Positions 1 to 64,000 of a stretch of 64,000 nt of DNA are shown here, one piece after another. Source of the DNA: Desulfobulbaceae bacterium BRH_c16a (lineage in GTDB: Bacteria > Desulfobacterota > Desulfobulbia > Desulfobulbales > Desulfocapsaceae); contig LADS01000058.1 of NCBI GenBank assembly GCA_000961725.1, forward strand, positions 124,001 to 188,000. The letters are read 5' to 3'. The translations under genes and the position numbers were made by a program. Numbering within the stretch: the stretch's first letter is position 1; every line of letters starts with the position of its first letter. A model generated the notes under the pieces. The model had not been told where the DNA came from and did not search any database. It saw only the letters and a list, made by a program, of their open reading frames with translations.

Positions 1-1107
1 GTTGATGGGCTTGACCCGCGCAAGATCGTCCGCATGGCGGTGCTGGGCATGGACGAAGAGCTGGTGCAGTCGAACTGGCCCTGGAAGTGTACAATGTGTG
101 CCAAGTGTGAGGAAGCCTGTCCTGCCAATATCCAGATCACCGCGCTGATGCGGAAGATCCGCGGCACCAGAAAGCGTGCCGCTGTTCCCGGTCCCATCCA
201 TAAAGGTGTTGTCATGTGCCTCGAGCGCGGCAACAATCTCGGCATCCCCAAAGACGATTTTGTCTTCCTCTGCGAAGATCTGGGCGATGAGCTCGCAGAA
301 GATTGCTGTCCCGGTTTCAAAACCCCCATGGATGTGCATGGCGCGAGGGTGCTGGTGACGGTGAACTCCAAAGAGCCTTTCGGCGAACCGGACGACATGA
401 AGTGGTGGTGGAAGATCTTCTATGCCGCCGGCGAATCATGGACCCTTTCCTCCGAGTACTGGGAAGGCGTCAACTGGGGTCTGTTCTCCGGTGACGACGA
501 GTCGATGAAAACCGTGGTCGGCCGGATAGTCGACAACATGCGGAGGCTGAACTGCAAGGTTCTCCTCCTCCCCGAGTGAGGCCACGCATATTTTGCAACC
601 CGGTCCGGGTTGAACAAGTGGTACCCTGAAGCACTCAACGAATTCAAAATCGTCACCGTCTTCGATCTGCTCCTCGAATACATCCAGGAAGGCAAGATTC
701 AGCTGAACAAGGCGGTACACTCCATGGCCGTTGCCTATCATGATCCCTGCAACTACGGCCGCAAATCCCTCAAAGCCTTCGGACAGGCCTATTTCGAAGA
801 AGGGCGGGCCGTCACCAGGGCCTGCTGCGACGACGTCCGTGAACTGAATCCCAATCGCAATGGCGCGTACTGCTGCGGAGCCGGCGGCGGAGCCTGGGCC
901 ATGCCGTTCTCAGACGAACGGGTTTTCTATGGCCGCATCAAGGCCCGGCAGATAGCCGAGTCCGGAGCCCACCTTGTTGTCGCGCCCTGCCATAACTGCC
1001 GGGATCAGATCATGAAGTCGTTGAACAAAGAGTATGATCTGAATGTTGAAGTGAAGTACATCTGGGAGCTTGTCGCCGATTCATTGATTATGCCAAACAA
1101 GCAATAG
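1..1107 (+). CDS. HdrD-like (HdrC-HdrB fused) Fe-S protein, selenoprotein, 5' partial
   Basis: Heterodisulfide-reductase-type electron carrier, cut at its N-terminus by the window edge; the frame is open from base 1. A [4Fe-4S] motif CTMCAKCEEACP lies near residue 27. The C-terminal half is a CCG domain with HDPCNYGRK, CCGAGGGAW and PCHNC. The ORF track splits the gene at TGA 577-579, but the frame continues without a gap to 1107. The codon falls in the context LLLPE-U-GHAYFATRSG, where HdrB/HdrD proteins have PECGHA, so I read it as selenocysteine. A SECIS-like hairpin follows. The gene precedes hdrA by 113 bases and probably accepts electrons from the HdrA flavin. The physiological acceptor is unknown. 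A separate-gene reading is unlikely because residues 3' of the stop complete the CCG domain. Confidence 0.88.
577..612 (+). promoter_or_regulatory. UGA codon and SECIS-like hairpin of the HdrD-like gene
   Basis: TGA 577-579 is followed after 22 nt by the apical loop GGTCC (602-606). The loop is closed by the perfect stem CAACCC (596-601)/GGGTTG (607-612). A short hairpin with a GGU-type loop about 20 nt behind UGA is the known bacterial SECIS layout recognised by SelB. Confidence 0.75.
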
Positions 1108-1111
1108 AGGC

Positions 1112-1140
1112 AATTTCAAAAGGTTCAAACCTTTGAAATT
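1112..1140 (+). other. intercistronic hairpin upstream of hdrA
   Basis: AATTTCAAA(A)GGTT pairs with AACCTTTGAAATT, giving 13 base pairs with one bulged A. There is no T-run behind it, so it is more likely an mRNA processing or stabilising element than a terminator. Confidence 0.5.
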
Positions 1141-1220
1141 AAAAGCGGACGAATCCAAATATTCTATTGCTGTAAGTTGCTAGGATATTGTTACGAAAAT
1201 TGAGAGAGGAGACACCTATC

Positions 1221-4200
1221 ATGCTGGACACAAAGAAAGTTGGGTCGGTAATGATTGTGGGAGGTGGAGTCACAGGGATGCAGGCAGCCCTGGATCTCGC
1301 CGATTCCGGGTATTACGTATACCTGGTTGAAAAGTCGGGAGCCATCGGCGGAGCCATGGCGCAACTGGACAAGACTTTCCCTACCAATGACTGCTCGATG
1401 TGAATCATCGCGCCAAAATTGGTCGAGTGCGGTCGGCACTTAAATATAAAGTTGATGACCCTCAGCGAGGTCACGAAGGTAGACGGCGTCGCTGGGAATT
1501 TTTCAGTAACCGTTAAAGAATCACCACGTTATGTGGACATGGAAAAGTGCATCGCCTGCGGCGCCTGCACCGAGAAATGTCCGAAAAAAGTGGACAGCGA
1601 GTATGATGCCGCTACCGGCAAGCGCAAGTCGATCTATGTGAAATACGCTCAGGCGGTACCGCTGAAGTATCAGATCGATGCCGATTCCTGTATCCGTCTG
1701 CAAAAACCGGGTGCGTGCGGCTTCTGTGAGAAGGTGTGCGATGCCGGGGCGATAAATTTCGATGACCGGGAGAAAATCCATCAGATCAATGTCGGCGCCG
1801 TGGTGCTGGCTCCCGGCTTTGAGGCTTTCGACCCGACAGAGGCTAAAGTGTGGGGATACGGGGTGCATAAGAATGTCATTACCTCCCTCCAGCTTGAACG
1901 CTATCTGTCCGCTTCCGGTCCGACCGAAGGTCATCTGGTACGCCCTTCGGACGGCAAGCCGGTCAACAAGGTCGCCTTCCTCCAGTGTGTCGGTTCAAGA
2001 GACGAAAATCTCTGCGGCAACGGCTACTGCTCGTCGGTCTGCTGCATGTATGCGATCAAGGAAGCGGTCATTGCCAAGGATCACGTTCCCGGCCTGCAGA
2101 CCTCCATCTTCTATATGGATATGCGGACCCACGGCAAGGAATTCGATCAGTATCTCGAGCGGGCCAAAGAGGATTCCGGCGTGCGGTTTGTCCGCTGCCG
2201 GGTGGGCGGAGTGGAAACCGATGGCGTGAGCGGTGATCTGCGGCTCAGGTATGTCAACGAACACGGTCGCCAGATTGAAGAGTTCTATGACATGGTCGTA
2301 CTCTCCGTCGGTCTGCAGACGCCCAAGCATGTGCTTGAGCTGGCCCAGACGGTCGACATCAAAATGACCGCCGATAATTTTGCCGCGACCTCGGACTTTG
2401 CCCCGGTGCAGACTTCGCGGGAAGGTATCTTCACCTGCGGCGCCATTTCCGGACCGAAGGATATCCCCCAGTCGGTGGTCGAAGGATCGGCAGCCGCCGC
2501 GGCGGTAGCCGAGCTGCTCGCCCCGGTCAGGCATAAACTGACAAGCGTTGCGACTTTTCCGGAAGAAAAAGACATCTCCCGGGAAGAACCGCGGATCGGC
2601 GTTTTCGTCTGTCACTGCGGATCGAACATCGCCGGTGTCGTCGATGTCAAGGCGGTCGAAGAATATGCCGCAACTCTGCCGGATGTAGTGTATGTCGAGC
2701 GCAATCTGTTTTCCTGTTCGCAGGATACCCAGGAGATGATCGTCAAGCGCATCCGCGAGCAGAAGCTCAACCGGATCGTCATCGCCGCCTGTACCCCAAG
2801 GACTCATGAACCGCTGTTCCGCGAGACCTTGAAGGCCGCAGGCCTGAATGAGTATCTGATTGAAATGGCCAATATCAGAAACCACAACTCCTGGGTCCAC
2901 AGCAAAGATCCGAAGGCGGCTACCGCCAAGGCGAAAGATCTGGTGCGGATGGCTGCCGCCAAAGTTACCTATGGCGATTCTCTCAAACCTATTTCCGTGC
3001 CCATCACCCAGAAGGGTCTGGTAATCGGCGGCGGAGTTGCAGGCATGACAGCGGCGCTGAATCTTGCCAAGCAGGGATTTGAAGTACATCTGGTGGAAAA
3101 ATCGGATATCCTCGGCGGCAACGCCCTCAATCTTAAACATACCTGGGCCGGCGAGCACGTGCCGACGCAGGTCGCCAAGCTGATCGACAAGGTTATCTGG
3201 AACGACCGGATCATTATCCACAAGGAGTGTATTGTGACCGGGATGGAAGGATTTGTCGGTAATTTCCGCTCCACCATCACCGGCAAGGACGGCGTGGCCA
3301 AGGTTATCGAACATGGCGCCGGCATAGTAGCTATCGGCGGAGAAGCGTATGTCCCAAAAGAATATGGTTACGGTACCATCACCAAAGTGGTCACATCGGT
3401 ACAGTTCGATAAGTTGTTCGAACTGAAGGAAAAGCATGTCAAGCAGGCCAAGAGGTTTGTCTTCATCCAGTGCGTGGGGTCAAGGGAGACCGACAGCATG
3501 TACTGCTCGAAGGTCTGCTGTACCCATTCCGTGCAGTCGGCCATTGCCCTGAAAAAGGAAAACCCCGAGCGTAACGTCTATATCCTCTATCGGGATATGC
3601 GAACCTACGCCCAGCGCGAATCCCTCTTCAAGCAGGCGAGAAAACTTGGTGTGATCTTTATTAATTACGAGCTGCACGGCAAGCCGAAAGTGACTGAGAA
3701 CGGCTCCGATATCGATGTCGAGGTATGGGATCATGTCCTCCATCGTCCGCTGAGGATAAAGGCGGACATGGTTATACTGGCAACAGCGATCCGGCCAAAG
3801 GAAGATGCCTCCAAGCTCGGCATGCTGTACAAGGTGCCCGTCGACGGTCACGGGTTCTTCCAGGAGGCGCACGCCAAACTGCGGCCCGTCGATTTTTCCA
3901 CCGACGGCATGTTCGTAGCCGGTCTTGCGCACTACCCGAAACCTATCGAGGAGTCGGTTGCCCAGGCGCTGGCGGCTTCGGCCAGAGCGGCGACACTCTT
4001 GTCGAAAACCAAGATCTCTTTGGATGCGATAAAGGCTACCGTCGATGAGAACTATTGCGACGGTTGTGCACTGTGTGTCGATGTCTGTCCGTACAACGCC
4101 ATTACCCTGGTGGAAAAAGCGGCGGCGGAAGGTGCGAATGCCGGGAAACTGATCACGGTGAATAAGGCCCAGTGCAAAGGCTGCGGTTTGTGCCAGGGGA

Positions 4201-4283
4201 CCTGTCCGAAGAGAGGGGTCTATGTTTCCGGCTTCACCATGAGACAGATCAGTGCCCAGATTCAGGCGGCTCTGGCAGTTTGA
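1221..4283 (+). CDS. hdrA: HdrA, tandem-module FAD/Fe-S electron-bifurcating subunit, selenoprotein
   Basis: Flavin subunit of heterodisulfide reductase, about 1020 aa. The ATG at 1221 has a GAGAGGAG Shine-Dalgarno. Module 1 has a GGGVTGMQAALD dinucleotide fold (residues 12-45), Sec61 in NDCSM-U-IIAPKLVE (TGA 1401-1403), a ferredoxin loop CIACGACTEKC (about 110) and QCVGSR (about 254). Module 2 starts with the classic HdrA N-domain VCHCGSNIAG (about 462) and ACTPRTHEP, then a second FAD fold GGGVAGMTAALN (about 600) and QCVGSR again (about 749). The C-terminus is a 2x[4Fe-4S] ferredoxin (CDGCALCVDVCP, CKGCGLCQGTCP). Canonical HdrA has about 650 aa, so this is a duplicated or fused form. It should split electrons between ferredoxin and the HdrD-like partner. 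Confidence 0.92.
1401..1441 (+). promoter_or_regulatory. UGA codon and SECIS-like hairpin of hdrA
   Basis: TGA 1401-1403 is followed by stem AGTGC (1426-1430), loop GGTCG (1431-1435) and GCACT (1436-1440), extendable by one G-T pair. The loop starts 27 nt behind the UGA, 5 nt farther than in the other three genes of the operon. Confidence 0.65.
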
Positions 4284-4307
4284 TTTCGTAATACTTTACA
4301 GATTCGA

Positions 4308-4359
4308 AACCCTCTCCGCTCCAACCATCCGTTCTCCATTGGCGGGGTCGGAGAGGGTT
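4308..4359 (+). other. hairpin between hdrA and mvhD
   Basis: AACCCTCTCCG (4308-4318) is perfectly complementary to CGGAGAGGGTT (4349-4359). No U-tract follows. It sits in the 111-nt gap before the mvhD ribosome site and may tune expression or mRNA stability. Confidence 0.5.
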
Positions 4360-4394
4360 CTCGAGGTATACTTTAAATAGAAGGAGTAGATCAC

Positions 4395-4814
4395 ATGAGT
4401 TTTGAGCCTAAAATTGTTGCCTTCTGCTGCAACTGGTGCTCTTACGCCGCAGCCGATCTCGCCGGGACTGCCAGGATGCAGTATCCCCATAATGTGCGGA
4501 TCATTCGGGTAATGTGCTCGGGCATGGTGCATCCCGAATTCGTCATGGATGCACTGTCTCAGGGTGCGGACGGGGTTATGGTGCTTGGCTGACACCTCGG
4601 CGAATGTCATTACCTGGATGGTAATTATAAAGCAATGACCCGCTCCGACATGATTGTCTCATTGTTGGAGGACTTTGGCTACGAGGCCGGACGATTCAGC
4701 TTGACATGGGTTTCTTCGGCGGAGCCGGACAAGTTCGTGGCGGCGGTGACCGAGATGACTGCACGGATCAAGAAACTGGGTCCTGTCAATAGTCAGGATG
4801 CCCCTGTGGCATAA
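4395..4814 (+). CDS. mvhD: MvhD-type [2Fe-2S] electron-transfer subunit, selenoprotein
   Basis: Small Fe-S protein that passes electrons from the hydrogenase to HdrA, 139 aa with a readthrough codon. AAGGAG lies upstream of the ATG at 4395. [15 protein letters not shown] near residue 10 is the typical N-terminal CxxC of the family. TGA 4590-4592 is codon 66, in [19 protein letters not shown], where the family has LGCHPGDCHY. The ORF track reports only the first 65 residues. The remaining 73, up to TAA 4812-4814, match the family C-terminus, so termination at the UGA would remove half of the domain. Its position between hdrA and mvhG supports the role. Confidence 0.9.
4590..4625 (+). promoter_or_regulatory. 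UGA codon and SECIS-like hairpin of mvhD
   Basis: Stem ATTACC (4609-4614) and GGTAAT (4620-4625) close the loop TGGAT. The loop begins exactly 22 nt after the UGA. The same loop sequence and spacing recur in mvhA. Confidence 0.7.
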
Positions 4815-4825
4815 AGGAGAAAGAG

Positions 4826-5767
4826 ATGGGTGTAACTACTGCTTTGGAGTGGTTGGGATCCTGTTCGGGATGTGAGATTGCCATCCTGAATATTGGTGAA
4901 GATCTCGTGCCGATAATAACTGAGGCTCTTGATATCGTCCACGCCCCGGTACTGATGGATCACAAGTACTTTGGCCAATGCGGCGAGGGGGTGACGCTGA
5001 CGATTCCTGACGCCGTAGTCGGAATAGTCACCGGCGGCGTGAGCAATCACGAGCATCTGGAAGTCTTGGAAGAAATGAGGAAAAAATGCAAGGTGCTGAT
5101 TGCCCTCGGCACCTGTGCCACGCACGGCGGCATTCCCGCCCTGATGAACGGGCAGAATCGCCAGACGAGCTGGGAAGAAATTTACCAGACGGTCACCACA
5201 GATCCGGGGGCAAAAATCCCCAACATCGAGGTGCCTGCGCCGCTTGACCGGGTCTATGCCTGCGACGAGAAGGTGAAGATCGACATGCAGTTGCCGGGTT
5301 GTCCGCCCAATCCCGAACTGATCGCCGAGGTGATTGTTTCCCTGCTCGAAGGCCGGGCTCCTGTGCTTCCTACCAAAAGCGTCTGCGATACCTGCCCGAC
5401 CAGACGGGAAGGCAAAGGCGATGTAGAGAAGGTCAAACGGTTTATCACCAATGCCGAGTTCAAGCCGGGCGCGCCGATCGATGAAATGCGTTGTCTGCTC
5501 GAACAGGGCTATATGTGCATGGGACCGGTAACCGCCGCGGGTTGTGCCAAGCGCGGGGCGCCAAGCTGCATCAGCGCCCGGGTCCCTTGCCGAGGCTGTT
5601 TCGGTCCGGTTCGCAAGGATGGCAACCAACTGCTCGACATGATGAATGCTCTGGCAAGTAACGGAATAGATTATAAATCAGTGGTCGATCGCCGTTCGTT
5701 GCTGAGATTTTCAGGAGCCCACGGAAAACTTCGGCCGGTAAAATCATCGGTCGATAAGGAGGATTAA
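4826..5767 (+). CDS. mvhG: MvhG-type [NiFe(Se] hydrogenase small subunit
   Basis: Small subunit of a group 3c-like cytoplasmic hydrogenase, 313 aa; it carries the Fe-S relay from the active site to MvhD. WLGSCSGCE (residues 10-18) holds the first cysteine pair of the proximal cluster. GTCATHGGIPAL and PGCPPNPELI supply the remaining ligands. Further clusters are indicated by CDTCPTRREG, CMGPVTAAGCA and CRGCFGPV. There is no Tat signal, consistent with a cytoplasmic enzyme. The gene lies 11 nt after mvhD and 1 nt before mvhA. Confidence 0.93.
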   Translation: MGVTTALEWLGSCSGCEIAILNIGEDLVPIITEALDIVHAPVLMDHKYFGQCGEGVTLTIPDAVVGIVTGGVSNHEHLEVLEEMRKKCKVLIALGTCATHGGIPALMNGQNRQTSWEEIYQTVTTDPGAKIPNIEVPAPLDRVYACDEKVKIDMQLPGCPPNPELIAEVIVSLLEGRAPVLPTKSVCDTCPTRREGKGDVEKVKRFITNAEFKPGAPIDEMRCLLEQGYMCMGPVTAAGCAKRGAPSCISARVPCRGCFGPVRKDGNQLLDMMNALASNGIDYKSVVDRRSLLRFSGAHGKLRPVKSSVDKED

Positions 5768-5768
5768 A

Positions 5769-7217
5769 ATGGGAAAGGTTTTAAATATTGCACCGGTTTC
5801 CCGAATCGAAGGACATGCCAAAATCGCCATACACCTGGGCGACGACGGCAATGTGGAGGATGCGTTTCTGCATATCCAGTCCCTTCGCGGGTTTGAGAAA
5901 TTCATCGAGGGTCGACCGGCGGAAGAAGTACCCCGCATAGTCAACCGGATCTGCGGGATCTGTCCCTGGATGCACCACCTCGCCTCCAACAAGGCAGTGG
6001 ACGGCGCTTTCGGGGTGACTCCTACCGCGACTGGCTATAAGCTTCGGGAAATGTGCCAGGTAATGGCTCACATCAACGACAAGATTCTGCATTTCTTTTT
6101 TCTTGCCGCGCCCGATTTCGTCCTCGGGCCGGATGCCGACTACTCGGTGCGCAATGTCATCGGCGTAGTCAAAGCGGCGCCGGAGCTTGCCACTCAGGTG
6201 GTGAAGATGCGGCAGCTGGGCCAGATGATGCTCGACAAGTTCGCCGGCAAGGCCATCCACCCGATTGCCGGCGTGGTCGGCGGGTTCGCCAAGCCGATGG
6301 TCGAGGAGGAACGTCAGGAACTGCTGGCCGGTACCCGGACCCTGCTCGATTTCGCCTGTTTTGCCCTCGATTTTGCCATCAACAATGTCTTCGCCAAATA
6401 TCTCGACGTCATCAGCGACCTCGGGGTGATCAAGACGGGTTTTCTGGGCACGGTCGACCGGGCCGACGGTTCGCTCCGCCTCTATGACGGCAAGCAGCGG
6501 TTGATGAAGCCCGACGGCAGCTATGTCGATTTCGAAGGCAGCGATTACACCCAGTATCTTGGCGAGCATGTCGAGCCATGGGGTTACTCGAAGATGCCCT
6601 ATGCCAAATCCTGGAACGAAGGCTTCGACATGACTCTTGCCGCACCGAAAGGCATTTACCGTGCCAACACCCTGGCCAGGATCAATGTCTGCGACAAGAT
6701 TTCCACCCCGAAGGCCCAGGCGGCACTCGAGGCATTCAGGAATTCCTTCGGTCGTCCGGCGCAGCAGACCCTGCTCTATCATTATGCCCGGCTGATCGAA
6801 CTGGTCTATGCCTGCGAGCGCACCATCGAACTGCTCGAATGGGAAGGCATCACCGATCCGAATGTTCGCGCCAAGGTCGAGCCGAAGGCGGGCCGCGGCG
6901 TTGGAATCGTCGAAGCACCGCGGGGTACTTTGATCCATGACTATACCACCGACGACAACGGCTGTATCACCAAGGCCAATCTTATCGTCGGCACCACCCA
7001 TAATATCGCGCCGATGAATATGAGCGTCAAGCAGGCCGCGACCTCGCTTATCAAGAACGGCGTGTACAACGAAGGATTGCTCAATCAGGTGGAGATGGCC
7101 GTCAGGGCCTACGACCCCTGAATGTCCTGTGCAACCCACCGCCTGGATGGCGGCATACCTGTATCGGTAAGTATTGTGGATTCCAAAGGAAAAGAAGTTG
7201 ATAGAATAATTGGCTAG
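5769..7217 (+). CDS. mvhA: [NiFeSe] hydrogenase large subunit (MvhA/VhuA type), selenoprotein
   Basis: Catalytic subunit that oxidises H2 at a Ni-Fe site, 482 aa with readthrough. GATAAGGAGG precedes the ATG. The L1 motif RICGICPWMHH lies near residue 60. The ORF track stops at TGA 7119-7121, exactly at the first metal ligand of the C-terminal L2 motif: AYDP-U-MSCATH instead of DPCxxCxxH. Without readthrough the enzyme would lack two of its four metal ligands. The frame continues 31 codons to TAG 7215-7217 and includes a 25-residue tail (RLDGG...) that may be removed by a maturation protease, which is not encoded here. Sec at this position defines [NiFeSe] hydrogenases. Confidence 0.93.
7119..7153 (+). 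promoter_or_regulatory. UGA codon and SECIS-like hairpin of mvhA
   Basis: CCGCC (7139-7143), loop TGGAT (7144-7148), GGCGG (7149-7153). The loop starts 22 nt after the UGA and is identical to the mvhD loop. Confidence 0.72.
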
Positions 7218-7401
7218 GAATCTCCTCCGCCGTCCCGGGAGAGCCCAGCGGTCTCGAGGGCGGCGGAGCGAAAAAAAGCGGCAGGATAAATGAACGATCC
7301 GGTCCGCCTTATGTTGTGTTTTTTGTAGATAATGTAGTATATACAGATAACTTATTCGTCTTTCTCGACGAGGAAGAAACAGCAATAAGCAGGAGATTAC
7401 T

Positions 7402-7644
7402 ATGCCACACACCAGAAGATCGCAGGTCCGGGCGGAAAATCCCAGCGGCGCGTGCGGAAAACTTGATCATATGACGGTGGATGAACTGAAGGCGCGTGCC
7501 GTAGGCGATGAGTTCGACGGCACCTGTCCGGCGTGCGGGAAATTTCATCTGACCCGGGCTGAGATTGAAAAGATTGAACGCGAGAAAGTGACAGACACGA
7601 CAAGCTATAAAGAAATGAAGAACGAGGCGGAAGCCTCGGAGTAG
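7402..7644 (+). CDS. small CxxC protein of the hydrogenase operon
   Basis: 80-aa soluble protein of unknown function with the start context AGCAGGAGATTACT-ATG. It contains a single FDGTCPACGKFHLTR motif that could bind a metal or be redox active. The C-terminal third is charged and probably helical (EIEKIEREKV...). It lies between mvhA and the hypD-like gene on the same strand, so a role in hydrogenase assembly or as an accessory subunit is a guess from context only. No paralogue is seen in the window. Confidence 0.7.
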   Translation: MPHTRRSQVRAENPSGACGKLDHMTVDELKARAVGDEFDGTCPACGKFHLTRAEIEKIEREKVTDTTSYKEMKNEAEASE

Positions 7645-7704
7645 TGGTGATAACAAGCTGTTCTCAGGGGGAGGATATCTTCTCCGCCACAAGTAAGTTT
7701 CGGA

Positions 7705-7737
7705 CCCAGGTGAAATTGGATAACATTTTCACCTGGG
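7705..7737 (+). other. hairpin upstream of the hypD-like gene
   Basis: CCCAGGTGAAA (7705-7715) pairs perfectly with TTTCACCTGGG (7727-7737), 19 nt before the ATG. It is the third strong hairpin in a gap of this operon. Confidence 0.5.
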
Positions 7738-7756
7738 CTGAAAGGATGTATGCCGA

Positions 7757-8866
7757 ATGAAAGCCGGTAAAGTAGCAAAAGATCTGGATCGTCAAAAAGA
7801 TTTGCTTGAGGAACTGCATGCCCTCGTAGACAGGCCGATGCGTCTGATGGTCGTCTGCGGCACGCAGAATAGAGCAATCCTCAAATACGGCATCCGCGAG
7901 AAGCTTCCCGTGATGCTCGAACTCGTGGCCGGCCCCGGATGCAGCGTCTGTGTCATGCCGGCCGGGCATATCGACGCCTTTGTCAAGGTGGCCACGCAGC
8001 CGCAGGTAATTACCGCGGCCTGTGAGGATCTTATCCGGGTGCCCGGGAGCAGGGAATCGCTCGCGAGTATCTGGAAGAAAGGAGCCAGGGTCGAGGTCAT
8101 AACCTCGCCGATGGATGCCCTGGATATTGCCCGTAAGGAACCCGATTATACCGTGGTCTATCCGGCTGTCGGTTTTGAGGCGACTGCGCCGGGCGTCGCC
8201 GAGACGATACTTGAAGCGGCTCGACTCGGTATTGAAAACTTCTGTGTCTTCCCGTCTATCAGATTGTTGCCGCCAACCATCGATCTCCTGATGCTCGACC
8301 CGGATCTCAATATCCGCGGTCTGCTCTGCTCGGATCATATAAATACCATCTCCGATACGGAAGCATATACCCTGCTGGCCAAGAAGCATCATCTTTCCTG
8401 TTTCATCGCCGGCTTTGAGCTGGTCGATATTCTGGAAGGGCTGGTGAGCCTGGTCAAGCAGATCAGAAACAACGAGTCGCTGTTCGACGACACCTCGGCC
8501 TTTACCTATTCCTCCGCCGATAACCGCAAAGCCCGAAAGATGGTGTCGGAGGTCTTTTTTGCCGTCGATACCGACTGGCGCGGCCTGGGAACCATTGAGC
8601 AGAGCGGCTTCGTCATTCGCGATGAGCTGTCTTTGTTCGATGCCACCAAAAGGTTCAATGTCCGCTTCGAAGAGGGGCAGGAATCCTGCATGTGCCAGTG
8701 CAACGCCATCATCAGCGGCCGCGGGCTGCCGCCCGATTGCCCGGCATTCGGAATGGTCTGCACGCCGCAGAACCCGGTTGGACCATGCATGATCTCCGAT
8801 GAAGGGATCTGTCACTCCTATTTCAAATACAATGTGCCGGCCCACCGCGCCCATGTGACGGGCTAG
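7757..8866 (+). CDS. hypD: HypD-like hydrogenase maturation protein (diverged)
   Basis: HypD is the scaffold for making the Fe(CN)2CO group of [NiFe] hydrogenases; this protein has 369 aa, the usual length. Family hallmarks kept are AGPGCSVCVMP (about 53-63), VGFEATAPG, DTDWRGLGTI and the cysteine-rich C-terminus (CMCQCN, PPDCPAFGMVCTP, GPCMISDEGIC). The first conserved motif is altered: VVCGTQNRAI replaces the His-bearing CG-H-T/E motif of canonical HypD, and LCSDHINTI replaces the usual PGHVS. It may be a paralogue specialised for this selenoenzyme or a divergent true HypD. It is followed at 25 nt by a hypA-like gene. Confidence 0.85.
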   Translation: MKAGKVAKDLDRQKDLLEELHALVDRPMRLMVVCGTQNRAILKYGIREKLPVMLELVAGPGCSVCVMPAGHIDAFVKVATQPQVITAACEDLIRVPGSRESLASIWKKGARVEVITSPMDALDIARKEPDYTVVYPAVGFEATAPGVAETILEAARLGIENFCVFPSIRLLPPTIDLLMLDPDLNIRGLLCSDHINTISDTEAYTLLAKKHHLSCFIAGFELVDILEGLVSLVKQIRNNESLFDDTSAFTYSSADNRKARKMVSEVFFAVDTDWRGLGTIEQSGFVIRDELSLFDATKRFNVRFEEGQESCMCQCNAIISGRGLPPDCPAFGMVCTPQNPVGPCMISDEGICHSYFKYNVPAHRAHVTG

Positions 8867-8891
8867 CCGCTTTTTTCACCGACGACCGGCC

Positions 8892-9149
8892 ATGCATGAA
8901 TTTTCCCTCGCGCAGGGACTCCACAACCAGCTGCTGGACCTGGCCCGGGAAAATAAGATGGCCAAGGTGCAGATGGCCGAAGTTTGTGTCGGCGACAATG
9001 CCGGAATCGTAGTCGAATCGTTTGTTTTCGGCTTCAATGTCCTCGCCGAGCAAAACGATGTCACCCAAGGCATGAATCTTATCGTGGTCAAGGACCAAGG
9101 CAGCGATCTGATTCTTTTACAGGTGGAACTCGATTCCGGCAGCGACTAA
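8892..9149 (+). CDS. hypA: HypA-like protein without the zinc domain
   Basis: 85 aa beginning MHEFSLAQGL, the N-terminal nickel-binding MHE signature of HypA, followed by the VGDNAGIVVESFVFGF core. Canonical HypA has about 113 aa and a zinc finger with two CxxC pairs. None is present here, and no CxxC is visible in the other frames of the next 60 bases, so this is not a simple frameshift. The protein ends with the acidic LQVELDSGSD. It is probably a nickel chaperone variant working with the adjacent HypD-like protein. Loss of function by 3' truncation cannot be excluded. Confidence 0.75.
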   Translation: MHEFSLAQGLHNQLLDLARENKMAKVQMAEVCVGDNAGIVVESFVFGFNVLAEQNDVTQGMNLIVVKDQGSDLILLQVELDSGSD

Positions 9150-9205
9150 AATTTCCGGTCTCTGCACAAATCCCATCCCTGTCCTTCTCTCAACCCTGCA
9201 GTTCA

Positions 9206-9541
9206 TCAGTACGGATACAAAAATCTCGCGAACCCAATAAAAATCAGCAGCAAAGCGACAATATCGAGAAGATTGCCGAGGCTGCAGTCGTTGCGCCGAC
9301 GATATATGTTTTCGTCATTGTCTCCGGCGGCCTGCCCAAACTCCGGAATCCGCTCGATAGGATGATTGAGGATCTCGCCCACCCCAAAAGCAATACATCC
9401 TGAAAACACAAGTAACAGCGGCTTGAAAGTAGAAGGCGGAAGCTGCAAAAGGAGGACGCCGATCACTCCGGCGAGACCTATGGCGAGTGCCAGGAAGGCG
9501 ATGATAAACAAGGGCGGATACTTTCTGGCGATAGTGTTCAT
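9206..9541 (-). CDS. small inner-membrane protein
   Basis: 111 aa from the ATG at 9541, which has a GGGAGAGAG ribosome site; the longer ORF in the track lacks one. Three hydrophobic segments are visible: FIIAFLALAIGLAGVIGVLL, PLLLVFSGCIAFGVG and LLDIVALLLIFIGFARFL. A charged loop DNDENIYRRRNDC lies before the last helix. Family not recognised. It is convergent with the hydrogenase operon. Confidence 0.65.
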   Translation of the reverse strand: MNTIARKYPPLFIIAFLALAIGLAGVIGVLLLQLPPSTFKPLLLVFSGCIAFGVGEILNHPIERIPEFGQAAGDNDENIYRRRNDCSLGNLLDIVALLLIFIGFARFLYPY

Positions 9542-9818
9542 AGGTCTCTCTCCCTGAACGTGGGTTGCCCGACTTTCTTTATATTTTACCAGCTCCCGCG
9601 GCAGATCCAAAACAGAAAAATCGTCTGGCCATCCGTCTGCGCTCCAATTGATTGAATTTGAAAGAAAATCAAGCAATGGAACAGCGATTATCGATAGAGA
9701 TTACCTATTGGACAAGAAAGGTAAAATTGGGCATGTTGGCGGGTAATCGTCAGTCGATCATGCGTCCGCAATGATGTCTCGGAAGTGAAACAAGAAACCG
9801 GAGTTAAAACTTGGGCAG

Positions 9819-10295
9819 ATGGTAATGATCGAAATAAGAGAGTTAGTGTTGTGGCTGGATCGTCTTTGCCGCTGGGGGATCAGCCTGTTTTTCCTGGTCG
9901 CGGCTGTTCCAAAGCTCTTCAACGTCACCGAGTTTGCGGCGGTGATAGATGCCTACGGCATCCTGCCGGACCCTCTTTTGCTGCCGGTTGCGGTTGTTCT
10001 GCCGGTTATGGAAATTGTTCTTGCCGTGGGGCTTCTGCTGAATCGTTTTTCCAGTAAGATTGGTGTCGCCGTATTGCTGCTGGTTTTCATAGCCATCCTG
10101 TCGTATGCCATCTGGCTCGGCCTCGATATCGATTGCGGCTGTTTTGGCCCCGAAGACCCCGAGTCACAGGCGTTTCATGGTTTGAAGACTGCGCTCATCC
10201 GCGATATCGCGATGTTGCTGCCCCTTGCATATTCTTTATGGTGCCATAGGTACCGTTTTAATTATATTCCAATTCAAGGAGATCGAGGAAAATGA
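9819..10295 (+). CDS. MauE/DoxX-like membrane protein
   Basis: 158 aa with four hydrophobic helices. VAAVPKLFNVTEFAAVID and the LDIDCGCFG loop near residue 108 are typical of the MauE/DoxX membrane family, which is associated with periplasmic thiol redox chemistry. The stop overlaps the next start by 4 nt, so it is translationally coupled to the exported rhodanese. The pair probably handles sulfur or thiols at the membrane. Confidence 0.8.
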   Translation: MVMIEIRELVLWLDRLCRWGISLFFLVAAVPKLFNVTEFAAVIDAYGILPDPLLLPVAVVLPVMEIVLAVGLLLNRFSSKIGVAVLLLVFIAILSYAIWLGLDIDCGCFGPEDPESQAFHGLKTALIRDIAMLLPLAYSLWCHRYRFNYIPIQGDRGK

Positions 10296-10810
10296 AAAAA
10301 TTCGTGATCGCGGTAGTATTGGCAGTATTTGCCGCCTCCGGCGCCCATGCTTTCGGTACCGACAAGTTCAAGGACGAGGTGGAAAAAGAGGCAGGAGCCG
10401 TCAAGCTCGTCCGGGAAGTCATGAACGGCGGATATGAATTACTGACAACCGAAGAGTTGCAAGGGATCATCAAGGCCGGTGAGGATGTGGTCATCATCGA
10501 CACCATGCCGTACGAGGACAGTTATAAAAAAGCACATATTCCCAATGCCAAACAATTTCTTTTCCCCATCCCCGACATGAAGGAGTGGGACAGCAAGGAA
10601 ACCGACGGCAAGAGTCAGGAGGATTATGCTGCATTGCTTGGTCCGGATAAAAATAAGAAAATCATCGTCTACTGCGGTTTTGTCAAATGCACGAGAAGCC
10701 ACAACGGTGCAATCTGGGCAAAAAATCTCGGCTATACCAACGTGTATCGCCATCCGGGCGGGATTTTTGCGTGGCGGGGTGCCGGCTACCAGGTTGATTC
10801 TTTAAAGTAA
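10292..10810 (+). CDS. exported rhodanese-like protein
   Basis: 172 aa. It has a Sec signal peptide (MKKFVIAVVLAVFAASGAHA, cleavage after AHA) and a single rhodanese domain. VVIIDTMPYEDSYKKAHIPNA is the N-terminal rhodanese motif. The active-site region is IVYCGFVKCTRSH, with Cys in the usual position. The protein ends in GGIFAWRGAGYQV, as in other single-domain rhodaneses. A periplasmic sulfurtransferase or sulfide carrier is likely. It forms an operon with the MauE-like gene. Confidence 0.85.
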   Translation: MKKFVIAVVLAVFAASGAHAFGTDKFKDEVEKEAGAVKLVREVMNGGYELLTTEELQGIIKAGEDVVIIDTMPYEDSYKKAHIPNAKQFLFPIPDMKEWDSKETDGKSQEDYAALLGPDKNKKIIVYCGFVKCTRSHNGAIWAKNLGYTNVYRHPGGIFAWRGAGYQVDSLK

Positions 10811-10850
10811 AAAAGACCCCGCATTACAGATGGGGGGAAAAGATTAAGGG

Positions 10851-10882
10851 CGCGTCAATCCAGGGGATTACGCGTCTTTTTA
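10851..10882 (+). terminator. probable Rho-independent terminator
   Basis: CGCGTCAATCC pairs with GGATTACGCG (one bulge), followed by TCTTTTTATG, 40 nt after the rhodanese stop. Confidence 0.55.
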
Positions 10883-10901
10883 TGTTATATTCCGACCTCT
10901 A

Positions 10902-11042
10902 GAGTCTGTCGGATTATAGCAATTTTTTCTCAGATCGAGGCAAACTCGAAAAAATTACCGGAGGCATATATCTAATATTCCGAGGATAATTTTTTCGAGT
11001 TTAACGAAGAGATGGGGGAAAAGGGCATAATCCGACAGGCTC
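10902..11042. repeat. 141-bp nested-palindrome, MITE-like element
   Basis: Outer 16-bp arms GAGTCTGTCGGATTAT (10902-10917) and ATAATCCGACAGGCTC (11027-11042) differ at one position. Inner arms AAACTCGAAAAAATTA (10942-10957) and TAATTTTTTCGAGTTT (10987-11002) are perfectly complementary. The element has no ORF and abuts the stop codon of the minus-strand kinase gene. It may act as a bidirectional terminator or be a non-autonomous insertion. No second copy is seen in the window. Confidence 0.6.
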
Positions 11043-12773
11043 CTAGTCAAGAACGGGAATATAGATCCGGAAAACACTCCCCGCCCCAGGCCGGCTTTCG
11101 ACCGTTACGGCACCTTCGTGCGAGCGGAGAATGCCGAGTACAACCGCAAGGCCCATGCCCCGGCCGGTAAATTTACTGGTGAAAAAGGGGTCGAAAAGTT
11201 TTTCCATATTCTCAGCCTGAATCCCGCAGCCATTATCCCGTACGGAAAGGCAGGCGTACTGTTTGTCCTGCGGCTGCCAATCGAGAGGGAATCGATGCTT
11301 ACTGGAAATTTTTTCAGGACATACCGTTTGAAGTGACACATGAATAGCGCCGGGTTTATCCTCCATGGCTTCCCAGGCGTTGGCGACAAGATTTGAGAAT
11401 ATCTGCTGCATCTGCTGGGCGTTTGCCCTGACCAGCGGGCCGGGTAAGGGAAAATCAGTGGCAAGGACGATTTCCCTTGGCTTTGCCAGTTGCAGCAGGT
11501 GCACAATCTGGTTGCAGGCAGACGAGATATCCACAGGCTCTTTCGGCGCTATGGTCTGGCCGAGGTAGGTAAGCATCAGCCCGCTCATTTCCGAGGCCCG
11601 CCAGGCAGCCTGTAAGGCGTCTTTGATATTGTGGTTTGAATCGCCCCTTTTCTCAAGCATGTCCAGCGCAAGCTCAAGATTGCCGAGGACAACTCCGAGC
11701 ATATTATTGAAATTGTGGGATATCGCCCCGGCCATAAGGCTGAGGCTTTCGGCTTTGGCGAGTTGCTTGAGTTTATCCTGGTAAAAGAGCTGTTCCTGTT
11801 CCAGGTGCTTTCGGTCGGTGATGTTTTCGTGGGCCACAACGATTGCGGCACGGGGTGTATCGCCTATCAGCTTCGTTACCCTGCCGAGGAACCAGCGTTG
11901 CTTGCCGGATGAGTGGCAGGGATACTCCAGGCTGAAGGTTTCCTTCTCATCATGCAGAACCGAGCGGATGCCGGTGGCAAAGAGTCGGGCCGTCTCTTGC
12001 TCTTCGCCGCCTGTATTGTCGCAGATCGCCAGATAATTGGCGCCTTCGGCCAGACCGCCGACAATCGGTGGATTTTCGACGGCAAGCCGTCGCCATGCTT
12101 CATTTACCGCCAGGATCGTCCCATGTTCATCGAGGACGCAGACATGCGAAGCCAGCGAATCGAGAACCGCGGTGACAAAATTCTGGGATTTTTGCAGCGA
12201 TCTTTCAGCTTCGGCTCGAGCGGTTATGTCGGTGACGGTGACAAAAAGTTCATCGTGCGATTGATCCTCCGATGAATCCAGGCACTGTTGGGATGCAGCC
12301 GCCAGATCGACATGCATTCCGGTCGAAGCTGTGGATTTCAGTCGCACCTCAATGTGCTTATTGGTCGGATTCTTGAAAAAGGACCGCAAGCGTGATCGAA
12401 AAATAGCCTGATCGTCTGCGGCAAGAAAGTCGGCAAAAGGTTTGCCGTGCAGGTGTGGACTGTCGGTGCTGACCATGCGAGCGAAGGTCGCATTTGTTTC
12501 CTTGATGATTCCGGATCGATTTAAAACCACATATCCAACCGGCGCATTGTGATAAAGATTCATGTAGCGGGCCCTATTATCTTCCAAAGCGGCCTGGGAA
12601 TGGCGCAGTTCCTCATTCTGCAGTTCCAGTTCAATACGATGGACCTGCAGTTCATGGAGAAGCTGCTGATACTCCTCCGGCAGAAGCACGCCGGGAGCAT
12701 CAGCCCTGGCCTGAAGAACAGTTTCGGCCCTGCTGCGAAGGGGGAGAGGAGGGGCGGAGGTTTCGTTTGTCAT
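11043..12773 (-). CDS. PAS-domain sensor histidine kinase
   Basis: 576 aa, no membrane segment. Order: coiled-coil N-terminus (EEYQQLLHELQVHRIELELQ), PAS 1 (LYHNAPVGYVVLNRSG), PAS 2 (VLDSLASHVCVLDEHG), an H-box variant AGAISHNFNNMLGVVLGNLE and a HATPase with N-box NAWEAMED, G1 DNGCGI and G2 GRGMGLAVVLG. It is the soluble kinase type that usually feeds a response regulator, but none is in the window. It lies 41 nt downstream of the broken CheB/CheR/PAS gene and probably belonged to the same chemosensory-like signalling unit. Confidence 0.88.
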   Translation of the reverse strand: MTNETSAPPLPLRSRAETVLQARADAPGVLLPEEYQQLLHELQVHRIELELQNEELRHSQAALEDNRARYMNLYHNAPVGYVVLNRSGIIKETNATFARMVSTDSPHLHGKPFADFLAADDQAIFRSRLRSFFKNPTNKHIEVRLKSTASTGMHVDLAAASQQCLDSSEDQSHDELFVTVTDITARAEAERSLQKSQNFVTAVLDSLASHVCVLDEHGTILAVNEAWRRLAVENPPIVGGLAEGANYLAICDNTGGEEQETARLFATGIRSVLHDEKETFSLEYPCHSSGKQRWFLGRVTKLIGDTPRAAIVVAHENITDRKHLEQEQLFYQDKLKQLAKAESLSLMAGAISHNFNNMLGVVLGNLELALDMLEKRGDSNHNIKDALQAAWRASEMSGLMLTYLGQTIAPKEPVDISSACNQIVHLLQLAKPREIVLATDFPLPGPLVRANAQQMQQIFSNLVANAWEAMEDKPGAIHVSLQTVCPEKISSKHRFPLDWQPQDKQYACLSVRDNGCGIQAENMEKLFDPFFTSKFTGRGMGLAVVLGILRSHEGAVTVESRPGAGSVFRIYIPVLD

Positions 12774-12814
12774 GGCTGTAGGCTCAAGATGAAAAAATCC
12801 ATGCCATCACCGAT

Positions 12815-14266
12815 TCAAAGGGGCGTCTTTACGCAGTCGGTGAAAAGGCAATAACGGTCTGTTATATCTTCAAATGTTGTGTAGACTTGAAACGGTTTTT
12901 CTTCTTTTTTTCTGAATTGTGGGCTGGCATTGACCAGAATCCATTTTGTGCCGGCGAAGGCAGGACTGAAAACGCCCATGATAAACCCGAAGACCGGCTG
13001 CCCGGTTCGCAGGGAAACCATGGCCGGATGCTCTTCCCCGTTCAGTGCTGAGCCGTCTTCGCGAACGGAACGCCAGCGGGGATCAAGGGAGGTGACTCCC
13101 CGCATCTGGTCGAAGGTTAAACCGAGAATTTTTTCGGCCGCAGGGTTGGCGGAAAAGATTCTGCCGTCGCTGTCCTGGTAAACCACCCCTTGGATCATGG
13201 TCTCAAACAGGCTCCGGTACTTGCTTTCGCTTTCTTCCATTGCCTCACTCATGCGCCGTCGTTCGGTGATATCCTCAAAACTGATCGCCAGGCGTTTCTC
13301 CGGCAGGCGGAAGATATGCATGCGATAGGCGCCGCTGAGATGCTCGTCTTGATATTTAAAGTCTTCGAGGTAGCAGGCTTCACCGGTTGTCATGACGGTG
13401 TGCAGTCTATCAAGAAGACTGTGCCGGTCGGCCGACGGCCAGATTTCTTCAAAGCGTTTGCCGCCGGAGTTTTCGAGGTTGATACCGGTCAGCCGTTCGG
13501 CCTCGGGGTTGCATTTTTCCAGCAGCAGTTCGCCTTTCCTGTTCTGCCGGTAGATAAACAGGCCGGCCGGCATGAACTGGCTGATGTCGAGCGCAGTTTG
13601 CCGGCTGCTTGCCAGATGGTCCTGAATGGTTTTGGTTTCGGTAATATCAATGAAGGTCATTACCATCCCCGAATAGGTGCTGGGGCCAATGGCATAAGGC
13701 AGGATACGGACCAGATAATGTTGGCCTGCCGTCGATTCAACCTCCTGCTCGATCATCCGGTTTGTCTGCTGCACGGCATTGATCATTTCGACTGGATTGA
13801 CACCTGTCAGACGATGGGTGATATGACTTACCGGCCGACCGATATCTTTTTCCATGATATGGAAGATATTGGTGATTTCCGGTGAGAACTTCCTGATCTC
13901 GAGGTCTTCGTCGAGCAGCAGCGTGCCGATTCGTGAGCTGGTTAAAAGATTGTCCACATCGTTGTTCAGCTCGGTCAGTTCGATTATCTTGTTCTGATGC
14001 TCGGCATTGACCGTATACAGTTCTTCATTGGTACTTTGCAGTTCTTCGTTGGTGCTCTGCAGCTCCTCGTTGCTGGCCAGCAGTTCTTCGTTGGTGGCCT
14101 GCAGCTCTTCATTGGAGGTTTCCAGTTCTTCAATGGTGGCCTGGAGGTTTTCTCTGGCAAACTGCAGTTCCTGCTCCAGATCGGCAATACGCTGCTGCGC
14201 TTCCTCTCCGAGATTATAACTGGTTATTTCGTCATTGGGGGTTGAGGGAAAAATTGAACATCTCAA
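12815..14266 (-). pseudogene. 3' part of broken CheB-CheR-PAS gene (PAS-rich half)
   Basis: About 483 codons. The N-terminal coiled coil has repeated [17 protein letters not shown] units as in CheB-CheR-PAS hybrids. Then come PAS domains (NLLTSSRIGTLLLDEDLE, FETMIQGVVYQDSDG) and a C-terminus without a kinase domain. It overlaps the upstream CheR half by 35 nt in another frame. In intact relatives a linker of roughly 150-200 residues separates CheR from this coiled coil. Here the linker is missing and the join is out of frame. I read this as one ancestral gene with an internal deletion and frameshift. Expression as a separate protein is possible but no good ribosome site is visible. Confidence 0.65.
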
Positions 14267-15566
14267 AGGCTTTCTGCTGGAGTATGGGCTGCAGATAGAT
14301 AAGGAGATTGCGGCAGGTTATCAGGTCGATGTTGGTGAAGGGCGGATCCTTGATCAGGTTGTGCTGGGCAAAGACCACCATCTCCCGCAGATGTCGCGCG
14401 ATCTGCAGCTTTTCTTCCTTATGATAGAAATACTTGGCAACAATCTGCGGGGTTAAATCGCCCGCTATACTCTCCGGATAGATGCCGGTGCTGGCCGCCA
14501 CCACCGCATCTTTATCGATATCGGTGGCAAAGATCTTCACGTCCCGGCTGATAGACGCCTTTTCCATGGCCTCTTTCACCAGGATGGCGAGGGTGTAGGC
14601 TTCTTCGCCGGTGGAACATCCGGCCACCCAGAAGCGGATCTCACGGTTCTTGGTCCGGAGCAGCAGTTCCGGCAGCCATTTTTCCTCAAGTTCCTTCATG
14701 GCTTCCGGATCACGGAAGAAATTGGTGACGCCGATCAGCAGATCACGGTAGAGGGCCATCACCTCGCCGGGATAGTTCTGCAGGTAGTGGACGTATTTTT
14801 CAAAATCGCCGATCTGGTTGACCGACATGCGTCGTTCGATCCGGCGGGTGATGGTGCTTGGTTTGTAGTAGGTGAAATCGACCTTGGTCTTTTCCCGCAG
14901 TTCGGCAAAGAGCCGGGTCAGGGCGTCGGCATCCTTCAGCAGCAGGTCGGAGTGTTTTTCGCCCGATACATAAGGGTGAGCGACAAAGGCGAGAAGCTGT
15001 TCCGGCATCTTGTCCGGCGGCAGAATAAAGTCGGCGACCCCCGTTGAAATTGCCGCCCGCGGCATGCCGTCAAACTTGGCGCTTTCTTCATCCTGGACCA
15101 TGACCATGCCGCCAAGCTCCTTGATCGCCCGCACTCCCCGGGTGCCGTCACTGCCGGTGCCGGAGAGGATGATCGCGATGGTCCGTTCGCCCTGGTCCTC
15201 GGCAAGAGACTTGAGGAAGATATCAATGGGCAGGTTTATGCCCTGGTTGATGGCCTTGTCGTTTAGCAGCAGCTTGCCGTGAAAAATGGTCAGATTCTTT
15301 TTCGGCGGGATGAGATAGACATTGTCGGCCAGAACTTCCATGCCGTCTTCGGCCCGGTGCACCGGCATTGCCGTTTTTTTCGACAGCAGTTCGACCATCA
15401 GACTTTTATAATCCGGGGAAAGATGCTGGACGACAATGAACGCCAGGTTGCTGGTCGGCGGCATGTTCTTGAAAAAACCCTCGATTGCCTCCAGGCCACC
15501 GGCAGATGCGCCGATACCGACATAATGGGAAGGTTTCAAAGATTTTTCCTTTCTTCTGATCGTCAT
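14232..15566 (-). CDS. CheB-CheR methylesterase/methyltransferase part of a hybrid
   Basis: 444 aa. CheB domain with the catalytic Ser in GIGASAGG, His in VQHLSPD and Asp in LSGTGSDGTRG. CheR domain with TNFFRDPEAM, WVAGCSTGEEAYTLA and FATDIDKDAVVAA. It ends abruptly after NLLIYLQPILQQKAFEMFNFSLNP, where relatives continue with the rest of the CheR C-terminus (LNPGG...). Both catalytic modules look intact, so a truncated bifunctional protein may still be made. It is the 5' half of the broken hybrid described in the preceding entry. Confidence 0.82.
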   Translation of the reverse strand: MTIRRKEKSLKPSHYVGIGASAGGLEAIEGFFKNMPPTSNLAFIVVQHLSPDYKSLMVELLSKKTAMPVHRAEDGMEVLADNVYLIPPKKNLTIFHGKLLLNDKAINQGINLPIDIFLKSLAEDQGERTIAIILSGTGSDGTRGVRAIKELGGMVMVQDEESAKFDGMPRAAISTGVADFILPPDKMPEQLLAFVAHPYVSGEKHSDLLLKDADALTRLFAELREKTKVDFTYYKPSTITRRIERRMSVNQIGDFEKYVHYLQNYPGEVMALYRDLLIGVTNFFRDPEAMKELEEKWLPELLLRTKNREIRFWVAGCSTGEEAYTLAILVKEAMEKASISRDVKIFATDIDKDAVVAASTGIYPESIAGDLTPQIVAKYFYHKEEKLQIARHLREMVVFAQHNLIKDPPFTNIDLITCRNLLIYLQPILQQKAFEMFNFSLNPQ

Positions 15567-15825
15567 TTGATTGTCTCGCTCAATGCCCTGCCATGTAAAT
15601 CAGCTGAGAGGCGTAAAATTGTTGAGTGATTACAAAACACATGAAAAAGGATGTTGCTTAAAAAGTAAATAAGATAAATTATTATTACTTGCAACATAGT
15701 TAATCACTCGTACTATTTCATGCCATATCCATAATTCATCTTCATGATGCGGTCATACATGGTACGGCAAAGGATGATGATGGAGCGCTGAGCGAAATGA
15801 AACTTACCGGGAGCCGGAAAAATCA

Positions 15826-16257
15826 ATGAAAAGTTCAACAATTACAAGATGGAAGGGGAATCTCGCTTTTAGTTCGCAGATCGGGGATCATGAGGTGCTG
15901 ACCGATGCTTCGACCGCGCATGGGGGTGACAACCGTGGTCCAAGCCCGAAAATGCTGATGATGGCTTCGCTTGCCGGATGTACAGGTGTCGATGTGGTGG
16001 CGATATTAAAGAAGATGCGGGTGGAAATTGATGATTTTTCCATGGCGATTGAAAGTGAGCTGACGGAAGAAGTGCCGGCAGTATATAAGTCGATGCATAT
16101 AGTCTACCATTTCACCGGCAGCAATCTCGATCCTGAGAAATTGAAGCGCGCTGTCGAACTTTCCCAGGACAAATATTGCGGAGTCAGTGCGATGTATGGG
16201 AAGATTATGGCTATTACCTGGGAGATCAGGATGAAAAATGATGGTGAAGGAAAATGA
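15826..16257 (+). CDS. OsmC-family protein
   Basis: 143 aa with the OsmC fold signature: GPSPKMLMMASLAGCTGVDVVAIL carries the first peroxidatic Cys (residue 46), and LSQDKYCGVSAMY the second (about residue 125). These proteins reduce organic hydroperoxides or bind acyl/thiol ligands. The stop overlaps the next start by 4 nt, so it is coupled to the radical SAM gene. The 260-nt upstream gap holds the inverted repeat GAGTGATTA (15624-15632)/TAATCACTC (15701-15709), a possible operator. Confidence 0.85.
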   Translation: MKSSTITRWKGNLAFSSQIGDHEVLTDASTAHGGDNRGPSPKMLMMASLAGCTGVDVVAILKKMRVEIDDFSMAIESELTEEVPAVYKSMHIVYHFTGSNLDPEKLKRAVELSQDKYCGVSAMYGKIMAITWEIRMKNDGEGK

Positions 16258-17441
16258 AGTCACAGGAAAAAATCACAGGCGAAAAAAAGCAAAGCGAGGC
16301 AGCATATCAGGGTTTTGAACAGGGACCGATCAGACCGCCAAGCGAGGCGGGCAGTCTCTTGATCCGCATATCCCGCAACTGTCCCTGGAATCGCTGCACC
16401 TTCTGTCCGGTCTACAAAGGCCGGGATTTTTCCCTGCGGCCCGTAGCGCACGTGCTGGAGGATATCGACCGGGTGCACCGCTATGCCCTTGCAGTCCGGG
16501 AGTGTGCGGCCGGAAACGGCAGGATCTATCCTGCCGATATCGAACGATTGCGGTCCATCGACGGACAGACCGACCAGGCGGCATTGAACGCTGCGTTGCA
16601 CTGGGCGACTGCCGGGATGCGCTCGATTTTTCTCCAGGATGCCAACAGTCTCATAATCAAACCGGAGAGGCTGCTGGTCATCCTTCGCCACTTGCAGGCG
16701 TGCTTTCCCTGGATTGAGCGGATTACTTCCTACGGCCGCTCGCACACCATAGCCAGGATCAGCGACGATAACCTGCGCCAGATGGCCGAGGCCGGTCTCT
16801 CGCGGATCCATATCGGCATGGAGTCGGGATCGGACAAGGTCCTCGCCCGGGTATGCAAAGGCGTCGATAAACAAACCCACATAACTGCAGGGCTGAAGGT
16901 CAAACAGGCGGGCATGGAGCTCTCGGAGTATATCATGCCGGGACTAGGCGGCCGCGAGTTGTCGGAGGAACATGCCAGAGAGAGTGCCGATGCCCTGAAC
17001 CGGATAAATCCGGATTTTATCCGCCTCCGAAGTCTTGCCATTCCCAATCATGTCGAACTGTATGAAGAATTCCGGCGGGGCGACTTCGAAAAGCTGTCCG
17101 ATAAAGAGACGGCTCAGGAGCTTGTTGTTTTTCTCGAGGATCTGGACGGCATCACCAGCACGCTGAAAAGCGATCATATTCTGAATCTTTTTGAAGATGT
17201 CGAAGGTGTCTATCCGCGGGATAAGGATAAAATGGTCGGTATCGTCAGGCATTTTCTCGACATGGCTCCCTTGGAGCAGATGGTTTATCAGGTCGGCCGA
17301 CGGATGGGACTTTTTCGTGGGATTGCCGACATGGCCGATGACCAAAAGCGGCAACAGGTCGAAACCGCCTGCCTGCGCGCAGGAATCCGCCCGGAAAATG
17401 TCGATGCAGCCATCGACGAGATGATAAAGCGTTTTATCTGA
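16254..17441 (+). CDS. radical SAM protein with CX4CX2C motif
   Basis: 395 aa. The N-terminal motif LLIRISRNCPWNRCTFCPVYKG gives spacing CX4CX2C instead of the canonical CX3CX2C. ITSYGRSHTIARIS and LSRIHIGMESGSDKVLARVCKG match the Elp3/YgiQ-like half of the barrel. There is no B12 domain. The C-terminal third is helical (DMAPLEQMVYQVGRRMGLF). Substrate unknown. It overlaps osmC by 4 nt and precedes gltB by 26 nt. Confidence 0.8.
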   Translation: MKSQEKITGEKKQSEAAYQGFEQGPIRPPSEAGSLLIRISRNCPWNRCTFCPVYKGRDFSLRPVAHVLEDIDRVHRYALAVRECAAGNGRIYPADIERLRSIDGQTDQAALNAALHWATAGMRSIFLQDANSLIIKPERLLVILRHLQACFPWIERITSYGRSHTIARISDDNLRQMAEAGLSRIHIGMESGSDKVLARVCKGVDKQTHITAGLKVKQAGMELSEYIMPGLGGRELSEEHARESADALNRINPDFIRLRSLAIPNHVELYEEFRRGDFEKLSDKETAQELVVFLEDLDGITSTLKSDHILNLFEDVEGVYPRDKDKMVGIVRHFLDMAPLEQMVYQVGRRMGLFRGIADMADDQKRQQVETACLRAGIRPENVDAAIDEMIKRFI

Positions 17442-17467
17442 TGGAGACAGCAGACTGAGAGGATGAA

Positions 17468-20400
17468 ATGGCCCTGCACAATCGGGATGACGTAAAGGAT
17501 AACTGCGGCTTCGGCTTGATTTCCCATCTGGAGGGCGAGGCCAGCCATAAACTGGTTCGGACGGCAATCTCGTCGCTGTCCCGCATGGCCCACCGCGGCG
17601 GAATCGCCGCCGACGGCAAAAGCGGTGACGGCTGCGGCCTGCTGCTGCAGAAACCCGACGGCTTTTTCCAGGCCATTGCTCAAGAACAGGGCTGGAGTCT
17701 GGGCGGCCGGTACGGGGTCGGCATGGTCTTTTTCAGTCAGGATGCGGCCTTGGCCGAGGCCGCCCGGACAATCATCGACCAGGAGCTGGCGCGGGAAACC
17801 CTCACCGTCCTTGGCTGGCGCGAGGTGCCTTTAGATCCTGAGGTGCTCGGTGACTTTGCCGGGAATTCCATGCCGAAGATTGCCCAGGTCGTCTTCAACG
17901 GTCCTTTCGGCTGGGGCTCGAAGGATCTCGAGCGGCGGCTCTATATGGTGAAACGGCGGGTGGAAAAACGGGTGACGGGTGATGAAGATTTCTATATCGC
18001 CAGCCTTTCCAACCTGGTGATTATCTATAAAGGCCTGTGCCGGCCTGCCGATCTGCCGAAATTTTTCCCGGATCTGGCCGATTACCGGATGCAGTCGGCG
18101 ATCTGTCTCTTTCATCAGCGGTTCTCGACCAATACCCTGCCCAGATGGCCGCTGGCCCACCCGTTCCGTTACCTCGCCCATAACGGCGAGATCAACACCA
18201 TCACCGGCAACCGGCAATGGGCGAGGTCCCGGTCCTACAAATTCCGCTCGCCGCTGCTGCCGGACATGGCCGAGGCGGCGCCTTTTGTCAACAGCAGCGG
18301 GTCGGATTCCTCGGCGCTCGACAACATGCTCGAGCTGTTCCTGGCCGGCGGCATGGATCTTTTCCGGGCCTTCCGGCTGCTCATCCCGCCCGCCTGGCAG
18401 AATCATCCCGACATGGACGACGATCTGCGGGCCTTTTACGACTTCAACTCGATGCACATGGAGCCCTGGGACGGCCCGGCCGGAATCGTCATGAGCGACG
18501 GACGCTTCGCTGCCTGCGGCCTGGATCGCAACGGGCTCAGGCCGGCCAGGTACGTTATCACCAAGGACAGGCTTATCACTCTTGCTTCCGAAGTCGGCAT
18601 CTGGGATTACGAGCCGGACGAGGTGATCGAGAAGGGCAGGGTCGGCCCCGGCGAACTGCTGGTGATCGATACCCTCACCGGCAAGCGCTGGACTTCCTGG
18701 GATATCGACCGGGAGCTGAAAAGCCGCCATCCCTACCGCAAGTGGATGGACACCTGCTGCCGCAAACTCAACTCCTTCGACACTGACGAGACTCTTGAGA
18801 CAGGTGCCAGGGCTCTCGACGACGACAGGCTTTTACTCTATCAGAAGCTCTTCGGCTGCAGCAGCGAAGAGCTCGAGCAGATGGTGAAAGTGCTGGGCGA
18901 GACCAGCCAGGAGCCGGTATCTTCCATGGGCGACGATGTGCCGATGGCGGTCTTGTCCGGCGGGCAGCGCAGCCTCTACGACTATTTCCGCCAGATGTTC
19001 GCCCAGGTCACCAACCCGCCCATCGACCCCCTGCGGGAGCGCCATGTCATGTCGCTTGCCACCTGTGTGGGACGGGAGCAGAACGTCTTCGACGAGGCGC
19101 AGGGCCATGCCTACCGGGTGATGTTCCAGTCGCCGGTGCTGGTGTACAGCGACCTCCAGCAGCTGCTGCGGCTGAATAAGGCTCATTACAAGCATGTGAT
19201 CATCGACCTCAATTATCGGAAGCAGGTGGGCCTCAAGGCGGCGATCGAGGCGCTGGGGCAACGGGTTCTTGCTGAGACGGAAAACGGTGCGGTTCTTCTG
19301 GTTCTTTCCGACCGGGATATCGCGCCGGAGACGTTGCCTGTCCCTGCCGCCATGGCGGTGGGCGCGGTTCAGCGAACCTTGGTGGAAAACAACCGGCGCT
19401 GCGATGCCAATATCATCGTCGAAACCGCCAGTGTCCGCGACCCGCACCAGTTTGCCGTGCTTCTCGCGATGGGGGCAACCGCGGTCTATCCCTATCTGGT
19501 CTACGAGTCGCTCGGCCGGCTGGTCGATGATGGAGTACTCAAGACACCCCTGCGCCAGGCGATCCGTAATTATCGCAAGGGGGTCGACAAGGGCTTGCTG
19601 AAGATCCTCTCGAAGATGGGTATCTCGACCATTTCCTCCTACCGCTGCTCGCAACTGTTCGAGGCGGTGGGCCTGGCCCGGGAGGTCACCGACCTCTGTT
19701 TTACCGGGGTGGTGAGCCGGATCGAAGGAGCGGGTTTTGTCGATTTTCAGGAGGACCAGGAAAAACTCGCAAAACTTGCCTGGCGGCGGGTGCATAAACC
19801 GCTCAGTCGCGGCGGCCTGTTCAAGTATATCCATGGCGGCGAATATCACGCCTATAACCCCGATGTCGTGCACGCCTTGCAAAAGGCGGTGCGGACCGGC
19901 GATTTTGCCGATTATCAGGTCTACTCGGGCCTGGTCGACAACCGCCCGGTTGCCTGTCTGCGCGACCTCCTGCAGATAAAAAAGGGTGGGACGCCGATCG
20001 GACTTGACGAAGTCGAGCCGCCGGAAAACTTCTACCGTCGGTTCGACTCCGCCGCCATGTCGATCGGCGCTCTCGGCCAGGAGGCCCACGAGGCGCTGGC
20101 CATCGGCATGAACCGCCTCGGCGGCTTTTCCAACAGCGGCGAAGGCGGGGAGGATCCGGACCGGTTCGGCACCGAGCGGGTGTCGAAGATCAAGCAGGTC
20201 GCTTCCGGCCGCTTCGGCGTGACCCCCCATTACCTGATGAACGCCGAGGTGCTGCAGATCAAAATGGCCCAAGGGGCCAAACCCGGCGAGGGCGGGCAGC
20301 TGCCCGGCCATAAAGTGACCGCCCAGATTGCCGCCCTGCGGTATTCGATACCGGGAGTGACCCTCATCTCCCCGCCGCCGCACCATGACATCTATTCCAT

Positions 20401-21934
20401 CGAGGATCTGGCCCAGTTGATCTTCGATCTGAAGCAGATCAACCCCAAAGCTCTGGTCAGCGTCAAGCTGGTCTCCGAGCCGGGTGTCGGCACCATCGCC
20501 ACCGGAGTGGTGAAAGCCTATGCCGATCTGATCACCATCTCCGGCTACGACGGCGGTACCGGGGCAAGCCCCTTAACCTCGGTCAAATACGCCGGCAGTC
20601 CGTGGGAACTGGGGCTTGCCGAAACCCAGCAGGCACTCGTTGCCAACGGCCTGCGCCATAAGGTCCTGCTGCAGGTCGACGGCGGCCTGAAGACCGGCCG
20701 GGACATCGTCAAGGCGGCGATCCTCGGCGCCGAAAGCTTTGGTTTCGGCACCGGGCCGCTGATTGCGCTTGGCTGCAAGTTTCTGCGCATCTGCCACCTG
20801 AACAACTGCGCGACAGGTGTCGCCACCCAGGACGAGACGCTCAGAAAAGAATATTTTGCCGGAGTGCCGGAGATGGTGATGAACTATTTCCGCTTCATGG
20901 TCCAGGAAACGAGGATGCTCATGGCCGAGCTGGGAATTGCCAACCTCACCGATCTGATCGGCAGGACCGATCTCCTGGAACAGGTGACGGGTGTAACCCC
21001 GAGACAGGGAAAACTGCAGCTTGGGCCGATTCTCGAAACCTTCCAGCCGCCGGCAACCAGCGGCCTGTTCCGGAGCGAGTCGAATGTCCCGGACGATCCG
21101 GGAGCCTTGAATCGTCAGTTGGTCGAGCGCTTCGGCGAAGCTGTGGAAGCCAAAGCGGGAGGCGGCGGCAGCTTTACCATCCGCAATACCGACCGGACGG
21201 TGGGCGCTCGGCTTTCAGGCGTTATTGCAAACCTGCACGGCAATAAAGGCATGGAGGAGAGCCCCATCCATCTGATCTTTATAGGGACCGCCGGCCAGAG
21301 TTTCGGGGCCTGGAATGCCGGGGGGCTGCATATGGTGCTGACCGGCGACGCCAACGACTATGTGGGCAAGGGCATGGCCGGAGGCAAGCTGGTTATCCGT
21401 CCGCCCTTAGGCGTGGCGTATAAGAGCCATGAGGCGGTGATTATCGGCAATACCTGTCTGTACGGCGCCACCGGCGGCAGGCTCTATGCCGCGGGACAGG
21501 CCGGCGAGCGGTTTGCCGTCCGCAACTCAGGTGCGCAGGCGGTGATCGAGGGTATCGGCGACAACGGCTGCGAATATATGACCGGCGGCATCGTCACGGT
21601 ACTGGGTGCGACCGGAGTGAACTTCGGTGCCGGGATGACCGGAGGTTTTGCCTACGTCCTCGATGAGTCGGGGGCCTTTACCGCCAGGGTCAACCCGGAG
21701 CTGGTCGAGGTGCTGACGCTTGACGGCCGGTCGGTCCTGCAGGAACACCTGCGCGGGATCGTCAACGCCCATTTCCTGGAGACGGGCAGTGTCCGGGCCG
21801 AGCGCATTCTCAGCGGTTTCGACGAACATTACGCCGCACTTTTCAAGCTGGTCAAGCCGAAGACCTCGGATGTGGCGACACTCCTGGGGCATCGCGGGAC
21901 TTCGCCGGAAGAAACTTTGGCGGTGGTGTATTGA
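17468..21934 (+). CDS. gltB: glutamate synthase large subunit
   Basis: 1488 aa, full length. It transfers the amide of glutamine to 2-oxoglutarate. Class II glutaminase domain starting DNCGFGLISH (catalytic Cys near residue 13, implying removal of a short propeptide), a central domain, and the FMN synthase domain with SGYDGGTGASPLTS. The [3Fe-4S] motif GCKFLRICHLNNCATG follows, and a GXGXG beta-helix domain closes the protein (GATGGRLYAAGQAGERFAVRN). gltD follows after 43 nt, forming the usual NADPH-dependent pair. Confidence 0.97.
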   Translation: MALHNRDDVKDNCGFGLISHLEGEASHKLVRTAISSLSRMAHRGGIAADGKSGDGCGLLLQKPDGFFQAIAQEQGWSLGGRYGVGMVFFSQDAALAEAARTIIDQELARETLTVLGWREVPLDPEVLGDFAGNSMPKIAQVVFNGPFGWGSKDLERRLYMVKRRVEKRVTGDEDFYIASLSNLVIIYKGLCRPADLPKFFPDLADYRMQSAICLFHQRFSTNTLPRWPLAHPFRYLAHNGEINTITGNRQWARSRSYKFRSPLLPDMAEAAPFVNSSGSDSSALDNMLELFLAGGMDLFRAFRLLIPPAWQNHPDMDDDLRAFYDFNSMHMEPWDGPAGIVMSDGRFAACGLDRNGLRPARYVITKDRLITLASEVGIWDYEPDEVIEKGRVGPGELLVIDTLTGKRWTSWDIDRELKSRHPYRKWMDTCCRKLNSFDTDETLETGARALDDDRLLLYQKLFGCSSEELEQMVKVLGETSQEPVSSMGDDVPMAVLSGGQRSLYDYFRQMFAQVTNPPIDPLRERHVMSLATCVGREQNVFDEAQGHAYRVMFQSPVLVYSDLQQLLRLNKAHYKHVIIDLNYRKQVGLKAAIEALGQRVLAETENGAVLLVLSDRDIAPETLPVPAAMAVGAVQRTLVENNRRCDANIIVETASVRDPHQFAVLLAMGATAVYPYLVYESLGRLVDDGVLKTPLRQAIRNYRKGVDKGLLKILSKMGISTISSYRCSQLFEAVGLAREVTDLCFTGVVSRIEGAGFVDFQEDQEKLAKLAWRRVHKPLSRGGLFKYIHGGEYHAYNPDVVHALQKAVRTGDFADYQVYSGLVDNRPVACLRDLLQIKKGGTPIGLDEVEPPENFYRRFDSAAMSIGALGQEAHEALAIGMNRLGGFSNSGEGGEDPDRFGTERVSKIKQVASGRFGVTPHYLMNAEVLQIKMAQGAKPGEGGQLPGHKVTAQIAALRYSIPGVTLISPPPHHDIYSIEDLAQLIFDLKQINPKALVSVKLVSEPGVGTIATGVVKAYADLITISGYDGGTGASPLTSVKYAGSPWELGLAETQQALVANGLRHKVLLQVDGGLKTGRDIVKAAILGAESFGFGTGPLIALGCKFLRICHLNNCATGVATQDETLRKEYFAGVPEMVMNYFRFMVQETRMLMAELGIANLTDLIGRTDLLEQVTGVTPRQGKLQLGPILETFQPPATSGLFRSESNVPDDPGALNRQLVERFGEAVEAKAGGGGSFTIRNTDRTVGARLSGVIANLHGNKGMEESPIHLIFIGTAGQSFGAWNAGGLHMVLTGDANDYVGKGMAGGKLVIRPPLGVAYKSHEAVIIGNTCLYGATGGRLYAAGQAGERFAVRNSGAQAVIEGIGDNGCEYMTGGIVTVLGATGVNFGAGMTGGFAYVLDESGAFTARVNPELVEVLTLDGRSVLQEHLRGIVNAHFLETGSVRAERILSGFDEHYAALFKLVKPKTSDVATLLGHRGTSPEETLAVVY

Positions 21935-21968
21935 GGGCAGCTTTCAGCTATCAGCTGTCAGCTTTTAA

Positions 21969-23393
<1,425 letters not shown>

Positions 23394-23449
23394 GAGTAGA
23401 AATTATCTTTTGTGGTGATCGGTGATACACATAAATGTCAGGATATGTT

Positions 23450-23638
23450 TCAGCTTCCCTTCGGGAGGATTGCCTCATCTTTCATCTGAAAGTTTCGGTC
23501 TGAGTCAATTGCTTTGATTCCTGATGGAGTAACTGCCTTCCAGAGTAGCCAGCCGCAAAGCATCATTAATGGGAGAATGATAAATAACGTAACGGGGAGA
23601 AACAAAAAAATCACGATTGCGTCTATGAAACCATTCAT
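23450..23638 (-). CDS. small membrane protein
   Basis: 62 aa with a strong ribosome site (GGAGGTGTTCAA-ATG). One long hydrophobic region (IDAIVIFLFLPVTLFIILPLMMLCGWLLW) makes one or two helices, followed by a polar tail. Family not recognised; possibly a phage- or stress-type small protein. It lies on the strand opposite gltD, next to the insertion sequence. Confidence 0.55.
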   Translation of the reverse strand: MNGFIDAIVIFLFLPVTLFIILPLMMLCGWLLWKAVTPSGIKAIDSDRNFQMKDEAILPKGS

Positions 23639-23758
23639 TTGAACACCTCCATCTTGTTTTTCAATTTTTCATATGTATGTTCATATGCTTAAGTCATGAT
23701 GTTTCCGGTGTTTGACCCTTGTTTGTCTACTTGCAGATGCTCTTGCGAAAGTAATGCC

Positions 23759-25301
23759 TAATTCTACTTTGGCGAGCATGCCGACAGAGGCAACATCCCG
23801 TCTTTTTGTTGTTTTCGGTAGGCGGCATCAATTGATGCCTGCCTCTTTCTGTGTCTGACTTCGAGCTGTCTCAACACCTCATCTTCAGTGATATCCTTTC
23901 TTGGAAGAACCGATTTCAGCAGAGTTGCAACATCCGGGCAACTCAGCAGTGGAATATCGGGCTGGTGTTGTAACCTCTGTTCCAGCATGAACAGCATAGC
24001 GAGCAGTACCATTGACATATGATGATGCCACGCGAACCAGCCTCGCGCTTGGTATTGTCCCATTCCACATTGATTTTTGGCATCCTGGAATGGACGTTCC
24101 ACCCAGTATCTTTGTGCCTGCATGAATGCCAACCTTTCTGTCGGAGTATCAAGGGTGGCATTGCACAGACTGTATTTTATTTCTTCGGGAGATTCTATTT
24201 CACGTCGTACCACCAGATGCCATCTTCTGGCTTCAGCTTCCTTGCCGTCCCAAAGCCAAATATGTTTATGCAAAATATCGACAAAGATCTTTCCCTTGGA
24301 GCTGTCCCGAATAGCGGTGCGCTTCCAGGCACCAGGGGCCTGCTTTTTGACCCAGGTATCAACCCGCATTGATCGTGTCTGAGCCTGAAGCTTGCTGGAT
24401 TGTTTCCCTTTTTTGGATGTTGTTGGAGGTACTATCGGTTTCGGATCTTCGTAATAGATCAGATGATCCTTATGGATATCACCCATAAATTCTTCGCCAT
24501 TATCGGCGAGTTGACGTAGAAATGCAGGGTTGTCGCCATAAAAGCCGTCGAAACCTACCCACCTGAAGCGGATCCCATTTTTCCTTGCCAGAAAGACCAT
24601 CTCAAGCGCTTGTTCATGTTTGGTTTTGAAGACGATCTGGGCTGCAGGAATTTTAGCTTTCTCACAGCGCTTCCTGTCCTTGATCCATTCCTCCGGCAAA
24701 TAAAGCCGGAAATCTATCGGTAGAGAGAAGGTCCCTCGAGCGAGTGTAGCGAAAACGGCGACCTGGCAATTATCGACCTTTCCAAGCTGTCCGCACCACT
24801 GCCGAGCAACACCTACCGATTTCTTGCCTTTCTTTGGAAGACCGGTCTCGTCAATAATCAGTGCGCTGTCGTTATACCCTCCAAGCAGCCTGTCACCATC
24901 TTTCGCGATCTGGTTATTCAAAGGTCGCCAGTCCCACTGTGAATCTGAAAGGAAATATTGCAGCGGATCATACACGGCCTCGGCAACTCTCTCTTCCATT
25001 CGTTCCATGTTCTTTTTATCCGCCTGGAACAGGCCCTTCAGGTATTGGAATGCTTTCTCTGATAAATTTACAGTATGTCGTTGAAAAAACTTATGATATC
25101 TTCCATGAAAAGACAAAAACTGGCGGGACAGGCCCGCCAGCATGTGGCGGAGTCTGACATGGGAATCTTCCTTGTGTGAATTTAATTTTTTTTGGGCAGC
25201 TGTAATGGGTATCTCAGCTGCCCTGTTGCAATCAACAACTGGATTAACTGTACAATATTAGGAAGAATATTCAACATTTTCTGCTTCCCAAAGTAGAATT
25301 A
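23759..25301 (-). mobile_element. IS701-type insertion sequence, complete
   Basis: 1543 bp bounded by perfect 14-bp inverted repeats TAATTCTACTTTGG (23759-23772) and CCAAAGTAGAATTA (25288-25301). It encodes one transposase on the minus strand. No clear target duplication is visible. The right end sits inside a GTTGGGCT-type palindrome, leaving only its AGCCCAAC half. Confidence 0.85.
23764..25143 (-). CDS. IS701-family DDE transposase
   Basis: 459 aa, apparently intact. LIIDETGLPKKGKKSVGVARQWCGQLGKVDNCQV is the conserved D-box of the IS701 branch of the DDE superfamily. RWVGFDGFYGDNPAFL carries the second Asp. YWVERPFQDAKNQCGMGQYQARGW carries the catalytic Glu. A decayed relative lies at 47-49.8 kb, so the family has moved here more than once. 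Confidence 0.9.
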   Translation of the reverse strand: MLAGLSRQFLSFHGRYHKFFQRHTVNLSEKAFQYLKGLFQADKKNMERMEERVAEAVYDPLQYFLSDSQWDWRPLNNQIAKDGDRLLGGYNDSALIIDETGLPKKGKKSVGVARQWCGQLGKVDNCQVAVFATLARGTFSLPIDFRLYLPEEWIKDRKRCEKAKIPAAQIVFKTKHEQALEMVFLARKNGIRFRWVGFDGFYGDNPAFLRQLADNGEEFMGDIHKDHLIYYEDPKPIVPPTTSKKGKQSSKLQAQTRSMRVDTWVKKQAPGAWKRTAIRDSSKGKIFVDILHKHIWLWDGKEAEARRWHLVVRREIESPEEIKYSLCNATLDTPTERLAFMQAQRYWVERPFQDAKNQCGMGQYQARGWFAWHHHMSMVLLAMLFMLEQRLQHQPDIPLLSCPDVATLLKSVLPRKDITEDEVLRQLEVRHRKRQASIDAAYRKQQKDGMLPLSACSPK

Positions 25302-25317
25302 AGCCCAACGTTTTTAT

Positions 25318-25412
25318 TGGAACATACGGATCGGTAATCCCGGTGACACCCTTCACCTTGCCGGCGCGGGCCTTGGCATAGAGTCTTTTCCGATCGCGTT
25401 GTTCGCACACTT
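25318..25412 (-). pseudogene. fragment of cysC (APS kinase) 3' region
   Basis: GGAACATACGGATCGG...TTCGCACACTT matches the end of the intact sat-cysC gene (about 32862-32955) almost base for base. It begins directly at a GTTGGGCT half-palindrome and stops where the gene would continue, so it is a remnant. The 433-nt stretch 25144-25576 otherwise holds the IS leader and end, with no gene. Confidence 0.75.
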
Positions 25413-25576
25413 GCCGTGCGCTGATGTCTGCTGCCTTGTTTTGTCAGCCTTTGTTTGCTATAATTGGAGTACTGAAGTCATTCGAAAATACCCATGCTCT
25501 TGTAACGTCGACATTGATTAATGGGCGAATAAAAGCTGAACGACAGGCATCTTGCAGGTGCCCAATTCCTGAAAAT

Positions 25577-25918
25577 ATGAACAGCAAGATCACATATTGG
25601 GTTGAATTGTCGGAATATGATATTGCTACAGCTGAGGCAATGCTGAAGAGCAAACGGTATCTTTATGTTGGTTTTATGGCACATCAATCGATTGAAAAGA
25701 TCCTCAAGGCTTATTTTGTAGGTAAGACTGGAGAAACAGCCCCTTTTACACATAGTCTCTCCTTTCTTGCCAAAAAAGCTGACATCTACCGAGACTTTTC
25801 TGAAGAGCAGCAAGATTTTATAGATCTACTCGAACCTATGAACATTGAGGCTCGCTACCCGATCAACAAGAGGAAACTGCTGGAAAGTTTAACAGAAGAA
25901 AGGTGTGACAATTCTTAA
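25577..25918 (+). pseudogene. HEPN-domain protein with C-terminal frameshift
   Basis: 113 aa from MNSKITYWVELSEYDIATAEA, a HEPN protein of the kind paired with MNT nucleotidyltransferases. GFMAHQSIEKILKAYFVGKTG is the core helix. The frame ends early in TEERCDNS. Shifting by one base at GACAATTC restores ILNKAMDLREWILLKL, the expected C-terminus, which ends inside the next gene. So one inserted base has truncated it; the HEPN core is intact and some activity may remain. Confidence 0.65.
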
Positions 25919-25939
25919 TAAAGCAATGGACTTACGCGA

Positions 25940-26239
25940 ATGGATACTGCTGAAGCTATAGAAAAACTTAAGAGATACAAACACCTACTTAAGCAACACA
26001 TCAAATTTGATCAGCTCATTTTGTTTGGCTCCTATGCAAAAGGCACTGCCCATGCAGACAGTGATATGGATGTAGCTGTAATAGTGGATGAACTCAAGCT
26101 CGATTACTTTACCACTCGTCCTCTTTTATGGAAAATACGGAGGGAGATTGATGATAGAATCGAGCCGATACTTTTAGAAAAAAACTCTGATGACAGTGAT
26201 TTTATATCGGAAATTATCAAACACGGCATTGTAATCTAG
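25940..26239 (+). CDS. MNT-type minimal nucleotidyltransferase (antitoxin)
   Basis: 99 aa. FGSYAKGTAHADSDMDVAVIVD has the GSx10DxD motif intact. MNT proteins neutralise HEPN toxins by nucleotidylation in MntA-HepT-type systems. Its start lies inside the displaced C-terminus of the upstream HEPN gene, so the two once formed an overlapping pair. Confidence 0.8.
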   Translation: MDTAEAIEKLKRYKHLLKQHIKFDQLILFGSYAKGTAHADSDMDVAVIVDELKLDYFTTRPLLWKIRREIDDRIEPILLEKNSDDSDFISEIIKHGIVI

Positions 26240-26293
26240 CACCCACAAGGGGGACTGAAAAGAACCGCCTTTGAGGTGTTAACCATAACTTAA

Positions 26294-27086
<793 letters not shown>

Positions 27087-27245
27087 TCATGGCTGGTCCA
27101 GGGTCCAGGGGTATTCGTCGGAGCACTCGATAGCCGAAACGGCAAACCCTGCCTGCAGCAGGAGGTAGAAACGGTAGCGGTCCTCGTCGGGCAAGAAAGA
27201 CCGGCTGGCCTCCGTTTCCGCGGAGACTGACCCCACGGGTATCAT
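27087..27245 (-). other. possible 52-aa ORF remnant
   Basis: An open frame starting MIPVGSVSAETEASRSF and ending ECSDEYPWTLDQP looks protein-like in composition and is not in the track. No ribosome site is obvious and it lies between cysC fragments. It is perhaps the end of a displaced gene. Confidence 0.2.
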
Positions 27246-27343
27246 TGTCTTCCGCATCGGGATGAGTTATCATAGGAAGACGGCATCACAAAAATTATTT
27301 GAGTCCCCATTATGGGGAGTGAGTTCATTCACTTTATAAAACA

Positions 27344-27625
27344 GCATGAGACCAATCGATAAGTTCCTCCCACAAATTCATGACATCACAAGTCGATATG
27401 GAGCTTAATATCCGCTTGTTTGGTTCAATGGCCAGAGGCACTGCCACTGCGTCGAGTGATCTTGCTTTGCTGGTTGATCTGGCACCCAACAGAGATCTTT
27501 TTGATCTTATCGGTATTAAACAGGAAATCGAAACTGTTACAGGATTTAAAGTAGATGTGGTTACTGAAAAGAGTCTCAGCAAACATCTTCGAGAATCAAT
27601 CCTGAAAGACGCCAAACCACTATGA
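27344..27625 (+). pseudogene. decayed MNT nucleotidyltransferase
   Basis: An ATG at 27344 opens MRPIDKFLPQIHDITSRYGA and then stops. The next frame continues NIRLFGSMARGTATASSDLALLVDLAPNRD, so an indel near 27404 broke the gene. The track ORF begins at 27380. The second catalytic Asp is also lost (SDLA instead of SDLD). The C-terminus SILKDAKPL is normal and the stop overlaps the next ATG, as in MNT-HEPN pairs. Confidence 0.65.
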
Positions 27626-27760
27626 AAGAGGATTTTGTCTATTTACTTCATATTGCAGAGGCGATTACAGACATTCAGAGTTATGTGTCAGGTGGCAAAG
27701 ACAAAAGAATTTCTGAGGTGCTGATCATGAGCTGGATTGAAAAGGAGGCGATAAATGAAT
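27622..27760 (+). pseudogene. truncated HEPN partner
   Basis: MKEDFVYLLHIAEAITDIQSYVSGGKDK is a typical DUF86/HEPN N-terminus. The rest of the domain, including the RNxxxH motif, is missing, and the reading frame runs on into the next MNT gene. Confidence 0.6.
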
Positions 27761-28045
27761 CAAACTCAAATTTTAACGGAGTTAGAAAAATTCAAAGCAA
27801 ATCACCAGCAAGAGTACGGTATAGAGGGGCTGGGAATTTTTGGTTCTTATGCTAGGGGAGAAGCTCGACAGGGAAGTGATGTTGATGTAGTGGTAAAACT
27901 AACCAAACAGGATCTATTCAATATTATCGGGATTAAGCAGGATCTTGAAGAGACCTTGCATCTAGCCGTTGATGTGGTGAGTTACCGCCCATCTATGGAC
28001 ACTTTCTTGAAAAAATGCATAGATAGAGACGCTGTTTATGTATGA
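27755..28045 (+). CDS. MNT-type nucleotidyltransferase
   Basis: 96 aa with an AAGGAGG ribosome site just before the ATG. FGSYARGEARQGSDVDVVVKL keeps GSx10DxD. NIIGIKQDLEETLHLAVDVVSYRP is the family C-terminal half. Its overlapping partner is a truncated HEPN gene, so the antitoxin seems to have outlived its toxin. Confidence 0.8.
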   Translation: MNQTQILTELEKFKANHQQEYGIEGLGIFGSYARGEARQGSDVDVVVKLTKQDLFNIIGIKQDLEETLHLAVDVVSYRPSMDTFLKKCIDRDAVYV

Positions 28046-28250
28046 CAAAGATCTTGCATCTCACATCCTTGAACAGGTTCTGAAAAGTTCAAAAACAATC
28101 AGGATGCGCTTTGAATCTGTACAGTCCGTCGATGATTTTACTAACACACCAGGAGGCATGGAGGAGTTTGATTCTATTTGCATGTTGCTGGTTACTATTG
28201 GTGAAACTTGTCTTAACTTGTCAACTTCTAGGCCTGGCCCCGTTTTATGA
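28038..28250 (+). pseudogene. HEPN (DUF86) protein truncated by a duplication junction
   Basis: MYDKDLASHILEQVLKSSKTIRMRF and FDSICMLLVTIGE match DUF86/HEPN toxins. At about 28207 the sequence enters the 600-bp duplicated segment and the frame ends with the unrelated LNLSTSRPGPVL. The catalytic RxxxxH motif is absent. Confidence 0.65.
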
Positions 28251-28808
28251 TTTTATAAGTTATGCTTTCTCATAGTTGCATGGTAAATTAAAAATAAACG
28301 TGGTCAATCTAGTCACAACACAGGAAATTCATTTCTTGTTTTTCACTCCTCAAGCACCACCTCACAACCACTTCCACGGGTATGTGTGGGTACCAAAAAA
28401 GGCGGACATCGACGATCCCCGAAAGGAGATTCATGGACAGACTTATAGAAGAACACCGTGCAGAGATTAAGCGGCTTGCCCTCTTACGCGGCGCCCGCCG
28501 GGTGAGAGTATTCGGTTCGCGGGCTCGTGGCGATGCCGGTCCTGAAAGTGACGTGGATATCCTTATTGATCTTGAAAAAGGCCGTTCAGCCTTGGCGCTG
28601 GGGGGACTTCTGATGGACCTTCAGGATCTTTTGGGTAAGAAGGTGGAGGTGGTGACGCCGGCTGCCTTGCATCCAAGAATTCGCGACCGCATTCTTGGGC
28701 AGGCTGTTGATATATGACTCTCTCCGAACGTGATCAAGTATATGTTGAGCACATGCTGGAGTGCATCGAACGCGTCGAGCGATTCGTAGGCCAAGACCGT
28801 AATTTTTT
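28207..28808 (+). repeat. 600-bp direct repeat, copy 1
   Basis: CTTGTCTTAACTTGTCAACTTC...GGCCAAGACCGTAATTTTT is nearly identical to 31804-32405. It contains a complete MNT gene and the first third of its HEPN partner. Confidence 0.85.
28434..28717 (+). CDS. MNT-type nucleotidyltransferase (duplicate copy 1)
   Basis: 94 aa from MDRLIEEHRAEIKRL, with AAAGGAG 7 nt upstream; the upstream extension in the track is not needed. FGSRARGDAGPESDVDILIDL has the GSx10DxD motif. It differs from the copy at 32032 by one residue near the start (A/E). The partner HEPN gene overlaps at ATGA but is truncated. Confidence 0.78.
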
Positions 28809-28955
28809 CCGGCCTCTGGGGTCAGGTTGTGGCAACCCGATATTAACTGATTCACTGATATCTGGGAATTGACAAAGATGTTCTCTGGAGTTTATCTTTT
28901 AAAGAAGATATACCGATTTTATCGCAAGAGTCGGCAAAGTTGGGAGAGGAGCATT
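28714..28955 (+). pseudogene. chimeric HEPN remnant
   Basis: MTLSERDQVYVEHMLECIERVERFVGQDRN is a HEPN N-terminus ending at the duplication border (about 28808). From 28813 (GGGGTCAGGTTGTGGCAAC...) the sequence instead resembles the last 130 nt of the intact HEPN gene at 29287-29631, with many changes. Two HEPN relics have been joined. Confidence 0.55.
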
Positions 28956-29003
28956 AGAGATAATTTCGGAAATGTAACAGTAACGATCTGTTTTAGAATT
29001 GAT

Positions 29004-29294
29004 ATGAATCGACGAGATGCACTCAATACACTTGCAAAGGCGAAGGCCGAATTGGCCGAACGTTTCGGAGTAACCCGCCTTGCTCTGTTCGGATCGACGG
29101 CCCGTGATGTTGCCAAGCGAGAAAGCGACATTGACATCTTGGTGGCCTTCGATGGACCTGCCACATCTTCAAAATACTTTGGTGTTCAGTTCATGTTGGA
29201 AGATCTGTTTGGTTGCAGCGTTGACCTGGTAACTGAGAAGGCACTTCGCTCCGAACTTCGGACACATATCGAGAAGGAGGCGATCTATGTCTGA
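29004..29294 (+). CDS. mntA: MNT antitoxin of an intact MNT-HEPN pair
   Basis: 96 aa from MNRRDALNTLAKAKAELAERF; the ORF in the track starts 45 codons too early, in the upstream relic. FGSTARDVAKRESDIDILVAFD keeps GSx10DxD. The stop overlaps the HEPN start, as usual for MntA-HepT modules. It is expected to nucleotidylate the HEPN toxin and so inactivate it. Confidence 0.85.
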   Translation: MNRRDALNTLAKAKAELAERFGVTRLALFGSTARDVAKRESDIDILVAFDGPATSSKYFGVQFMLEDLFGCSVDLVTEKALRSELRTHIEKEAIYV

Positions 29295-29631
29295 ACGAGA
29301 ATGGGAATTCTATCTGGATGACATGATCAAATTTTGCAAAAAAGTATTATCCTATACCGAACAACTGGATCAAAAAGGATTTGAAACTGACGAGAAATCA
29401 TACGACGCAACATTAAGAAAACTGGAATTGCTGGGAGAGGCTGCAACACATATCCCGGATGCAATTCGTGAATCTTCTTCTTCAATCCCCTGGCGTCAGG
29501 TTGTGGCAACTCGAAACCGACTGATTCATGGGTATCTGGGAATTGACAATGATATCCTCTGGAGCATTATCCAAGAAGATATTCCGGTGTTGTTGCAAGA
29601 GTTGGAAAAGTTGAAAGGGGAAAGGAGTTGA
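29287..29631 (+). CDS. hepT: HEPN (DUF86) toxin of an intact MNT-HEPN pair
   Basis: 114 aa. RNRLIHGYLGID is the RNase motif Rx4-6H followed by the Tyr that MntA modifies. LRKLELLGEAATHIPDAIR is the core helix. The start overlaps mntA by 8 nt. This is the only complete MNT-HEPN pair in the array. Confidence 0.87.
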   Translation: MSEREWEFYLDDMIKFCKKVLSYTEQLDQKGFETDEKSYDATLRKLELLGEAATHIPDAIRESSSSIPWRQVVATRNRLIHGYLGIDNDILWSIIQEDIPVLLQELEKLKGERS

Positions 29632-29710
29632 ACGGCATCGATCTGCTGCTGCAAAACGATATCCGCGTTAATCTGAAAAACTTCACCATCAAGGCCAACA
29701 TTCAAAAGAC

Positions 29711-30078
29711 GTTGGGCTTCACAGCCCAACCTACCGATTTCCCCGGCGACAAAACCATCCGGGTAACATTAAAGTAACGATGCTCTTCGGAGTAGGTTGG
29801 GCTGCAAAGCCCAACGTTTTTATTGGAACATACGGATCGGTAATCCCGGTGACACCCTTCACCTTGCCGGCGCGCGCCTTGGCATAAAGTCCTTTCCGGT
29901 CGCGTTGTTCGCACACTTCGAGCGGTGTCGCCACATACACTCCAATATAACCGACAACAACATTCAAAAAACGTTGGGCTTCACAGCCCAACCTACCGAT
30001 TTCCCCGGCGACAAAACCAATCCGGGTGACATTCAAATTACGATGCTCTTCGGAGTAGGTTGGGCTGTGAAGCCCAAC
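29711..30078. repeat. second cluster of GTTGGGCT palindromes
   Basis: Copies at 29711-29730, 29796-29815, 29973-29992 and 30059-30078, in the same order and with the same intervening cysC pieces as in the 26.4-kb cluster. The block was therefore duplicated after the palindromes had entered the gene. Confidence 0.8.
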
Positions 30079-30262
30079 GTTTTTATTGGGTTATGGGGTT
30101 TTCTTGAATGTTGTTAGAGGGTAAGGTGGGGATTGGTGGGTGCGGCCGGTCGCACATTTCCATAAACTTCACCAGCAAAACCTTTGCAATAGTCGATTTG
30201 CCGGAGCCGGACAAGCCGGTCATAAAGATGGTGAAGCGCCGCGAAGACAAATCGATTGCCGC
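29736..30262 (-). pseudogene. sat-cysC fragments, second block
   Basis: Contains cysC pieces between palindromes and, from about 30143, the P-loop part (translating to MTGLSGSGKSTIAKVL on the minus strand). It then jumps to GAAGACAAATCGATTGCCGCA, which belongs to the 5' end of sat (34361-34380). It is an internally deleted gene copy. Confidence 0.7.
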
Positions 30263-30361
30263 AAGCGCACGGGAAATGAAAATTGCAGAGAGCTTTTGCT
30301 TCGCTTATTGAAGATACCGGAAAAGCCGAAGAGAGGGAGAAAGCGAACAACAGTTTGAGTA

Positions 30362-30470
30362 AACTCCAACCTGACGGCGGTGGTGGCTTTTAATGCCCAG
30401 CAATGTGTCGAAAAATGTCTGAAGGCTCTTCTTGATTCGCCGGAAAAAGGTAGACCTTAAGGGTGAGGTG
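30362..30470 (+). pseudogene. HEPN core remnant
   Basis: One frame reads LTAVVAFNAQQCVEKCLKALLDSPEKG, which resembles the QQ-EK-KA-L core helix of HEPN proteins. Neither end is preserved. I see nothing else in 30263-30617. Confidence 0.4.
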
Positions 30471-30617
30471 GATGAGGCTGGTTTTGAAGCAGCTAGGTAC
30501 CTCAGCTTTACGAGTGGCCTCAAAAGCCAACGGAAGAATGACCCCTTCGTGAGAAATTGTCCTTGTTAATCGTTTTTGCAATTGTTACGGTAGTATGATT
30601 ACTGGAGGATATCAAAT

Positions 30618-30851
30618 ATGGAAATAAATGTTAAGGAAGCAAAATCGAAGATGGGCTCGCTTCTAGATCGATCCCAGAAGGGCGAAGAAGTAGTGATCAT
30701 GCGACGTGGAAGACGGATTGCCCGGCTTGTCCCTGTTAGTAGTACTGATAAGAGGCTTCCGGATCTGAAGGATTTTCGTGATTCCATCACGGTCAAAGGA
30801 GACACCCTCAGCAATACTGTCATACAAGGGCGTAATGAGGAACGATATTAA
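30618..30851 (+). CDS. Phd/YefM-type antitoxin
   Basis: 77 aa. MEINVKEAKSKMGSLLDRSQKGEEVVIMRRGRRIARLVP is the N-terminal DNA-binding fold of Phd/YefM antitoxins. The C-terminus (ITVKGDTLSNTVIQGRNEERY) would wrap the toxin. GGAGGATATCAAAT precedes the ATG. It overlaps the PIN toxin gene (TAATG), and such pairs usually autoregulate through the antitoxin. Confidence 0.87.
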   Translation: MEINVKEAKSKMGSLLDRSQKGEEVVIMRRGRRIARLVPVSSTDKRLPDLKDFRDSITVKGDTLSNTVIQGRNEERY

Positions 30852-31276
30852 TGGTATATGTTGATACGAGCGTTCTTGTGGCCTATTATTGCCCTGAAGC
30901 TTCGAGTGTGGCTGTTCAGGAATTTCTCATTGAGCACCCTAAGCCTGCGATCAGTTCGTTAACCGAGGTTGAGTTGTTTTCTGCCGTAGCACGGAAAGTA
31001 CGGATGAACGAGTTGGACCAGCTCGATGGAAATCGGATTATATCAAGATTCTTATCTCATCTGGATGCAGATTTTTTTACATTCATCTCAGTAGACAGCA
31101 GGCATTGGCGACTCGCCAGAAGTTATATCGGCCTGTTCAATACTCCTTTGCGGACTCTGGACGCACTTCATCTTGCAATTGCCTCATTAGAAGAATTTGA
31201 GTTGGTTACCTCCGACCAGCAACTTGTGCAGGCAGCGACTGTTTTGGGAGTAAAAATCCGCACGCTCAATCGGTAA
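30851..31276 (+). CDS. vapC: VapC-type PIN-domain toxin
   Basis: 141 aa PIN RNase. Acidic residues are in place: Asp in VYVDTSVLVAYY, Glu in SSLTEVELFSAV, Asp in LRTLDALHLAIA and Asp in ELVTSDQQLV. It is coupled to the antitoxin by a 1-nt overlap. The module appears intact. Confidence 0.88.
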   Translation: MVYVDTSVLVAYYCPEASSVAVQEFLIEHPKPAISSLTEVELFSAVARKVRMNELDQLDGNRIISRFLSHLDADFFTFISVDSRHWRLARSYIGLFNTPLRTLDALHLAIASLEEFELVTSDQQLVQAATVLGVKIRTLNR

Positions 31277-31335
31277 TTTGCTGTCTTTGAGGAGATTAGG
31301 GTCAGGAATCGAAGATATTAACTTTCCAATGGCCA

Positions 31336-31745
31336 ATCGAGATTGCCGGGATGGCTGAGATCGGCCACCGGCTGGAGAAAGACGGCCGCGCCGATTTCCT
31401 TTGCGGTGGTGAACACCATCTCCCGGTGGGCGCAATGCAGGTACTCGTCGGTATGAAATCCCAGCACTCGCCGCCAGCCGTTCATGGTAAAGGAGCGGGC
31501 TGTCTCAGAAGGGCTCAGCCGCAGATGCTGGAAGTCGTAATGGATCGGCAGGCTCACTCCCTCCAGTCTGCCGCCGATATACCAGGCCCCGACCCGATCA
31601 TACAGCTGCATGACGCAGGGATGGACGCACGGATCATCCGTGCCGTAGACAGACTTCGCCTCTTTCTGCTTGTCCGGCTTCCAGATATCCTCAACAGTCA
31701 AGGTGGTCAGCAGAAACCCTTCTGCCCCAAATATCCGCCGAGCTG
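31336..31745 (-). pseudogene. fragment of the sat (ATP sulfurylase) region
   Basis: Nearly identical to 33770-34160 of the intact gene; the 143-codon track ORF covers it. It includes the altered site GFHTDEYLHCAHRE, so that change predates this copy. Both ends are cut without start or stop context. The remaining 31746-32031 holds the leader of the 600-bp repeat and no gene. Confidence 0.75.
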
Positions 31746-31803
31746 TCAAGCATTCAATAATAATTTCAGCACTTTAACATCTTCTGCCATCTCCAGGCAA
31801 CTC

Positions 31804-32405
31804 TTGTCTTAACTTGTCAACTTCTAGGCCTGGCCCCGTTTTATGATTTTATAAGTTATGCTTTCTCATAGTTGCATGGTAAATTAAAAATAAACGTGGT
31901 CAATCTAGTCACAACACAGGAAATTGATTTCTTGTTTTTCACTCCTCAAGTACCACCTCACAACCACTTCCACGGGGATGTGTGGGTACCAAAAAGGCGG
32001 ACATCGACGATCCCCGAAAGGAGACGGTTTATGGACAGACTTATAGAAGAACACCGTGAAGAGATTAAGCGGCTTGCCCTCTTACGCGGCGCCCGCCGGG
32101 TGAGAGTATTCGGTTCGCGGGCTCGTGGCGATGCCGGTCCTGAAAGTGACGTGGATATCCTTATTGATCTTGAAAAAGGCCGTTCAGCCTTGGCGCTGGG
32201 GGGACTTCTGATGGACCTTCAGGATCTTTTGGGTAAGAAGGTGGAGGTGGTGACGCCGGCTGCCTTGCATCCGAGAATTCGCGACCGCATTCTTGGGCAG
32301 GCTGTTGATATATGACTCTCTCCGAACGTGATCAGGTATATGTTGAGCGCATGCTGGAGTGTATCGAACGCGTCGAGCGATTCGTAGGCCAAGACCGTAA
32401 TTTTT
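31804..32405 (+). repeat. 600-bp direct repeat, copy 2
   Basis: Matches 28207-28808 with few differences (for example GGGGATGTG for GGGTATGTG and ACGG inserted before the start codon). Confidence 0.85.
32032..32315 (+). CDS. MNT-type nucleotidyltransferase (duplicate copy 2)
   Basis: 94 aa with GAAAGGAGACGGTTT-ATG. Same protein as at 28434 (FGSRARGDAGPESDVDILIDL). It overlaps the following HEPN pseudogene at ATGA. A longer upstream start in the track lies in the shared leader and has no ribosome site. Confidence 0.78.
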
Positions 32406-32651
32406 CATGCAGTCGGGCTTGGTGCAGGATGCGGTGGTGCGTAACCTGCAGACTCTGTCCGAATCCAGCCAACGGTTGTCCGAGGAGGCCAAGAAACCCA
32501 GGCCGGTATAGATTGGCGGGCGATCGCCGGTTTTCGCAATGTGCTCGTCCATGACTACCTGGGCCTTGATCTCGAAACGATCTGGCTGGTGATCGAGCAC
32601 GACCTTCCGTCGTTAAGAGACGCTCTCGAAGCTATACAATCTGGCTGGTAA
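32312..32651 (+). pseudogene. frameshifted HEPN (DUF86) toxin gene
   Basis: Starts MTLSERDQVYVERMLECIERVERFVGQDRN. It changes frame at the T-run near 32405 (MQSGLVQDAVVRNLQTLSESSQRLSEEAK) and again near 32507 (IDWRAIAGFRNVLVHDYLGLDLETIWLVIEHDLPSLRDALEAIQSGW, stop at 32651). All parts of a HEPN toxin, including RNVLVH, are present but in three frames. Confidence 0.75.
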
Positions 32652-32678
32652 GGTCGAGGCTGGTCGAAGTACAGACAC

Positions 32679-32746
32679 GTAGGTTGGCGCTGAACGAAAT
32701 GAAGCCCAACATCCCAAGTGGAGTAGGTTGGGCTGCAAAGCCCAAC
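32679..32746. repeat. palindromes directly 3' of sat-cysC
   Basis: A long variant GTAGGTTGGCGCTGAACGAAATGAAGCCCAACAT (32679-32712) and a standard GTTGGGCTGCAAAGCCCAAC (32727-32746) lie 13-80 nt behind the sat-cysC stop. This is the likely source context of the palindrome-cysC mosaics. Confidence 0.7.
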
Positions 32747-32758
32747 GTTTTTGAGTTT

Positions 32759-34456
32759 TTAAACAATATACCCCTCCTGCGCCAAATACAGCAAAATCTC
32801 CTGCACCGCCTCCATCGGCGTATTTTTTGATGTATCGATAGTCAACTCCGGATTCGACGGCGGAACATAGGGATCGGTAATCCCGGTGACACCCTTCACC
32901 TTGCCGGCGCGGGCCTTGGCATAGAGTCCTTTCCGGTCGCGTTGTTCGCACACTTCGAGCGGAGTCGCCACATACACTTCAATATAACCGCCATAGCGGG
33001 AAATCAACTGGCGATTGGCCTGACGCGACTCTTCGTAGGGGGCGATCGGAGCACAGAGGGCGATACCGCCGTTCTTGGTTATTTCCCCGGCGACAAAACC
33101 AATCCGGGTGACATTCAGGTTACGATGCTCTTCGGAAAAGGTCAGCTCCGACGACAGATTTTTCCGGACAATATCCCCGTCCAGAAGAGTCACCGGCCGG
33201 TCGCACATTTCCATAAACTTCACCAGCAAAACCTTTGCGATAGTCGATTTGCCGGAGCCGGACAAGCCGGTCATAAAGATGGTGAAGCCCTGTTTCGACC
33301 GGGGCGGAAACGAGCATCGCAGCTGATCGACAACTTCCGGGTAGGAGAACCATGTCGGGATATCTTCGCCATGGATCAGACGACGCCGCAATTCACACGA
33401 AGAAATTGTGGCGACATCTTCTTCGTCCGCCTGAGTCAGCACGACATATTTTTTCAACTTCTGGTGATAGCCCATTTCGCGCTGGGGGACCATGACGATA
33501 CCGGTCTTCCCGGCATATTCGGCAACCAGCTCCTGGGCCAGGCCTCTCGGATAAAAACGATCCTCTTTTTCGCTTCCGGCAAGAGGATCGGCGTGATCGT
33601 CCGCCACTATAAAATGGCTGCAACCAAAGTTCTTGCGGATGATGGCCTGCCAGAGCGCTTCCTTCGGACCGGCCTTCCGGCAGGCGAAAGGGGTAAGCCC
33701 CAGTTTGATCATATTGGCCGGAAATTTATCGGTAAAAGCCTGATAACAGCGGATCTGGGTGTAGTAATCGAGATTGCCGGGATGGCTGAGATCGGCCACC
33801 GGCTGAAGAAAGACCGCCGCGCCGATTTCTTTTGCGGTGGTGAACACCATCTCCCGGTGGGCGCAATGCAGGTACTCGTCGGTATGAAATCCCAGCACTC
33901 GCCGCCAGCCGTTCATGGTAAAGGAGCGGGCTGTCTCCGAAGGGCTCAGCCGCAGATGCTGGAAGTCGTAATGGATCGGCAGGCTCACTCCCTCCAGTCT
34001 GCCGCCGATATACCAGGCCCCGACCCGATCATACAGCTGCATGACGCCGGGATGGACGCTCGGATCATCCGTGCCGTAGACAGACTTCGCCTCTTTCTGC
34101 TTATCCGGCTGCCAGATATCCTCAACAGTCAAGATGGCCAGCAGAAACCCTTCCTGATCGTTCAGGGCCAAGCGCTCACCAATTTTCAGCCTGCCTGCAG
34201 TCTTCTCGCTCACATCCAGGAAAATCGGAATGGGCCAGACAGTGCCGTTGGCCAGATGCATGGTGTCGATAACGGCATCATAGTCCTTCTGCCCCAGATA
34301 TCCGCCGAGCGGAAAAAGGCCACGATTCACCAGCAACTCAAAATCGCACAACTGTCGTGAAGACAAATCGATTGCCGCACATTCCGCCGCCTCGGCCCGT
34401 AATGCCTCGACACGCCTGAAATGAACGATTAAACTCTCTGAGTAATCCATTAACAT
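32759..34456 (-). CDS. bifunctional Sat-CysC (ATP sulfurylase / APS kinase)
   Basis: 565 aa. The N-terminal ATP-sulfurylase domain would make APS from sulfate and ATP; the C-terminal APS kinase would make PAPS. CysC is complete: P-loop MTGLSGSGKSTIA (about 395), LLDGDIVRKNLS, RIGFVAGEI and [12 protein letters not shown]. The sulfurylase site is not: where the family has (Q/H)TRNxxHRxH, this protein has GFHTDEYLHCAHRE, losing the Arg and Asn that bind ATP and sulfate. It may be only an APS kinase in practice. It is separate from dissimilatory sulfate genes. The polysaccharide locus downstream encodes a sulfotransferase-like protein that would need PAPS. Confidence 0.88.
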   Translation of the reverse strand: MLMDYSESLIVHFRRVEALRAEAAECAAIDLSSRQLCDFELLVNRGLFPLGGYLGQKDYDAVIDTMHLANGTVWPIPIFLDVSEKTAGRLKIGERLALNDQEGFLLAILTVEDIWQPDKQKEAKSVYGTDDPSVHPGVMQLYDRVGAWYIGGRLEGVSLPIHYDFQHLRLSPSETARSFTMNGWRRVLGFHTDEYLHCAHREMVFTTAKEIGAAVFLQPVADLSHPGNLDYYTQIRCYQAFTDKFPANMIKLGLTPFACRKAGPKEALWQAIIRKNFGCSHFIVADDHADPLAGSEKEDRFYPRGLAQELVAEYAGKTGIVMVPQREMGYHQKLKKYVVLTQADEEDVATISSCELRRRLIHGEDIPTWFSYPEVVDQLRCSFPPRSKQGFTIFMTGLSGSGKSTIAKVLLVKFMEMCDRPVTLLDGDIVRKNLSSELTFSEEHRNLNVTRIGFVAGEITKNGGIALCAPIAPYEESRQANRQLISRYGGYIEVYVATPLEVCEQRDRKGLYAKARAGKVKGVTGITDPYVPPSNPELTIDTSKNTPMEAVQEILLYLAQEGYIV

Positions 34457-34557
34457 ATTCCCGCCGCCAAGTTTGTGGTATGTTTCAAGTGTTGTTTTAG
34501 TAGCTGGCCAAAGCCAGCAGCCACATTAACCTCATTAGCCGGTTCCCGGCAACTACA

Positions 34558-35205
34558 TTGTCCGTGTTCGCCAACGCCACAAAATTAAAAAAAATCATGA
34601 TTGGTCTTGCAGGATGTATTGTCTGTGTGCTTCTGCTGCAGGCAGCGTTCTTTGTAAGGATATGGAATTCGTCCTCATCCTTACATAAAGCAGATCTTAT
34701 CGTCGTTTTCCCTGGCGATCAAGAACGTATAGTTGAAGGACATGCACTGGCAAAGGCCGGATATGCCGACAACCTGTTGGTTATCGGCCAGACGGAAAAG
34801 AGCTTTGCTAAGCTGGTGCAGAAATTAGGCGCCTTGCCGGCCGTCAACCTGTTACCAAATAGCAAAAGCAGATCAACTTTTGAAGACGTCAATATTGCCA
34901 GACAGATTATCTTCGAGAAGCGGTTGAAATCCGTTATCCTGGTGACTTCATCCTACCATATGCCCCGTGTCCTCTTTTTATTAAAAGCCTCTTTATTGGA
35001 CGCTGACTTCAAAGTAGATCTGCAGTATTATCCCGTCAGAATTCGAGACCACTCCAAGGCTAAGCGGCTTTATTTTAATGAACTGATCAAGTTCTGGGGA
35101 AGCACGGTAGAAATGATCGGTTGCAGGATAACTGATTCACTTCTTCTCGATTCGCCTTTTTACATCCAAGTCAGAAGCTTTGTTAAAAGTAGACTTCTTT
35201 TCTAG
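34558..35205 (+). CDS. YdcF/DUF218-family membrane-anchored protein
   Basis: 215 aa. One N-terminal transmembrane anchor (IMIGLAGCIVCVLLLQAAFFV), then a DUF218 domain: LIVVFPGDQERIVEGHALAKAGYADNLLV, SRSTFEDVNIARQII and VILVTSSYHMPRVLFLL. These proteins act at the envelope in polysaccharide or peptidoglycan-precursor metabolism. The start is TTG in the track; the ATG at 34597 is an alternative that would shorten the cytoplasmic tail. Confidence 0.8.
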   Translation: MSVFANATKLKKIMIGLAGCIVCVLLLQAAFFVRIWNSSSSLHKADLIVVFPGDQERIVEGHALAKAGYADNLLVIGQTEKSFAKLVQKLGALPAVNLLPNSKSRSTFEDVNIARQIIFEKRLKSVILVTSSYHMPRVLFLLKASLLDADFKVDLQYYPVRIRDHSKAKRLYFNELIKFWGSTVEMIGCRITDSLLLDSPFYIQVRSFVKSRLLF

Positions 35206-35722
35206 ATGTGAGATTTAATCATAAGAGTTTAAGCAATGAGGAGTCTTCAAAGAGGCAGGTAATTTATTGAAAAATACGATCAGGCATCAAGCGGATTCAG
35301 CAGTTTATGCGAATCGCTGAGGCAAAGGAACCTCTGTTGAAATTGTCGGCACTTTCTTCAAAGTGACCCTTTACCCGATACAAGTGAAAACAATTTTGAA
35401 ATACCTTAACGAGGATGGCGTTACGTTTATGAAATCAGAATTACCAAAATAGGTTTTGGGTTACATGACAACGTCATTTTTTATCTATTTGGTTGTTTGG
35501 CTCTCCATTTAATCAAAATGATGCATGTCAATATAGGTAATTTATTCGTTCAAAACGGCATGTAAGAAGTTATGTCTCCATATAAGGCACTCACCCCTTT
35601 TTGTCACGTGTTAAAAAGTTATTATGGATTGGTTTTTGCAGGATTTTGTGTTATTAGAAATAGCCAGGGGAGACTATTCGCGGGAACGAATTCAAAAAAG
35701 TATTGGAAGGGGGATTAGTGCT
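35206..35722. other. 517-nt gap before the RiPP precursor
   Basis: AT-rich. It holds only short open frames and no recognisable gene or strong terminator. The promoter of the downstream RiPP operon is expected in the last 150 nt, but I cannot place it with confidence. Confidence 0.3.
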
Positions 35723-35905
35723 ATGGATTCAAGAAAACATATTTGGGAAAAGCCTGAACTGATAATTATCGCCAGGGCTAATCCAGAGGAAGCTGTTTTG
35801 GCTGCGTGCTCGGGTTTGCGGCAAACTGCTGCCAACGTTAAACACGCTGACTGTACTATAGGAGCCAGTACTTGCGACCTCTGTGAAACACCAACAACAA
35901 GCTGA
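35723..35905 (+). CDS. candidate RiPP precursor peptide (PEEAVLxxC leader)
   Basis: 60 aa from the ATG at 35723 with GGAAGGGGGA 9 nt upstream; the longer track start lacks a ribosome site. The leader-like half is MDSRKHIWEKPELIIIARANPEEAVLAAC. The C-terminal half is rich in Cys, Thr, Ser and Ala (HADCTIGASTCDLCETPTTS) with Cys at 29, 44, 51 and 54. A PqqD-like protein and three radical SAM/SPASM enzymes follow on the same strand, the usual setting of a radical-SAM-modified peptide (thioether or other C-centred links). The modification is not known. Confidence 0.72.
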   Translation: MDSRKHIWEKPELIIIARANPEEAVLAACSGLRQTAANVKHADCTIGASTCDLCETPTTS

Positions 35906-35913
35906 AAAACAAC

Positions 35914-35934
35914 ACAGGATTCTCCTGATTTTTT
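35914..35934 (+). terminator. attenuator-like hairpin after the precursor gene
   Basis: CAGGA-TTC-TCCTG followed by ATTTTTTAG, 8 nt after the precursor stop. A weak terminator here would let the peptide be made in excess over its enzymes. Confidence 0.45.
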
Positions 35935-36102
35935 AGCGGAAAAAAGTACGGCTGAAGGAGAACACATTACCCCATTCTCCTCGACAGAAAAGAGAGATTC
36001 CTTTTTGCGGCATCACGGCAGGGAAGTTTGCTGTCCGCTCTTTACCGGCTCCATGGCATCACCGGCAACGGAAGAGACCATGGAGTATCTGCCTACAAAA
36101 TA

Positions 36103-36450
36103 ATGAAAAATGCTGAGCGAAACACTATCCACAAGGAGCCACCATTGGGAGCAATAACCCTGTCCGATGTTTTTATACCCTCAGAAAATATAGTAGCCCG
36201 CAATATTGCCGGAGAGACCATCATCGTTCCAATTACATCAGGTGTAGGTGATCTGGAGGATGATCTCTACTGTTTAAATGCTACAGGACAGAAGATATGG
36301 GATCTGTTTAACGGGTCCACGAGCCTTGTGCAGATTATCGATCTTCTTGAAGCTGATTACGACACCACCCGGCAGGAAATTGAGGAGGACGTCAGAGGTC
36401 TGATAGCCGAACTGGCGAAGAGAAACATTATCACTAAATTGCAACAGTAA
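36103..36450 (+). CDS. PqqD-like RiPP recognition element
   Basis: 115 aa from MKNAERNTIHKEPP. The C-terminal two thirds form the PqqD winged-helix fold: DDLYCLNATGQKIWDLFNGSTSLVQIIDLL and ISRQ-like ending EIEEDVRGLIAELAKRNIIT. It would bind the precursor leader and present it to the radical SAM enzymes. The ATG overlaps (TAATG) a short upstream frame MASPATEETMEYLPTK, suggesting coupled translation. The earlier track start at 36028 is less likely. Confidence 0.8.
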   Translation: MKNAERNTIHKEPPLGAITLSDVFIPSENIVARNIAGETIIVPITSGVGDLEDDLYCLNATGQKIWDLFNGSTSLVQIIDLLEADYDTTRQEIEEDVRGLIAELAKRNIITKLQQ

Positions 36451-36559
36451 GCATGCCCATCACAAAAGAGATCGTCAAAGCTCAGTCCCATGCTTTTCCC
36501 AGGGGGCGAGGCCCTCGTTGTGCTGGTAGCTGAAAAATCCGGCAATCCCCCGTTCTCTA

Positions 36560-37675
36560 ATGAAAAAACCACCAGTAACAATCATCCCCATCCAGGAAAG
36601 CTGCCTCAGCACAGTTGCCCATCTGCCCGACACCTTAATCTCTTTAACCATTGAGCTGACTGCGCGTTGCAACAATAGCTGCAGGCATTGCTACAACAAT
36701 TTGCCGCCCAACGCCAAAGAAGCCCAAGAAAAAGAGCTGAGCCTTGATGAAATTAAAGCGATAATAGAGCAGGCTCTGCCGAAAGGGTTACTCTGGGTCC
36801 TGTTGACGGGAGGTGAACCACTGCTCCGAAAGGACTTTGCCGATATCTTTATCTACCTCAAGAAAAAAGGCTTGCTGGTTTCTGTATTTTCCAACGCTAC
36901 CTTGATAACCAACGAGCATATTCGTCTTTTTAAGAAGTTTCCACCGAGGGATCTTGAAATCACAGTGTATGGCGCAACCCCCACGACGTATAATGCCGTT
37001 ACCCGCACCGCAGGCAATTATGATAAATTCATCCAAAGTATTGAACTGTTATCTGAATACAATGTCCCCTTCAGGTTAAAAACCATGGCCCTCGCCACCA
37101 ACTACCATGAGTTTTCTGCAATCAGGGAATTCTGTCAGAATTATACCAAAGACTACTTTTATTTTGATTTTCAGCTTCATCTTCGCCCGGACGGTGACCC
37201 CGGCAAAAATAAAACTATTACAAAAGAAAGGCTCTCTCCAGAAAAAATAATAGAACTGGAGTGGAACGACCCTGCCAGATCGAAGGCCCTTGAAAAAGAG
37301 TGCAGTACTCTTATACAACCTGATTTTCTCAATAACCGGGGCAATAGCTTGTTTCGCTGCGGGGTCGGTAGAGGCAGTGCCTTTGTAAGTTGCGATGGCA
37401 CACTGCGGCTTTGCCAGTCTCTTTGTCATGAAGAGTATACCTGCAACCTGCGCAACCGTTCACTCATAGAGGCATGGGAGGAGTTGAGGTCAAAAACACG
37501 CACAGCTGTTTCCGATAGCCGCGAGTTTCTCGAGGACTGCAACCGATGTCAGTACATCAATTTGTGTATGTGGTGCCCGGCCCTGGCTCATCTTGAAACG
37601 GGGAGGCTGGATGCCCGAATTGATACTTTCTGCAGACTGGCAAAAGCGCGAGCCGCAAAATTGACCGGGGAATGA
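36560..37675 (+). CDS. radical SAM/SPASM peptide-modifying enzyme 1
   Basis: 371 aa. Radical SAM motif CNNSCRHC (about residues 37-44), LLTGGEPLLRKDF and ITVYGATPTTYNAVTR. The C-terminal SPASM region has CGVGRGSAFVSCDGTLRLCQSLC and CNRCQYINLCMWCPA, giving enough Cys for two auxiliary [4Fe-4S] clusters. It follows the PqqD-like gene by 109 nt. Its closest match in the window is enzyme 3. Confidence 0.9.
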   Translation: MKKPPVTIIPIQESCLSTVAHLPDTLISLTIELTARCNNSCRHCYNNLPPNAKEAQEKELSLDEIKAIIEQALPKGLLWVLLTGGEPLLRKDFADIFIYLKKKGLLVSVFSNATLITNEHIRLFKKFPPRDLEITVYGATPTTYNAVTRTAGNYDKFIQSIELLSEYNVPFRLKTMALATNYHEFSAIREFCQNYTKDYFYFDFQLHLRPDGDPGKNKTITKERLSPEKIIELEWNDPARSKALEKECSTLIQPDFLNNRGNSLFRCGVGRGSAFVSCDGTLRLCQSLCHEEYTCNLRNRSLIEAWEELRSKTRTAVSDSREFLEDCNRCQYINLCMWCPALAHLETGRLDARIDTFCRLAKARAAKLTGE

Positions 37676-37746
37676 TTACGGGCTCGCTTCCAGCAACCTT
37701 TTTTCATAATTCTCTGTACACATCGGGGTTTAACTAACAATCGATA

Positions 37747-39762
37747 ATGACAGCTAAAAAGTATGTAAGCACAGTCTTGCCGCAGGCTTCAACCGCGTTT
37801 GCCACCCAGGGCACCATAGACCTGACTTATCGCTGCAACAACCAATGCCGCCACTGCTGGCTTCGCCTCCCTGAAAATGCGCCTGAACAATCCCAGGAGC
37901 TTACCTTTCGAGATATTGTTACAATCATAAAAAAAAGTATGGCTGCCGGATGTCGGCACTGGGCGATATCAGGTGGTGAACCGCTGTTGCGACCCGATTT
38001 CGGCGACATCCTTGCATACCTGCTCCAGACCCGGCATACATATTCACTTAACACCAACGGGACACTTATCACTCCGGCCATTGCCCGGCTTCTCAAGGCA
38101 AAAGGCACCAAAATGGTTTCCATGTATGGTCCCAATGCGGAGATCCATGACCATATCACTCGAAGGCCGGGATCGTTCGATGCTTTTGTGCAGGGATGCA
38201 GCTACCTGAAGGAGGCAGGCGCCGGTTTTATCGTCCAGATTGTGCCTCTGCAAGACAACAAGCATCTGTTTGCGGAGATGGTAACCCTTGCCGAGACTCT
38301 AAGCCCTCATGCCAGAATAGGAGCGGGTTGGCTCTATCTGTCGGATACTGCCAAGCGCTCGGTAAATGCAGAGATCCTCCGCCAGAGGATAGCCCCGGCG
38401 GAAATGGTACAGATCAATCCACCGGATTTGAGTTGTACAAACACAGCCGATCGGGCAGGTGACGACGTTGCAGAAACAGGACAGACCATCTTCGGAAAAT
38501 GTCTGACAAGGAAAACCGATTTCCATATAAACCCCTATGGCCGGATTTCTTTTTGTTGCTACATAAAGCATGAAGCGCTGCGATACGATATTCTGCACGG
38601 TAGTTTTGCAGAATACCAGCAATCTTTCCTGCCGGCGGCGGCAAAAAGCTTTCCCGAAAATGACGAGTACCGCCAAAACTGCGGCAGTTGCGAAAAACGG
38701 GACAACTGCCTGTGGTGTCCGGCCTTCGGATATCTCGAACATGGCAGGTTTTCGGCTGGAATTGATTATCTCTGCAAATTGGCCGAAGAAACTTCACACC
38801 TGCAAGAAAAATGGCTGAAAAACAACAGTAAATCAATGGAGATAGCCAATATATCAATCACTGTGGAGTCGGATATCCCCTTTACCAGTCCATCTTTTGC
38901 AGCGAAGTTTGCCAACTTTTCTACCGAACCGGCGGCAGAAGGAGATGTCATCATAATACGGCATCACCTGATACAGTCAGTACCTGCGCTTGTATTGGCC
39001 GACCTTGAGGGGAAAGAACTCTTCCAGACAGAGGGACTCACCGTCGGCAAAATTGGCAATAAATATATCTTTTATAAAAAAAATTACCGGGATGCGGATG
39101 ATCCGGCCGATGAATACGCAGTCTTCCATGATGATTTCAGCGAGGCCGATATCTACCACGCTGACAGGCGCTTTTATGAACCCGGCGCCTTTTCATCTAC
39201 AACCGCCATGTTTACGGACCAGATTCTGCTGGCGCAATTGCTGGCCGAACGGCAAGGTGGGATTTTTCATGCTAGTGGAATCATCCATAATGGCAACGGT
39301 TTTCTTTTTGTCGGCCATTCCGGAGCCGGAAAAAGTACGATCTTCTCTCTTTTTCCGCAGGACACTGCACTGCTGTCGGAAGACAGGGTTATCGTCCGCC
39401 GACAGGTATCGCAATGGAAGGTTTATGGCACCTGGTTCCACGATTTTTCCCATAACACCATACCGGGCCCGGCACCCCTGAGGGCAATTTTTTTTCTCAA
39501 TCAGTCGCAAACTAATCGTTTTGAACAGGTTGCCAGGGAGAATGTCATTGTTAAGCGGCTGCTGCCATGCCTGGTACGAGCCCTCGAAACGAATGCGTGG
39601 TGGGAGAAGACGCTCGATTTTCTCTCCACTGTTGCCGGAGAGGTGCCGGCTTACGATCTCTACTTTGACAGAAGCGGTGATATCGTCAGGCAGATAGACG
39701 ATCTTTTTCCGGGCACTCATGAAGGAAAACATATCAATGACTATAGAGATACTGAAAAATGA
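37747..39762 (+). CDS. radical SAM/SPASM enzyme 2 fused to an HPr-kinase-like domain
   Basis: 671 aa in two modules. Residues 1-350: radical SAM with CNNQCRHC, SGGEPLLRPDFGD, VSMYGPNAEIHDHITR and a SPASM tail (FGKCLTRKTDFHINPYGRISFCCY, CGSCEKRDNCLWCPAF). Residues 365-671: HPrK-like kinase with GGIFHASGIIHNGNGFLFVGHSGAGKST (P-loop about 521) and LLSEDRVIV. HPrK-like kinases phosphorylate Ser in some RiPPs, so one polypeptide may both crosslink and phosphorylate the peptide. Alternatively, the kinase domain may only bind ATP. The stop overlaps the next gene by 4 nt. Confidence 0.88.
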   Translation: MTAKKYVSTVLPQASTAFATQGTIDLTYRCNNQCRHCWLRLPENAPEQSQELTFRDIVTIIKKSMAAGCRHWAISGGEPLLRPDFGDILAYLLQTRHTYSLNTNGTLITPAIARLLKAKGTKMVSMYGPNAEIHDHITRRPGSFDAFVQGCSYLKEAGAGFIVQIVPLQDNKHLFAEMVTLAETLSPHARIGAGWLYLSDTAKRSVNAEILRQRIAPAEMVQINPPDLSCTNTADRAGDDVAETGQTIFGKCLTRKTDFHINPYGRISFCCYIKHEALRYDILHGSFAEYQQSFLPAAAKSFPENDEYRQNCGSCEKRDNCLWCPAFGYLEHGRFSAGIDYLCKLAEETSHLQEKWLKNNSKSMEIANISITVESDIPFTSPSFAAKFANFSTEPAAEGDVIIIRHHLIQSVPALVLADLEGKELFQTEGLTVGKIGNKYIFYKKNYRDADDPADEYAVFHDDFSEADIYHADRRFYEPGAFSSTTAMFTDQILLAQLLAERQGGIFHASGIIHNGNGFLFVGHSGAGKSTIFSLFPQDTALLSEDRVIVRRQVSQWKVYGTWFHDFSHNTIPGPAPLRAIFFLNQSQTNRFEQVARENVIVKRLLPCLVRALETNAWWEKTLDFLSTVAGEVPAYDLYFDRSGDIVRQIDDLFPGTHEGKHINDYRDTEK

Positions 39763-40943
39763 GCGCAACTCAATACGTCAGAAGGAAAACGCTGGAAGAG
39801 CTGTCACTGTTTAAAAAACCGGCACGGTTACTGACCCATCTCGATATCGAGCTTACCGAACGCTGCAATAACAACTGCCTGCACTGTTATGTCAACCACC
39901 CTGCCGACAGTATTCTCCACGCAAACCGGGAACTGAAAACCGAACACCATAAAGATATATTGAAAGAGGCTGCTGCCGCAGGCTGTTTCTCGGTACGGTT
40001 CACAGGCGGGGAGCCTCTGCTGCGACCTGACTTTGCAGAACTCTATATTCATGCCAAAAAAGCCGGCTTAAAGGTTATACTCTTTACCAATGCAACACTG
40101 TTGTCTCCAGAACTCATTCATCTTTTTAAGCAGATGCCACCAAAGGAGCCCATTGAAGTAACAATATACGGCATGCACAGGAAGTCTTGTGAAGCCATTA
40201 CAAGAACTATCGGCTCTTTTGATGCAACCCAGCGCGGTATTGACCTTCTCATAGCTGCCGCTATTCCCTTTGTTGTCAAGGGCGTCTGTCTGCCCCAAAA
40301 CCGCGAGGAACGAAAGCTTTTCGAGTCGTGGGCGGCAACCCTGCCGGGAATGAAAAACAGTCCGCCAAGCTATGCGATGCACTTCGATCTGCGCGTTCGC
40401 AGAGACAGCGAGACAAGAAATACCCTTATAAGAAACCTCAGGCCGACCAGACAGGAAAGCCTGGCATTTTCATTGCTGGACAAAGAGGCCTTCCTCAAGG
40501 AAACCAGAACTTTCTGCCGGATGTTTTCCGCCATTCCCGGGGCAAAGGTGTTCGGTTGCGGGGCAGGGCGCAACAACCTTGTCGTCGATTCGTATGGTGC
40601 GGTCTATCCCTGCCTGCTCCTGCGGCATCCCGATACAACCTATGCTCTGCACAAAGGTTCGCTCAAGGATGCAATGGAAAATTTTTTTCCAGCCCTGCTG
40701 TCCCTGGAGGCTGAAAACAAAGAGTATCTCAGGCGTTGTGCCAGGTGTTTTCTCAAAAGCTTCTGTAAACAATGCCCGGCAAGGTCATGGATGGAGAATG
40801 GCACTTTGGATACCCCGGTGGAATATCATTGCGTAATCGCCCACGCCCAGGCTGAAGCTGCAGGAATCCTCCAACCGGAAGAAAAATCCTGGGAAGTAAA
40901 AAACTGGAAGGAACGAGTAGACAGACTCGATGCCGATTACTGA
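39759..40943 (+). CDS. radical SAM/SPASM enzyme 3
   Basis: 394 aa. CNNNCLHC (about residues 36-43), RFTGGEPLLRPDF and VTIYGMHRKSCEAITR. SPASM: FGCGAGRNNLVVDSYGAVYPCLLL and CARCFLKSFCKQCPA. ATGA overlap with the fusion gene. Three non-identical SPASM enzymes suggest sequential modifications or several sites on the precursor. Confidence 0.9.
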   Translation: MSATQYVRRKTLEELSLFKKPARLLTHLDIELTERCNNNCLHCYVNHPADSILHANRELKTEHHKDILKEAAAAGCFSVRFTGGEPLLRPDFAELYIHAKKAGLKVILFTNATLLSPELIHLFKQMPPKEPIEVTIYGMHRKSCEAITRTIGSFDATQRGIDLLIAAAIPFVVKGVCLPQNREERKLFESWAATLPGMKNSPPSYAMHFDLRVRRDSETRNTLIRNLRPTRQESLAFSLLDKEAFLKETRTFCRMFSAIPGAKVFGCGAGRNNLVVDSYGAVYPCLLLRHPDTTYALHKGSLKDAMENFFPALLSLEAENKEYLRRCARCFLKSFCKQCPARSWMENGTLDTPVEYHCVIAHAQAEAAGILQPEEKSWEVKNWKERVDRLDADY

Positions 40944-41042
40944 TACCCAATTACTCGTCAGCACCCAAACCCACAGCCCGGCTGAAGGAGCACCACTGCC
41001 CGGAAACCAATCTACCCCATTGATCACCACAATATCCGAGAA

Positions 41043-41537
41043 ATGACAATCCCCCCTCAATATGAACTCAATCTCTCCGGTAGCGATCTGTGCGGAATCA
41101 TGTACGCTGTGCTCGACAAAGGGGCCTCCTTTCGCTTCCAGGCCAGGGGCCACAGCATGTCGCCCTTTATTCGCAATGGCGATATCATCAGCGTCGCCAA
41201 GGTAAGGACAGGCAAGATCCGGGTCGGCGATGTCGTTGCTGTGCTTAATCCGGTCAATTACGCGGTAATTGTGCACAGGGTGGTGGGGGAGTCGGAAAAG
41301 GGAATTCTCCTTAAGGGGGATAATTGCAACACTGCCGATGGCGTCTTTGCCTGTGAAGCCATTCTCGGCGAGGTCACCAGAGTGGAACGCGGCACGAAAG
41401 AGATAACCTTCTGCAGAGGCCCGGCAAAGAAACTCATCGCTTTTCTCTCGGTATCCGGGCTGCTCAACAAGGTCTTTCTGCCGTTGCTGCGCAGATTCAG
41501 AAACATGATAAACATGGGTAGAAGCATGGAAACATAG
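41043..41537 (+). CDS. S24/S26 signal-peptidase-like protein
   Basis: 164 aa. GHSMSPFIRNGDIISV contains the catalytic Ser, and VIVHRVVGESEKGILLKGDN the His and box-E region. This is the Ser/His (SipW/archaeal-like) arrangement rather than Ser/Lys. A C-terminal hydrophobic segment (LIAFLSVSGLLNKVFLPLL) may anchor it. It is the last gene of the radical SAM cluster and could remove the leader peptide. Confidence 0.78.
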   Translation: MTIPPQYELNLSGSDLCGIMYAVLDKGASFRFQARGHSMSPFIRNGDIISVAKVRTGKIRVGDVVAVLNPVNYAVIVHRVVGESEKGILLKGDNCNTADGVFACEAILGEVTRVERGTKEITFCRGPAKKLIAFLSVSGLLNKVFLPLLRRFRNMINMGRSMET

Positions 41538-41802
41538 ATAATATGGGGACATAATACCATGCCCATATTATCTATTTTTCTCTTTACTCCATCACAGCGG
41601 TAGTGTTAAATGACTTACTGAATCAGGGGATTGGTTAGTGGTTAAGTTGTTGTAGGAAATCAGATCTATCTGTTGGTACGTCTGTAACATAGCGCTAATC
41701 CCGCTAATTTTTATACAGCAGGAATAATGAGTAGTTTTTCCTGGCACACAGGAACCCCTCCCAGCCCCAATCAATAATGTTATACACAATCAGTCTACAA
41801 AT

Positions 41803-41930
41803 CATGAAAGAAAAAACATCGGTGTAGTAGGCCTCGGCTATCGTCGGCCTGCCCCCTTTGGGTAACCTTTGCCCAAAAGTATCAGACCATCGGTTTTGAT
41901 ATAAAAAAGGAAGTTAAGTTCTGCGGGCTC
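41803..41930 (+). pseudogene. relic of a nucleotide-sugar dehydrogenase
   Basis: Frames combined read NIGVVGLGY-VGLPLA-like-VTFAQKYQTIGFDIKKEVKF, the Rossmann N-terminus of UDP-glucose/UDP-ManNAc dehydrogenases, broken by at least two indels (at TATCGTCGG and CCCCCTTTGGG). Only about 40 codons remain. The rest of the 402-nt gap 41538-41939 shows nothing I can name. Confidence 0.6.
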
Positions 41931-41939
41931 CAGAAAAAG

Positions 41940-43769
41940 ATGCATAAACCTGCCTCAATCTCCAAAAGAATAAAGAACGCCCTGCGCATCGACCGCGCCA
42001 TGCTGCTCGTCTGGAAGGCCAGCCGCAGCTGGACCATTCTCTCCATCTGCCTGACAGTCGTCCAGGGCTTTATTCCGCTGTTAACGCTCTATATCATCAA
42101 GCTCCTCATCGATACCATCACTGCTGCACTGCAGTCAGATGATGCCATGGCGTCTTTCCAGCGCATTATTTATCTGGTTATTGCCGCGGCCCTCGTTACC
42201 ATACTGCAGGCAGCTGTCCGCATCGCCGGTAACTATGTCGCCGAGGCCCAGGCCGCCATTGTAACCGATTATGTCCTCAGCGCACTCCATGACAAATCAA
42301 TTTCTCTCGATCTGGCCTACTACGAGAACCCGCAATATTATGACACCCTGCACCGTGCCCAGCGGGAAGGGCCATACCGTCCGACCAAGATCGTCAACGG
42401 CTTGACCAGAGTGTTGCAGAACGGGGTATCTCTTGCGGCAATGGTCGGCCTGCTTTTTATGTTCCACTGGAGTGTCGGGCTGTTATTGTTTGCCTCGACG
42501 CTTCCCGGGGTTTTTGCCCAGGTCCTTCATGCCCGCAGGCAATTTGAATGGCAAAAAAAACGCACGCACGAAGAGCGGCGTGCCACCTATCTCAGTAGTG
42601 TTTTGACGATGGATGCTTTTGCCAAAGAGATCCGGCTTTTTGGTTTGGGCAGCTTCTTTGCCGATTCGTTCAACCGTATCCGCACATTATTGCGTGGCGA
42701 AAAACTGGCCCTGAGCCGGAAAAAACTGCTGGCCGAGTTTTTCGCCCAGTTTTTTGCTGCCCTGATAGTGATGGGCTGCCTGCTCTTTATTGCCATGCGG
42801 GCATTGCAGGGCGCCATCACAGTGGGCGATATGGTCATGTTCTACCAGGCCTTCCAGCGGGGCGTCGGTAACCTCAAGGATCTGCTCACCAATGTCGCTG
42901 CGCTCTACGAAGACAATATGTTCGTCACCTACTTTTTTGAGTTTCTCGATATTGAGAACGCAATAAAGAACCCGCCTCTGCCGCTGCCTGTGCCGCCAAA
43001 ACTCACCAGGGGCATTGCCCTGGAAAACGTATCCTTCCGCTATCCGGGCCAGCGGAGCGCCGTTCTCGAAGATATCTCTCTTAAAATCGGGCAAGGGGAA
43101 GTCGTTGCCCTGGTCGGCGCCAATGGTGCCGGCAAAAGCACCCTGGTAAAACTGCTCTGCCGCCTCTATGACCCGCAGGAAGGCAGGATCACACTCGATG
43201 GCACAGACCTGCGGAGCTTTGCCCTGCAGAATCTGCGCGGGCAAATCAGCGTGGTGTTTCAGGATTTTGCCAGATATTACCTCACTGTTAAAGAGAACAT
43301 TCATCTTGGCAATATCAATATCTCTCAGGATTCTGAAAAAATCAAAGAAGCGGCAATCAAGGCGAACGCCGACACTTTTATTGATAAACTCCCTCAAGGC
43401 TACGACACCTTTCTGGGGCGCTGGTTCTATTCCGGAGAAGAAATCAGCCTCGGTGAGTGGCAGAAGATCGTTCTGGCTCGGGCATTTTTACGCGACTCCC
43501 AGCTGATTATCCTTGACGAACCCACCAGTTCCCTTGATATACATACAGAATATCATCTCTATCAAAAATTCCGCGAGTTGATTGCCGGGCACTCAGCTCT
43601 GCTGATCAGTCATCGCTTTTCCACAGTGCGCATGGCCGACAGAATATATGTTGTTGACGGCGGCAGAATAGCCGAGCAGGGTACCCATACGGATCTCATG
43701 GCTTTAAAGGGTATCTATGCCGATTTGTACACTAAGCAGGCGGCCTGGTTGGATGATGAAAAAAACTAA
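41940..43769 (+). CDS. ABC exporter (fused membrane and ATPase domains)
   Basis: 609 aa. Six-helix membrane domain (residues 25-330), then ATPase with Walker A VALVGANGAGKSTLVKLL, a degenerate signature YSGEEISLGEWQKIVLAR (LSGGQ replaced by ISLGEW, as in several peptide exporters) and Walker B LIILDEPTSSLD. No C39 peptidase domain. It lies 35 nt upstream of the HPrK-like gene and is probably the LasD-type exporter of the lasso peptide. Export of the radical SAM peptide is the alternative. Confidence 0.85.
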   Translation: MHKPASISKRIKNALRIDRAMLLVWKASRSWTILSICLTVVQGFIPLLTLYIIKLLIDTITAALQSDDAMASFQRIIYLVIAAALVTILQAAVRIAGNYVAEAQAAIVTDYVLSALHDKSISLDLAYYENPQYYDTLHRAQREGPYRPTKIVNGLTRVLQNGVSLAAMVGLLFMFHWSVGLLLFASTLPGVFAQVLHARRQFEWQKKRTHEERRATYLSSVLTMDAFAKEIRLFGLGSFFADSFNRIRTLLRGEKLALSRKKLLAEFFAQFFAALIVMGCLLFIAMRALQGAITVGDMVMFYQAFQRGVGNLKDLLTNVAALYEDNMFVTYFFEFLDIENAIKNPPLPLPVPPKLTRGIALENVSFRYPGQRSAVLEDISLKIGQGEVVALVGANGAGKSTLVKLLCRLYDPQEGRITLDGTDLRSFALQNLRGQISVVFQDFARYYLTVKENIHLGNINISQDSEKIKEAAIKANADTFIDKLPQGYDTFLGRWFYSGEEISLGEWQKIVLARAFLRDSQLIILDEPTSSLDIHTEYHLYQKFRELIAGHSALLISHRFSTVRMADRIYVVDGGRIAEQGTHTDLMALKGIYADLYTKQAAWLDDEKN

Positions 43770-43804
43770 GAAAGTATGAGCGGAATGCACGGGATGGAAA
43801 ATAT

Positions 43805-44713
43805 TTGATGAAGTATATAGCTTACAATTTGACAATCGAGTCGGAATTGCCGCTGCCTCTCCCGGTCGATGATTCCGGCACACCAGCTGATATGGCTATA
43901 ACCATTGCTAAGATTGATGAACCGGAAAAGCTTTGCAGAACCTATGACGGTGTCTGGTATGCCCATGGCGAAAAATCCCTTTTGCTGCGATGGGATATTA
44001 TAGGAACCTTCTTAATTCAAAGGGGCGAGAAAATTATCTTAGATCCCGTCAGTGACTTAGGTGATCTATCTCTTTCGCTAGTCCCAATGCTGGGAACAGT
44101 AATTGCGGTGGCCATTTTCCAGCGAGGGTTGACAACATTACATGGCAGCAGTGTAGCGGTGAATGGAAAGGCTGTAATATTTTTAGGTGATAAAGGAAAA
44201 GGTAAATCTACGCTTGCCGCATACTGCCACCATCGGGGCTATTTGCTTGTCTCAGATGATATCTGTGCTATCGACAATAGAGAAGATAGAGATAGAAGAA
44301 GACCCTGCCTTTATCCATCATTTCCCTCGGTTAAGCTCTGGCCGGACGTAATGCACTACTTAGGTATGAATGAGTCGCAGCACAAGAGGGTTCATCCTTC
44401 CATACATAAAAGAATCATTTCATTTAATAAAGATTTCGCTGATCAGCCTTTGGAGATAGCGGCTATAATATTACTGGAGAAAGGAGATATTCTCCACATG
44501 ACAAAAATTGGGGGACACAAGACAGTTCCCAATCTACTACCGCATTTTCTGATTAACCGTTTTCCCGATGACCAACCTGGTCATCTTCAGGAAAGTGTTT
44601 TTTTCCAGCTGAATCGTTTAATCCAATCGATCCCGGTCTACAAACTACACAGACCCCATGATCTCTCGTTGCTACCCGATTCTTTGTCATTGATTAACAA
44701 GACGTTATTTTAA
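43805..44713 (+). CDS. HPrK-like kinase (lasso-peptide kinase candidate)
   Basis: 302 aa. LTTLHGSSVAVNGKAVIFLGDKGKGKSTLA (P-loop about residue 127) and LLVSDDICAID are the HPr-kinase core. The N-terminal 100 residues are specific to the RiPP-associated branch and the regulatory domain of true HPrK is missing. In paeninodin-type clusters such a kinase phosphorylates the C-terminal Ser of the lasso precursor. The precursor at 46792 ends in Ser, so the same reaction is likely here. Confidence 0.83.
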   Translation: MMKYIAYNLTIESELPLPLPVDDSGTPADMAITIAKIDEPEKLCRTYDGVWYAHGEKSLLLRWDIIGTFLIQRGEKIILDPVSDLGDLSLSLVPMLGTVIAVAIFQRGLTTLHGSSVAVNGKAVIFLGDKGKGKSTLAAYCHHRGYLLVSDDICAIDNREDRDRRRPCLYPSFPSVKLWPDVMHYLGMNESQHKRVHPSIHKRIISFNKDFADQPLEIAAIILLEKGDILHMTKIGGHKTVPNLLPHFLINRFPDDQPGHLQESVFFQLNRLIQSIPVYKLHRPHDLSLLPDSLSLINKTLF

Positions 44714-44749
44714 TATTCTTGTCATCAAATAGTTAGGATGTGCCCCGAT

Positions 44750-46633
44750 TTAATCATTTAGAGACAAATTTTCATTTTTCAGCCATGCATATACTGTCAG
44801 CACCTTCCAGACATCACTGAGTGCAGGGTCCTTTTTCTCTGGATGGGATTTGTGATGGTCGATGAGCTTTTTGACATCAAACCAATCCGACAACTCTTTT
44901 TGACATTGGCCCAAGATACTGTTTTCTAGGGGTTTATTGTAAATAAGATCGAGAACAGGTTCCATATCGGGGGTGAAATCTGTTTTGTCCGCCCGCCATT
45001 GAATCTTTTTTGGGATAATACCTTGCATGCTTCTTCTTTGTATGGACCTGGGCCAACCATTTTGGAATTTTTGATTTGTGGGTAAAGATAGGCAAAACTC
45101 CACAAGCCTTTTATCCCAAAACGGACAACGATATTCTATTGAAAAGTTCTCTGCGCTTCTCCCTAATACCTCGAGTGCAAAAGGTTGAATGGGGTGAAAT
45201 GCATGCTTGATATGATGAAATCTCTGTTTAGGGGAGTTCTCTTCTTCGCTTGCTGCAAACTCCAAACGCTCCTTTGCGTTTGAGCGTTTTAAAAAAGATT
45301 GAGAGCAGGCTTCTAATAAAGCGTTATTGGAGTGTGCTTGTGGCGGCAAATTCGAAGAATTGGTGCCCTTAAATCGAAAGAGATGGTAGATGAGGGGGTT
45401 GATGTTTTTTCGGAAATACTTTAGCAGGATTTTCTTCTGAATAGAGCGAGAAAGTGCTTTGTGAGCTAAAACTGTCTCTTTAAGAAGAGACAGTAATTTT
45501 TTCTCCTCAATTAACTCTATAAAATACCAAAGATCATTTGAGATTACGGTGTCGCCATCGTGGCCATCAAGCAGAAGCTGAACATGATTACTTTCCATTC
45601 GAGAAAGAAGGTTCCAATACATGAAATGATGGGGTGCATACCATGGTTGCTTTTGAACGGAAGCAATCTCGAAAAGTGATTCTAGAGGGTTTGTCTCATC
45701 AACGACCATTTTGTTCCATCGGAAAGACCCTTGCCGTAATGTTTCTTTGATATATTCTTGTTCATCGCATTGAATATATTTGTTAAAAATACCTGAGTAT
45801 ACTTGTAGAGGAAAATCATTTTCTTTCGCGATTTTTTTTTCGGCGACACATGCCACGGATGTCGAATCAAGCCCACCACTTAACGTTATTGCCAGGTCTT
45901 TTGAGTGCATTCGGCACTCCACCGCATCACGAAAGATTTCTCGAAAAGCTTCCTCATAGTCGGAATTTTTTTTGTAAGATAGAGGGCTGTAGCTGTATTC
46001 CCAGTACTTATCTATTTCAAAGTTATTTTCTGAAACTGTAATTGAGTGGGCAGGCGGCAGACGGAAGATATGCTTATAAAAAGTAGATTCGTTGTCTAAA
46101 CAGACAGACAGCATATAATCAACCAGACGTTCCTCATTGACCTTCTTTGGGATGTTCTGAAACATTAAAAGAATATCAAGAGAGGATGAAAACGAAAAAC
46201 GATTGTTATTGCAAAAATAATAGAATGGCTTCATGCCAAGGTGATCTCGAGCACAAAAAAGACGCTTTTCGTTTTTGTCCCATATCGCAAAAACGAAATC
46301 ACCAAGTAAATGCGAAGGGCAACTCCTCCCCCACTTTAAATAGGCAAGAGCGATAATCTCTTCGAGACACTCTGTTTTATTTTCTGATTTTTTTGGCAAC
46401 TCGACTTTATCTGCCAACTCACTGATATTATCGAGCCGTCCGGACGCAACCACTAGGAGGTGTTGTATTGGTATGGACTCATATAGGTAATAACTTTTCC
46501 CTATCCATCCCGCACCAATATTTTGAAATGATGAATTACTAAAATATCTCGATAAAGTTGATATGATTTGAGTATTATTTTGTCCACCAGCTCGAGGGGA
46601 GCGGTTTAGTGAGCCAAATAATTTACAAATCAT
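44750..46633 (-). CDS. asparagine-synthetase-like lasso cyclase
   Basis: 627 aa. N-terminal glutaminase-like domain (Cys at residue 3; LLGDFVFAIWDKNEKRLFCARDHLGMKPFYY), then the ATP-pyrophosphatase domain with LAITLSGGLDSTSVACVAE and LLDGHDGDTV. In lasso biosynthesis this enzyme adenylates the ring Asp/Glu and closes the macrolactam. It lies 158 nt downstream of a lasso-type precursor gene on the same strand and is convergent with the kinase gene. A free-asparagine synthetase is less likely given this setting. Confidence 0.88.
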   Translation of the reverse strand: MICKLFGSLNRSPRAGGQNNTQIISTLSRYFSNSSFQNIGAGWIGKSYYLYESIPIQHLLVVASGRLDNISELADKVELPKKSENKTECLEEIIALAYLKWGRSCPSHLLGDFVFAIWDKNEKRLFCARDHLGMKPFYYFCNNNRFSFSSSLDILLMFQNIPKKVNEERLVDYMLSVCLDNESTFYKHIFRLPPAHSITVSENNFEIDKYWEYSYSPLSYKKNSDYEEAFREIFRDAVECRMHSKDLAITLSGGLDSTSVACVAEKKIAKENDFPLQVYSGIFNKYIQCDEQEYIKETLRQGSFRWNKMVVDETNPLESLFEIASVQKQPWYAPHHFMYWNLLSRMESNHVQLLLDGHDGDTVISNDLWYFIELIEEKKLLSLLKETVLAHKALSRSIQKKILLKYFRKNINPLIYHLFRFKGTNSSNLPPQAHSNNALLEACSQSFLKRSNAKERLEFAASEEENSPKQRFHHIKHAFHPIQPFALEVLGRSAENFSIEYRCPFWDKRLVEFCLSLPTNQKFQNGWPRSIQRRSMQGIIPKKIQWRADKTDFTPDMEPVLDLIYNKPLENSILGQCQKELSDWFDVKKLIDHHKSHPEKKDPALSDVWKVLTVYAWLKNENLSLND

Positions 46634-46742
46634 CTATTGAGGAAGAAAAAGAGTGATGATCTGGATTAAAGAAGAGCAACAAGTGTTTGCAATCAAAGGC
46701 ACCTGTGCGTTCTCCTGAAAAAAAAGAGAGAAAATCATTTCC

Positions 46743-46768
46743 CCACCATCTGTAATCGTTGATGGTGG
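46743..46768 (-). terminator. attenuator hairpin between lasso precursor and cyclase
   Basis: CCACCATC (46743-46750) pairs with GATGGTGG (46761-46768). Read on the minus strand it is followed by AAATGATTTTCTCTCTTTTTTTTC. Such a hairpin between precursor and enzyme genes favours high peptide expression. Confidence 0.5.
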
Positions 46769-46791
46769 AGAAAGTTTTGTATATGACTTTA

Positions 46792-46929
46792 TTAACTAAA
46801 AATGTTGCCACTCGCACCTTGATTATAATTTGCATCAAGACGAGTCGGAGTAGGTGAGGAAGCTTTTGTTATCTCTTCTACATCGCCATAGACTACAACA
46901 ACCGGTGCCACATACTCTTTCTTTTCCAT
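46792..46929 (-). CDS. lasso-peptide precursor (not in the ORF track)
   Basis: 45 aa: MEKKEYVAPVVVVYGDVEEI, then TKASSPTPTRLDANYNQGASGNIFS. The leader has YxxP (Y6-P9) and a conserved-type Gly15. Thr21 is a good candidate for the -2 Thr that precedes lasso cores. If the core starts at Ala23 the ring acceptor is Asp32 at position 10; if at Ser24 it is position 9, as in paeninodin. The peptide ends in Ser45, the residue modified by HPrK-like kinases. AGGGGGT precedes the ATG. Confidence 0.78.
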   Translation of the reverse strand: MEKKEYVAPVVVVYGDVEEITKASSPTPTRLDANYNQGASGNIFS

Positions 46930-46993
46930 GAGACTACCCCCTGAATGCAATGCAAAAGTTTAAGGAGAATAAATTTTATACGGATTAAAAGAT

Positions 46994-47022
46994 AATTTAC
47001 ATGACATGAAAGTGGAATGCAA
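46994..47022 (-). promoter_or_regulatory. possible sigma-70 promoter of the lasso operon
   Basis: On the minus strand TTGCAT (47017-47022), a 17-nt spacer and TAAATT (46994-46999) lie 65 nt upstream of the precursor ATG. The end of the dead IS701 copy begins only 19 nt further upstream. Confidence 0.35.
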
Positions 47023-47091
47023 TAGAAAAAACCGCCTTCTTAATTCTACTCTGGGGAGCAAAAAAATTGAGCATATATTGTAATATTAAAT

Positions 47092-48900
47092 AGTGCCTGG
47101 AAAGAAATCGAAAAACGTCCACAAATCAAAGCGATGCCATCATAACCCACAGACGAAGAAAATGAGAGTGTAGACAGCGACGGATGTTGAATAATAATGT
47201 AACATGTTGATTTATATGGTATATACTTTTGTCAAAACCATTTAGCAGGGCTTCTGAACGGATAAGACGACTGCAACCACCAAATCTTCGTCGGATGAAA
47301 AACTCATGCGTAGAGTAATCGTACCACAAATGAAGTTGGGCGAACTGGCGATCGCCGACATAAAGCTGGACCCTAAATCACGCGATGATATCCCGCAAAT
47401 CCTGCGCGGACTCCAACACATATACACCACACCTGAACTGCGCGAGCAGATTTTTGCCATTCTGAAAGAGGTGCTGCCTGAGCATCAAATAGAAGGAAAG
47501 ACCGTCAAGGCCGACCCCAACAACGGTCGTCCCGGCATGACACAATGGCAGATTCTGGTGCTGGGGGTACTCAGATTGGGGCTCAACGCCGATTATGATC
47601 GTATCCAGGAGTTGGCCAACGAACATAAGACCCTTCGGCAAATGCTCGGTCACAGTAGTTGGGCGGACGAGAAATATTATAATCTGCAGACCCTCAAAGA
47701 TAATCTGCGGCTGTTTACTCCGGAAATCCTGGATCGGCTCAACCGGGTAATAGTTCGAGCGGGACACCGGGCATTAAAAAAAAAGCCGGAGGAAGGAGTC
47801 GTAGGCCGTTGTGATTCTTTTGTGGTGGAAACTGACGTCCATTTCCCCACTGATATCAACTTGTTGTTGGACGCCATCCGCAAGGTCATCGAAATCAGTG
47901 CTGAATTGTCCAGTACCCACAACCTGCCGGGGTGGCGGCAACACCACTACCACCAGCGTCAATTCAAAAGGCAATACCGCATAGTACAGCGGCTCAAGCA
48001 CTCCACTTCCAAAGACGAAAGCAAACAGCAGCGGAAAGAGCAGGATATTAAAGAGGCCCATCGTGTTTACCTGGACCTGGCGGAGGGTTATCTGACACGA
48101 GCCGAACAAACCCGTCAACACGTCAGCCCGCACGATCCTCTCTTCGTGATCAGGCTCAGCGAATTGAATGACTTCATCAAACATGCCCGTCGGCAGATCG
48201 ACCAGATTGACCGGCGAGTGCTCCAGGGCGAACATATTCCTCACAATGAGAAGGTGTTTTCCCTATTCCAACCACATACCGAATGGATCAGCAAAGGGAA
48301 GGCTGGCGTTCCTGTGGAGTTGGGACTGCGGGTGTGTATTATGGAAGACCGAGACCGCTTCATTCTGCATCACCGAGTGATGGTGAAGAGCACCGATGAC
48401 CAGGTGGCCTTTGCCATGGTGGGCGAAACCAAGCAGAAGTTCCCCACGTTACGGGCGGTCAGCATGGACAAAGGTTTCTATAGCCCAGCCAATCAGGAAG
48501 TGCTGAAATCGCGTCTTGATTGTGTGGTGCTGCCCAAAAAAGGTAGGCTTTCGCAAGCCGACAAAGCGCGCGAAAGCGATCCTGAATTTGTTAATCTGCG
48601 CAAACAACACTCGGCGGTGGCACGTAACATACAGCGTCTGGGTGCGGTGTTGCGTCAGCAGGAACAAGAGGCTGCTCAACGAAAACGCGGATCTTACAAG
48701 AAAGCTGCCTGAGAAGAGCAGGTTGCTCCGGCTGCAAAGTCGATGGAAGAGCTATGCCCGGCGAGGCTTGAAGATGAGAATTATTATCATTTTTTAGGCT
48801 ATGAGGACAAAAAAAATGCTGCCGGAAAGAAAGCCATCCACATTAACTGTGTCTGCGCTGGTACGAGTTTTTGAAAATTGGGGGTTTTCTGCCAGGCACT
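47092..48900 (+). mobile_element. ISNCY-type element nested in the IS701 relic
   Basis: 1809 bp with terminal repeats AGTGCCTGG (47092-47100) and CCAGGCACT (48892-48900). AAAT occurs directly on both sides, a possible 4-bp target duplication. Confidence 0.7.
47306..48712 (+). CDS. ISNCY-family transposase with internal deletion
   Basis: 468 aa. DSFVVETDVHFPTDINLLLDAIRK and VSMDKGFYSPANQEVL carry the two Asp residues of the DDE site. In the family the text after KQHSAV continues ESAINALE...GLDRC...GF, which bears the catalytic Glu, before RNIQRLG. Here KQHSAV joins directly to ARNIQRLGAVL, an in-frame deletion of about 35 residues. The protein is probably inactive. Confidence 0.82.
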   Translation: MRRVIVPQMKLGELAIADIKLDPKSRDDIPQILRGLQHIYTTPELREQIFAILKEVLPEHQIEGKTVKADPNNGRPGMTQWQILVLGVLRLGLNADYDRIQELANEHKTLRQMLGHSSWADEKYYNLQTLKDNLRLFTPEILDRLNRVIVRAGHRALKKKPEEGVVGRCDSFVVETDVHFPTDINLLLDAIRKVIEISAELSSTHNLPGWRQHHYHQRQFKRQYRIVQRLKHSTSKDESKQQRKEQDIKEAHRVYLDLAEGYLTRAEQTRQHVSPHDPLFVIRLSELNDFIKHARRQIDQIDRRVLQGEHIPHNEKVFSLFQPHTEWISKGKAGVPVELGLRVCIMEDRDRFILHHRVMVKSTDDQVAFAMVGETKQKFPTLRAVSMDKGFYSPANQEVLKSRLDCVVLPKKGRLSQADKARESDPEFVNLRKQHSAVARNIQRLGAVLRQQEQEAAQRKRGSYKKAA

Positions 48901-49028
48901 AAATAGATAAGCTTTGTTCGTTGTACTGGGGGAGCTCTTCTGCCCATTACAGTTACCATCCTTTGAACAAGGAAAACTCCCATGTCAGGCGTAAATGCTG
49001 GTGGGACTGTCCCGCCCAGTTTTGTCCT

Positions 49029-49740
49029 AACATGAACGATATCAAATATTATCAGGAATATACAGTAAATTTAGCAGACAAGGTGTTACAATACCTGAAA
49101 GGCCTGTTCCAGGCAGAGAAAAAGAATATGGAACGAATGGAGGAAAGAGTGGTGGAAACCGAGTAAGATCTACAATATTTTCTTTTCAGAATCAAATTGG
49201 GACTGGCGCCCAGATCGCAAGAGATGGGGACAGGCGGTTCGGAGGGTATAACGACAGCACACTGTATCCTGACGAAACCGGGTTCCCCCACAAAGGCAAG
49301 AATCGGTAGGTGTTCCCCGACAGTGGTGTGGACAGCTCGGCAAGGTCGACAATTGCAAGGTCGCGGTTTGGCTTTGGGACGGCCAGGGAACTGCCAGAAG
49401 ATGGCATTAGGTGTGCGACGTGAAATAAACTGAGTGTTCATTCCAGGATGCTGAAAACTAATGCGGAATGGGAATCAAGCACGAGGTTAGTTAGCGTGGC
49501 ATCACCATATGTCAATGGTGGTGCTTGCGATGCTATTTTTACTTGAGCTAGAACACCAGGCCGATATTCCACTGTTGAGCTGTGTAGATGTTACAACTCT
49601 GCTGAAATCCGCTGCCGAGGAAGGATACGAAGATGAAATGTTAAGGCAGCTCGAAGACAGACACAGGAAAAGGCAAACCTGAATTGTTGCCGCCTAACGA
49701 AAACAACGAAAAGATGAGCTGTTACCCCTGCGACATGCTC
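49029..49740 (+). pseudogene. decayed IS701-type transposase
   Basis: Begins MNDIKYYQEYTVNLADKVLQYLKGLFQAEKKNMERMEERV, matching the N-terminus of the intact transposase at 23764. Later pieces follow in other frames (for example the ELEQ...DIPLLSC region near 49540). Large parts of the centre are missing. Confidence 0.75.
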
Positions 49741-49900
49741 CCCAAAGTAGAATTAACTGTTGATTAAGAAATTTTTGAGAATCATCGTGCCATTTGCAAG
49801 CGGAGCCGTGTTTTTATTTCAGTTTAAATTAAACTTGGAAAAACATCCCGTTGGGAGTAGAACAACTCCGGATGCACATTTAAAGTGTTTGGTAAATTAA

Positions 49901-49929
49901 TTGACAAATGTCCTCACTAGGTGTATGGG
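49901..49929 (+). promoter_or_regulatory. possible promoter of the polysaccharide locus
   Basis: TTGACA (49901-49906), 17-nt spacer, TATGGG (49924-49929). It is the best sigma-70-like match in the 400-nt gap between the IS relic and the first gene. Confidence 0.3.
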
Positions 49930-49973
49930 TGTATGGGGAAATTGATGAAAGTATAAAAATAACAGATGGTTGA

Positions 49974-50168
49974 ATGTCTAACTGGCCTTATGAGAAGTAC
50001 TGGGTAGGTCTGAATATCAATTTGACATGGGAATCATTCATCAAAAAAAGGGATGTCATCAAACCATTCAAAAAGCAGTGGTTGGCGGAAAATATCCCAT
50101 TGAACGTTCACTTGTCTAAACTCGAGAATTATACTTTAATGCCTTATTTGCTGTTTCTATGTTTTTGA
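49974..50168 (+). CDS. doubtful 64-aa ORF
   Basis: MSNWPYEKYWVGLNINLTWESF... has no recognisable family and a weak ribosome site, and its end overlaps the next start by 10 nt. It may be a short leader gene or chance. Confidence 0.22.
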   Translation: MSNWPYEKYWVGLNINLTWESFIKKRDVIKPFKKQWLAENIPLNVHLSKLENYTLMPYLLFLCF

Positions 50169-51391
50169 AAAATTTAGAGATTGAGCATAAACAGTCTCCG
50201 GAAATTGCTGTATTGATAGCATGTTCTTCCAAGCAGCTCACGAAGGAGAATATACAAACACTGTCTGCATTGCTCGCCAAAACTTTGGACTGGGATGTGC
50301 TTCTTAGAAGTGCCCAGTATCACAAAGTTATCCCCTTGCTATATAAAACGCTTACTACTTACTTTAAAATGGACGTTCCTGAGCGGGTTTTCACAGACCT
50401 CTCGAAGCTAAATTGGAACAATTCTGTCCATTCCCTTAATGTTAGCGCGACGTTAGTCAATATAATCAAGCTATTTAATGAAAATGGCATTGATGTTTTG
50501 CCGATAAAAGGACCTTTGCTTGCTGAGAGACTGTACGGCTCCTGTTCTATGAGGATGTATGGAGATCTTGATATCCTGGTACGCCAGAAAGATTTAGAGA
50601 AATCCTTGAATGTCTTGCAGGAAAATAATTATAGATTGGTTCCGGAGGGAATTCCGCAATCAACCTATATGAAGTTTTTAAAGCACAAATACCATGGACA
50701 ACTCCTTAGTAAGAATGGAATATTTGTAGAAATGCATTGGGAATTGACGGGTTTCTATGTCTCTGAGCCTTTGACATTTGAACGTGTGGAACCTTTTTTG
50801 ATCAGAACAAAATTTTCCAATTATCCCACTTTGGATTTGATCGATGAAATGTTGCTTATATTTCTCTGCATCCATGGCAATAGCCATCGGTTAGAAAAAC
50901 TGGATTATATCTGTTCTGTTGCTGAGTTGTTGAAGATATCTCCAAATATCGACTGGGCATTAATAATGGAAATTGGCCAGAAATATAAAATGACTAAGAG
51001 AATATTGGTCACTCTTTGCCTTGCTAAAAAAATCTTTGGATCGGCAATTTCTGTATGGATAGAAGACGCAATTTCAAATAATAGGGCAGTCGCACAACGT
51101 GCTGATAGAGTAATGGGGCAGGATTTTATTGAAAATAGTGAAGCCTTTCGGCACCCGCTGCAGAGGCATATACGTTATCAATATAATGTCATGGACAATA
51201 AGTATGACTCGATCAAGTATATTTTACGTTCAATAGTTGTACCGAACCATAATGATTGGCAAAAGAAAAGATTTTCTGATGTGTTGTTTTGGTTTTATTT
51301 TTTATATAAACCTTACCGTATGTTATCTGTTCCTGTCCTAAATAGAATGAGTACAACCATTGATGATAACCTAAGGAAAAGAAAAGAGTAG
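50159..51391 (+). CDS. nucleotidyltransferase-like protein (NTP_transf_5 type)
   Basis: 410 aa. IDVLPIKGPLLAERLYGSCSMRMYGDLDILVRQKDLEKSLNVL is the signature of this family, whose members recur in lasso and polysaccharide clusters. DLDIL keeps the DxD pair. A paralogue of the same family lies at 62210. Role unknown; first gene of the surface-polysaccharide locus. Confidence 0.8.
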   Translation: MFLKNLEIEHKQSPEIAVLIACSSKQLTKENIQTLSALLAKTLDWDVLLRSAQYHKVIPLLYKTLTTYFKMDVPERVFTDLSKLNWNNSVHSLNVSATLVNIIKLFNENGIDVLPIKGPLLAERLYGSCSMRMYGDLDILVRQKDLEKSLNVLQENNYRLVPEGIPQSTYMKFLKHKYHGQLLSKNGIFVEMHWELTGFYVSEPLTFERVEPFLIRTKFSNYPTLDLIDEMLLIFLCIHGNSHRLEKLDYICSVAELLKISPNIDWALIMEIGQKYKMTKRILVTLCLAKKIFGSAISVWIEDAISNNRAVAQRADRVMGQDFIENSEAFRHPLQRHIRYQYNVMDNKYDSIKYILRSIVVPNHNDWQKKRFSDVLFWFYFLYKPYRMLSVPVLNRMSTTIDDNLRKRKE

Positions 51392-51484
51392 GCTGGATGT
51401 TTGCACAAACTAAACCCTAATTAATTAGTTCAGCAAGTGTAAACTTTCTGTAACTCTGTAGAAGTGGAGTACTAACCGTAACCC

Positions 51485-52993
51485 ATGGCAGTTGAAGAGC
51501 AATCAAATACCACCTCGCCTAGCTTAACTTCATTGGTTCTGAAGGGCGGTGCCTGGATGTTAGCTGCACGCTTGATCTGTCGTGGATTTGGCGTATTGGC
51601 TACAATTATTCTCGCACGGTTGTTAAGTCCTGCTGAGTTTGGACTCGTGGCTGTTGGTATGTTGAGCGTTTCATTATTGAAAGTCTTTACCGAAGTTGGA
51701 ATTCTGCAAGCTTTGATAAAAGAATCTTCAGAAAATACGAGTAAGTTTTTAGATACAGCCTGGACCGTTGAAGCCCTACGCGGTACAGTAATTTTCCTTC
51801 TGGTTTTTTATTCGGCTCCGTGGATTGCAGCCTTCTTTAATGCGATGGAGGCAGTTGGGGTAATTCGAGCACTTGCCGTAGTTCCTTTTTTGCATGGCCT
51901 TACCAGCATTAGAATAATCTATCTCCAAAAGGAACTAAATTTCAGAAAGCAATTTTTTTACGAAGTGTCGGCATCACTGGCCCCAGTTCTGGTTTCTATT
52001 CCCTTAGCTTTTCTGTTAAAAAATGTTTGGGCAATTGTAATAGGCACCATTTCGGCTGAAATTGTGCGTTTGATAGTATCCTATTGTTTGATGCCTTACA
52101 TCCCTAGAATACGATTTGATTTTTCTCATTTTTTGCGTTTGTTTCGATTTGGTAAGTGGATCTTTTTGGGAAGTATTATTTCCTATTTTGCCATGGAGCT
52201 TGATACTTTTTACGCAGCGCGATTACTTGATACAAAGACTCTGGGAATATATGTTCTTGCTTTTGGATTAACCAATACTCCAGTCATAGAAGTTGCAAAA
52301 TCACTTGGGAAAGTTTTTTTTCCGGCATTTGCCAAAATCAGCCATGATCCAGCACGGGTGAGGAGCGCATTCATAAAATCAACAAGTGTGTTATATTTGC
52401 TGATAGTACCTATATCTATAAGTGTTTACATGGTCTCTGAAGATTTTGTAATTGTGTTTCTGGGGGAAGAATGGTTTGAAATGATATCCGTAATGCAGGT
52501 ACTTGCTCTTGCAGCTTTAACAAGAGGGCTTGGTGTTCCCACAGGTAGTTTGTTCAATGGTCTAGGAAAACCTAAATTGAGCTTCTATAATAACCTAATC
52601 CGTTTGATAGCTTTGGCCGTCTTTTTAAATATGGTTGTTTTCTGGCTACTAACACCGGTATGGATCGGTGTTGCTGTTCTTGCTGCGAACAGTGCATTAT
52701 TGATGCAATTTATTTATCAAACTGTGAGGTATACAAATATTAATCTTGCTGATTGGTCCTTTATGATTTTACCGCTAATAGCAGCAGCAATAATTATGGT
52801 GATATCGGTAATCACGCTAAGCTACTATGTTAGACCGGGTTTTATTCGTCTATTATTAATCTTAGTCACAGGAGCATGTTCATATCTGACTACTTTATTT
52901 GTGCTCAACAAATTTTTTAAGCTTGGGATTTTAGATATTTACTATTCCCTTTTGAAGCCCAATTTGAAATCAAACTTTTTTGGAATGCAGTGA
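51485..52993 (+). CDS. Wzx-type polysaccharide flippase
   Basis: 502 aa with about 12-14 hydrophobic helices. LVLKGGAWMLAARLICRGFGVLATIILARLLSPAEFGLVAVG is the N-terminus of the oligosaccharide flippase (MOP) superfamily. It would move lipid-linked repeat units across the inner membrane. The matching polymerase is at 56856. Confidence 0.88.
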   Translation: MAVEEQSNTTSPSLTSLVLKGGAWMLAARLICRGFGVLATIILARLLSPAEFGLVAVGMLSVSLLKVFTEVGILQALIKESSENTSKFLDTAWTVEALRGTVIFLLVFYSAPWIAAFFNAMEAVGVIRALAVVPFLHGLTSIRIIYLQKELNFRKQFFYEVSASLAPVLVSIPLAFLLKNVWAIVIGTISAEIVRLIVSYCLMPYIPRIRFDFSHFLRLFRFGKWIFLGSIISYFAMELDTFYAARLLDTKTLGIYVLAFGLTNTPVIEVAKSLGKVFFPAFAKISHDPARVRSAFIKSTSVLYLLIVPISISVYMVSEDFVIVFLGEEWFEMISVMQVLALAALTRGLGVPTGSLFNGLGKPKLSFYNNLIRLIALAVFLNMVVFWLLTPVWIGVAVLAANSALLMQFIYQTVRYTNINLADWSFMILPLIAAAIIMVISVITLSYYVRPGFIRLLLILVTGACSYLTTLFVLNKFFKLGILDIYYSLLKPNLKSNFFGMQ

Positions 52994-53101
52994 ATGACCA
53001 AGACAGTGGTTAAGTTTGTATTTTTATAGTTCCCACAAAAAAACTCAGAGAGCTAATCATCAAACTGCATATATCCTGCATTTAGTTATCGTGCTGGGAT
53101 T

Positions 53102-53809
53102 ATGATATGGAGATCTGGAATGTTTAAAAAAAATGATTGGGACCTTGATGGTCCATGGGGGATAGGAAAGGAAGACTACATGACTTTTATCTCTAATTCT
53201 GGTTCTTTATCGTCAGTAGAAAATATACTTGAACTGGGGAGTGGTAATAGTACTTGTCAGCTTGCAAAGGATTTTCCTAATACAAAAATTATTTCTCTGG
53301 AATCCAGTAGTATATATGCTCAGGAGTCAGAAGAATTATTATTATCCAACAGTCTGCACAATGCGGTGGTATTATTTAGTCCACTACGACTTCTATATTT
53401 TAAAAGAGGTTTGTTTCTGACTTACTCGCCGTCAGTTTTGCAAGGTAAATCTTGTAGATTTGATCTTATGCTTATTGATGGTCCTCCTGAAAATTCTTGC
53501 CCGCGTGGTCGCGAGGCCGGTCTTTATGCTTTTTTCAACAGATTGTCAGTTGGATCAATTATTGGTCTAGACGATTATCATCGAGAACGTGCACGTAGGA
53601 CGGTTGCTAATTGGTTTATAATCTTCGGTTCAGCGATAGAGATAGTTGATGAAACCAAATCATTTGTGGTTCTGCGTAAAACCAAGGAATACCCAGAGAA
53701 TTTATTTAACTTGAATATGCTTTTTAGTACTTACTCTTCTACAGTTATTTCCTTGTTAGGTTTGTTTAAGTATCGTTTCGTCTCCACGAAAAAATCTTTA
53801 ATCAGATGA
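53102..53809 (+). CDS. class I methyltransferase-like protein
   Basis: 235 aa. VENILELGSGNSTCQLAKDFPNTKIISLESS is a Rossmann SAM-binding motif (ELGSGNST, acidic residue after strand 2). FDLMLIDGPPENS matches the post-III region. A sugar or polysaccharide methyltransferase is likely from context, acceptor unknown. Confidence 0.65.
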   Translation: MIWRSGMFKKNDWDLDGPWGIGKEDYMTFISNSGSLSSVENILELGSGNSTCQLAKDFPNTKIISLESSSIYAQESEELLLSNSLHNAVVLFSPLRLLYFKRGLFLTYSPSVLQGKSCRFDLMLIDGPPENSCPRGREAGLYAFFNRLSVGSIIGLDDYHRERARRTVANWFIIFGSAIEIVDETKSFVVLRKTKEYPENLFNLNMLFSTYSSTVISLLGLFKYRFVSTKKSLIR

Positions 53810-53869
53810 TTTTGCCAAAATAGAAAGCTTGGAATCTGGTAATGGTTTCTCTAAATAAAAAAATTATAA

Positions 53870-55888
53870 ATGAAAAATAAAATTAAACCTCTGGTAAGTG
53901 TAAATCTTACTACATATAAAAGAGCCCATCTTTTGCCAAGAGCACTCGATTCGATTATTTCACAATCTTATCAAGAGATAGAGATTGTAATAGTTGATGA
54001 TGGCTCTAATGACAATACAACCGAAATTATAAAGGAATACCAAAAGAGGGACGCAAGGATCAGGTATTTTCGACACGAAACTAATAAAGGAAATGCTTAT
54101 GCCAGGAATACGGCCTTACGTAATTCAAAGGGGTCGTATGTTGCTTTTATGGATGATGATGACGAATGGATTGATAGGGATAAGTTAAAAAAGCAGTTGG
54201 AATTATTTGAAAAAACTGATAAAAATGTAGCTTTTTTATGCTCAAATGTTGTAATAGTCGCCGAGGATGGAACTAGAATTGAAAAAAGGGTCAATCGCCC
54301 TAGAAACTTAATTAAACATATACTGGCACAAAATGGCATAATATACAATTCTTCTGTAATGGCGAAAAAATTCATTATGGAAGAGGTCGGTGGATTTGAT
54401 GAAAAGATGCCTAGAGGTATAGATAGCGAATTTTTCAGAACGTCTATAGTAAAATACAAGTATGATGTACATTTCATGCAAGAAATTACTACTGCGGTCC
54501 ACGAGTATGGTGATGACAGAATGACTCGGTTGTCCGATTTGAGGGTTGCCCATAAATCCCTTAAAGCCAATCTGTACTTGCTTAGAAAATATAAGTATGA
54601 ATTTATAAAAAACCCATTTCAAGCTTTATTAAGGCTGATGAAATTGGCTAACCGCTACAAGCAAGTACTTAGAAAAATAATTAATGATCAATTACATAGC
54701 GTAAGTATCATTCCCTCCCGTAAGAAAAAGAAAAACATCAAAATATTAGTTGGTTCTTTGACAAACAAAGGTGATATGATGATGTTTTTATCCATAATTG
54801 ATAAGTTTGGAGTTGCTAATAAATGTATTGTTGGCTTTAATAGAGTTCCGTTATCCTTTGCGATTGATAGAAATTTATTTTATTCAATTGATTGCTCACC
54901 CCAAACACATCCTCCTACAATTATTCCCACTCTCAAAAGATTAGTAAAATCTATTCTCAATAATTTTATGCCCGCTTTTGTGCTACACCCATTTCGAATT
55001 GTCCCGAGTCGAAATGTCGACATACTTTTAGATGCTTCAGGTTATAGATATGGGGATAACTGGGGAGTACAGAAAATTGAAGACTCAATCAGGCAATATG
55101 AAACTTTTAAAAATGCAAAAAAAATCATAATGCCACAAACGTTAGGACCATTCAGTAAGATCGATGTCGTCATGTCTTTCAAAAAACTAATAAATAAGGC
55201 TGATCTAGTGTTTTCCAGAGATAGTGTGTCTTCAAACCACTTAAAGGATATTTTCCCCAATCATCCTAACATCTTTCAGGCCCCAGATTTTACTTTCGAT
55301 GTTGAATCCATAAAACCAGAGAGACTCAATCTTCCAAATGATTATGTGGCTATAATACCAAACCATAGACTACTCATACATGGAGATAAAGATACACAGA
55401 GTAATTATTTTGAATTTCTTTATAATTCTATAGTTCTCTCGAAAGATTATGGTTATGAATCTGTAGTTATTGCTCATGATGTTAAACATGATTCTCTACT
55501 ATGCGAAAAGATCAGGCAGAAAGTGGGAGAAGAACTTTTAATATATAAAGAGGAGGATGTAAGGAAAATAAGATGGGTAATAGGGAACAGTAAGCTAGCT
55601 ATAAGTTCCAGGTTTCATGGACTAATTAATGCGTTAACTCAAGGTGTTCCTGTTATTGCGATGGGATGGACACATAAATTTGATTGCCTGCTTAGAGAAT
55701 ATGGTTGTGAAAAATATTTAGTAAGCCCTGGTGTGAAGAAAGATCATTTAGACAAATTGCTCAATGATCTGTTTGATGAGAGTTCTCGCTCAATAATAGT
55801 GAGCACTATAGAATCGAACAGAAGAAGGCAAAAAGAAAAGGCAGATGCGATGTGGAGGGATATCGGCAAATTGGTTGAACAGGATTGA
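53870..55888 (+). CDS. glycosyltransferase family 2 fused to polysaccharide pyruvyltransferase
   Basis: 672 aa. Residues 1-240: GT2 with VSVNLTTYKRAHLLPRALDS, IVDDGSNDN and FMDDDDEWI. Residues 285-670: pyruvyltransferase (CsaB/WcaK) domain with ILVGSLTNKGDMMMF, MPQTLGPFS, VFSRDSVSSNHL, AISSRFHGLINALTQGVPVIAMGWTHKFD. It could add a sugar and a ketal pyruvate in one protein. There is no sign of frameshift at the join. Confidence 0.86.
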   Translation: MKNKIKPLVSVNLTTYKRAHLLPRALDSIISQSYQEIEIVIVDDGSNDNTTEIIKEYQKRDARIRYFRHETNKGNAYARNTALRNSKGSYVAFMDDDDEWIDRDKLKKQLELFEKTDKNVAFLCSNVVIVAEDGTRIEKRVNRPRNLIKHILAQNGIIYNSSVMAKKFIMEEVGGFDEKMPRGIDSEFFRTSIVKYKYDVHFMQEITTAVHEYGDDRMTRLSDLRVAHKSLKANLYLLRKYKYEFIKNPFQALLRLMKLANRYKQVLRKIINDQLHSVSIIPSRKKKKNIKILVGSLTNKGDMMMFLSIIDKFGVANKCIVGFNRVPLSFAIDRNLFYSIDCSPQTHPPTIIPTLKRLVKSILNNFMPAFVLHPFRIVPSRNVDILLDASGYRYGDNWGVQKIEDSIRQYETFKNAKKIIMPQTLGPFSKIDVVMSFKKLINKADLVFSRDSVSSNHLKDIFPNHPNIFQAPDFTFDVESIKPERLNLPNDYVAIIPNHRLLIHGDKDTQSNYFEFLYNSIVLSKDYGYESVVIAHDVKHDSLLCEKIRQKVGEELLIYKEEDVRKIRWVIGNSKLAISSRFHGLINALTQGVPVIAMGWTHKFDCLLREYGCEKYLVSPGVKKDHLDKLLNDLFDESSRSIIVSTIESNRRRQKEKADAMWRDIGKLVEQD

Positions 55889-55891
55889 TTC

Positions 55892-56806
55892 ATGAATCTT
55901 ACAGTTTGCGTAACAACATTTAATCGATGGGAGTTGTGTTTTAGAGCACTGAAGTCGATATGTACTCAAAGGTTTGACGGTATTGAGGTTGTTCTGGTTG
56001 ATGATTGCAGCACCGATCTTATGCCTGAGTATTTTGTGGAAATTTTGGAACTTGAGAAGATTTTATACGTCAAGCACAAGGTAAACAAAGGCTTGGCTGT
56101 TGCGAGAAATTCAGCAATTAAAGCTGCTTCAGGAAAATACTTTTCTTTTTGTGATGACGATGATCAATGGCCTGAAGGATTAGCTGCAAGGTTGTTTGAA
56201 GCTGCTAGATCAGGATCTACAGAAGTAGATATGGCTGTTGTTTTACCATCATTTTACCAAAAAAAATATCAATATCTTCTTAATAACTATCCTCGTCTAA
56301 AAGAACTTATCCGTTTAGGAGTTACTCCTCCTGTTGGTTCACAACTTTATAAGACGGAGACTATTCGTAAAGTTGGGGGATATAATAAAAAAATCAGATC
56401 TGGCGTGGACCATGACCTTTGGATTTCTCTATCTAAGCTGAACCCGAGAGTAGCAGTTGTTTTTGGAGGGCAAGCCATCAGCGGCAGTGATTTAGTCAGA
56501 GAAAGAATGACCATGAATGAAGAGATTAGAAGGAGTGGTATTGAGGAGTCGTTAAAGATATGGGAGCCGCAAATAATAGAGATATTTGGCCAAGAATTTT
56601 ATCGTCATTTTAATTTCTCATATAAGCGCTACTTGGATTACAGCTTTTTCAAAAAGAGCTTACGGTCCGGCAGGTATTTCAACGCAACTATTCGAGCATT
56701 GAGTCCAAATGTGTTTAATGTGCTAATCGAACAAATTATGCATAAAATTTCTGGAACCCCTTTTTGCAATTCTTTCCCTGAATTCAAAAATATTAGAAAG
56801 CGTTAA
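55892..56806 (+). CDS. glycosyltransferase family 2
   Basis: 304 aa. LTVCVTTFNRWELCFRALKS, VLVDDCSTD and FCDDDDQWP are GT-A motifs. It starts 3 nt after the fusion gene, so it is coupled to it. Donor and acceptor unknown. Confidence 0.88.
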   Translation: MNLTVCVTTFNRWELCFRALKSICTQRFDGIEVVLVDDCSTDLMPEYFVEILELEKILYVKHKVNKGLAVARNSAIKAASGKYFSFCDDDDQWPEGLAARLFEAARSGSTEVDMAVVLPSFYQKKYQYLLNNYPRLKELIRLGVTPPVGSQLYKTETIRKVGGYNKKIRSGVDHDLWISLSKLNPRVAVVFGGQAISGSDLVRERMTMNEEIRRSGIEESLKIWEPQIIEIFGQEFYRHFNFSYKRYLDYSFFKKSLRSGRYFNATIRALSPNVFNVLIEQIMHKISGTPFCNSFPEFKNIRKR

Positions 56807-56855
56807 TCCCTAAACGAAAATATTTTAAGGGAAGCTAGTTGAGTCGCATAAAAAA

Positions 56856-58145
56856 ATGAATCTTGGAATAATTTCGATTAAACACTCTTCCATGAAGGAA
56901 TTTCCTGAGACTAATTGGCAAGATTATCTTCTTGTTTATAGCCTCCTGTGTTTCTCCGGTAATCTAGCGATCACAATAGTATCTTTTAACGAACTATTTC
57001 AGATCGCTTTTGCCGGCTACTTAATAGCAAAATTATATCAAAATAAGCTGCTCCTTCATCCAAAACTGCTTATTTTCAGTTATATATTTCTTACAGTCAT
57101 GGTGGTTCAATGTGTCGAGTTCGACTTTTTTCCATTTATCACCATTGCTGGTTTTTTTATACGTGTGATTACTGCCTTTGCTGTCGTTGTATTGGTAAAG
57201 AAATTTTTATACGTATATATTAGGACAATGGTTGTTTTGGCCATAATAAGTTTATTCTTCTATGTCTTACAAGAGGTCGGTACTCTCGTAGGCTATGATA
57301 TAATAGCCATATTTCATCCGATTGGAAGTTATTTGTCAGATTCTCCCAAGAGAGTTCCTTTTTTTCTCCACACTTATTTGACGGACAGCAGTCATCGTAA
57401 TTCTGGAATGTTTTGGGAACCTGGTGCATTTGCAGGTTACCTGGTGATCGGGCTGGTTTTTCTTTCCATAATTAAGAAGCAACTCGTTCAAAAGGAATAC
57501 AAATATTATCTCTTTATCCTTTCCATTACATTGTTTACAACTCTGTCAACGACTGGATATATTGCTTATCCATTTGCTATGATATTGCATTTCAACAGGA
57601 ATAAATTGTCCGTAAGGGCGAAATTTCGCAATTCACTGATAGTATTATCGATTGTAATACCATTACTTATTTTCACGTCCTTTTTTGTCTATCGAAATTT
57701 ACCCTTTTTGCAAGGTAAGATTGAAGCGCAATTTCAGAAGGTTGAGTACAAAGACCACCGATGGCATCTTACTCGGTTCGGGTCAATCATGTTAGATTGG
57801 CAGTATATTCAAGAAAGACCACTTACTGGTTGGGGATTGCATAGCTTAACCCGTTTTGCGTTAACTCCAAGTATGGAAGGTTTAAGCGGGATGGGGAATG
57901 GATTTTCTGATTTCTTGGCAAAATTTGGTTTAATCGGATTTACGACATGGTTATTTTTTGTCTTTTCGAGAATTAGACAGGGGTATGATCGAAGTTTGTA
58001 TCGTGCATTGGTTTTTTGTTTTGTTATAATGATACTCTTGCAAGGTGAAGCTTTTTTAAACTATCCTTTATTTTTATCGTTAGCTTTTATTGCATATACT
58101 ATGAAAGAAAATACAAAGCCAGCCAATTTGCGAGCAGACAAATGA
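56856..58145 (+). CDS. O-antigen/polysaccharide polymerase (Wzy/WaaL-like)
   Basis: 429 aa with 10 or more hydrophobic helices and a periplasmic loop containing HRNSGMFWEPGAFAGYLVIGLVF and RPLTGWGLHS, both typical of the Wzy/O-antigen-ligase superfamily. It probably links repeat units flipped by the Wzx protein. Confidence 0.82.
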   Translation: MNLGIISIKHSSMKEFPETNWQDYLLVYSLLCFSGNLAITIVSFNELFQIAFAGYLIAKLYQNKLLLHPKLLIFSYIFLTVMVVQCVEFDFFPFITIAGFFIRVITAFAVVVLVKKFLYVYIRTMVVLAIISLFFYVLQEVGTLVGYDIIAIFHPIGSYLSDSPKRVPFFLHTYLTDSSHRNSGMFWEPGAFAGYLVIGLVFLSIIKKQLVQKEYKYYLFILSITLFTTLSTTGYIAYPFAMILHFNRNKLSVRAKFRNSLIVLSIVIPLLIFTSFFVYRNLPFLQGKIEAQFQKVEYKDHRWHLTRFGSIMLDWQYIQERPLTGWGLHSLTRFALTPSMEGLSGMGNGFSDFLAKFGLIGFTTWLFFVFSRIRQGYDRSLYRALVFCFVIMILLQGEAFLNYPLFLSLAFIAYTMKENTKPANLRADK

Positions 58146-58232
58146 TTTATTATTACTCCTCAATCTAGAGCTTCAATACCAGCTTGAAGTATTTTTTGTG
58201 ATTTACATACTTTAGAAATTACTTTGATTTAG

Positions 58233-59078
58233 ATGACTATAAGAATTGCGGTCTTAATGACATGTCATAACAGGAAAAATAAAACACTTTCCTGCCTGCA
58301 CGCTCTACATCAGCAAGTATCTATCCCTGATGTGACTTTGAAGGTATATCTTGTAGATGATCGTTGTACTGATGGAACAGGTGAGGAGGTTAAAAGCGCA
58401 TATCCAAAAGTGATTGTGCTTAAGGGCAACGGTAATCTTTTTTGGTGTGGTGGAATGCGCTTGGCCTGGGAAGAAGCATCTAAACTTGACTATGATTTTT
58501 TTCTTTGGCTGAATGACGACACAATTCTAGACAATGATTCATTCAATGAAATCTTGGAAACTTATCAAGAAGCCTTGAAAATTGAGGGAAAACCTGTGTT
58601 AGTTGTAGGTTCATGTAGATTAGACGTAGGTTCAACGGATTTTTCTTATGGCGGGCGTCACAGTACTGGTCCAGTTGTCCCTAATGGCAAAATTCAGTCC
58701 TGCAGTTTGATAAACGGAAATGCAGTCTTAATACCGGAGGCTATCTTCCATGCAGTTGGGAATTTATCTGCAGATTACACTCACAGCATGGGAGATTATG
58801 ATTACGGTTTGCGAGTAATAAGAAACGGGAATAATTGTTACACGACTCGCAAATATATTGCTACGTGTCCCAGGAATCCTGGCATTCCAGCATGGTGTAA
58901 CCCCAAACTGTCGTTTGTTAAAAGATGGAAGCAATTCCACTCACCCAAAGGATTGAATATCAAAGAGTACATCAAATTTCGAAAAAGATTTTGGGGGGGG
59001 CAATGGATTATTTTTGCCTTAAAAGCTTATTTGAAGATGCTGTCTCCTAGCATCTACCAGAAAATTACAGGTCAATAA
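58233..59078 (+). CDS. glycosyltransferase family 2 (rhamnosyltransferase-like)
   Basis: 281 aa. IAVLMTCHNRKNKTLSCL, LVDDRCTDGTG, NGNLFWCGGMRLAWE and WLNDDTIL match GT2 enzymes of O-antigen clusters. The stop and the next start overlap (TAATGG). Confidence 0.86.
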   Translation: MTIRIAVLMTCHNRKNKTLSCLHALHQQVSIPDVTLKVYLVDDRCTDGTGEEVKSAYPKVIVLKGNGNLFWCGGMRLAWEEASKLDYDFFLWLNDDTILDNDSFNEILETYQEALKIEGKPVLVVGSCRLDVGSTDFSYGGRHSTGPVVPNGKIQSCSLINGNAVLIPEAIFHAVGNLSADYTHSMGDYDYGLRVIRNGNNCYTTRKYIATCPRNPGIPAWCNPKLSFVKRWKQFHSPKGLNIKEYIKFRKRFWGGQWIIFALKAYLKMLSPSIYQKITGQ

Positions 59079-60022
59079 TGGAAAAGTTAGCACCAATTGC
59101 CTTATTTACATATAATAGGCCTTCCGAGACCAAGCAAACAATAGAAGCTCTGGGTAGAAACTATCTTGCGCAAGATAGTGAGTTGATAATATTCTCTGAC
59201 GGACATAAAACACCAGAAGATAAAATAAAAGTTGATGCAGTTAGAAAATATCTAAGAAGCATTGATTATTTTAAAAAAATAAGAATTAAAGAATCTTTGG
59301 CGAATAGAGGTTTAGCCCACTCAATAATTTCTGGTGTCACTGAAGTGATTCAAGAATACGGGAAAATTATCGTTCTCGAGGATGATCACATTACTTCCCA
59401 AAATTTTTTGGATTTTATGAATAAAGCCTTGGACATATTTCGAGATGAGAATTTAATCAAATCCATAAATGGCTACTCTCCCGATATTGTCAATTATTTA
59501 GGGCAAAAGGATGACATTTTTTTGGCCAAACGGCCATTTCCTTGGGGATGGGGGACCTGGAGTAAAGAGTGGCAGCCTGAGAAATTCCATGATCACCATA
59601 TGCTTCAACAGGCGCTACTGGAAAAAGTTCAATTGAAAAAACAGCTCGGCAATGATTTGCCAAGGATGATTAGACGATATTTGGATAAGAAAAATAATTC
59701 TTGGTATGTGCGATGGGTTTTACAGCACTACTTTAATAATAAATTTTCTCTATTTCCCAAACTATCAAAAGTTGAAAATGTTGGGTTCAATAATAATGGA
59801 ACACATTGCGGTTACATAAATACATATAAACATGCATTTGATTATGAAAATAAGCGATCTTTTCATTACACAAATGACGTACGAATATTCGGAAATGCTA
59901 AAAAAAAATTCTTAGACTACTTTAGCTATAAATATAGGATATTCTATCGCATAATGATGCTTACAACTTTTAGTGGAAGAAATACTCTCAGGACTGAAAT
60001 ACTACGAAAGACAAGATTTTGA
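59078..60022 (+). CDS. GT2-like sugar transferase
   Basis: 314 aa. [54 protein letters not shown] and [14 protein letters not shown]. This GNT-I-like subgroup of GT-A enzymes is common in polysaccharide loci. It overlaps the acyltransferase gene by 4 nt. Confidence 0.82.
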
Positions 60023-60597
60023 TGCCTAAAAACATAAGACCCGGTAGAAGTACATACATCCATAAAATTAGAATCAAATTAAGTAGGATTAGAACTTTCT
60101 TAATTATCTTTAGTAAAGCTCCTTATACAAAAAGAAAGGGCTTTCAAAGATTAAATTTTGATATCGTTATTTGGACTCCTAGTAGAGATTTATATTTTGG
60201 CAATAGGGTACAAATTGGGAAGGGGGCAATAATATTGAATGATCTAGAGATTCAAGACCATGTTTTGATAGGGAAAAATGTCTCTTTTGTCGGGAAAAAT
60301 GATCATTTAATAGACCAGATTGGGTTTTATATTTGGGATAGTGCAAGAGGAAATATCAAAAAGACAATTGTTAAAGAGGATGTTTGGATTGGCCATGGAG
60401 CGATTATCCTTGGAGGGGTTGAGATAGGGAAAGGTTCTGTCATAGCAGCTGGGGCTGTGGTGACAAAAAATGTAGAACCTTATTGTCTAGTTGGAGGTAA
60501 TCCAGCGAAAATAATAAGGAGACGGTTCAATGAGTTGGAGATAATTGAGCATGAAAAATTAATAAAAGATAATTATACAAATGGTATTGAAATATAA
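60019..60597 (+). CDS. left-handed beta-helix acyltransferase
   Basis: 192 aa with hexapeptide repeats ([68 protein letters not shown]). Catalytic His in IGHGA. It probably acetylates a sugar residue of the polysaccharide. Confidence 0.87.
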
Positions 60598-61444
60598 ATT
60601 CAGACGTTTTGTCGCACGCTACTTTGGAGGACTCGTAGAACTCTATTTCCGACTTTATTCGAGCTGTTGGAAGTTTTCTAGTTGTCCTATTATTGTACTA
60701 ACACCTGGAAAAGTGGCGTCCTCCAGTGTATATAGCGCTTTGAAATATTATACAAATGCTCCAGTTTTTCATATTCATAGGATATCTCAAGAGGGAATAG
60801 AAAGTTCTTCCCGTGAGCATCTTGACTCAGATAGAAAATCAAGGCCCTTGCATTTAATTATATCAAAAATTCTTAGAAATAAACTAGCTAATTATCAAGG
60901 TAAAATATATGTAATAACAATAATTCGGGAACCAATCTCTAGATTTATATCTTCTTTTTTTCAAAATACAGAGTTTTATAAGAATGAGATTGAAATGTAC
61001 AACTTACAAATAGATGAGCAAAAAACGCTAGAACTATTGCGTTTGCAACTTAAAAATGATCCGACTATTGAGTTGGAGGAATGGTTTGACAATGAAATAA
61101 AAAATCCATTTGGTATTGATGTTTATAAAAATATATTTGATTGCAATAAAGGGTACCAAATTATAAATAATAATCGGTGTCACCATTTGCTAATTAGAAT
61201 GGAAAATCTTAATCATTGTTTTTCTTCTGCAATTCAAGAATTCTTAAATATAGATAAATCTGTCAATATTAAAAATGTAAATATTGGTGAAAATAAATAT
61301 TACGCAAATAGTTATAATCGAATTAAGTCTGAAATCAGATTAGAATTAGAGGTAATGGAGAAGGTGGTTTCATCAAGGTATTTTCAACATTTTTATCCAG
61401 AACAAGAAGAAATTGTCCGTGATAAGTGGCTAGTTAAGAATTGA
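60581..61444 (+). CDS. sulfotransferase-like capsular polysaccharide protein
   Basis: 287 aa. [23 protein letters not shown] resembles the 5'-phosphosulfate-binding loop of sulfotransferases, and [18 protein letters not shown] the 3'-phosphate motif (RxPxxRxxSxF). Similar proteins are annotated as putative capsular polysaccharide synthesis proteins. If it sulfates the polymer it needs PAPS, which the Sat-CysC protein at 32759 could provide. Very AT-rich codon use. It overlaps the acyltransferase gene. Confidence 0.7.
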
Positions 61445-61448
61445 ATAA

Positions 61449-62207
61449 ATGTGTAATTCCAAGGAAACAATAATAGGGATTGATGTAAACATATCTGATA
61501 AATATCAGTCAGTTGAAATGATAAAAAACTGGCTAGAATCGGAAGGTCAATCGCGTATGTTTATGTGTGCCAATCCTCACTCCTTGGTACAAGCTAGAAA
61601 GGATAAAAAATTTAGAAAAGCGCTACTGGCGAGTAATCTCACTACGCCAGATGGAGTAGGGATAGTTATTGCTTCTCGCATTTTAGGTGGTCGTGTGTAT
61701 GAACGTGTTACGGGAAGTGATATTTTTTGGGGATTAAGTGAGAAGCTAAACACAGCAGGAGCGAAGAGCTATTATTTCCTGGGTTCTACAAAGCTAACGC
61801 TAGATAAGATACAAAAAAAGCTAGCAATAGATTACCCAAATATTATTTTTGCCGGCTCATACTCTCCACCATATAAAGAAGAGTTTTCAGAGCAAGATAA
61901 CGATTTAATGGTTGAGGCTATAAATAGTGCCTCTCCTGATGTTCTTTGGGTTGGGATGACAGCACCCAAACAGGAAAAATGGATATACCAAAACCGCGCC
62001 CGGCTGAATGTAAAATTTATCGGAGCCATTGGTGCAGTTTTTGACTTTTATGTTGGTAATGTAAAGCGTTCTCATCCTGTTTTTCAAAAGATGGGACTGG
62101 AGTGGCTGCCTCGACTATTGCAGGAGCCTCGTCGGTTGTTTAAGCGCAATTTTGTCTCAAGCCCTCTGTTTTTGTATCTGGTGTTGAAGCAACGCTTTGG
62201 CAAATAG
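61449..62207 (+). CDS. WecG/TagA/CpsF-family glycosyltransferase
   Basis: 252 aa, GT26 family. FMCANPHSLVQARKDKKFRKALLASNLTTPDGVGIV, RVTGSDIF, LGSTKLTLDKIQKKL, DVLWVGMTAPKQEKWIYQNR and IGAVFDFYVGNVKRSHPVFQKMGLEWLPRLLQEP. These enzymes add N-acetylmannosamine-type sugars to lipid-linked GlcNAc. The end of the locus converges with the lasso genes, 2 nt apart. Confidence 0.93.
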   Translation: MCNSKETIIGIDVNISDKYQSVEMIKNWLESEGQSRMFMCANPHSLVQARKDKKFRKALLASNLTTPDGVGIVIASRILGGRVYERVTGSDIFWGLSEKLNTAGAKSYYFLGSTKLTLDKIQKKLAIDYPNIIFAGSYSPPYKEEFSEQDNDLMVEAINSASPDVLWVGMTAPKQEKWIYQNRARLNVKFIGAIGAVFDFYVGNVKRSHPVFQKMGLEWLPRLLQEPRRLFKRNFVSSPLFLYLVLKQRFGK

Positions 62208-62209
62208 TG

Positions 62210-63394
62210 TTATCTCTTTCTCAATGACAGTATAAAGTCCATTAGTCGTGTTACCCCGTATACTATCTGGTGTTGAAGACCATACCAGAATCTGTCGACA
62301 AATGTGATTTGGCTGATCAGTTGCCATACTCGGAATGCTGTTGAGTTGTTTGTTGGTGTCGCGGAAAGAGCCGACTGCAATACCTTTCTATTTATAGAAT
62401 CTGTAAACGAGCCAGGTTTAAGTTTAGCCAGCAATGTTTCCGGAACTGGTGTCTGCATTATCGTTTTGCAATTAACAAGCAAATAATACAAGACTTTACG
62501 AGCATTCCACCGTTTTGCATGCAAAAAAAGAGTGGCTGAGTCAGGCTTCCACTGACACCAGACCTCATGGGCATCAAGAAGATTATGGGTACAAAAATCC
62601 AGATCTCTAAAAGCATGCACAGCCAAGTGAAGTAAGGTGTCTTCCGGAGATAAAATTCGGATATAATCAGATTGAAAGGCTGGATGTTGTGTGCTTCCCT
62701 TCCACAAATCTTCTTCTGCGATCGTGAAAAGATGAGGGTTGGTCAGCGCTCTGTGCACTTCGACTATAGGACCACCATTTCCCTTGGCAGAAAATACCCG
62801 TTCGAAAAGAGTTGAATATGTCGCCATCCTGGTATCGTCCAAGATGACGGGGTCAATGATATTATTCAAAAGGTTGCAGACACGTTCAAATTCATTTTCT
62901 TTTACTAGAAAATCGATATCTACGCCTAATCGTGGCGCATCCTGGGGATAAAGAGTGTCGGCAAAGGCTGAACCTTTGAGAATTATGGCAGAAATGGCGT
63001 TGTTCTGTAGAATATCGACAATTTTCTTTAGCCATTTTTTTTGTACTATATCATCTGCTATAGAGCGATAGGTGGCGTTCTTTAAGTGAGATAATGTTAT
63101 CGGTGAAATTCTGTCTTTCAGGTTGGCCTGTATTGTGTTGCGGTAAAGGAGTGGGTAGATTCCACCCGGCAGAGTGGTTCGAGATCCGGTTGACGTAAAT
63201 ATTGAATCCAGGACCTTGATGCTCTCTTCTACAGAAAAGAATTCTTGGTTGGATTCCTTGCTGAGTCTGGCAAAATTGAGCACAAACTGTAACGTCAAAT
63301 TTGTTTTTGCGGGGTATTGGGCGTTGCTTGGCATGGAATGAGATTCTATTGGCCGCAACCGTTTTGTGATAATGGCATCTCTTTGTAGCAGCAA
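62210..63394 (-). CDS. nucleotidyltransferase-like protein of a lasso cluster (NTP_transf_5 type)
   Basis: 394 aa, or 374 from the Met at 63334. ISAIILKGSAFADTLYPQDAPRLGVDIDFLVKENEFERVCNLL is the family signature with DID. It overlaps the B2 gene by 49 nt from the first start. Such proteins accompany paeninodin-type lasso clusters together with HPrK-like kinases; their role is not settled. Paralogue of the gene at 50159. Confidence 0.8.
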   Translation of the reverse strand: MLLQRDAIITKRLRPIESHSMPSNAQYPAKTNLTLQFVLNFARLSKESNQEFFSVEESIKVLDSIFTSTGSRTTLPGGIYPLLYRNTIQANLKDRISPITLSHLKNATYRSIADDIVQKKWLKKIVDILQNNAISAIILKGSAFADTLYPQDAPRLGVDIDFLVKENEFERVCNLLNNIIDPVILDDTRMATYSTLFERVFSAKGNGGPIVEVHRALTNPHLFTIAEEDLWKGSTQHPAFQSDYIRILSPEDTLLHLAVHAFRDLDFCTHNLLDAHEVWCQWKPDSATLFLHAKRWNARKVLYYLLVNCKTIMQTPVPETLLAKLKPGSFTDSINRKVLQSALSATPTNNSTAFRVWQLISQITFVDRFWYGLQHQIVYGVTRLMDFILSLRKR

Positions 63395-63789
63395 ATATCT
63401 TCAACAAAACCGGTAATGATCTTATCGTCGAGGGTCAGCCAGGCATGTGCTTTGAGGCTGCCATCGTTTTCTTTGCTGACCCCGATATGCAGTTTGGTTT
63501 TGTATCCATGCGAAGAGAAAAGCACGTTGCCGGCTAATGCTTTTGAAAGGCAAGTGCTGAAAGGGATAATTCTGGCGGCTGCATCTAAGAGGGCGGCTAT
63601 TCTTTGGGAGGGTGAAGATTGTGGCCGGCTTGCAAAGAACTGCGCTGAAGCCTGGCTGTTATGGCGTGCGGCTCTCTCGAAGCTCTGATATGCCAGCCGG
63701 ATACGCCATGATATAAGGAGAAGGATTGCTCGACCGAAGAGCTTTTTTTCCTTGCGGGAGAGGCGTACATATTTAACGATCCGCTTCAA
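63346..63789 (-). CDS. lasso B2 transglutaminase-like leader peptidase
   Basis: 147 aa, TTG start overlapping the end of B1. FSTCLSKALAGNVLFSSHGYKTKLHIGVSKE has the catalytic Cys, KAHAWLTLDD the His, and an Asp follows in GFVED. B2 proteins cut lasso precursors before the cyclase acts. No precursor or cyclase is next to it in the visible part. Confidence 0.87.
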   Translation of the reverse strand: MKRIVKYVRLSRKEKKLFGRAILLLISWRIRLAYQSFERAARHNSQASAQFFASRPQSSPSQRIAALLDAAARIIPFSTCLSKALAGNVLFSSHGYKTKLHIGVSKENDGSLKAHAWLTLDDKIITGFVEDICCYKEMPLSQNGCGQ

Positions 63790-64000
63790 CCTTGACCTCG
63801 ATTAATGAGTTTGCCGCCATATCATTGAGAAATGTTATTAAGTGCGCAGTGCAATCTTCTTCTGACACATTAAATTCTTGCAGTATTCGTGATTTCAGGT
63901 CATCAAACTTTTTTTGTTTTTCCAGCTCTTCCCAGACCACCGTGCCAACTTCGTTCAGTCCGCAGTATTTTCCGGTTTTCATATTCAAGATTACGGTTTC
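63773..64000 (-). CDS. lasso B1 PqqD-like leader-binding protein, 5' end beyond the window
   Basis: At least 75 aa are visible; the frame stays open to base 64000 (ETVILNMKTGKYCGLNEVGTVVWEELE), so the Met at 63988 is internal. The fold is the PqqD/RRE winged helix that binds the lasso leader (YxxP motif). It is translationally coupled to B2. Confidence 0.87.
   Translation of the reverse strand, partial: ETVILNMKTGKYCGLNEVGTVVWEELEKQKKFDDLKSRILQEFNVSEEDCTAHLITFLNDMAANSLIEVKVEADR

Follow-up and report, generated by a model that had tools for sequence, protein, structure and literature searches.

A widespread and apparently undescribed RiPP family that combines several radical SAM/SPASM enzymes with an HPr kinase-like domain

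The described system nearest to the gene cluster reported here is the SynChlorMet cassette, for which, to our knowledge, no precursor has been named. It comprises a PqqD homologue, two SPASM proteins and the HPrK-like protein ScmC (NCBIfam TIGR04248-TIGR04251), and a literature search found no paper that mentions it. HPr kinase genes were observed earlier in the lasso peptide clusters of anaerobes (PMC4289311). As reviewed in PMC9266682, PadeK phosphorylates the C-terminal Ser of a lasso precursor, lasso kinases share an essential His-Lys-Asp-Asp motif, lasso precursors accompanied by a kinase retain the C-terminal Ser, and PsmN, annotated as a nucleotidyltransferase, places a hexose on that phosphate in pseudomycoidin. 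No paper joining HPr kinase or HprK with radical SAM/SPASM/PqqD RiPPs was found in a literature search that did not extend to subscription literature, and a prior description is not excluded; surveys of RREs and of leader proteases make no mention of a kinase of this type.

The window analysed here is a stretch of 64,000 nucleotides (64 kb) of Desulfobulbaceae bacterium BRH_c16a, contig LADS01000058.1; the source genome is 6.5 Mb in size and, to judge from its gene content, belongs to a sulfate reducer. The genes of the cluster and its neighbours are as follows.

35723..35905, + strand: precursor peptide, 60 aa (family of 118 relatives; leader HMM E 1.5e-12)
36103..36450, + strand: PqqD-like leader-binding protein (RRE) (Pfam PqqD 52.6 bits, cut-off 23.4; in 43 of 43 relatives with full flanks)
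36560..37675, + strand: SAM1, radical SAM/SPASM peptide maturase (Pfam Radical_SAM 82.1 bits; orthologue in 43 of 43 relatives)
37747..39762, + strand: SAM2-kinase fusion, radical SAM/SPASM at about residues 1-350 and HPrK-like kinase at about 365-660 (same fusion in about 50 other genes)
39759..40943, + strand: SAM3, radical SAM/SPASM peptide maturase (Pfam 77.1 bits; seven invariant SPASM Cys; the query behind the 79 relatives)
41043..41537, + strand: S24/S26-type Ser/His peptidase, candidate leader peptidase (Pfam S24 30.8 and S26 23.2 bits, both above cut-off; in 40 of 43 relatives)
41940..43769, + strand: ABC exporter (membrane and ATPase parts), probable exporter of the product (Pfam ABC_tran 116 bits; homologue in 21 of 43 relatives)
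43808..44713, + strand: second HPrK-like kinase (hhalign against the fused kinase family: probability 94%, E 1.3e-7)
50159..51391, + strand: NTP_transf_5 (PF14907) protein (159 bits; NTP_transf_5 in 22 of 43 relatives)

The initial annotation of this DNA had proposed one directional cluster made up of a precursor, a PqqD-type binder, three SPASM enzymes, one of them fused to a kinase, and an S26-type peptidase, and all six genes are indeed present in these places on one strand. The start of SAM3 overlaps the stop of the fusion gene (ATGA). Absent from that annotation were the ABC exporter, a homologue of which (51% identical) lies directly 3′ of SAM1 in a related locus (L054), and the separate lasso-peptide genes that adjoin it. 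Only two NTP_transf_5 proteins above cut-off are found in the genome, both inside the window; the one listed may provide a further tailoring of phosphate, and its assignment to the SPASM cluster is uncertain. Upstream of the cluster are an ATP sulfurylase/APS kinase fusion gene at 32759-34456 (-), with a partial near-duplicate of its front part at 31318-31749 (-), and, at 30851-31276 and 31872-32554, possible toxin-antitoxin modules: a PIN-domain-like gene, and an MNT-type nucleotidyltransferase accompanied by a partial partner. Two transposase-like genes are located at 23764-25143 (-) and 47306-48712 (+), and an apparent remnant related to the first at 48921-49441.

With SAM3 as the sole query, 85,462 species genomes yielded 165 relatives, and 79 loci were kept. 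Because these 79 further loci were fetched by SAM3 alone and contain the same partners, mostly with a precursor too, the association of the genes is more than chance. The bacterial members fall in Omnitrophota, Aminicenantes, Desulfobacterota (Deltaproteobacteria), Chlorobiaceae, Chloroflexi (Anaerolineae), WOR-1, WOR-3, Acidobacteria, Planctomycetota and Anaeromyxobacter, and the archaeal members are the methanogens Methanothrix and Methanolinea; most relatives come from metagenome bins, so single taxon labels need care. Among the 43 loci with adequate flanks a kinase is found in 40 (fused in 29) and a precursor in 40, with the other partners as listed above. Genome mining had been suggested at the outset as a check, with the absence of conserved precursors beside homologous enzyme sets as the refuting outcome; that outcome was not met. 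The usual gene order is precursor, SAM2-kinase, SAM3, PqqD, S26, SAM1 and exporter, and the order in the window differs. The existence of a widespread RiPP family is well supported; it is apparently undescribed, and is a variant of the SPASM RiPPs, not a categorically new system.

Some relatives depart from this gene set. A methyltransferase is an accessory gene in 12 loci, and five loci (L056, L057, L063, L080, L124), possibly a prenylated branch of the family, encode a protein related to the LynF/TruF peptide prenyltransferases beside a geranylgeranyl-reductase-like protein. A more distant group (L048-L053) has a single SPASM enzyme and a kinase, mostly with PqqD, S26-like and NTP_transf_5 proteins; in three of these one-SPASM clusters (L048, L050, L051) the precursors resemble those of the family in their leader and likewise end in Ser.

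The precursor genes of the relatives were found with an HMM of the leader only, and most loci gave one; they lie a median of 136 bp from a core gene and on the strand of SAM3 in 105 of 116 cases. The leader WxxPxLIVLxRGxPEExVLxxCK is common to 118 distinct precursors, with near-invariant W (105 of the 115 aligned), P (105), L (102), E (111), L (112), C (115) and K (109). Lasso leaders have a similar aromatic-x-x-Pro motif, which is also seen in the window's own lasso precursor. The core is 24-51 residues long in all precursors but one, and is variable in the 118 apart from Cys and the last residue. A core Cys is found at -7 in 90 of the 118, often with another at -10 or -11, and these are the best-conserved core positions after the last Ser. 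In the window, GGAAGGGGGA lies just 5′ of the start codon of the precursor (ATG at 35723), the leader is HIWEKPELIIIARANPEEAVLAACS, ending in CS where the family has CK, and the core cysteines are at -17, -10 and -7 counted from the end, a spacing among the commonest in the family; the C-terminal residue is Ser. An encoded precursor with a conserved leader and a variable core beside modifying enzymes (118 precursors, 79 loci) satisfies the definition of a RiPP. One Chlorobiaceae cluster (L118, 17525-19376) has five consecutive precursor genes with differing cores.

The three SPASM enzymes of the window score 72-82 bits against Radical_SAM, and all contain CX3CX2C, as do nearly all SAM1 proteins of the family; seven SPASM-type cysteines are invariant in the alignment of SAM3 and in that of the SAM2 part of the fusion, which together meet the definition of a radical SAM/SPASM maturase. 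A predicted structure of the full fusion is also well folded (pLDDT 83.6), and its SPASM part resembles SkfB, SuiB and PqqE, the nearest solved folds. Best model matches of the SPASM enzymes are scattered over the AhbD, NirJ2, ScmE/F, mycofactocin and PqqE families, and the type of crosslink is not readable from the sequences, which fall between several families. The peptidase has the motifs GHSMSP (GxSMxP) and VHRV, and with these Ser/His motifs present it scores 50.2 bits against the archaeal-type signal peptidase I model, just under the cut-off of 51.85.

The fusion is a single open reading frame of 671 aa. A sequencing or frameshift artefact, or a unique event, was ruled out because about 50 genes in other organisms carry this fusion as an uninterrupted frame. 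Fifty of the kinases are fused and 24 stand-alone, and the fusion, for which the initial annotation knew no characterised parallel in a RiPP, is not peculiar to the window, being the majority and the common form of the family. A single switch between the fused and stand-alone states is unsupported, as the state changes nine times on the SAM3 tree, at least three of these on starred branches.

Sequence searches with the kinase domain gave only weak matches, to HPr kinase, HprK-related kinase B and ScmC. An AlphaFold2 model built from 54 aligned sequences (pLDDT 88.7, pTM 0.87) has its PDB matches among HPr kinases and PEP carboxykinases (E 4e-6 to 1e-3), and all matches below E 0.001 are PEP carboxykinases and HPr kinase/phosphatases. 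The TM-scores, 0.3 to 0.55, are low, which is expected of a distant relative that has an additional N-terminal part. His508, the P-loop GHSGAGKS (Lys529) and Glu545-Asp546 are found in the window kinase, where the family consensus for the acidic pair is Asp-Asp. A pattern search recovered the His, the P-loop Lys and the acidic pair in 70 of 74 kinases (Asp-Asp in 67, Glu-Asp in three); of the four missed, two merely have a longer loop, that of L111 has a changed P-loop serine-histidine stretch, and that of L112 is without the His and without the P-loop glycine. With a P-loop, a His, the Asp-Asp motif (Glu-Asp in the window) and a predicted HPrK fold, the domain qualifies for the HPrK/PckA superfamily.

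The last residue of the precursor is Ser in 102 of the 118, Thr in 10 and another residue in six, so that 112 of 118 end in Ser or Thr, and all 22 hold-out precursors, from loci fetched later, end in Ser. Against a Ser frequency of 9% in the rest of the core the binomial P for the terminal Ser is about 5e-87, a value that is a description and not a true probability as the sequences are homologous; at positions -2 to -6 the top residue occurs in at most 22 of the 118. Phosphorylation of this Ser by the fused kinase is inferred, by analogy, because the terminal Ser/Thr is near-invariant and same-fold lasso kinases phosphorylate exactly the C-terminal Ser; phosphotransfer to a peptide Ser rests on that residue only. 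Loss of the terminal Ser was sought in four loci where no kinase was detected nearby (L094, L109, L116, L125), and the Ser persists. A search for a kinase elsewhere in these four genomes gave weak kinase-like matches or none, and a close kinase match lies on another small contig in the genome of L129. Its persistence where no kinase was detected nearby means that Ser and kinase are not strictly linked, and another role is possible.

A cluster encodes three SPASM enzymes where the kinase is fused and two where it stands alone, a difference that is paralleled by the core cysteines: at least three are found in 62 of 69 precursors beside three SPASM enzymes vs 4 of 23 beside two (Fisher p 1.7e-10), and 19 of the 23 have two. 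The extra Cys is often three or four residues N-terminal of the last. In the hold-out, 16 of 17 precursors from SAM2-bearing loci have at least three Cys; the extra genomes mostly added fused loci, so only that side is confirmed. Locus L101 holds both architectures, with a 2-Cys precursor in its two-SPASM cluster and a 3-Cys precursor beside its fusion gene. In L125, SAM2 is present without a detectable kinase and the precursor still has three Cys, which suggests that SAM2 and not the kinase goes with the third Cys. Seven of 63 loci disagree with the rule, including the L094/L109/L116 clade, which with L234 and L235 forms an exceptional group with four Cys and no SAM2 found. Only four pairs with good branch support were available to a phylogenetic test (p 0.5 by sign test), and the tree cannot decide because related loci are not independent and independent changes are few. 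These counts from sequence make one SPASM enzyme per core Cys a strong pattern and a rule open to test, but fall short of proof.

The window also contains a split lasso set, at 44750-46959 (-), 43808-44713 (+) and 62210-64112 (-). The lasso-like cyclase at 44750 (NF033535, 498 bits of 525) was considered as a member of the SPASM cluster and set aside, as a lasso-type precursor of its own, MEKKEYVAPVVVVYGDVEEITKASSPTPTRLDANYNQGASGNIFS, with Ser at the end, lies at 46792-46959. The NTP_transf_5, B2 and PqqD genes of the lasso set are 16 kb away, separated from the rest by exopolysaccharide-type genes and a transposase gene. With its Ser-ending precursor, HPrK-like kinase and NTP_transf_5, the lasso set is a parallel to the SPASM cluster; the second kinase (43808-44713), which adjoins the lasso genes and is related to the fused kinase, could be the partner of either system. 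The exopolysaccharide-type genes (50159-62207; flippase-like, glycosyltransferase-like, acyltransferase-like and WecG/TagA-like) extend past the end of the window (L037), and glycosyltransferase or O-antigen ligase genes are found near several of the RiPP relatives.

Across many phyla, then, precursor, PqqD-type binder, SPASM enzymes, HPrK-fold kinase and Ser/His peptidase travel together, often with an exporter. We consider it probable, though well short of assured, that the locus is a RiPP cluster for SPASM crosslinking, C-terminal Ser phosphorylation, trimming and export; this chemistry is inferred and none of it was observed. PqqD would bind the leader (WxxPxL...PEEAVL) and present the core, after which SAM1, SAM2 and SAM3 would oxidise one site each, most likely forming one Cys thioether each of the sactionine or ranthipeptide type, and the extra Cys near the end would fall to the fused SAM2. 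Phosphorylation of the side chain of the C-terminal Ser may be the work of the fused kinase, in the manner of PadeK and ThcoK on lasso precursors; NTP_transf_5, where present, might extend the phosphate by a sugar or nucleotide, compare PsmN of pseudomycoidin. The S26-like peptidase is predicted to cut off the leader and the ABC protein to export the product. With a near-invariant C-terminal Ser/Thr and a number of SPASM enzymes that matches the core Cys, the multiply crosslinked, possibly phosphorylated peptide envisaged in the initial annotation is still the best, inferred, reading.

Each half of this inference can be read otherwise. The SPASM products may be not thioethers but C-C crosslinks, epimers or a redox cofactor (compare PQQ), leaving the Cys as disulfides or metal ligands. 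The spread of best model matches from AhbD to PqqE allows this, as do the many Cys of some precursors; the conservation of Cys -7 and -10 or -11, and a Cys number that follows the number of SPASM genes, speak against it, and it seems to us unlikely, though still a serious contender. The HPrK-like domain, for its part, might serve the SPASM enzyme as a chaperone or regulator driven by ATP/GTP, or phosphorylate another protein, with the Ser kept for recognition by maturase or peptidase. A terminal Ser that persists in four loci with no kinase detected nearby would fit such a role, and so would the Glu that replaces the first catalytic Asp in the window, yet almost all members retain the His, P-loop Lys and acidic pair, the domain has the HPrK/PEPCK fold, and characterised lasso systems, whose precursors have this C-terminal Ser too, use a similar kinase on the peptide (PMC9266682); this reading we regard as rather improbable. 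Plain identity with SynChlorMet, for which NCBIfam already has models, is suggested by the same kinds of parts and by ScmC being among the best model matches of the kinase domain, but the curated cut-offs are far from reached, also in Chlorobiaceae and Methanolinea members, and very little likelihood remains for it.

The cluster represents a RiPP family with identified precursors across many anaerobic bacterial and archaeal lineages, for which no description was found. If the product is the crosslinked and phosphorylated peptide inferred here, radical crosslinking and C-terminal phosphorylation would be joined in one polypeptide, and a modification so far described for lasso peptides would extend to a second RiPP class, the chemistry in both cases being inferred. 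One SPASM enzyme per Cys would also give a simple testable rule where assigning multiple radical SAM enzymes to sites is hard. A bolder idea, speculative and quite unlikely as it stands, is that a C-terminal phospho-Ser module (HPrK-like kinase, NTP_transf_5, aromatic-x-x-Pro leader and PqqD) is common to lasso and SPASM peptides, two RiPP classes without chemical kinship, and attaches the finished peptide, by way of the phosphate at its end, to a sugar or glycan, with Cys one-to-one with SPASM enzymes. If true, such coupling would explain why several clusters, that of the window included, lie inside exopolysaccharide loci.

Among known systems, the PQQ and mycofactocin pathways share a PqqD-type binder and a SPASM enzyme with the family, and differ in having another precursor, whereas here there are several SPASM enzymes and a kinase; the PqqE and mycofactocin cut-offs are unmet. 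Sactipeptides and ranthipeptides (AlbA, SkfB, StsB, PapB) likewise have a Cys-rich core matured by SPASM enzymes, but here several distinct SPASM enzymes per precursor are accompanied by a kinase, and the curated models of those four are not met (for example StsB 42-89 of 625 bits, PapB 59 of 340). The phosphorylated lasso peptides (paeninodin/PadeK, ThcoK, SyanK; pseudomycoidin/PsmK-PsmN) resemble the family in an HPrK-like kinase with His-Lys-Asp-Asp, a Ser-ending precursor, a PqqD-type binder and, in some clusters, a nucleotidyltransferase (PMC9266682). No B2 peptidase or Asn-synthase-like cyclase is found among the genes from 35723 to 43769, and the SPASM cluster core has instead SPASM enzymes, one with the kinase fused to it. 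Membership of SynChlorMet was rejected, as the curated cut-offs of ScmC (27-38 bits vs 125), ScmD (18-30 vs 100) and ScmE/ScmF (53-90 vs 400) are not met, and Chlorobiaceae members too miss them by a factor of about four; beyond the parts that the two have in common, a third SPASM enzyme is here fused to the kinase and the precursor family is identified.

Follow-up and report, generated by a model that had tools for sequence, protein, structure and literature searches.

The locus described here raises the question of whether a single protein can combine radical SAM chemistry with peptide phosphorylation and, if so, on which substrate the two activities act. The open reading frame (ORF) concerned lies in a stretch of 64,000 nucleotides from contig LADS01000058.1 of Desulfobulbaceae bacterium BRH_c16a, hereafter called the window. 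The original prediction was that one 671-aa frame joins a peptide-crosslinking module and a Ser-kinase-like module, and that the kinase-like domain may share ancestry with a free HPrK-like kinase encoded nearby. That first reading did not include four findings reported below, namely the precursor, its C-terminal Ser, the conservation of the cassette and its wide occurrence.

The fusion frame, its catalytic residues and its fold

The ORF is ATG-started and runs on the plus strand for 671 aa without an internal stop, and the same fusion recurs at 79 loci, which bears out the predicted joining of both modules in one frame. The prediction was open to refutation by a hidden stop between the modules or by loss of the catalytic Asp residues. 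No such stop was found in the frame, and the acidic pair is kept, as Glu545-Asp546 here and as Asp-Asp in most relatives. An in-frame ATG (M364, position 38836) occurs at the module junction, with no obvious Shine-Dalgarno sequence. The Radical_SAM profile (PF04055, 6e-20) matched residues 26-173 of the fusion. Among 60 aligned fusions, C30, C34 and C37 of the CxxxCxxC motif are invariant, as are the SPASM residues C252, C270, C312, C315, C321, C324 and C343. With CxxxCxxC, a seven-Cys SPASM domain, and a precursor and a PqqD partner encoded in its cluster, the window fusion has the sequence features of a radical SAM/SPASM maturase.

Comparison of the kinase module alone with profiles gave matches to HprK_rel_B (TIGR04355, 1.9e-8), ScmC (TIGR04249, 3e-6) and HPr(Ser) kinase (TIGR00679, 0.0018), all of them under the curated cut-offs. 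The tetrad positions of the fused domains are H508, K529, [DE]545 and [DE]546, occupied in the window by H-K-E-D. HKDD was found in 68 of the 80 fused domains, and HK[DE][DE] in 73/80 fused and 34/36 standalone domains; the tetrad is missing in 7/80 fused domains, some of them on truncated contigs. Glu545 in place of the first Asp occurs, among fused domains, only in the window and in its closest relative (L033). It could be argued that kinase activity has been lost and that the domain instead binds nucleotide or peptide and regulates or positions the radical SAM module, as the Glu545 of the window and the loss of the tetrad in a few fused domains would allow. However, the frequency of HK[DE][DE], the invariance of H508, K529 and the P-loop glycines in the 60 aligned fusions (domains without the His or Lys having been excluded), and the presence of an intact standalone kinase at L161, where the fused domain is degraded, all argue against this explanation, which we regard as quite unlikely. 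At L161, as also at L158, a fused domain without catalytic residues lies beside a standalone kinase, as if the function had moved; at L158 the standalone kinase is partial, at a contig edge.

A sequence-only search of the PDB with the kinase profile was swamped by ABC P-loops, and fold comparison is the better evidence. The structure model of the kinase module (pLDDT 90, pTM 0.88) aligned with PEP carboxykinase 2pc9 (Z 12.9, 5.4 Å, 239 residues, spanning residues 1-297), and a Foldseek search with this model returned PEPCK (E 1.2e-6) and the HprK/P of several organisms (E 1.9e-4). The fold, P-loop and acidic pair shared by the PEPCK/HprK superfamily are all found in the fused domain, which according to the model has this fold over its whole length. 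In the model of the full-length fusion (pLDDT 87.8, pTM 0.83), a single helix (residues 340-360) continues directly into strand 1 of the kinase domain.

Cassette, distribution and kinase ancestry

When 84,980 species genomes were scanned, 79 loci with a relative were obtained. When the scan loci, the window and the loci from the phylum searches were counted together and duplicates removed, the fusion was present as one ORF at 79 distinct loci (80 fused ORFs) in bacteria and archaea. The hosts belong to Desulfobacterota, Chlorobiaceae, Omnitrophota, Aminicenantes, Acidobacteriota, Chloroflexi, Planctomycetota, WOR-1/WOR-3, Myxococcota and methanogens, and single assignments among them may be wrong because most fusion loci come from metagenome-assembled genomes. 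An assembly artefact is ruled out since two isolates, Desulfosediminicola flagellatus (complete chromosome) and Desulfofustis glycolicus DSM 9705, carry the fusion, which is thus neither an artefact nor unique. At other loci, cassettes of this type encode the kinase as a gene of its own.

In the window, the genes for the precursor, PqqD-like protein, rSAM1, fusion, rSAM3, S24/S26 protease, ABC protein and free HPrK-like kinase lie on a common strand (Table 1), and rSAM3 is found directly 3' of the fusion in most loci. Among the 54 loci of at least 12 kb, PqqD is present in 49, the S24/S26 protease in 48, at least two further radical SAM proteins in 50, and an ABC exporter and an NTP_transf_5 protein in 22 each; over all fusion loci, NTP_transf_5 occurs in 27/79. 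Homologues of the MsbA-like exporter adjoin the cassette in L034, L035, L040 and L041. An additional cassette gene that recurs encodes a class I methyltransferase (19/79 fusion loci, e.g. L143 13774-14565). A second, diverged branch (L036, L083, L085-L088 and similar loci) has single-rSAM cassettes with PqqD, a standalone kinase and an S24/S26 protease. Selenocysteine encoded by in-frame TGA in G035 and G019 was considered and rejected, as these TGAs are normal gene ends that the alignment had overrun.

Table 1. Features of the fusion cassette and of the lasso genes in the window
Feature	Position	Strand	Basis
Precursor peptide, 60 aa, MDSRKHIWEKPELIIIARANPEEAVLAACSGLRQTAANVKHADCTIGASTCDLCETPTTS, four Cys, C-terminal Ser	35723..35905	+	Leader HMM 50.2 bits
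PqqD-like peptide-binding (RRE) protein; TTG-started ORF, in-frame ATG at 36103	36028..36450	+	PF05402 9.3e-14
rSAM1, radical SAM/SPASM, 371 aa	36560..37675	+	PF04055 6.9e-23
Fusion of rSAM/SPASM and PEPCK/HprK-fold kinase domain, 671 aa	37747..39762	+	ORF, profiles, alignment, models
rSAM/SPASM module, about aa 1-360, CxxxCxxC and seven SPASM Cys	37747..38826	+	Profile, alignment
P-loop kinase-like module, about aa 361-671: H508 (39268), P-loop GHSGAGKST with K529 (39331), E545-D546 (39379-39384)	38827..39759	+	Profiles, alignment, model
rSAM3, radical SAM/SPASM, 394 aa; start overlaps fusion stop by 4 nt	39759..40943	+	PF04055 2.3e-21
S24/S26 signal-peptidase-like protease, 164 aa	41043..41537	+	PF00717 2.5e-7, TIGR02228 2.4e-13
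MsbA-like ABC exporter, 609 aa	41940..43769	+	PF00005 1.9e-33
Free HPrK-like kinase, lasso type, H-K-D-D	43805..44713	+	PF07475 6.1e-7, under cut-off; tree placement
Lasso cyclase (AsnB/C protein)	44750..46633	-	PF00733 8.7e-42
Lasso precursor, MEKKEYVAPVVVVYGDVEEITKASSPTPTRLDANYNQGASGNIFS, C-terminal Ser too	46792..46929	-	NF033521 lasso leader 21.8 bits, cut-off 19
NTP_transf_5 nucleotidyltransferase, lasso side	62210..63394	-	PF14907 3.2e-33
Lasso B2 leader peptidase, transglutaminase-like	63346..63789	-	PF13471 above cut-off

The lasso genes of the window, which include a B1-like PqqD on the lasso strand that is truncated where the window ends, are distinct from the fusion cassette and have a kinase of their own. 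The earlier assignment of the nearby free HPrK-like kinase to the lasso system was supported: eight related loci were read, and in seven of them its homologue lies beside a lasso AsnB with PqqD or transglutaminase genes or with a precursor of lasso type. In the window, the free kinase is encoded in the same direction as the rSAM operon and converges with the lasso cyclase gene, and most relatives in other genomes are on the lasso strand. The fused and the free window kinases show 18% identity and have long branches. The best relatives of the free kinase (33-42%) come from lasso clusters within the same family, and it groups with the lasso kinases in the tree (support value 100); the fused domain of the window groups with the D. 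flagellatus fusion. A constraint making the two window kinases sisters was rejected under the model used (p-AU 3e-6). Given the long branches, the placement of the free kinase in the lasso clade and this rejection, only the superfamily is shared, so that the suggested shared ancestry holds at the level of PEPCK/HprK but not as close kinship. That the two are recent copies of one gene might be supposed from their both being HPrK-like, lying 4 kb apart and each adjoining a Ser-ending precursor, but the low identity, the lasso-clade position of the free kinase and the rejected sister relation leave this with practically no probability. A single origin of all fused forms was also rejected, by a one-clade constraint (p-AU 4e-32), and fusion or splitting therefore occurred more than once; the fused/standalone label changes about 6-9 times in the tree, by splitting or joining. 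The root of the first tree was not used, its HprK/P outgroup rows being partly truncated and long-branched.

Precursor family and its terminal residue

Small ORFs in the gaps between genes yielded a precursor family whose leader reads WxxPxLxVLxRxxPEEaVLxxCK and whose core is Cys-rich and variable. The search profile covers the leader only (threshold 15 bits), and the C-terminus therefore could not bias the search. The results showed 112 precursors in 70 loci, and the window precursor was recovered independently when its own genome was searched with the leader profile (3.2e-13). The last residue is Ser in 97/112 precursors and Thr in 8/112, compared with 39 Ser-ending proteins among 486 other cassette proteins (Fisher p 1e-62, a value that overstates independence because the precursors share descent, although their cores are very diverse). 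Ser accounts for 8.7% of core residues. The entropy of the last position is 0.88 bits and that of the rest of the last 25 positions 3.3-4.1, except at -7, where Cys occurs in 77/112 precursors. Five further precursors remote from cassettes (in G242, G463 and G478) likewise end in Ser. In the phylum sample, each of the 14 genomes that strongly matched the precursor profile carries the kinase too, and kinase-free precursors that could serve as a control for the terminal Ser were absent from this sample. In the diverged branch, the precursors have the leader YxxPxxxxVxLxxEEAVLxxCK and again Ser at the C-terminus. At L040 (10142-11176), a kinase with Glu-Glu for Asp-Asp adjoins a precursor candidate that is not Ser-ending, a hint of covariation.

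Kinases of class III and class IV lanthipeptides introduce phosphate as a leaving group for dehydration. The fused kinase might similarly act on Ser/Thr inside the core, as a lasting mark or to provide such a leaving group, with the terminal Ser serving for recognition only. The cores do contain further Ser/Thr and many Cys, and the lasso kinase BsfK phosphorylates an internal ring Ser of its precursor (PMC10368454), so that the phosphorylation site is not readable from homology. However, the family has no positionally conserved internal Ser or Thr, the terminal Ser and Cys -7 being the only conserved residues near the end, and the recurrent neighbours include no lyase gene; an internal site is therefore considered unlikely.

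Proposed function and comparison with known systems

Among lasso kinases, PadeK, ThcoK and PsmK place a phosphate on the C-terminal Ser of the precursor (PMC9266682; see also PMC7533575), and the His-Lys-Asp-Asp tetrad has been found necessary in tailoring lasso kinases by mutation (PMC9266682). Like these enzymes, the fusion has a PEPCK/HprK-type domain with the H-K-D-D tetrad (apart from Glu545 in the window), belongs to a RiPP cluster with a PqqD-like protein and a Ser-ending precursor, and is accompanied by a nucleotidyltransferase in part of the loci. Unlike them, its kinase is fused to a radical SAM/SPASM module and falls in a separate clade, its precursor is Cys-rich without a lasso leader, and its cassettes (rSAM, PqqD, S24/S26) lack the AsnB cyclase and B2. 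Judged from sequence and its context, the fusion is probably a radical SAM RiPP maturase that also phosphorylates the C-terminal Ser of its precursor. This proposal builds on the observed domain architecture, the conservation of both catalytic sets, the fold, the cassette, the precursors and the terminal Ser, from which we infer the chemical steps, their order and the roles of the protease, exporter and NTP_transf_5 protein. Observations that count against C-terminal Ser phosphorylation include Glu545 in the window; the Cys-ending precursor (6748-6936), the only one found, at L033 of D. flagellatus, the closest relative, whose fusion kinase has the same H-K-E-D; and the Ser-ending precursor at L129, where the tetrad of the fused domain is lost and no second kinase is in view.

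In the proposed pathway, the leader of the Cys-rich precursor would be held on the PqqD-like protein. The radical SAM/SPASM module of the fusion, together with rSAM1 and rSAM3, would then form radical-derived bonds in the core, with thioether or other Cys crosslinks the most likely; crosslinking by the radical SAM module is plausible in view of its SPASM architecture, the PqqD-like protein and the Cys-rich precursor. The fused PEPCK/HprK-fold domain would transfer phosphate from a nucleoside triphosphate to the hydroxyl of the C-terminal Ser, as PadeK and ThcoK do on lasso precursors, and the fusion would keep the two active sites together on a single substrate bound by its leader. The S24/S26 protease would subsequently cut off the leader, and the ABC protein would export the product. 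In about a third of the relatives, the NTP_transf_5 protein may further decorate the phosphoserine.

The last step leads to another reading, in which the phosphate is an intermediate for glycosylation. Nucleotidyltransferases accompany lasso kinases (PMC7533575), the nucleotidyltransferase PsmN puts a hexose on phosphoserine (PMC9266682), and NTP_transf_5 is found in 27/79 fusion loci and twice in the window (50159 and 62210). However, two thirds of the loci have no NTP_transf_5 gene within reach, and the window copies belong one to the lasso side and one to a glycan block, making this reading possible but doubtful.

Other known systems resemble the cassette in part. The SynChlorMet proteins ScmC, ScmD, ScmE and ScmF (TIGR04248-TIGR04251) likewise comprise a PqqD homologue, radical SAM/SPASM proteins and, in ScmC, a protein distantly related to the kinase domain; the ScmC model is matched by 66 of 70 members. 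The scores, however, are far under the cut-offs (ScmC 26.8/125 bits, ScmF 89.6/400 bits), and to our knowledge neither a fusion nor a precursor is known in the SynChlorMet model set. HprK/P shares the fold, P-loop, H-K-D-D and DR motif but differs in score (TIGR00679 17.6/240 bits) and in setting, which here is not sugar regulation; a search of the window's own genome for canonical HprK/P gave no match at E 1e-20. SPASM RiPP maturases (PqqE, MftC, SkfB and the ranthipeptide and sactipeptide synthases) have the same radical SAM/SPASM architecture, PqqD/RRE partner and Cys-rich precursor, but not the C-terminal kinase domain or three radical SAM proteins per cassette, and their equivalog cut-offs are not reached.

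No model naming the fusion or the precursor family was found in NCBIfam and Pfam, and the open-licence literature returned nothing on SynChlorMet, the precursor motif or an rSAM-HPrK fusion. The enzyme families of the system are known ones, but their combination is new, fused and widespread, and it comes with a candidate substrate and a predicted modified residue. We lean, with some reserve, towards a RiPP class undescribed in the literature searched, occurring in many bacterial phyla and in methanogens, in which Cys-rich peptides would be crosslinked by a radical SAM/SPASM trio, phosphorylated on the C-terminal Ser by the fused kinase and, at some of the loci, decorated further on the phosphate. 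If true, this would provide a bifunctional radical SAM-kinase enzyme and extend C-terminal phosphoserine marking beyond the lasso peptides, and would suggest the same C-terminal Ser kinase logic in two unrelated RiPP scaffolds, lasso and radical SAM, within one genome. For a widespread system absent from public family libraries, a candidate substrate (precursors of 60 aa whose leader is recognisable), a predicted modified residue (the last Ser) and a putative enzyme can now be named.

Several features of the surroundings were also recorded. The lasso cluster is split, with the precursor and cyclase (44750-46929) 15 kb from NTP_transf_5, B2 and B1 (62210-64000). Between the two parts lie an IS-like ORF (47306-48712) and a glycan-synthesis block of 35% G+C (50159-62207), which is headed by the second NTP_transf_5 protein (50159-51391, PF14907 1.7e-46). 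Upstream of the cassette, ORFs for toxin-antitoxin-type small nucleotidyltransferases and PIN-domain proteins occur at 28869-29294, 30851-31276 and 31872-32315, and a partial copy of a sulfate-adenylyltransferase/APS-kinase-like gene adjoins the complete one (31318-31749 and 32759-34456, both on the minus strand).
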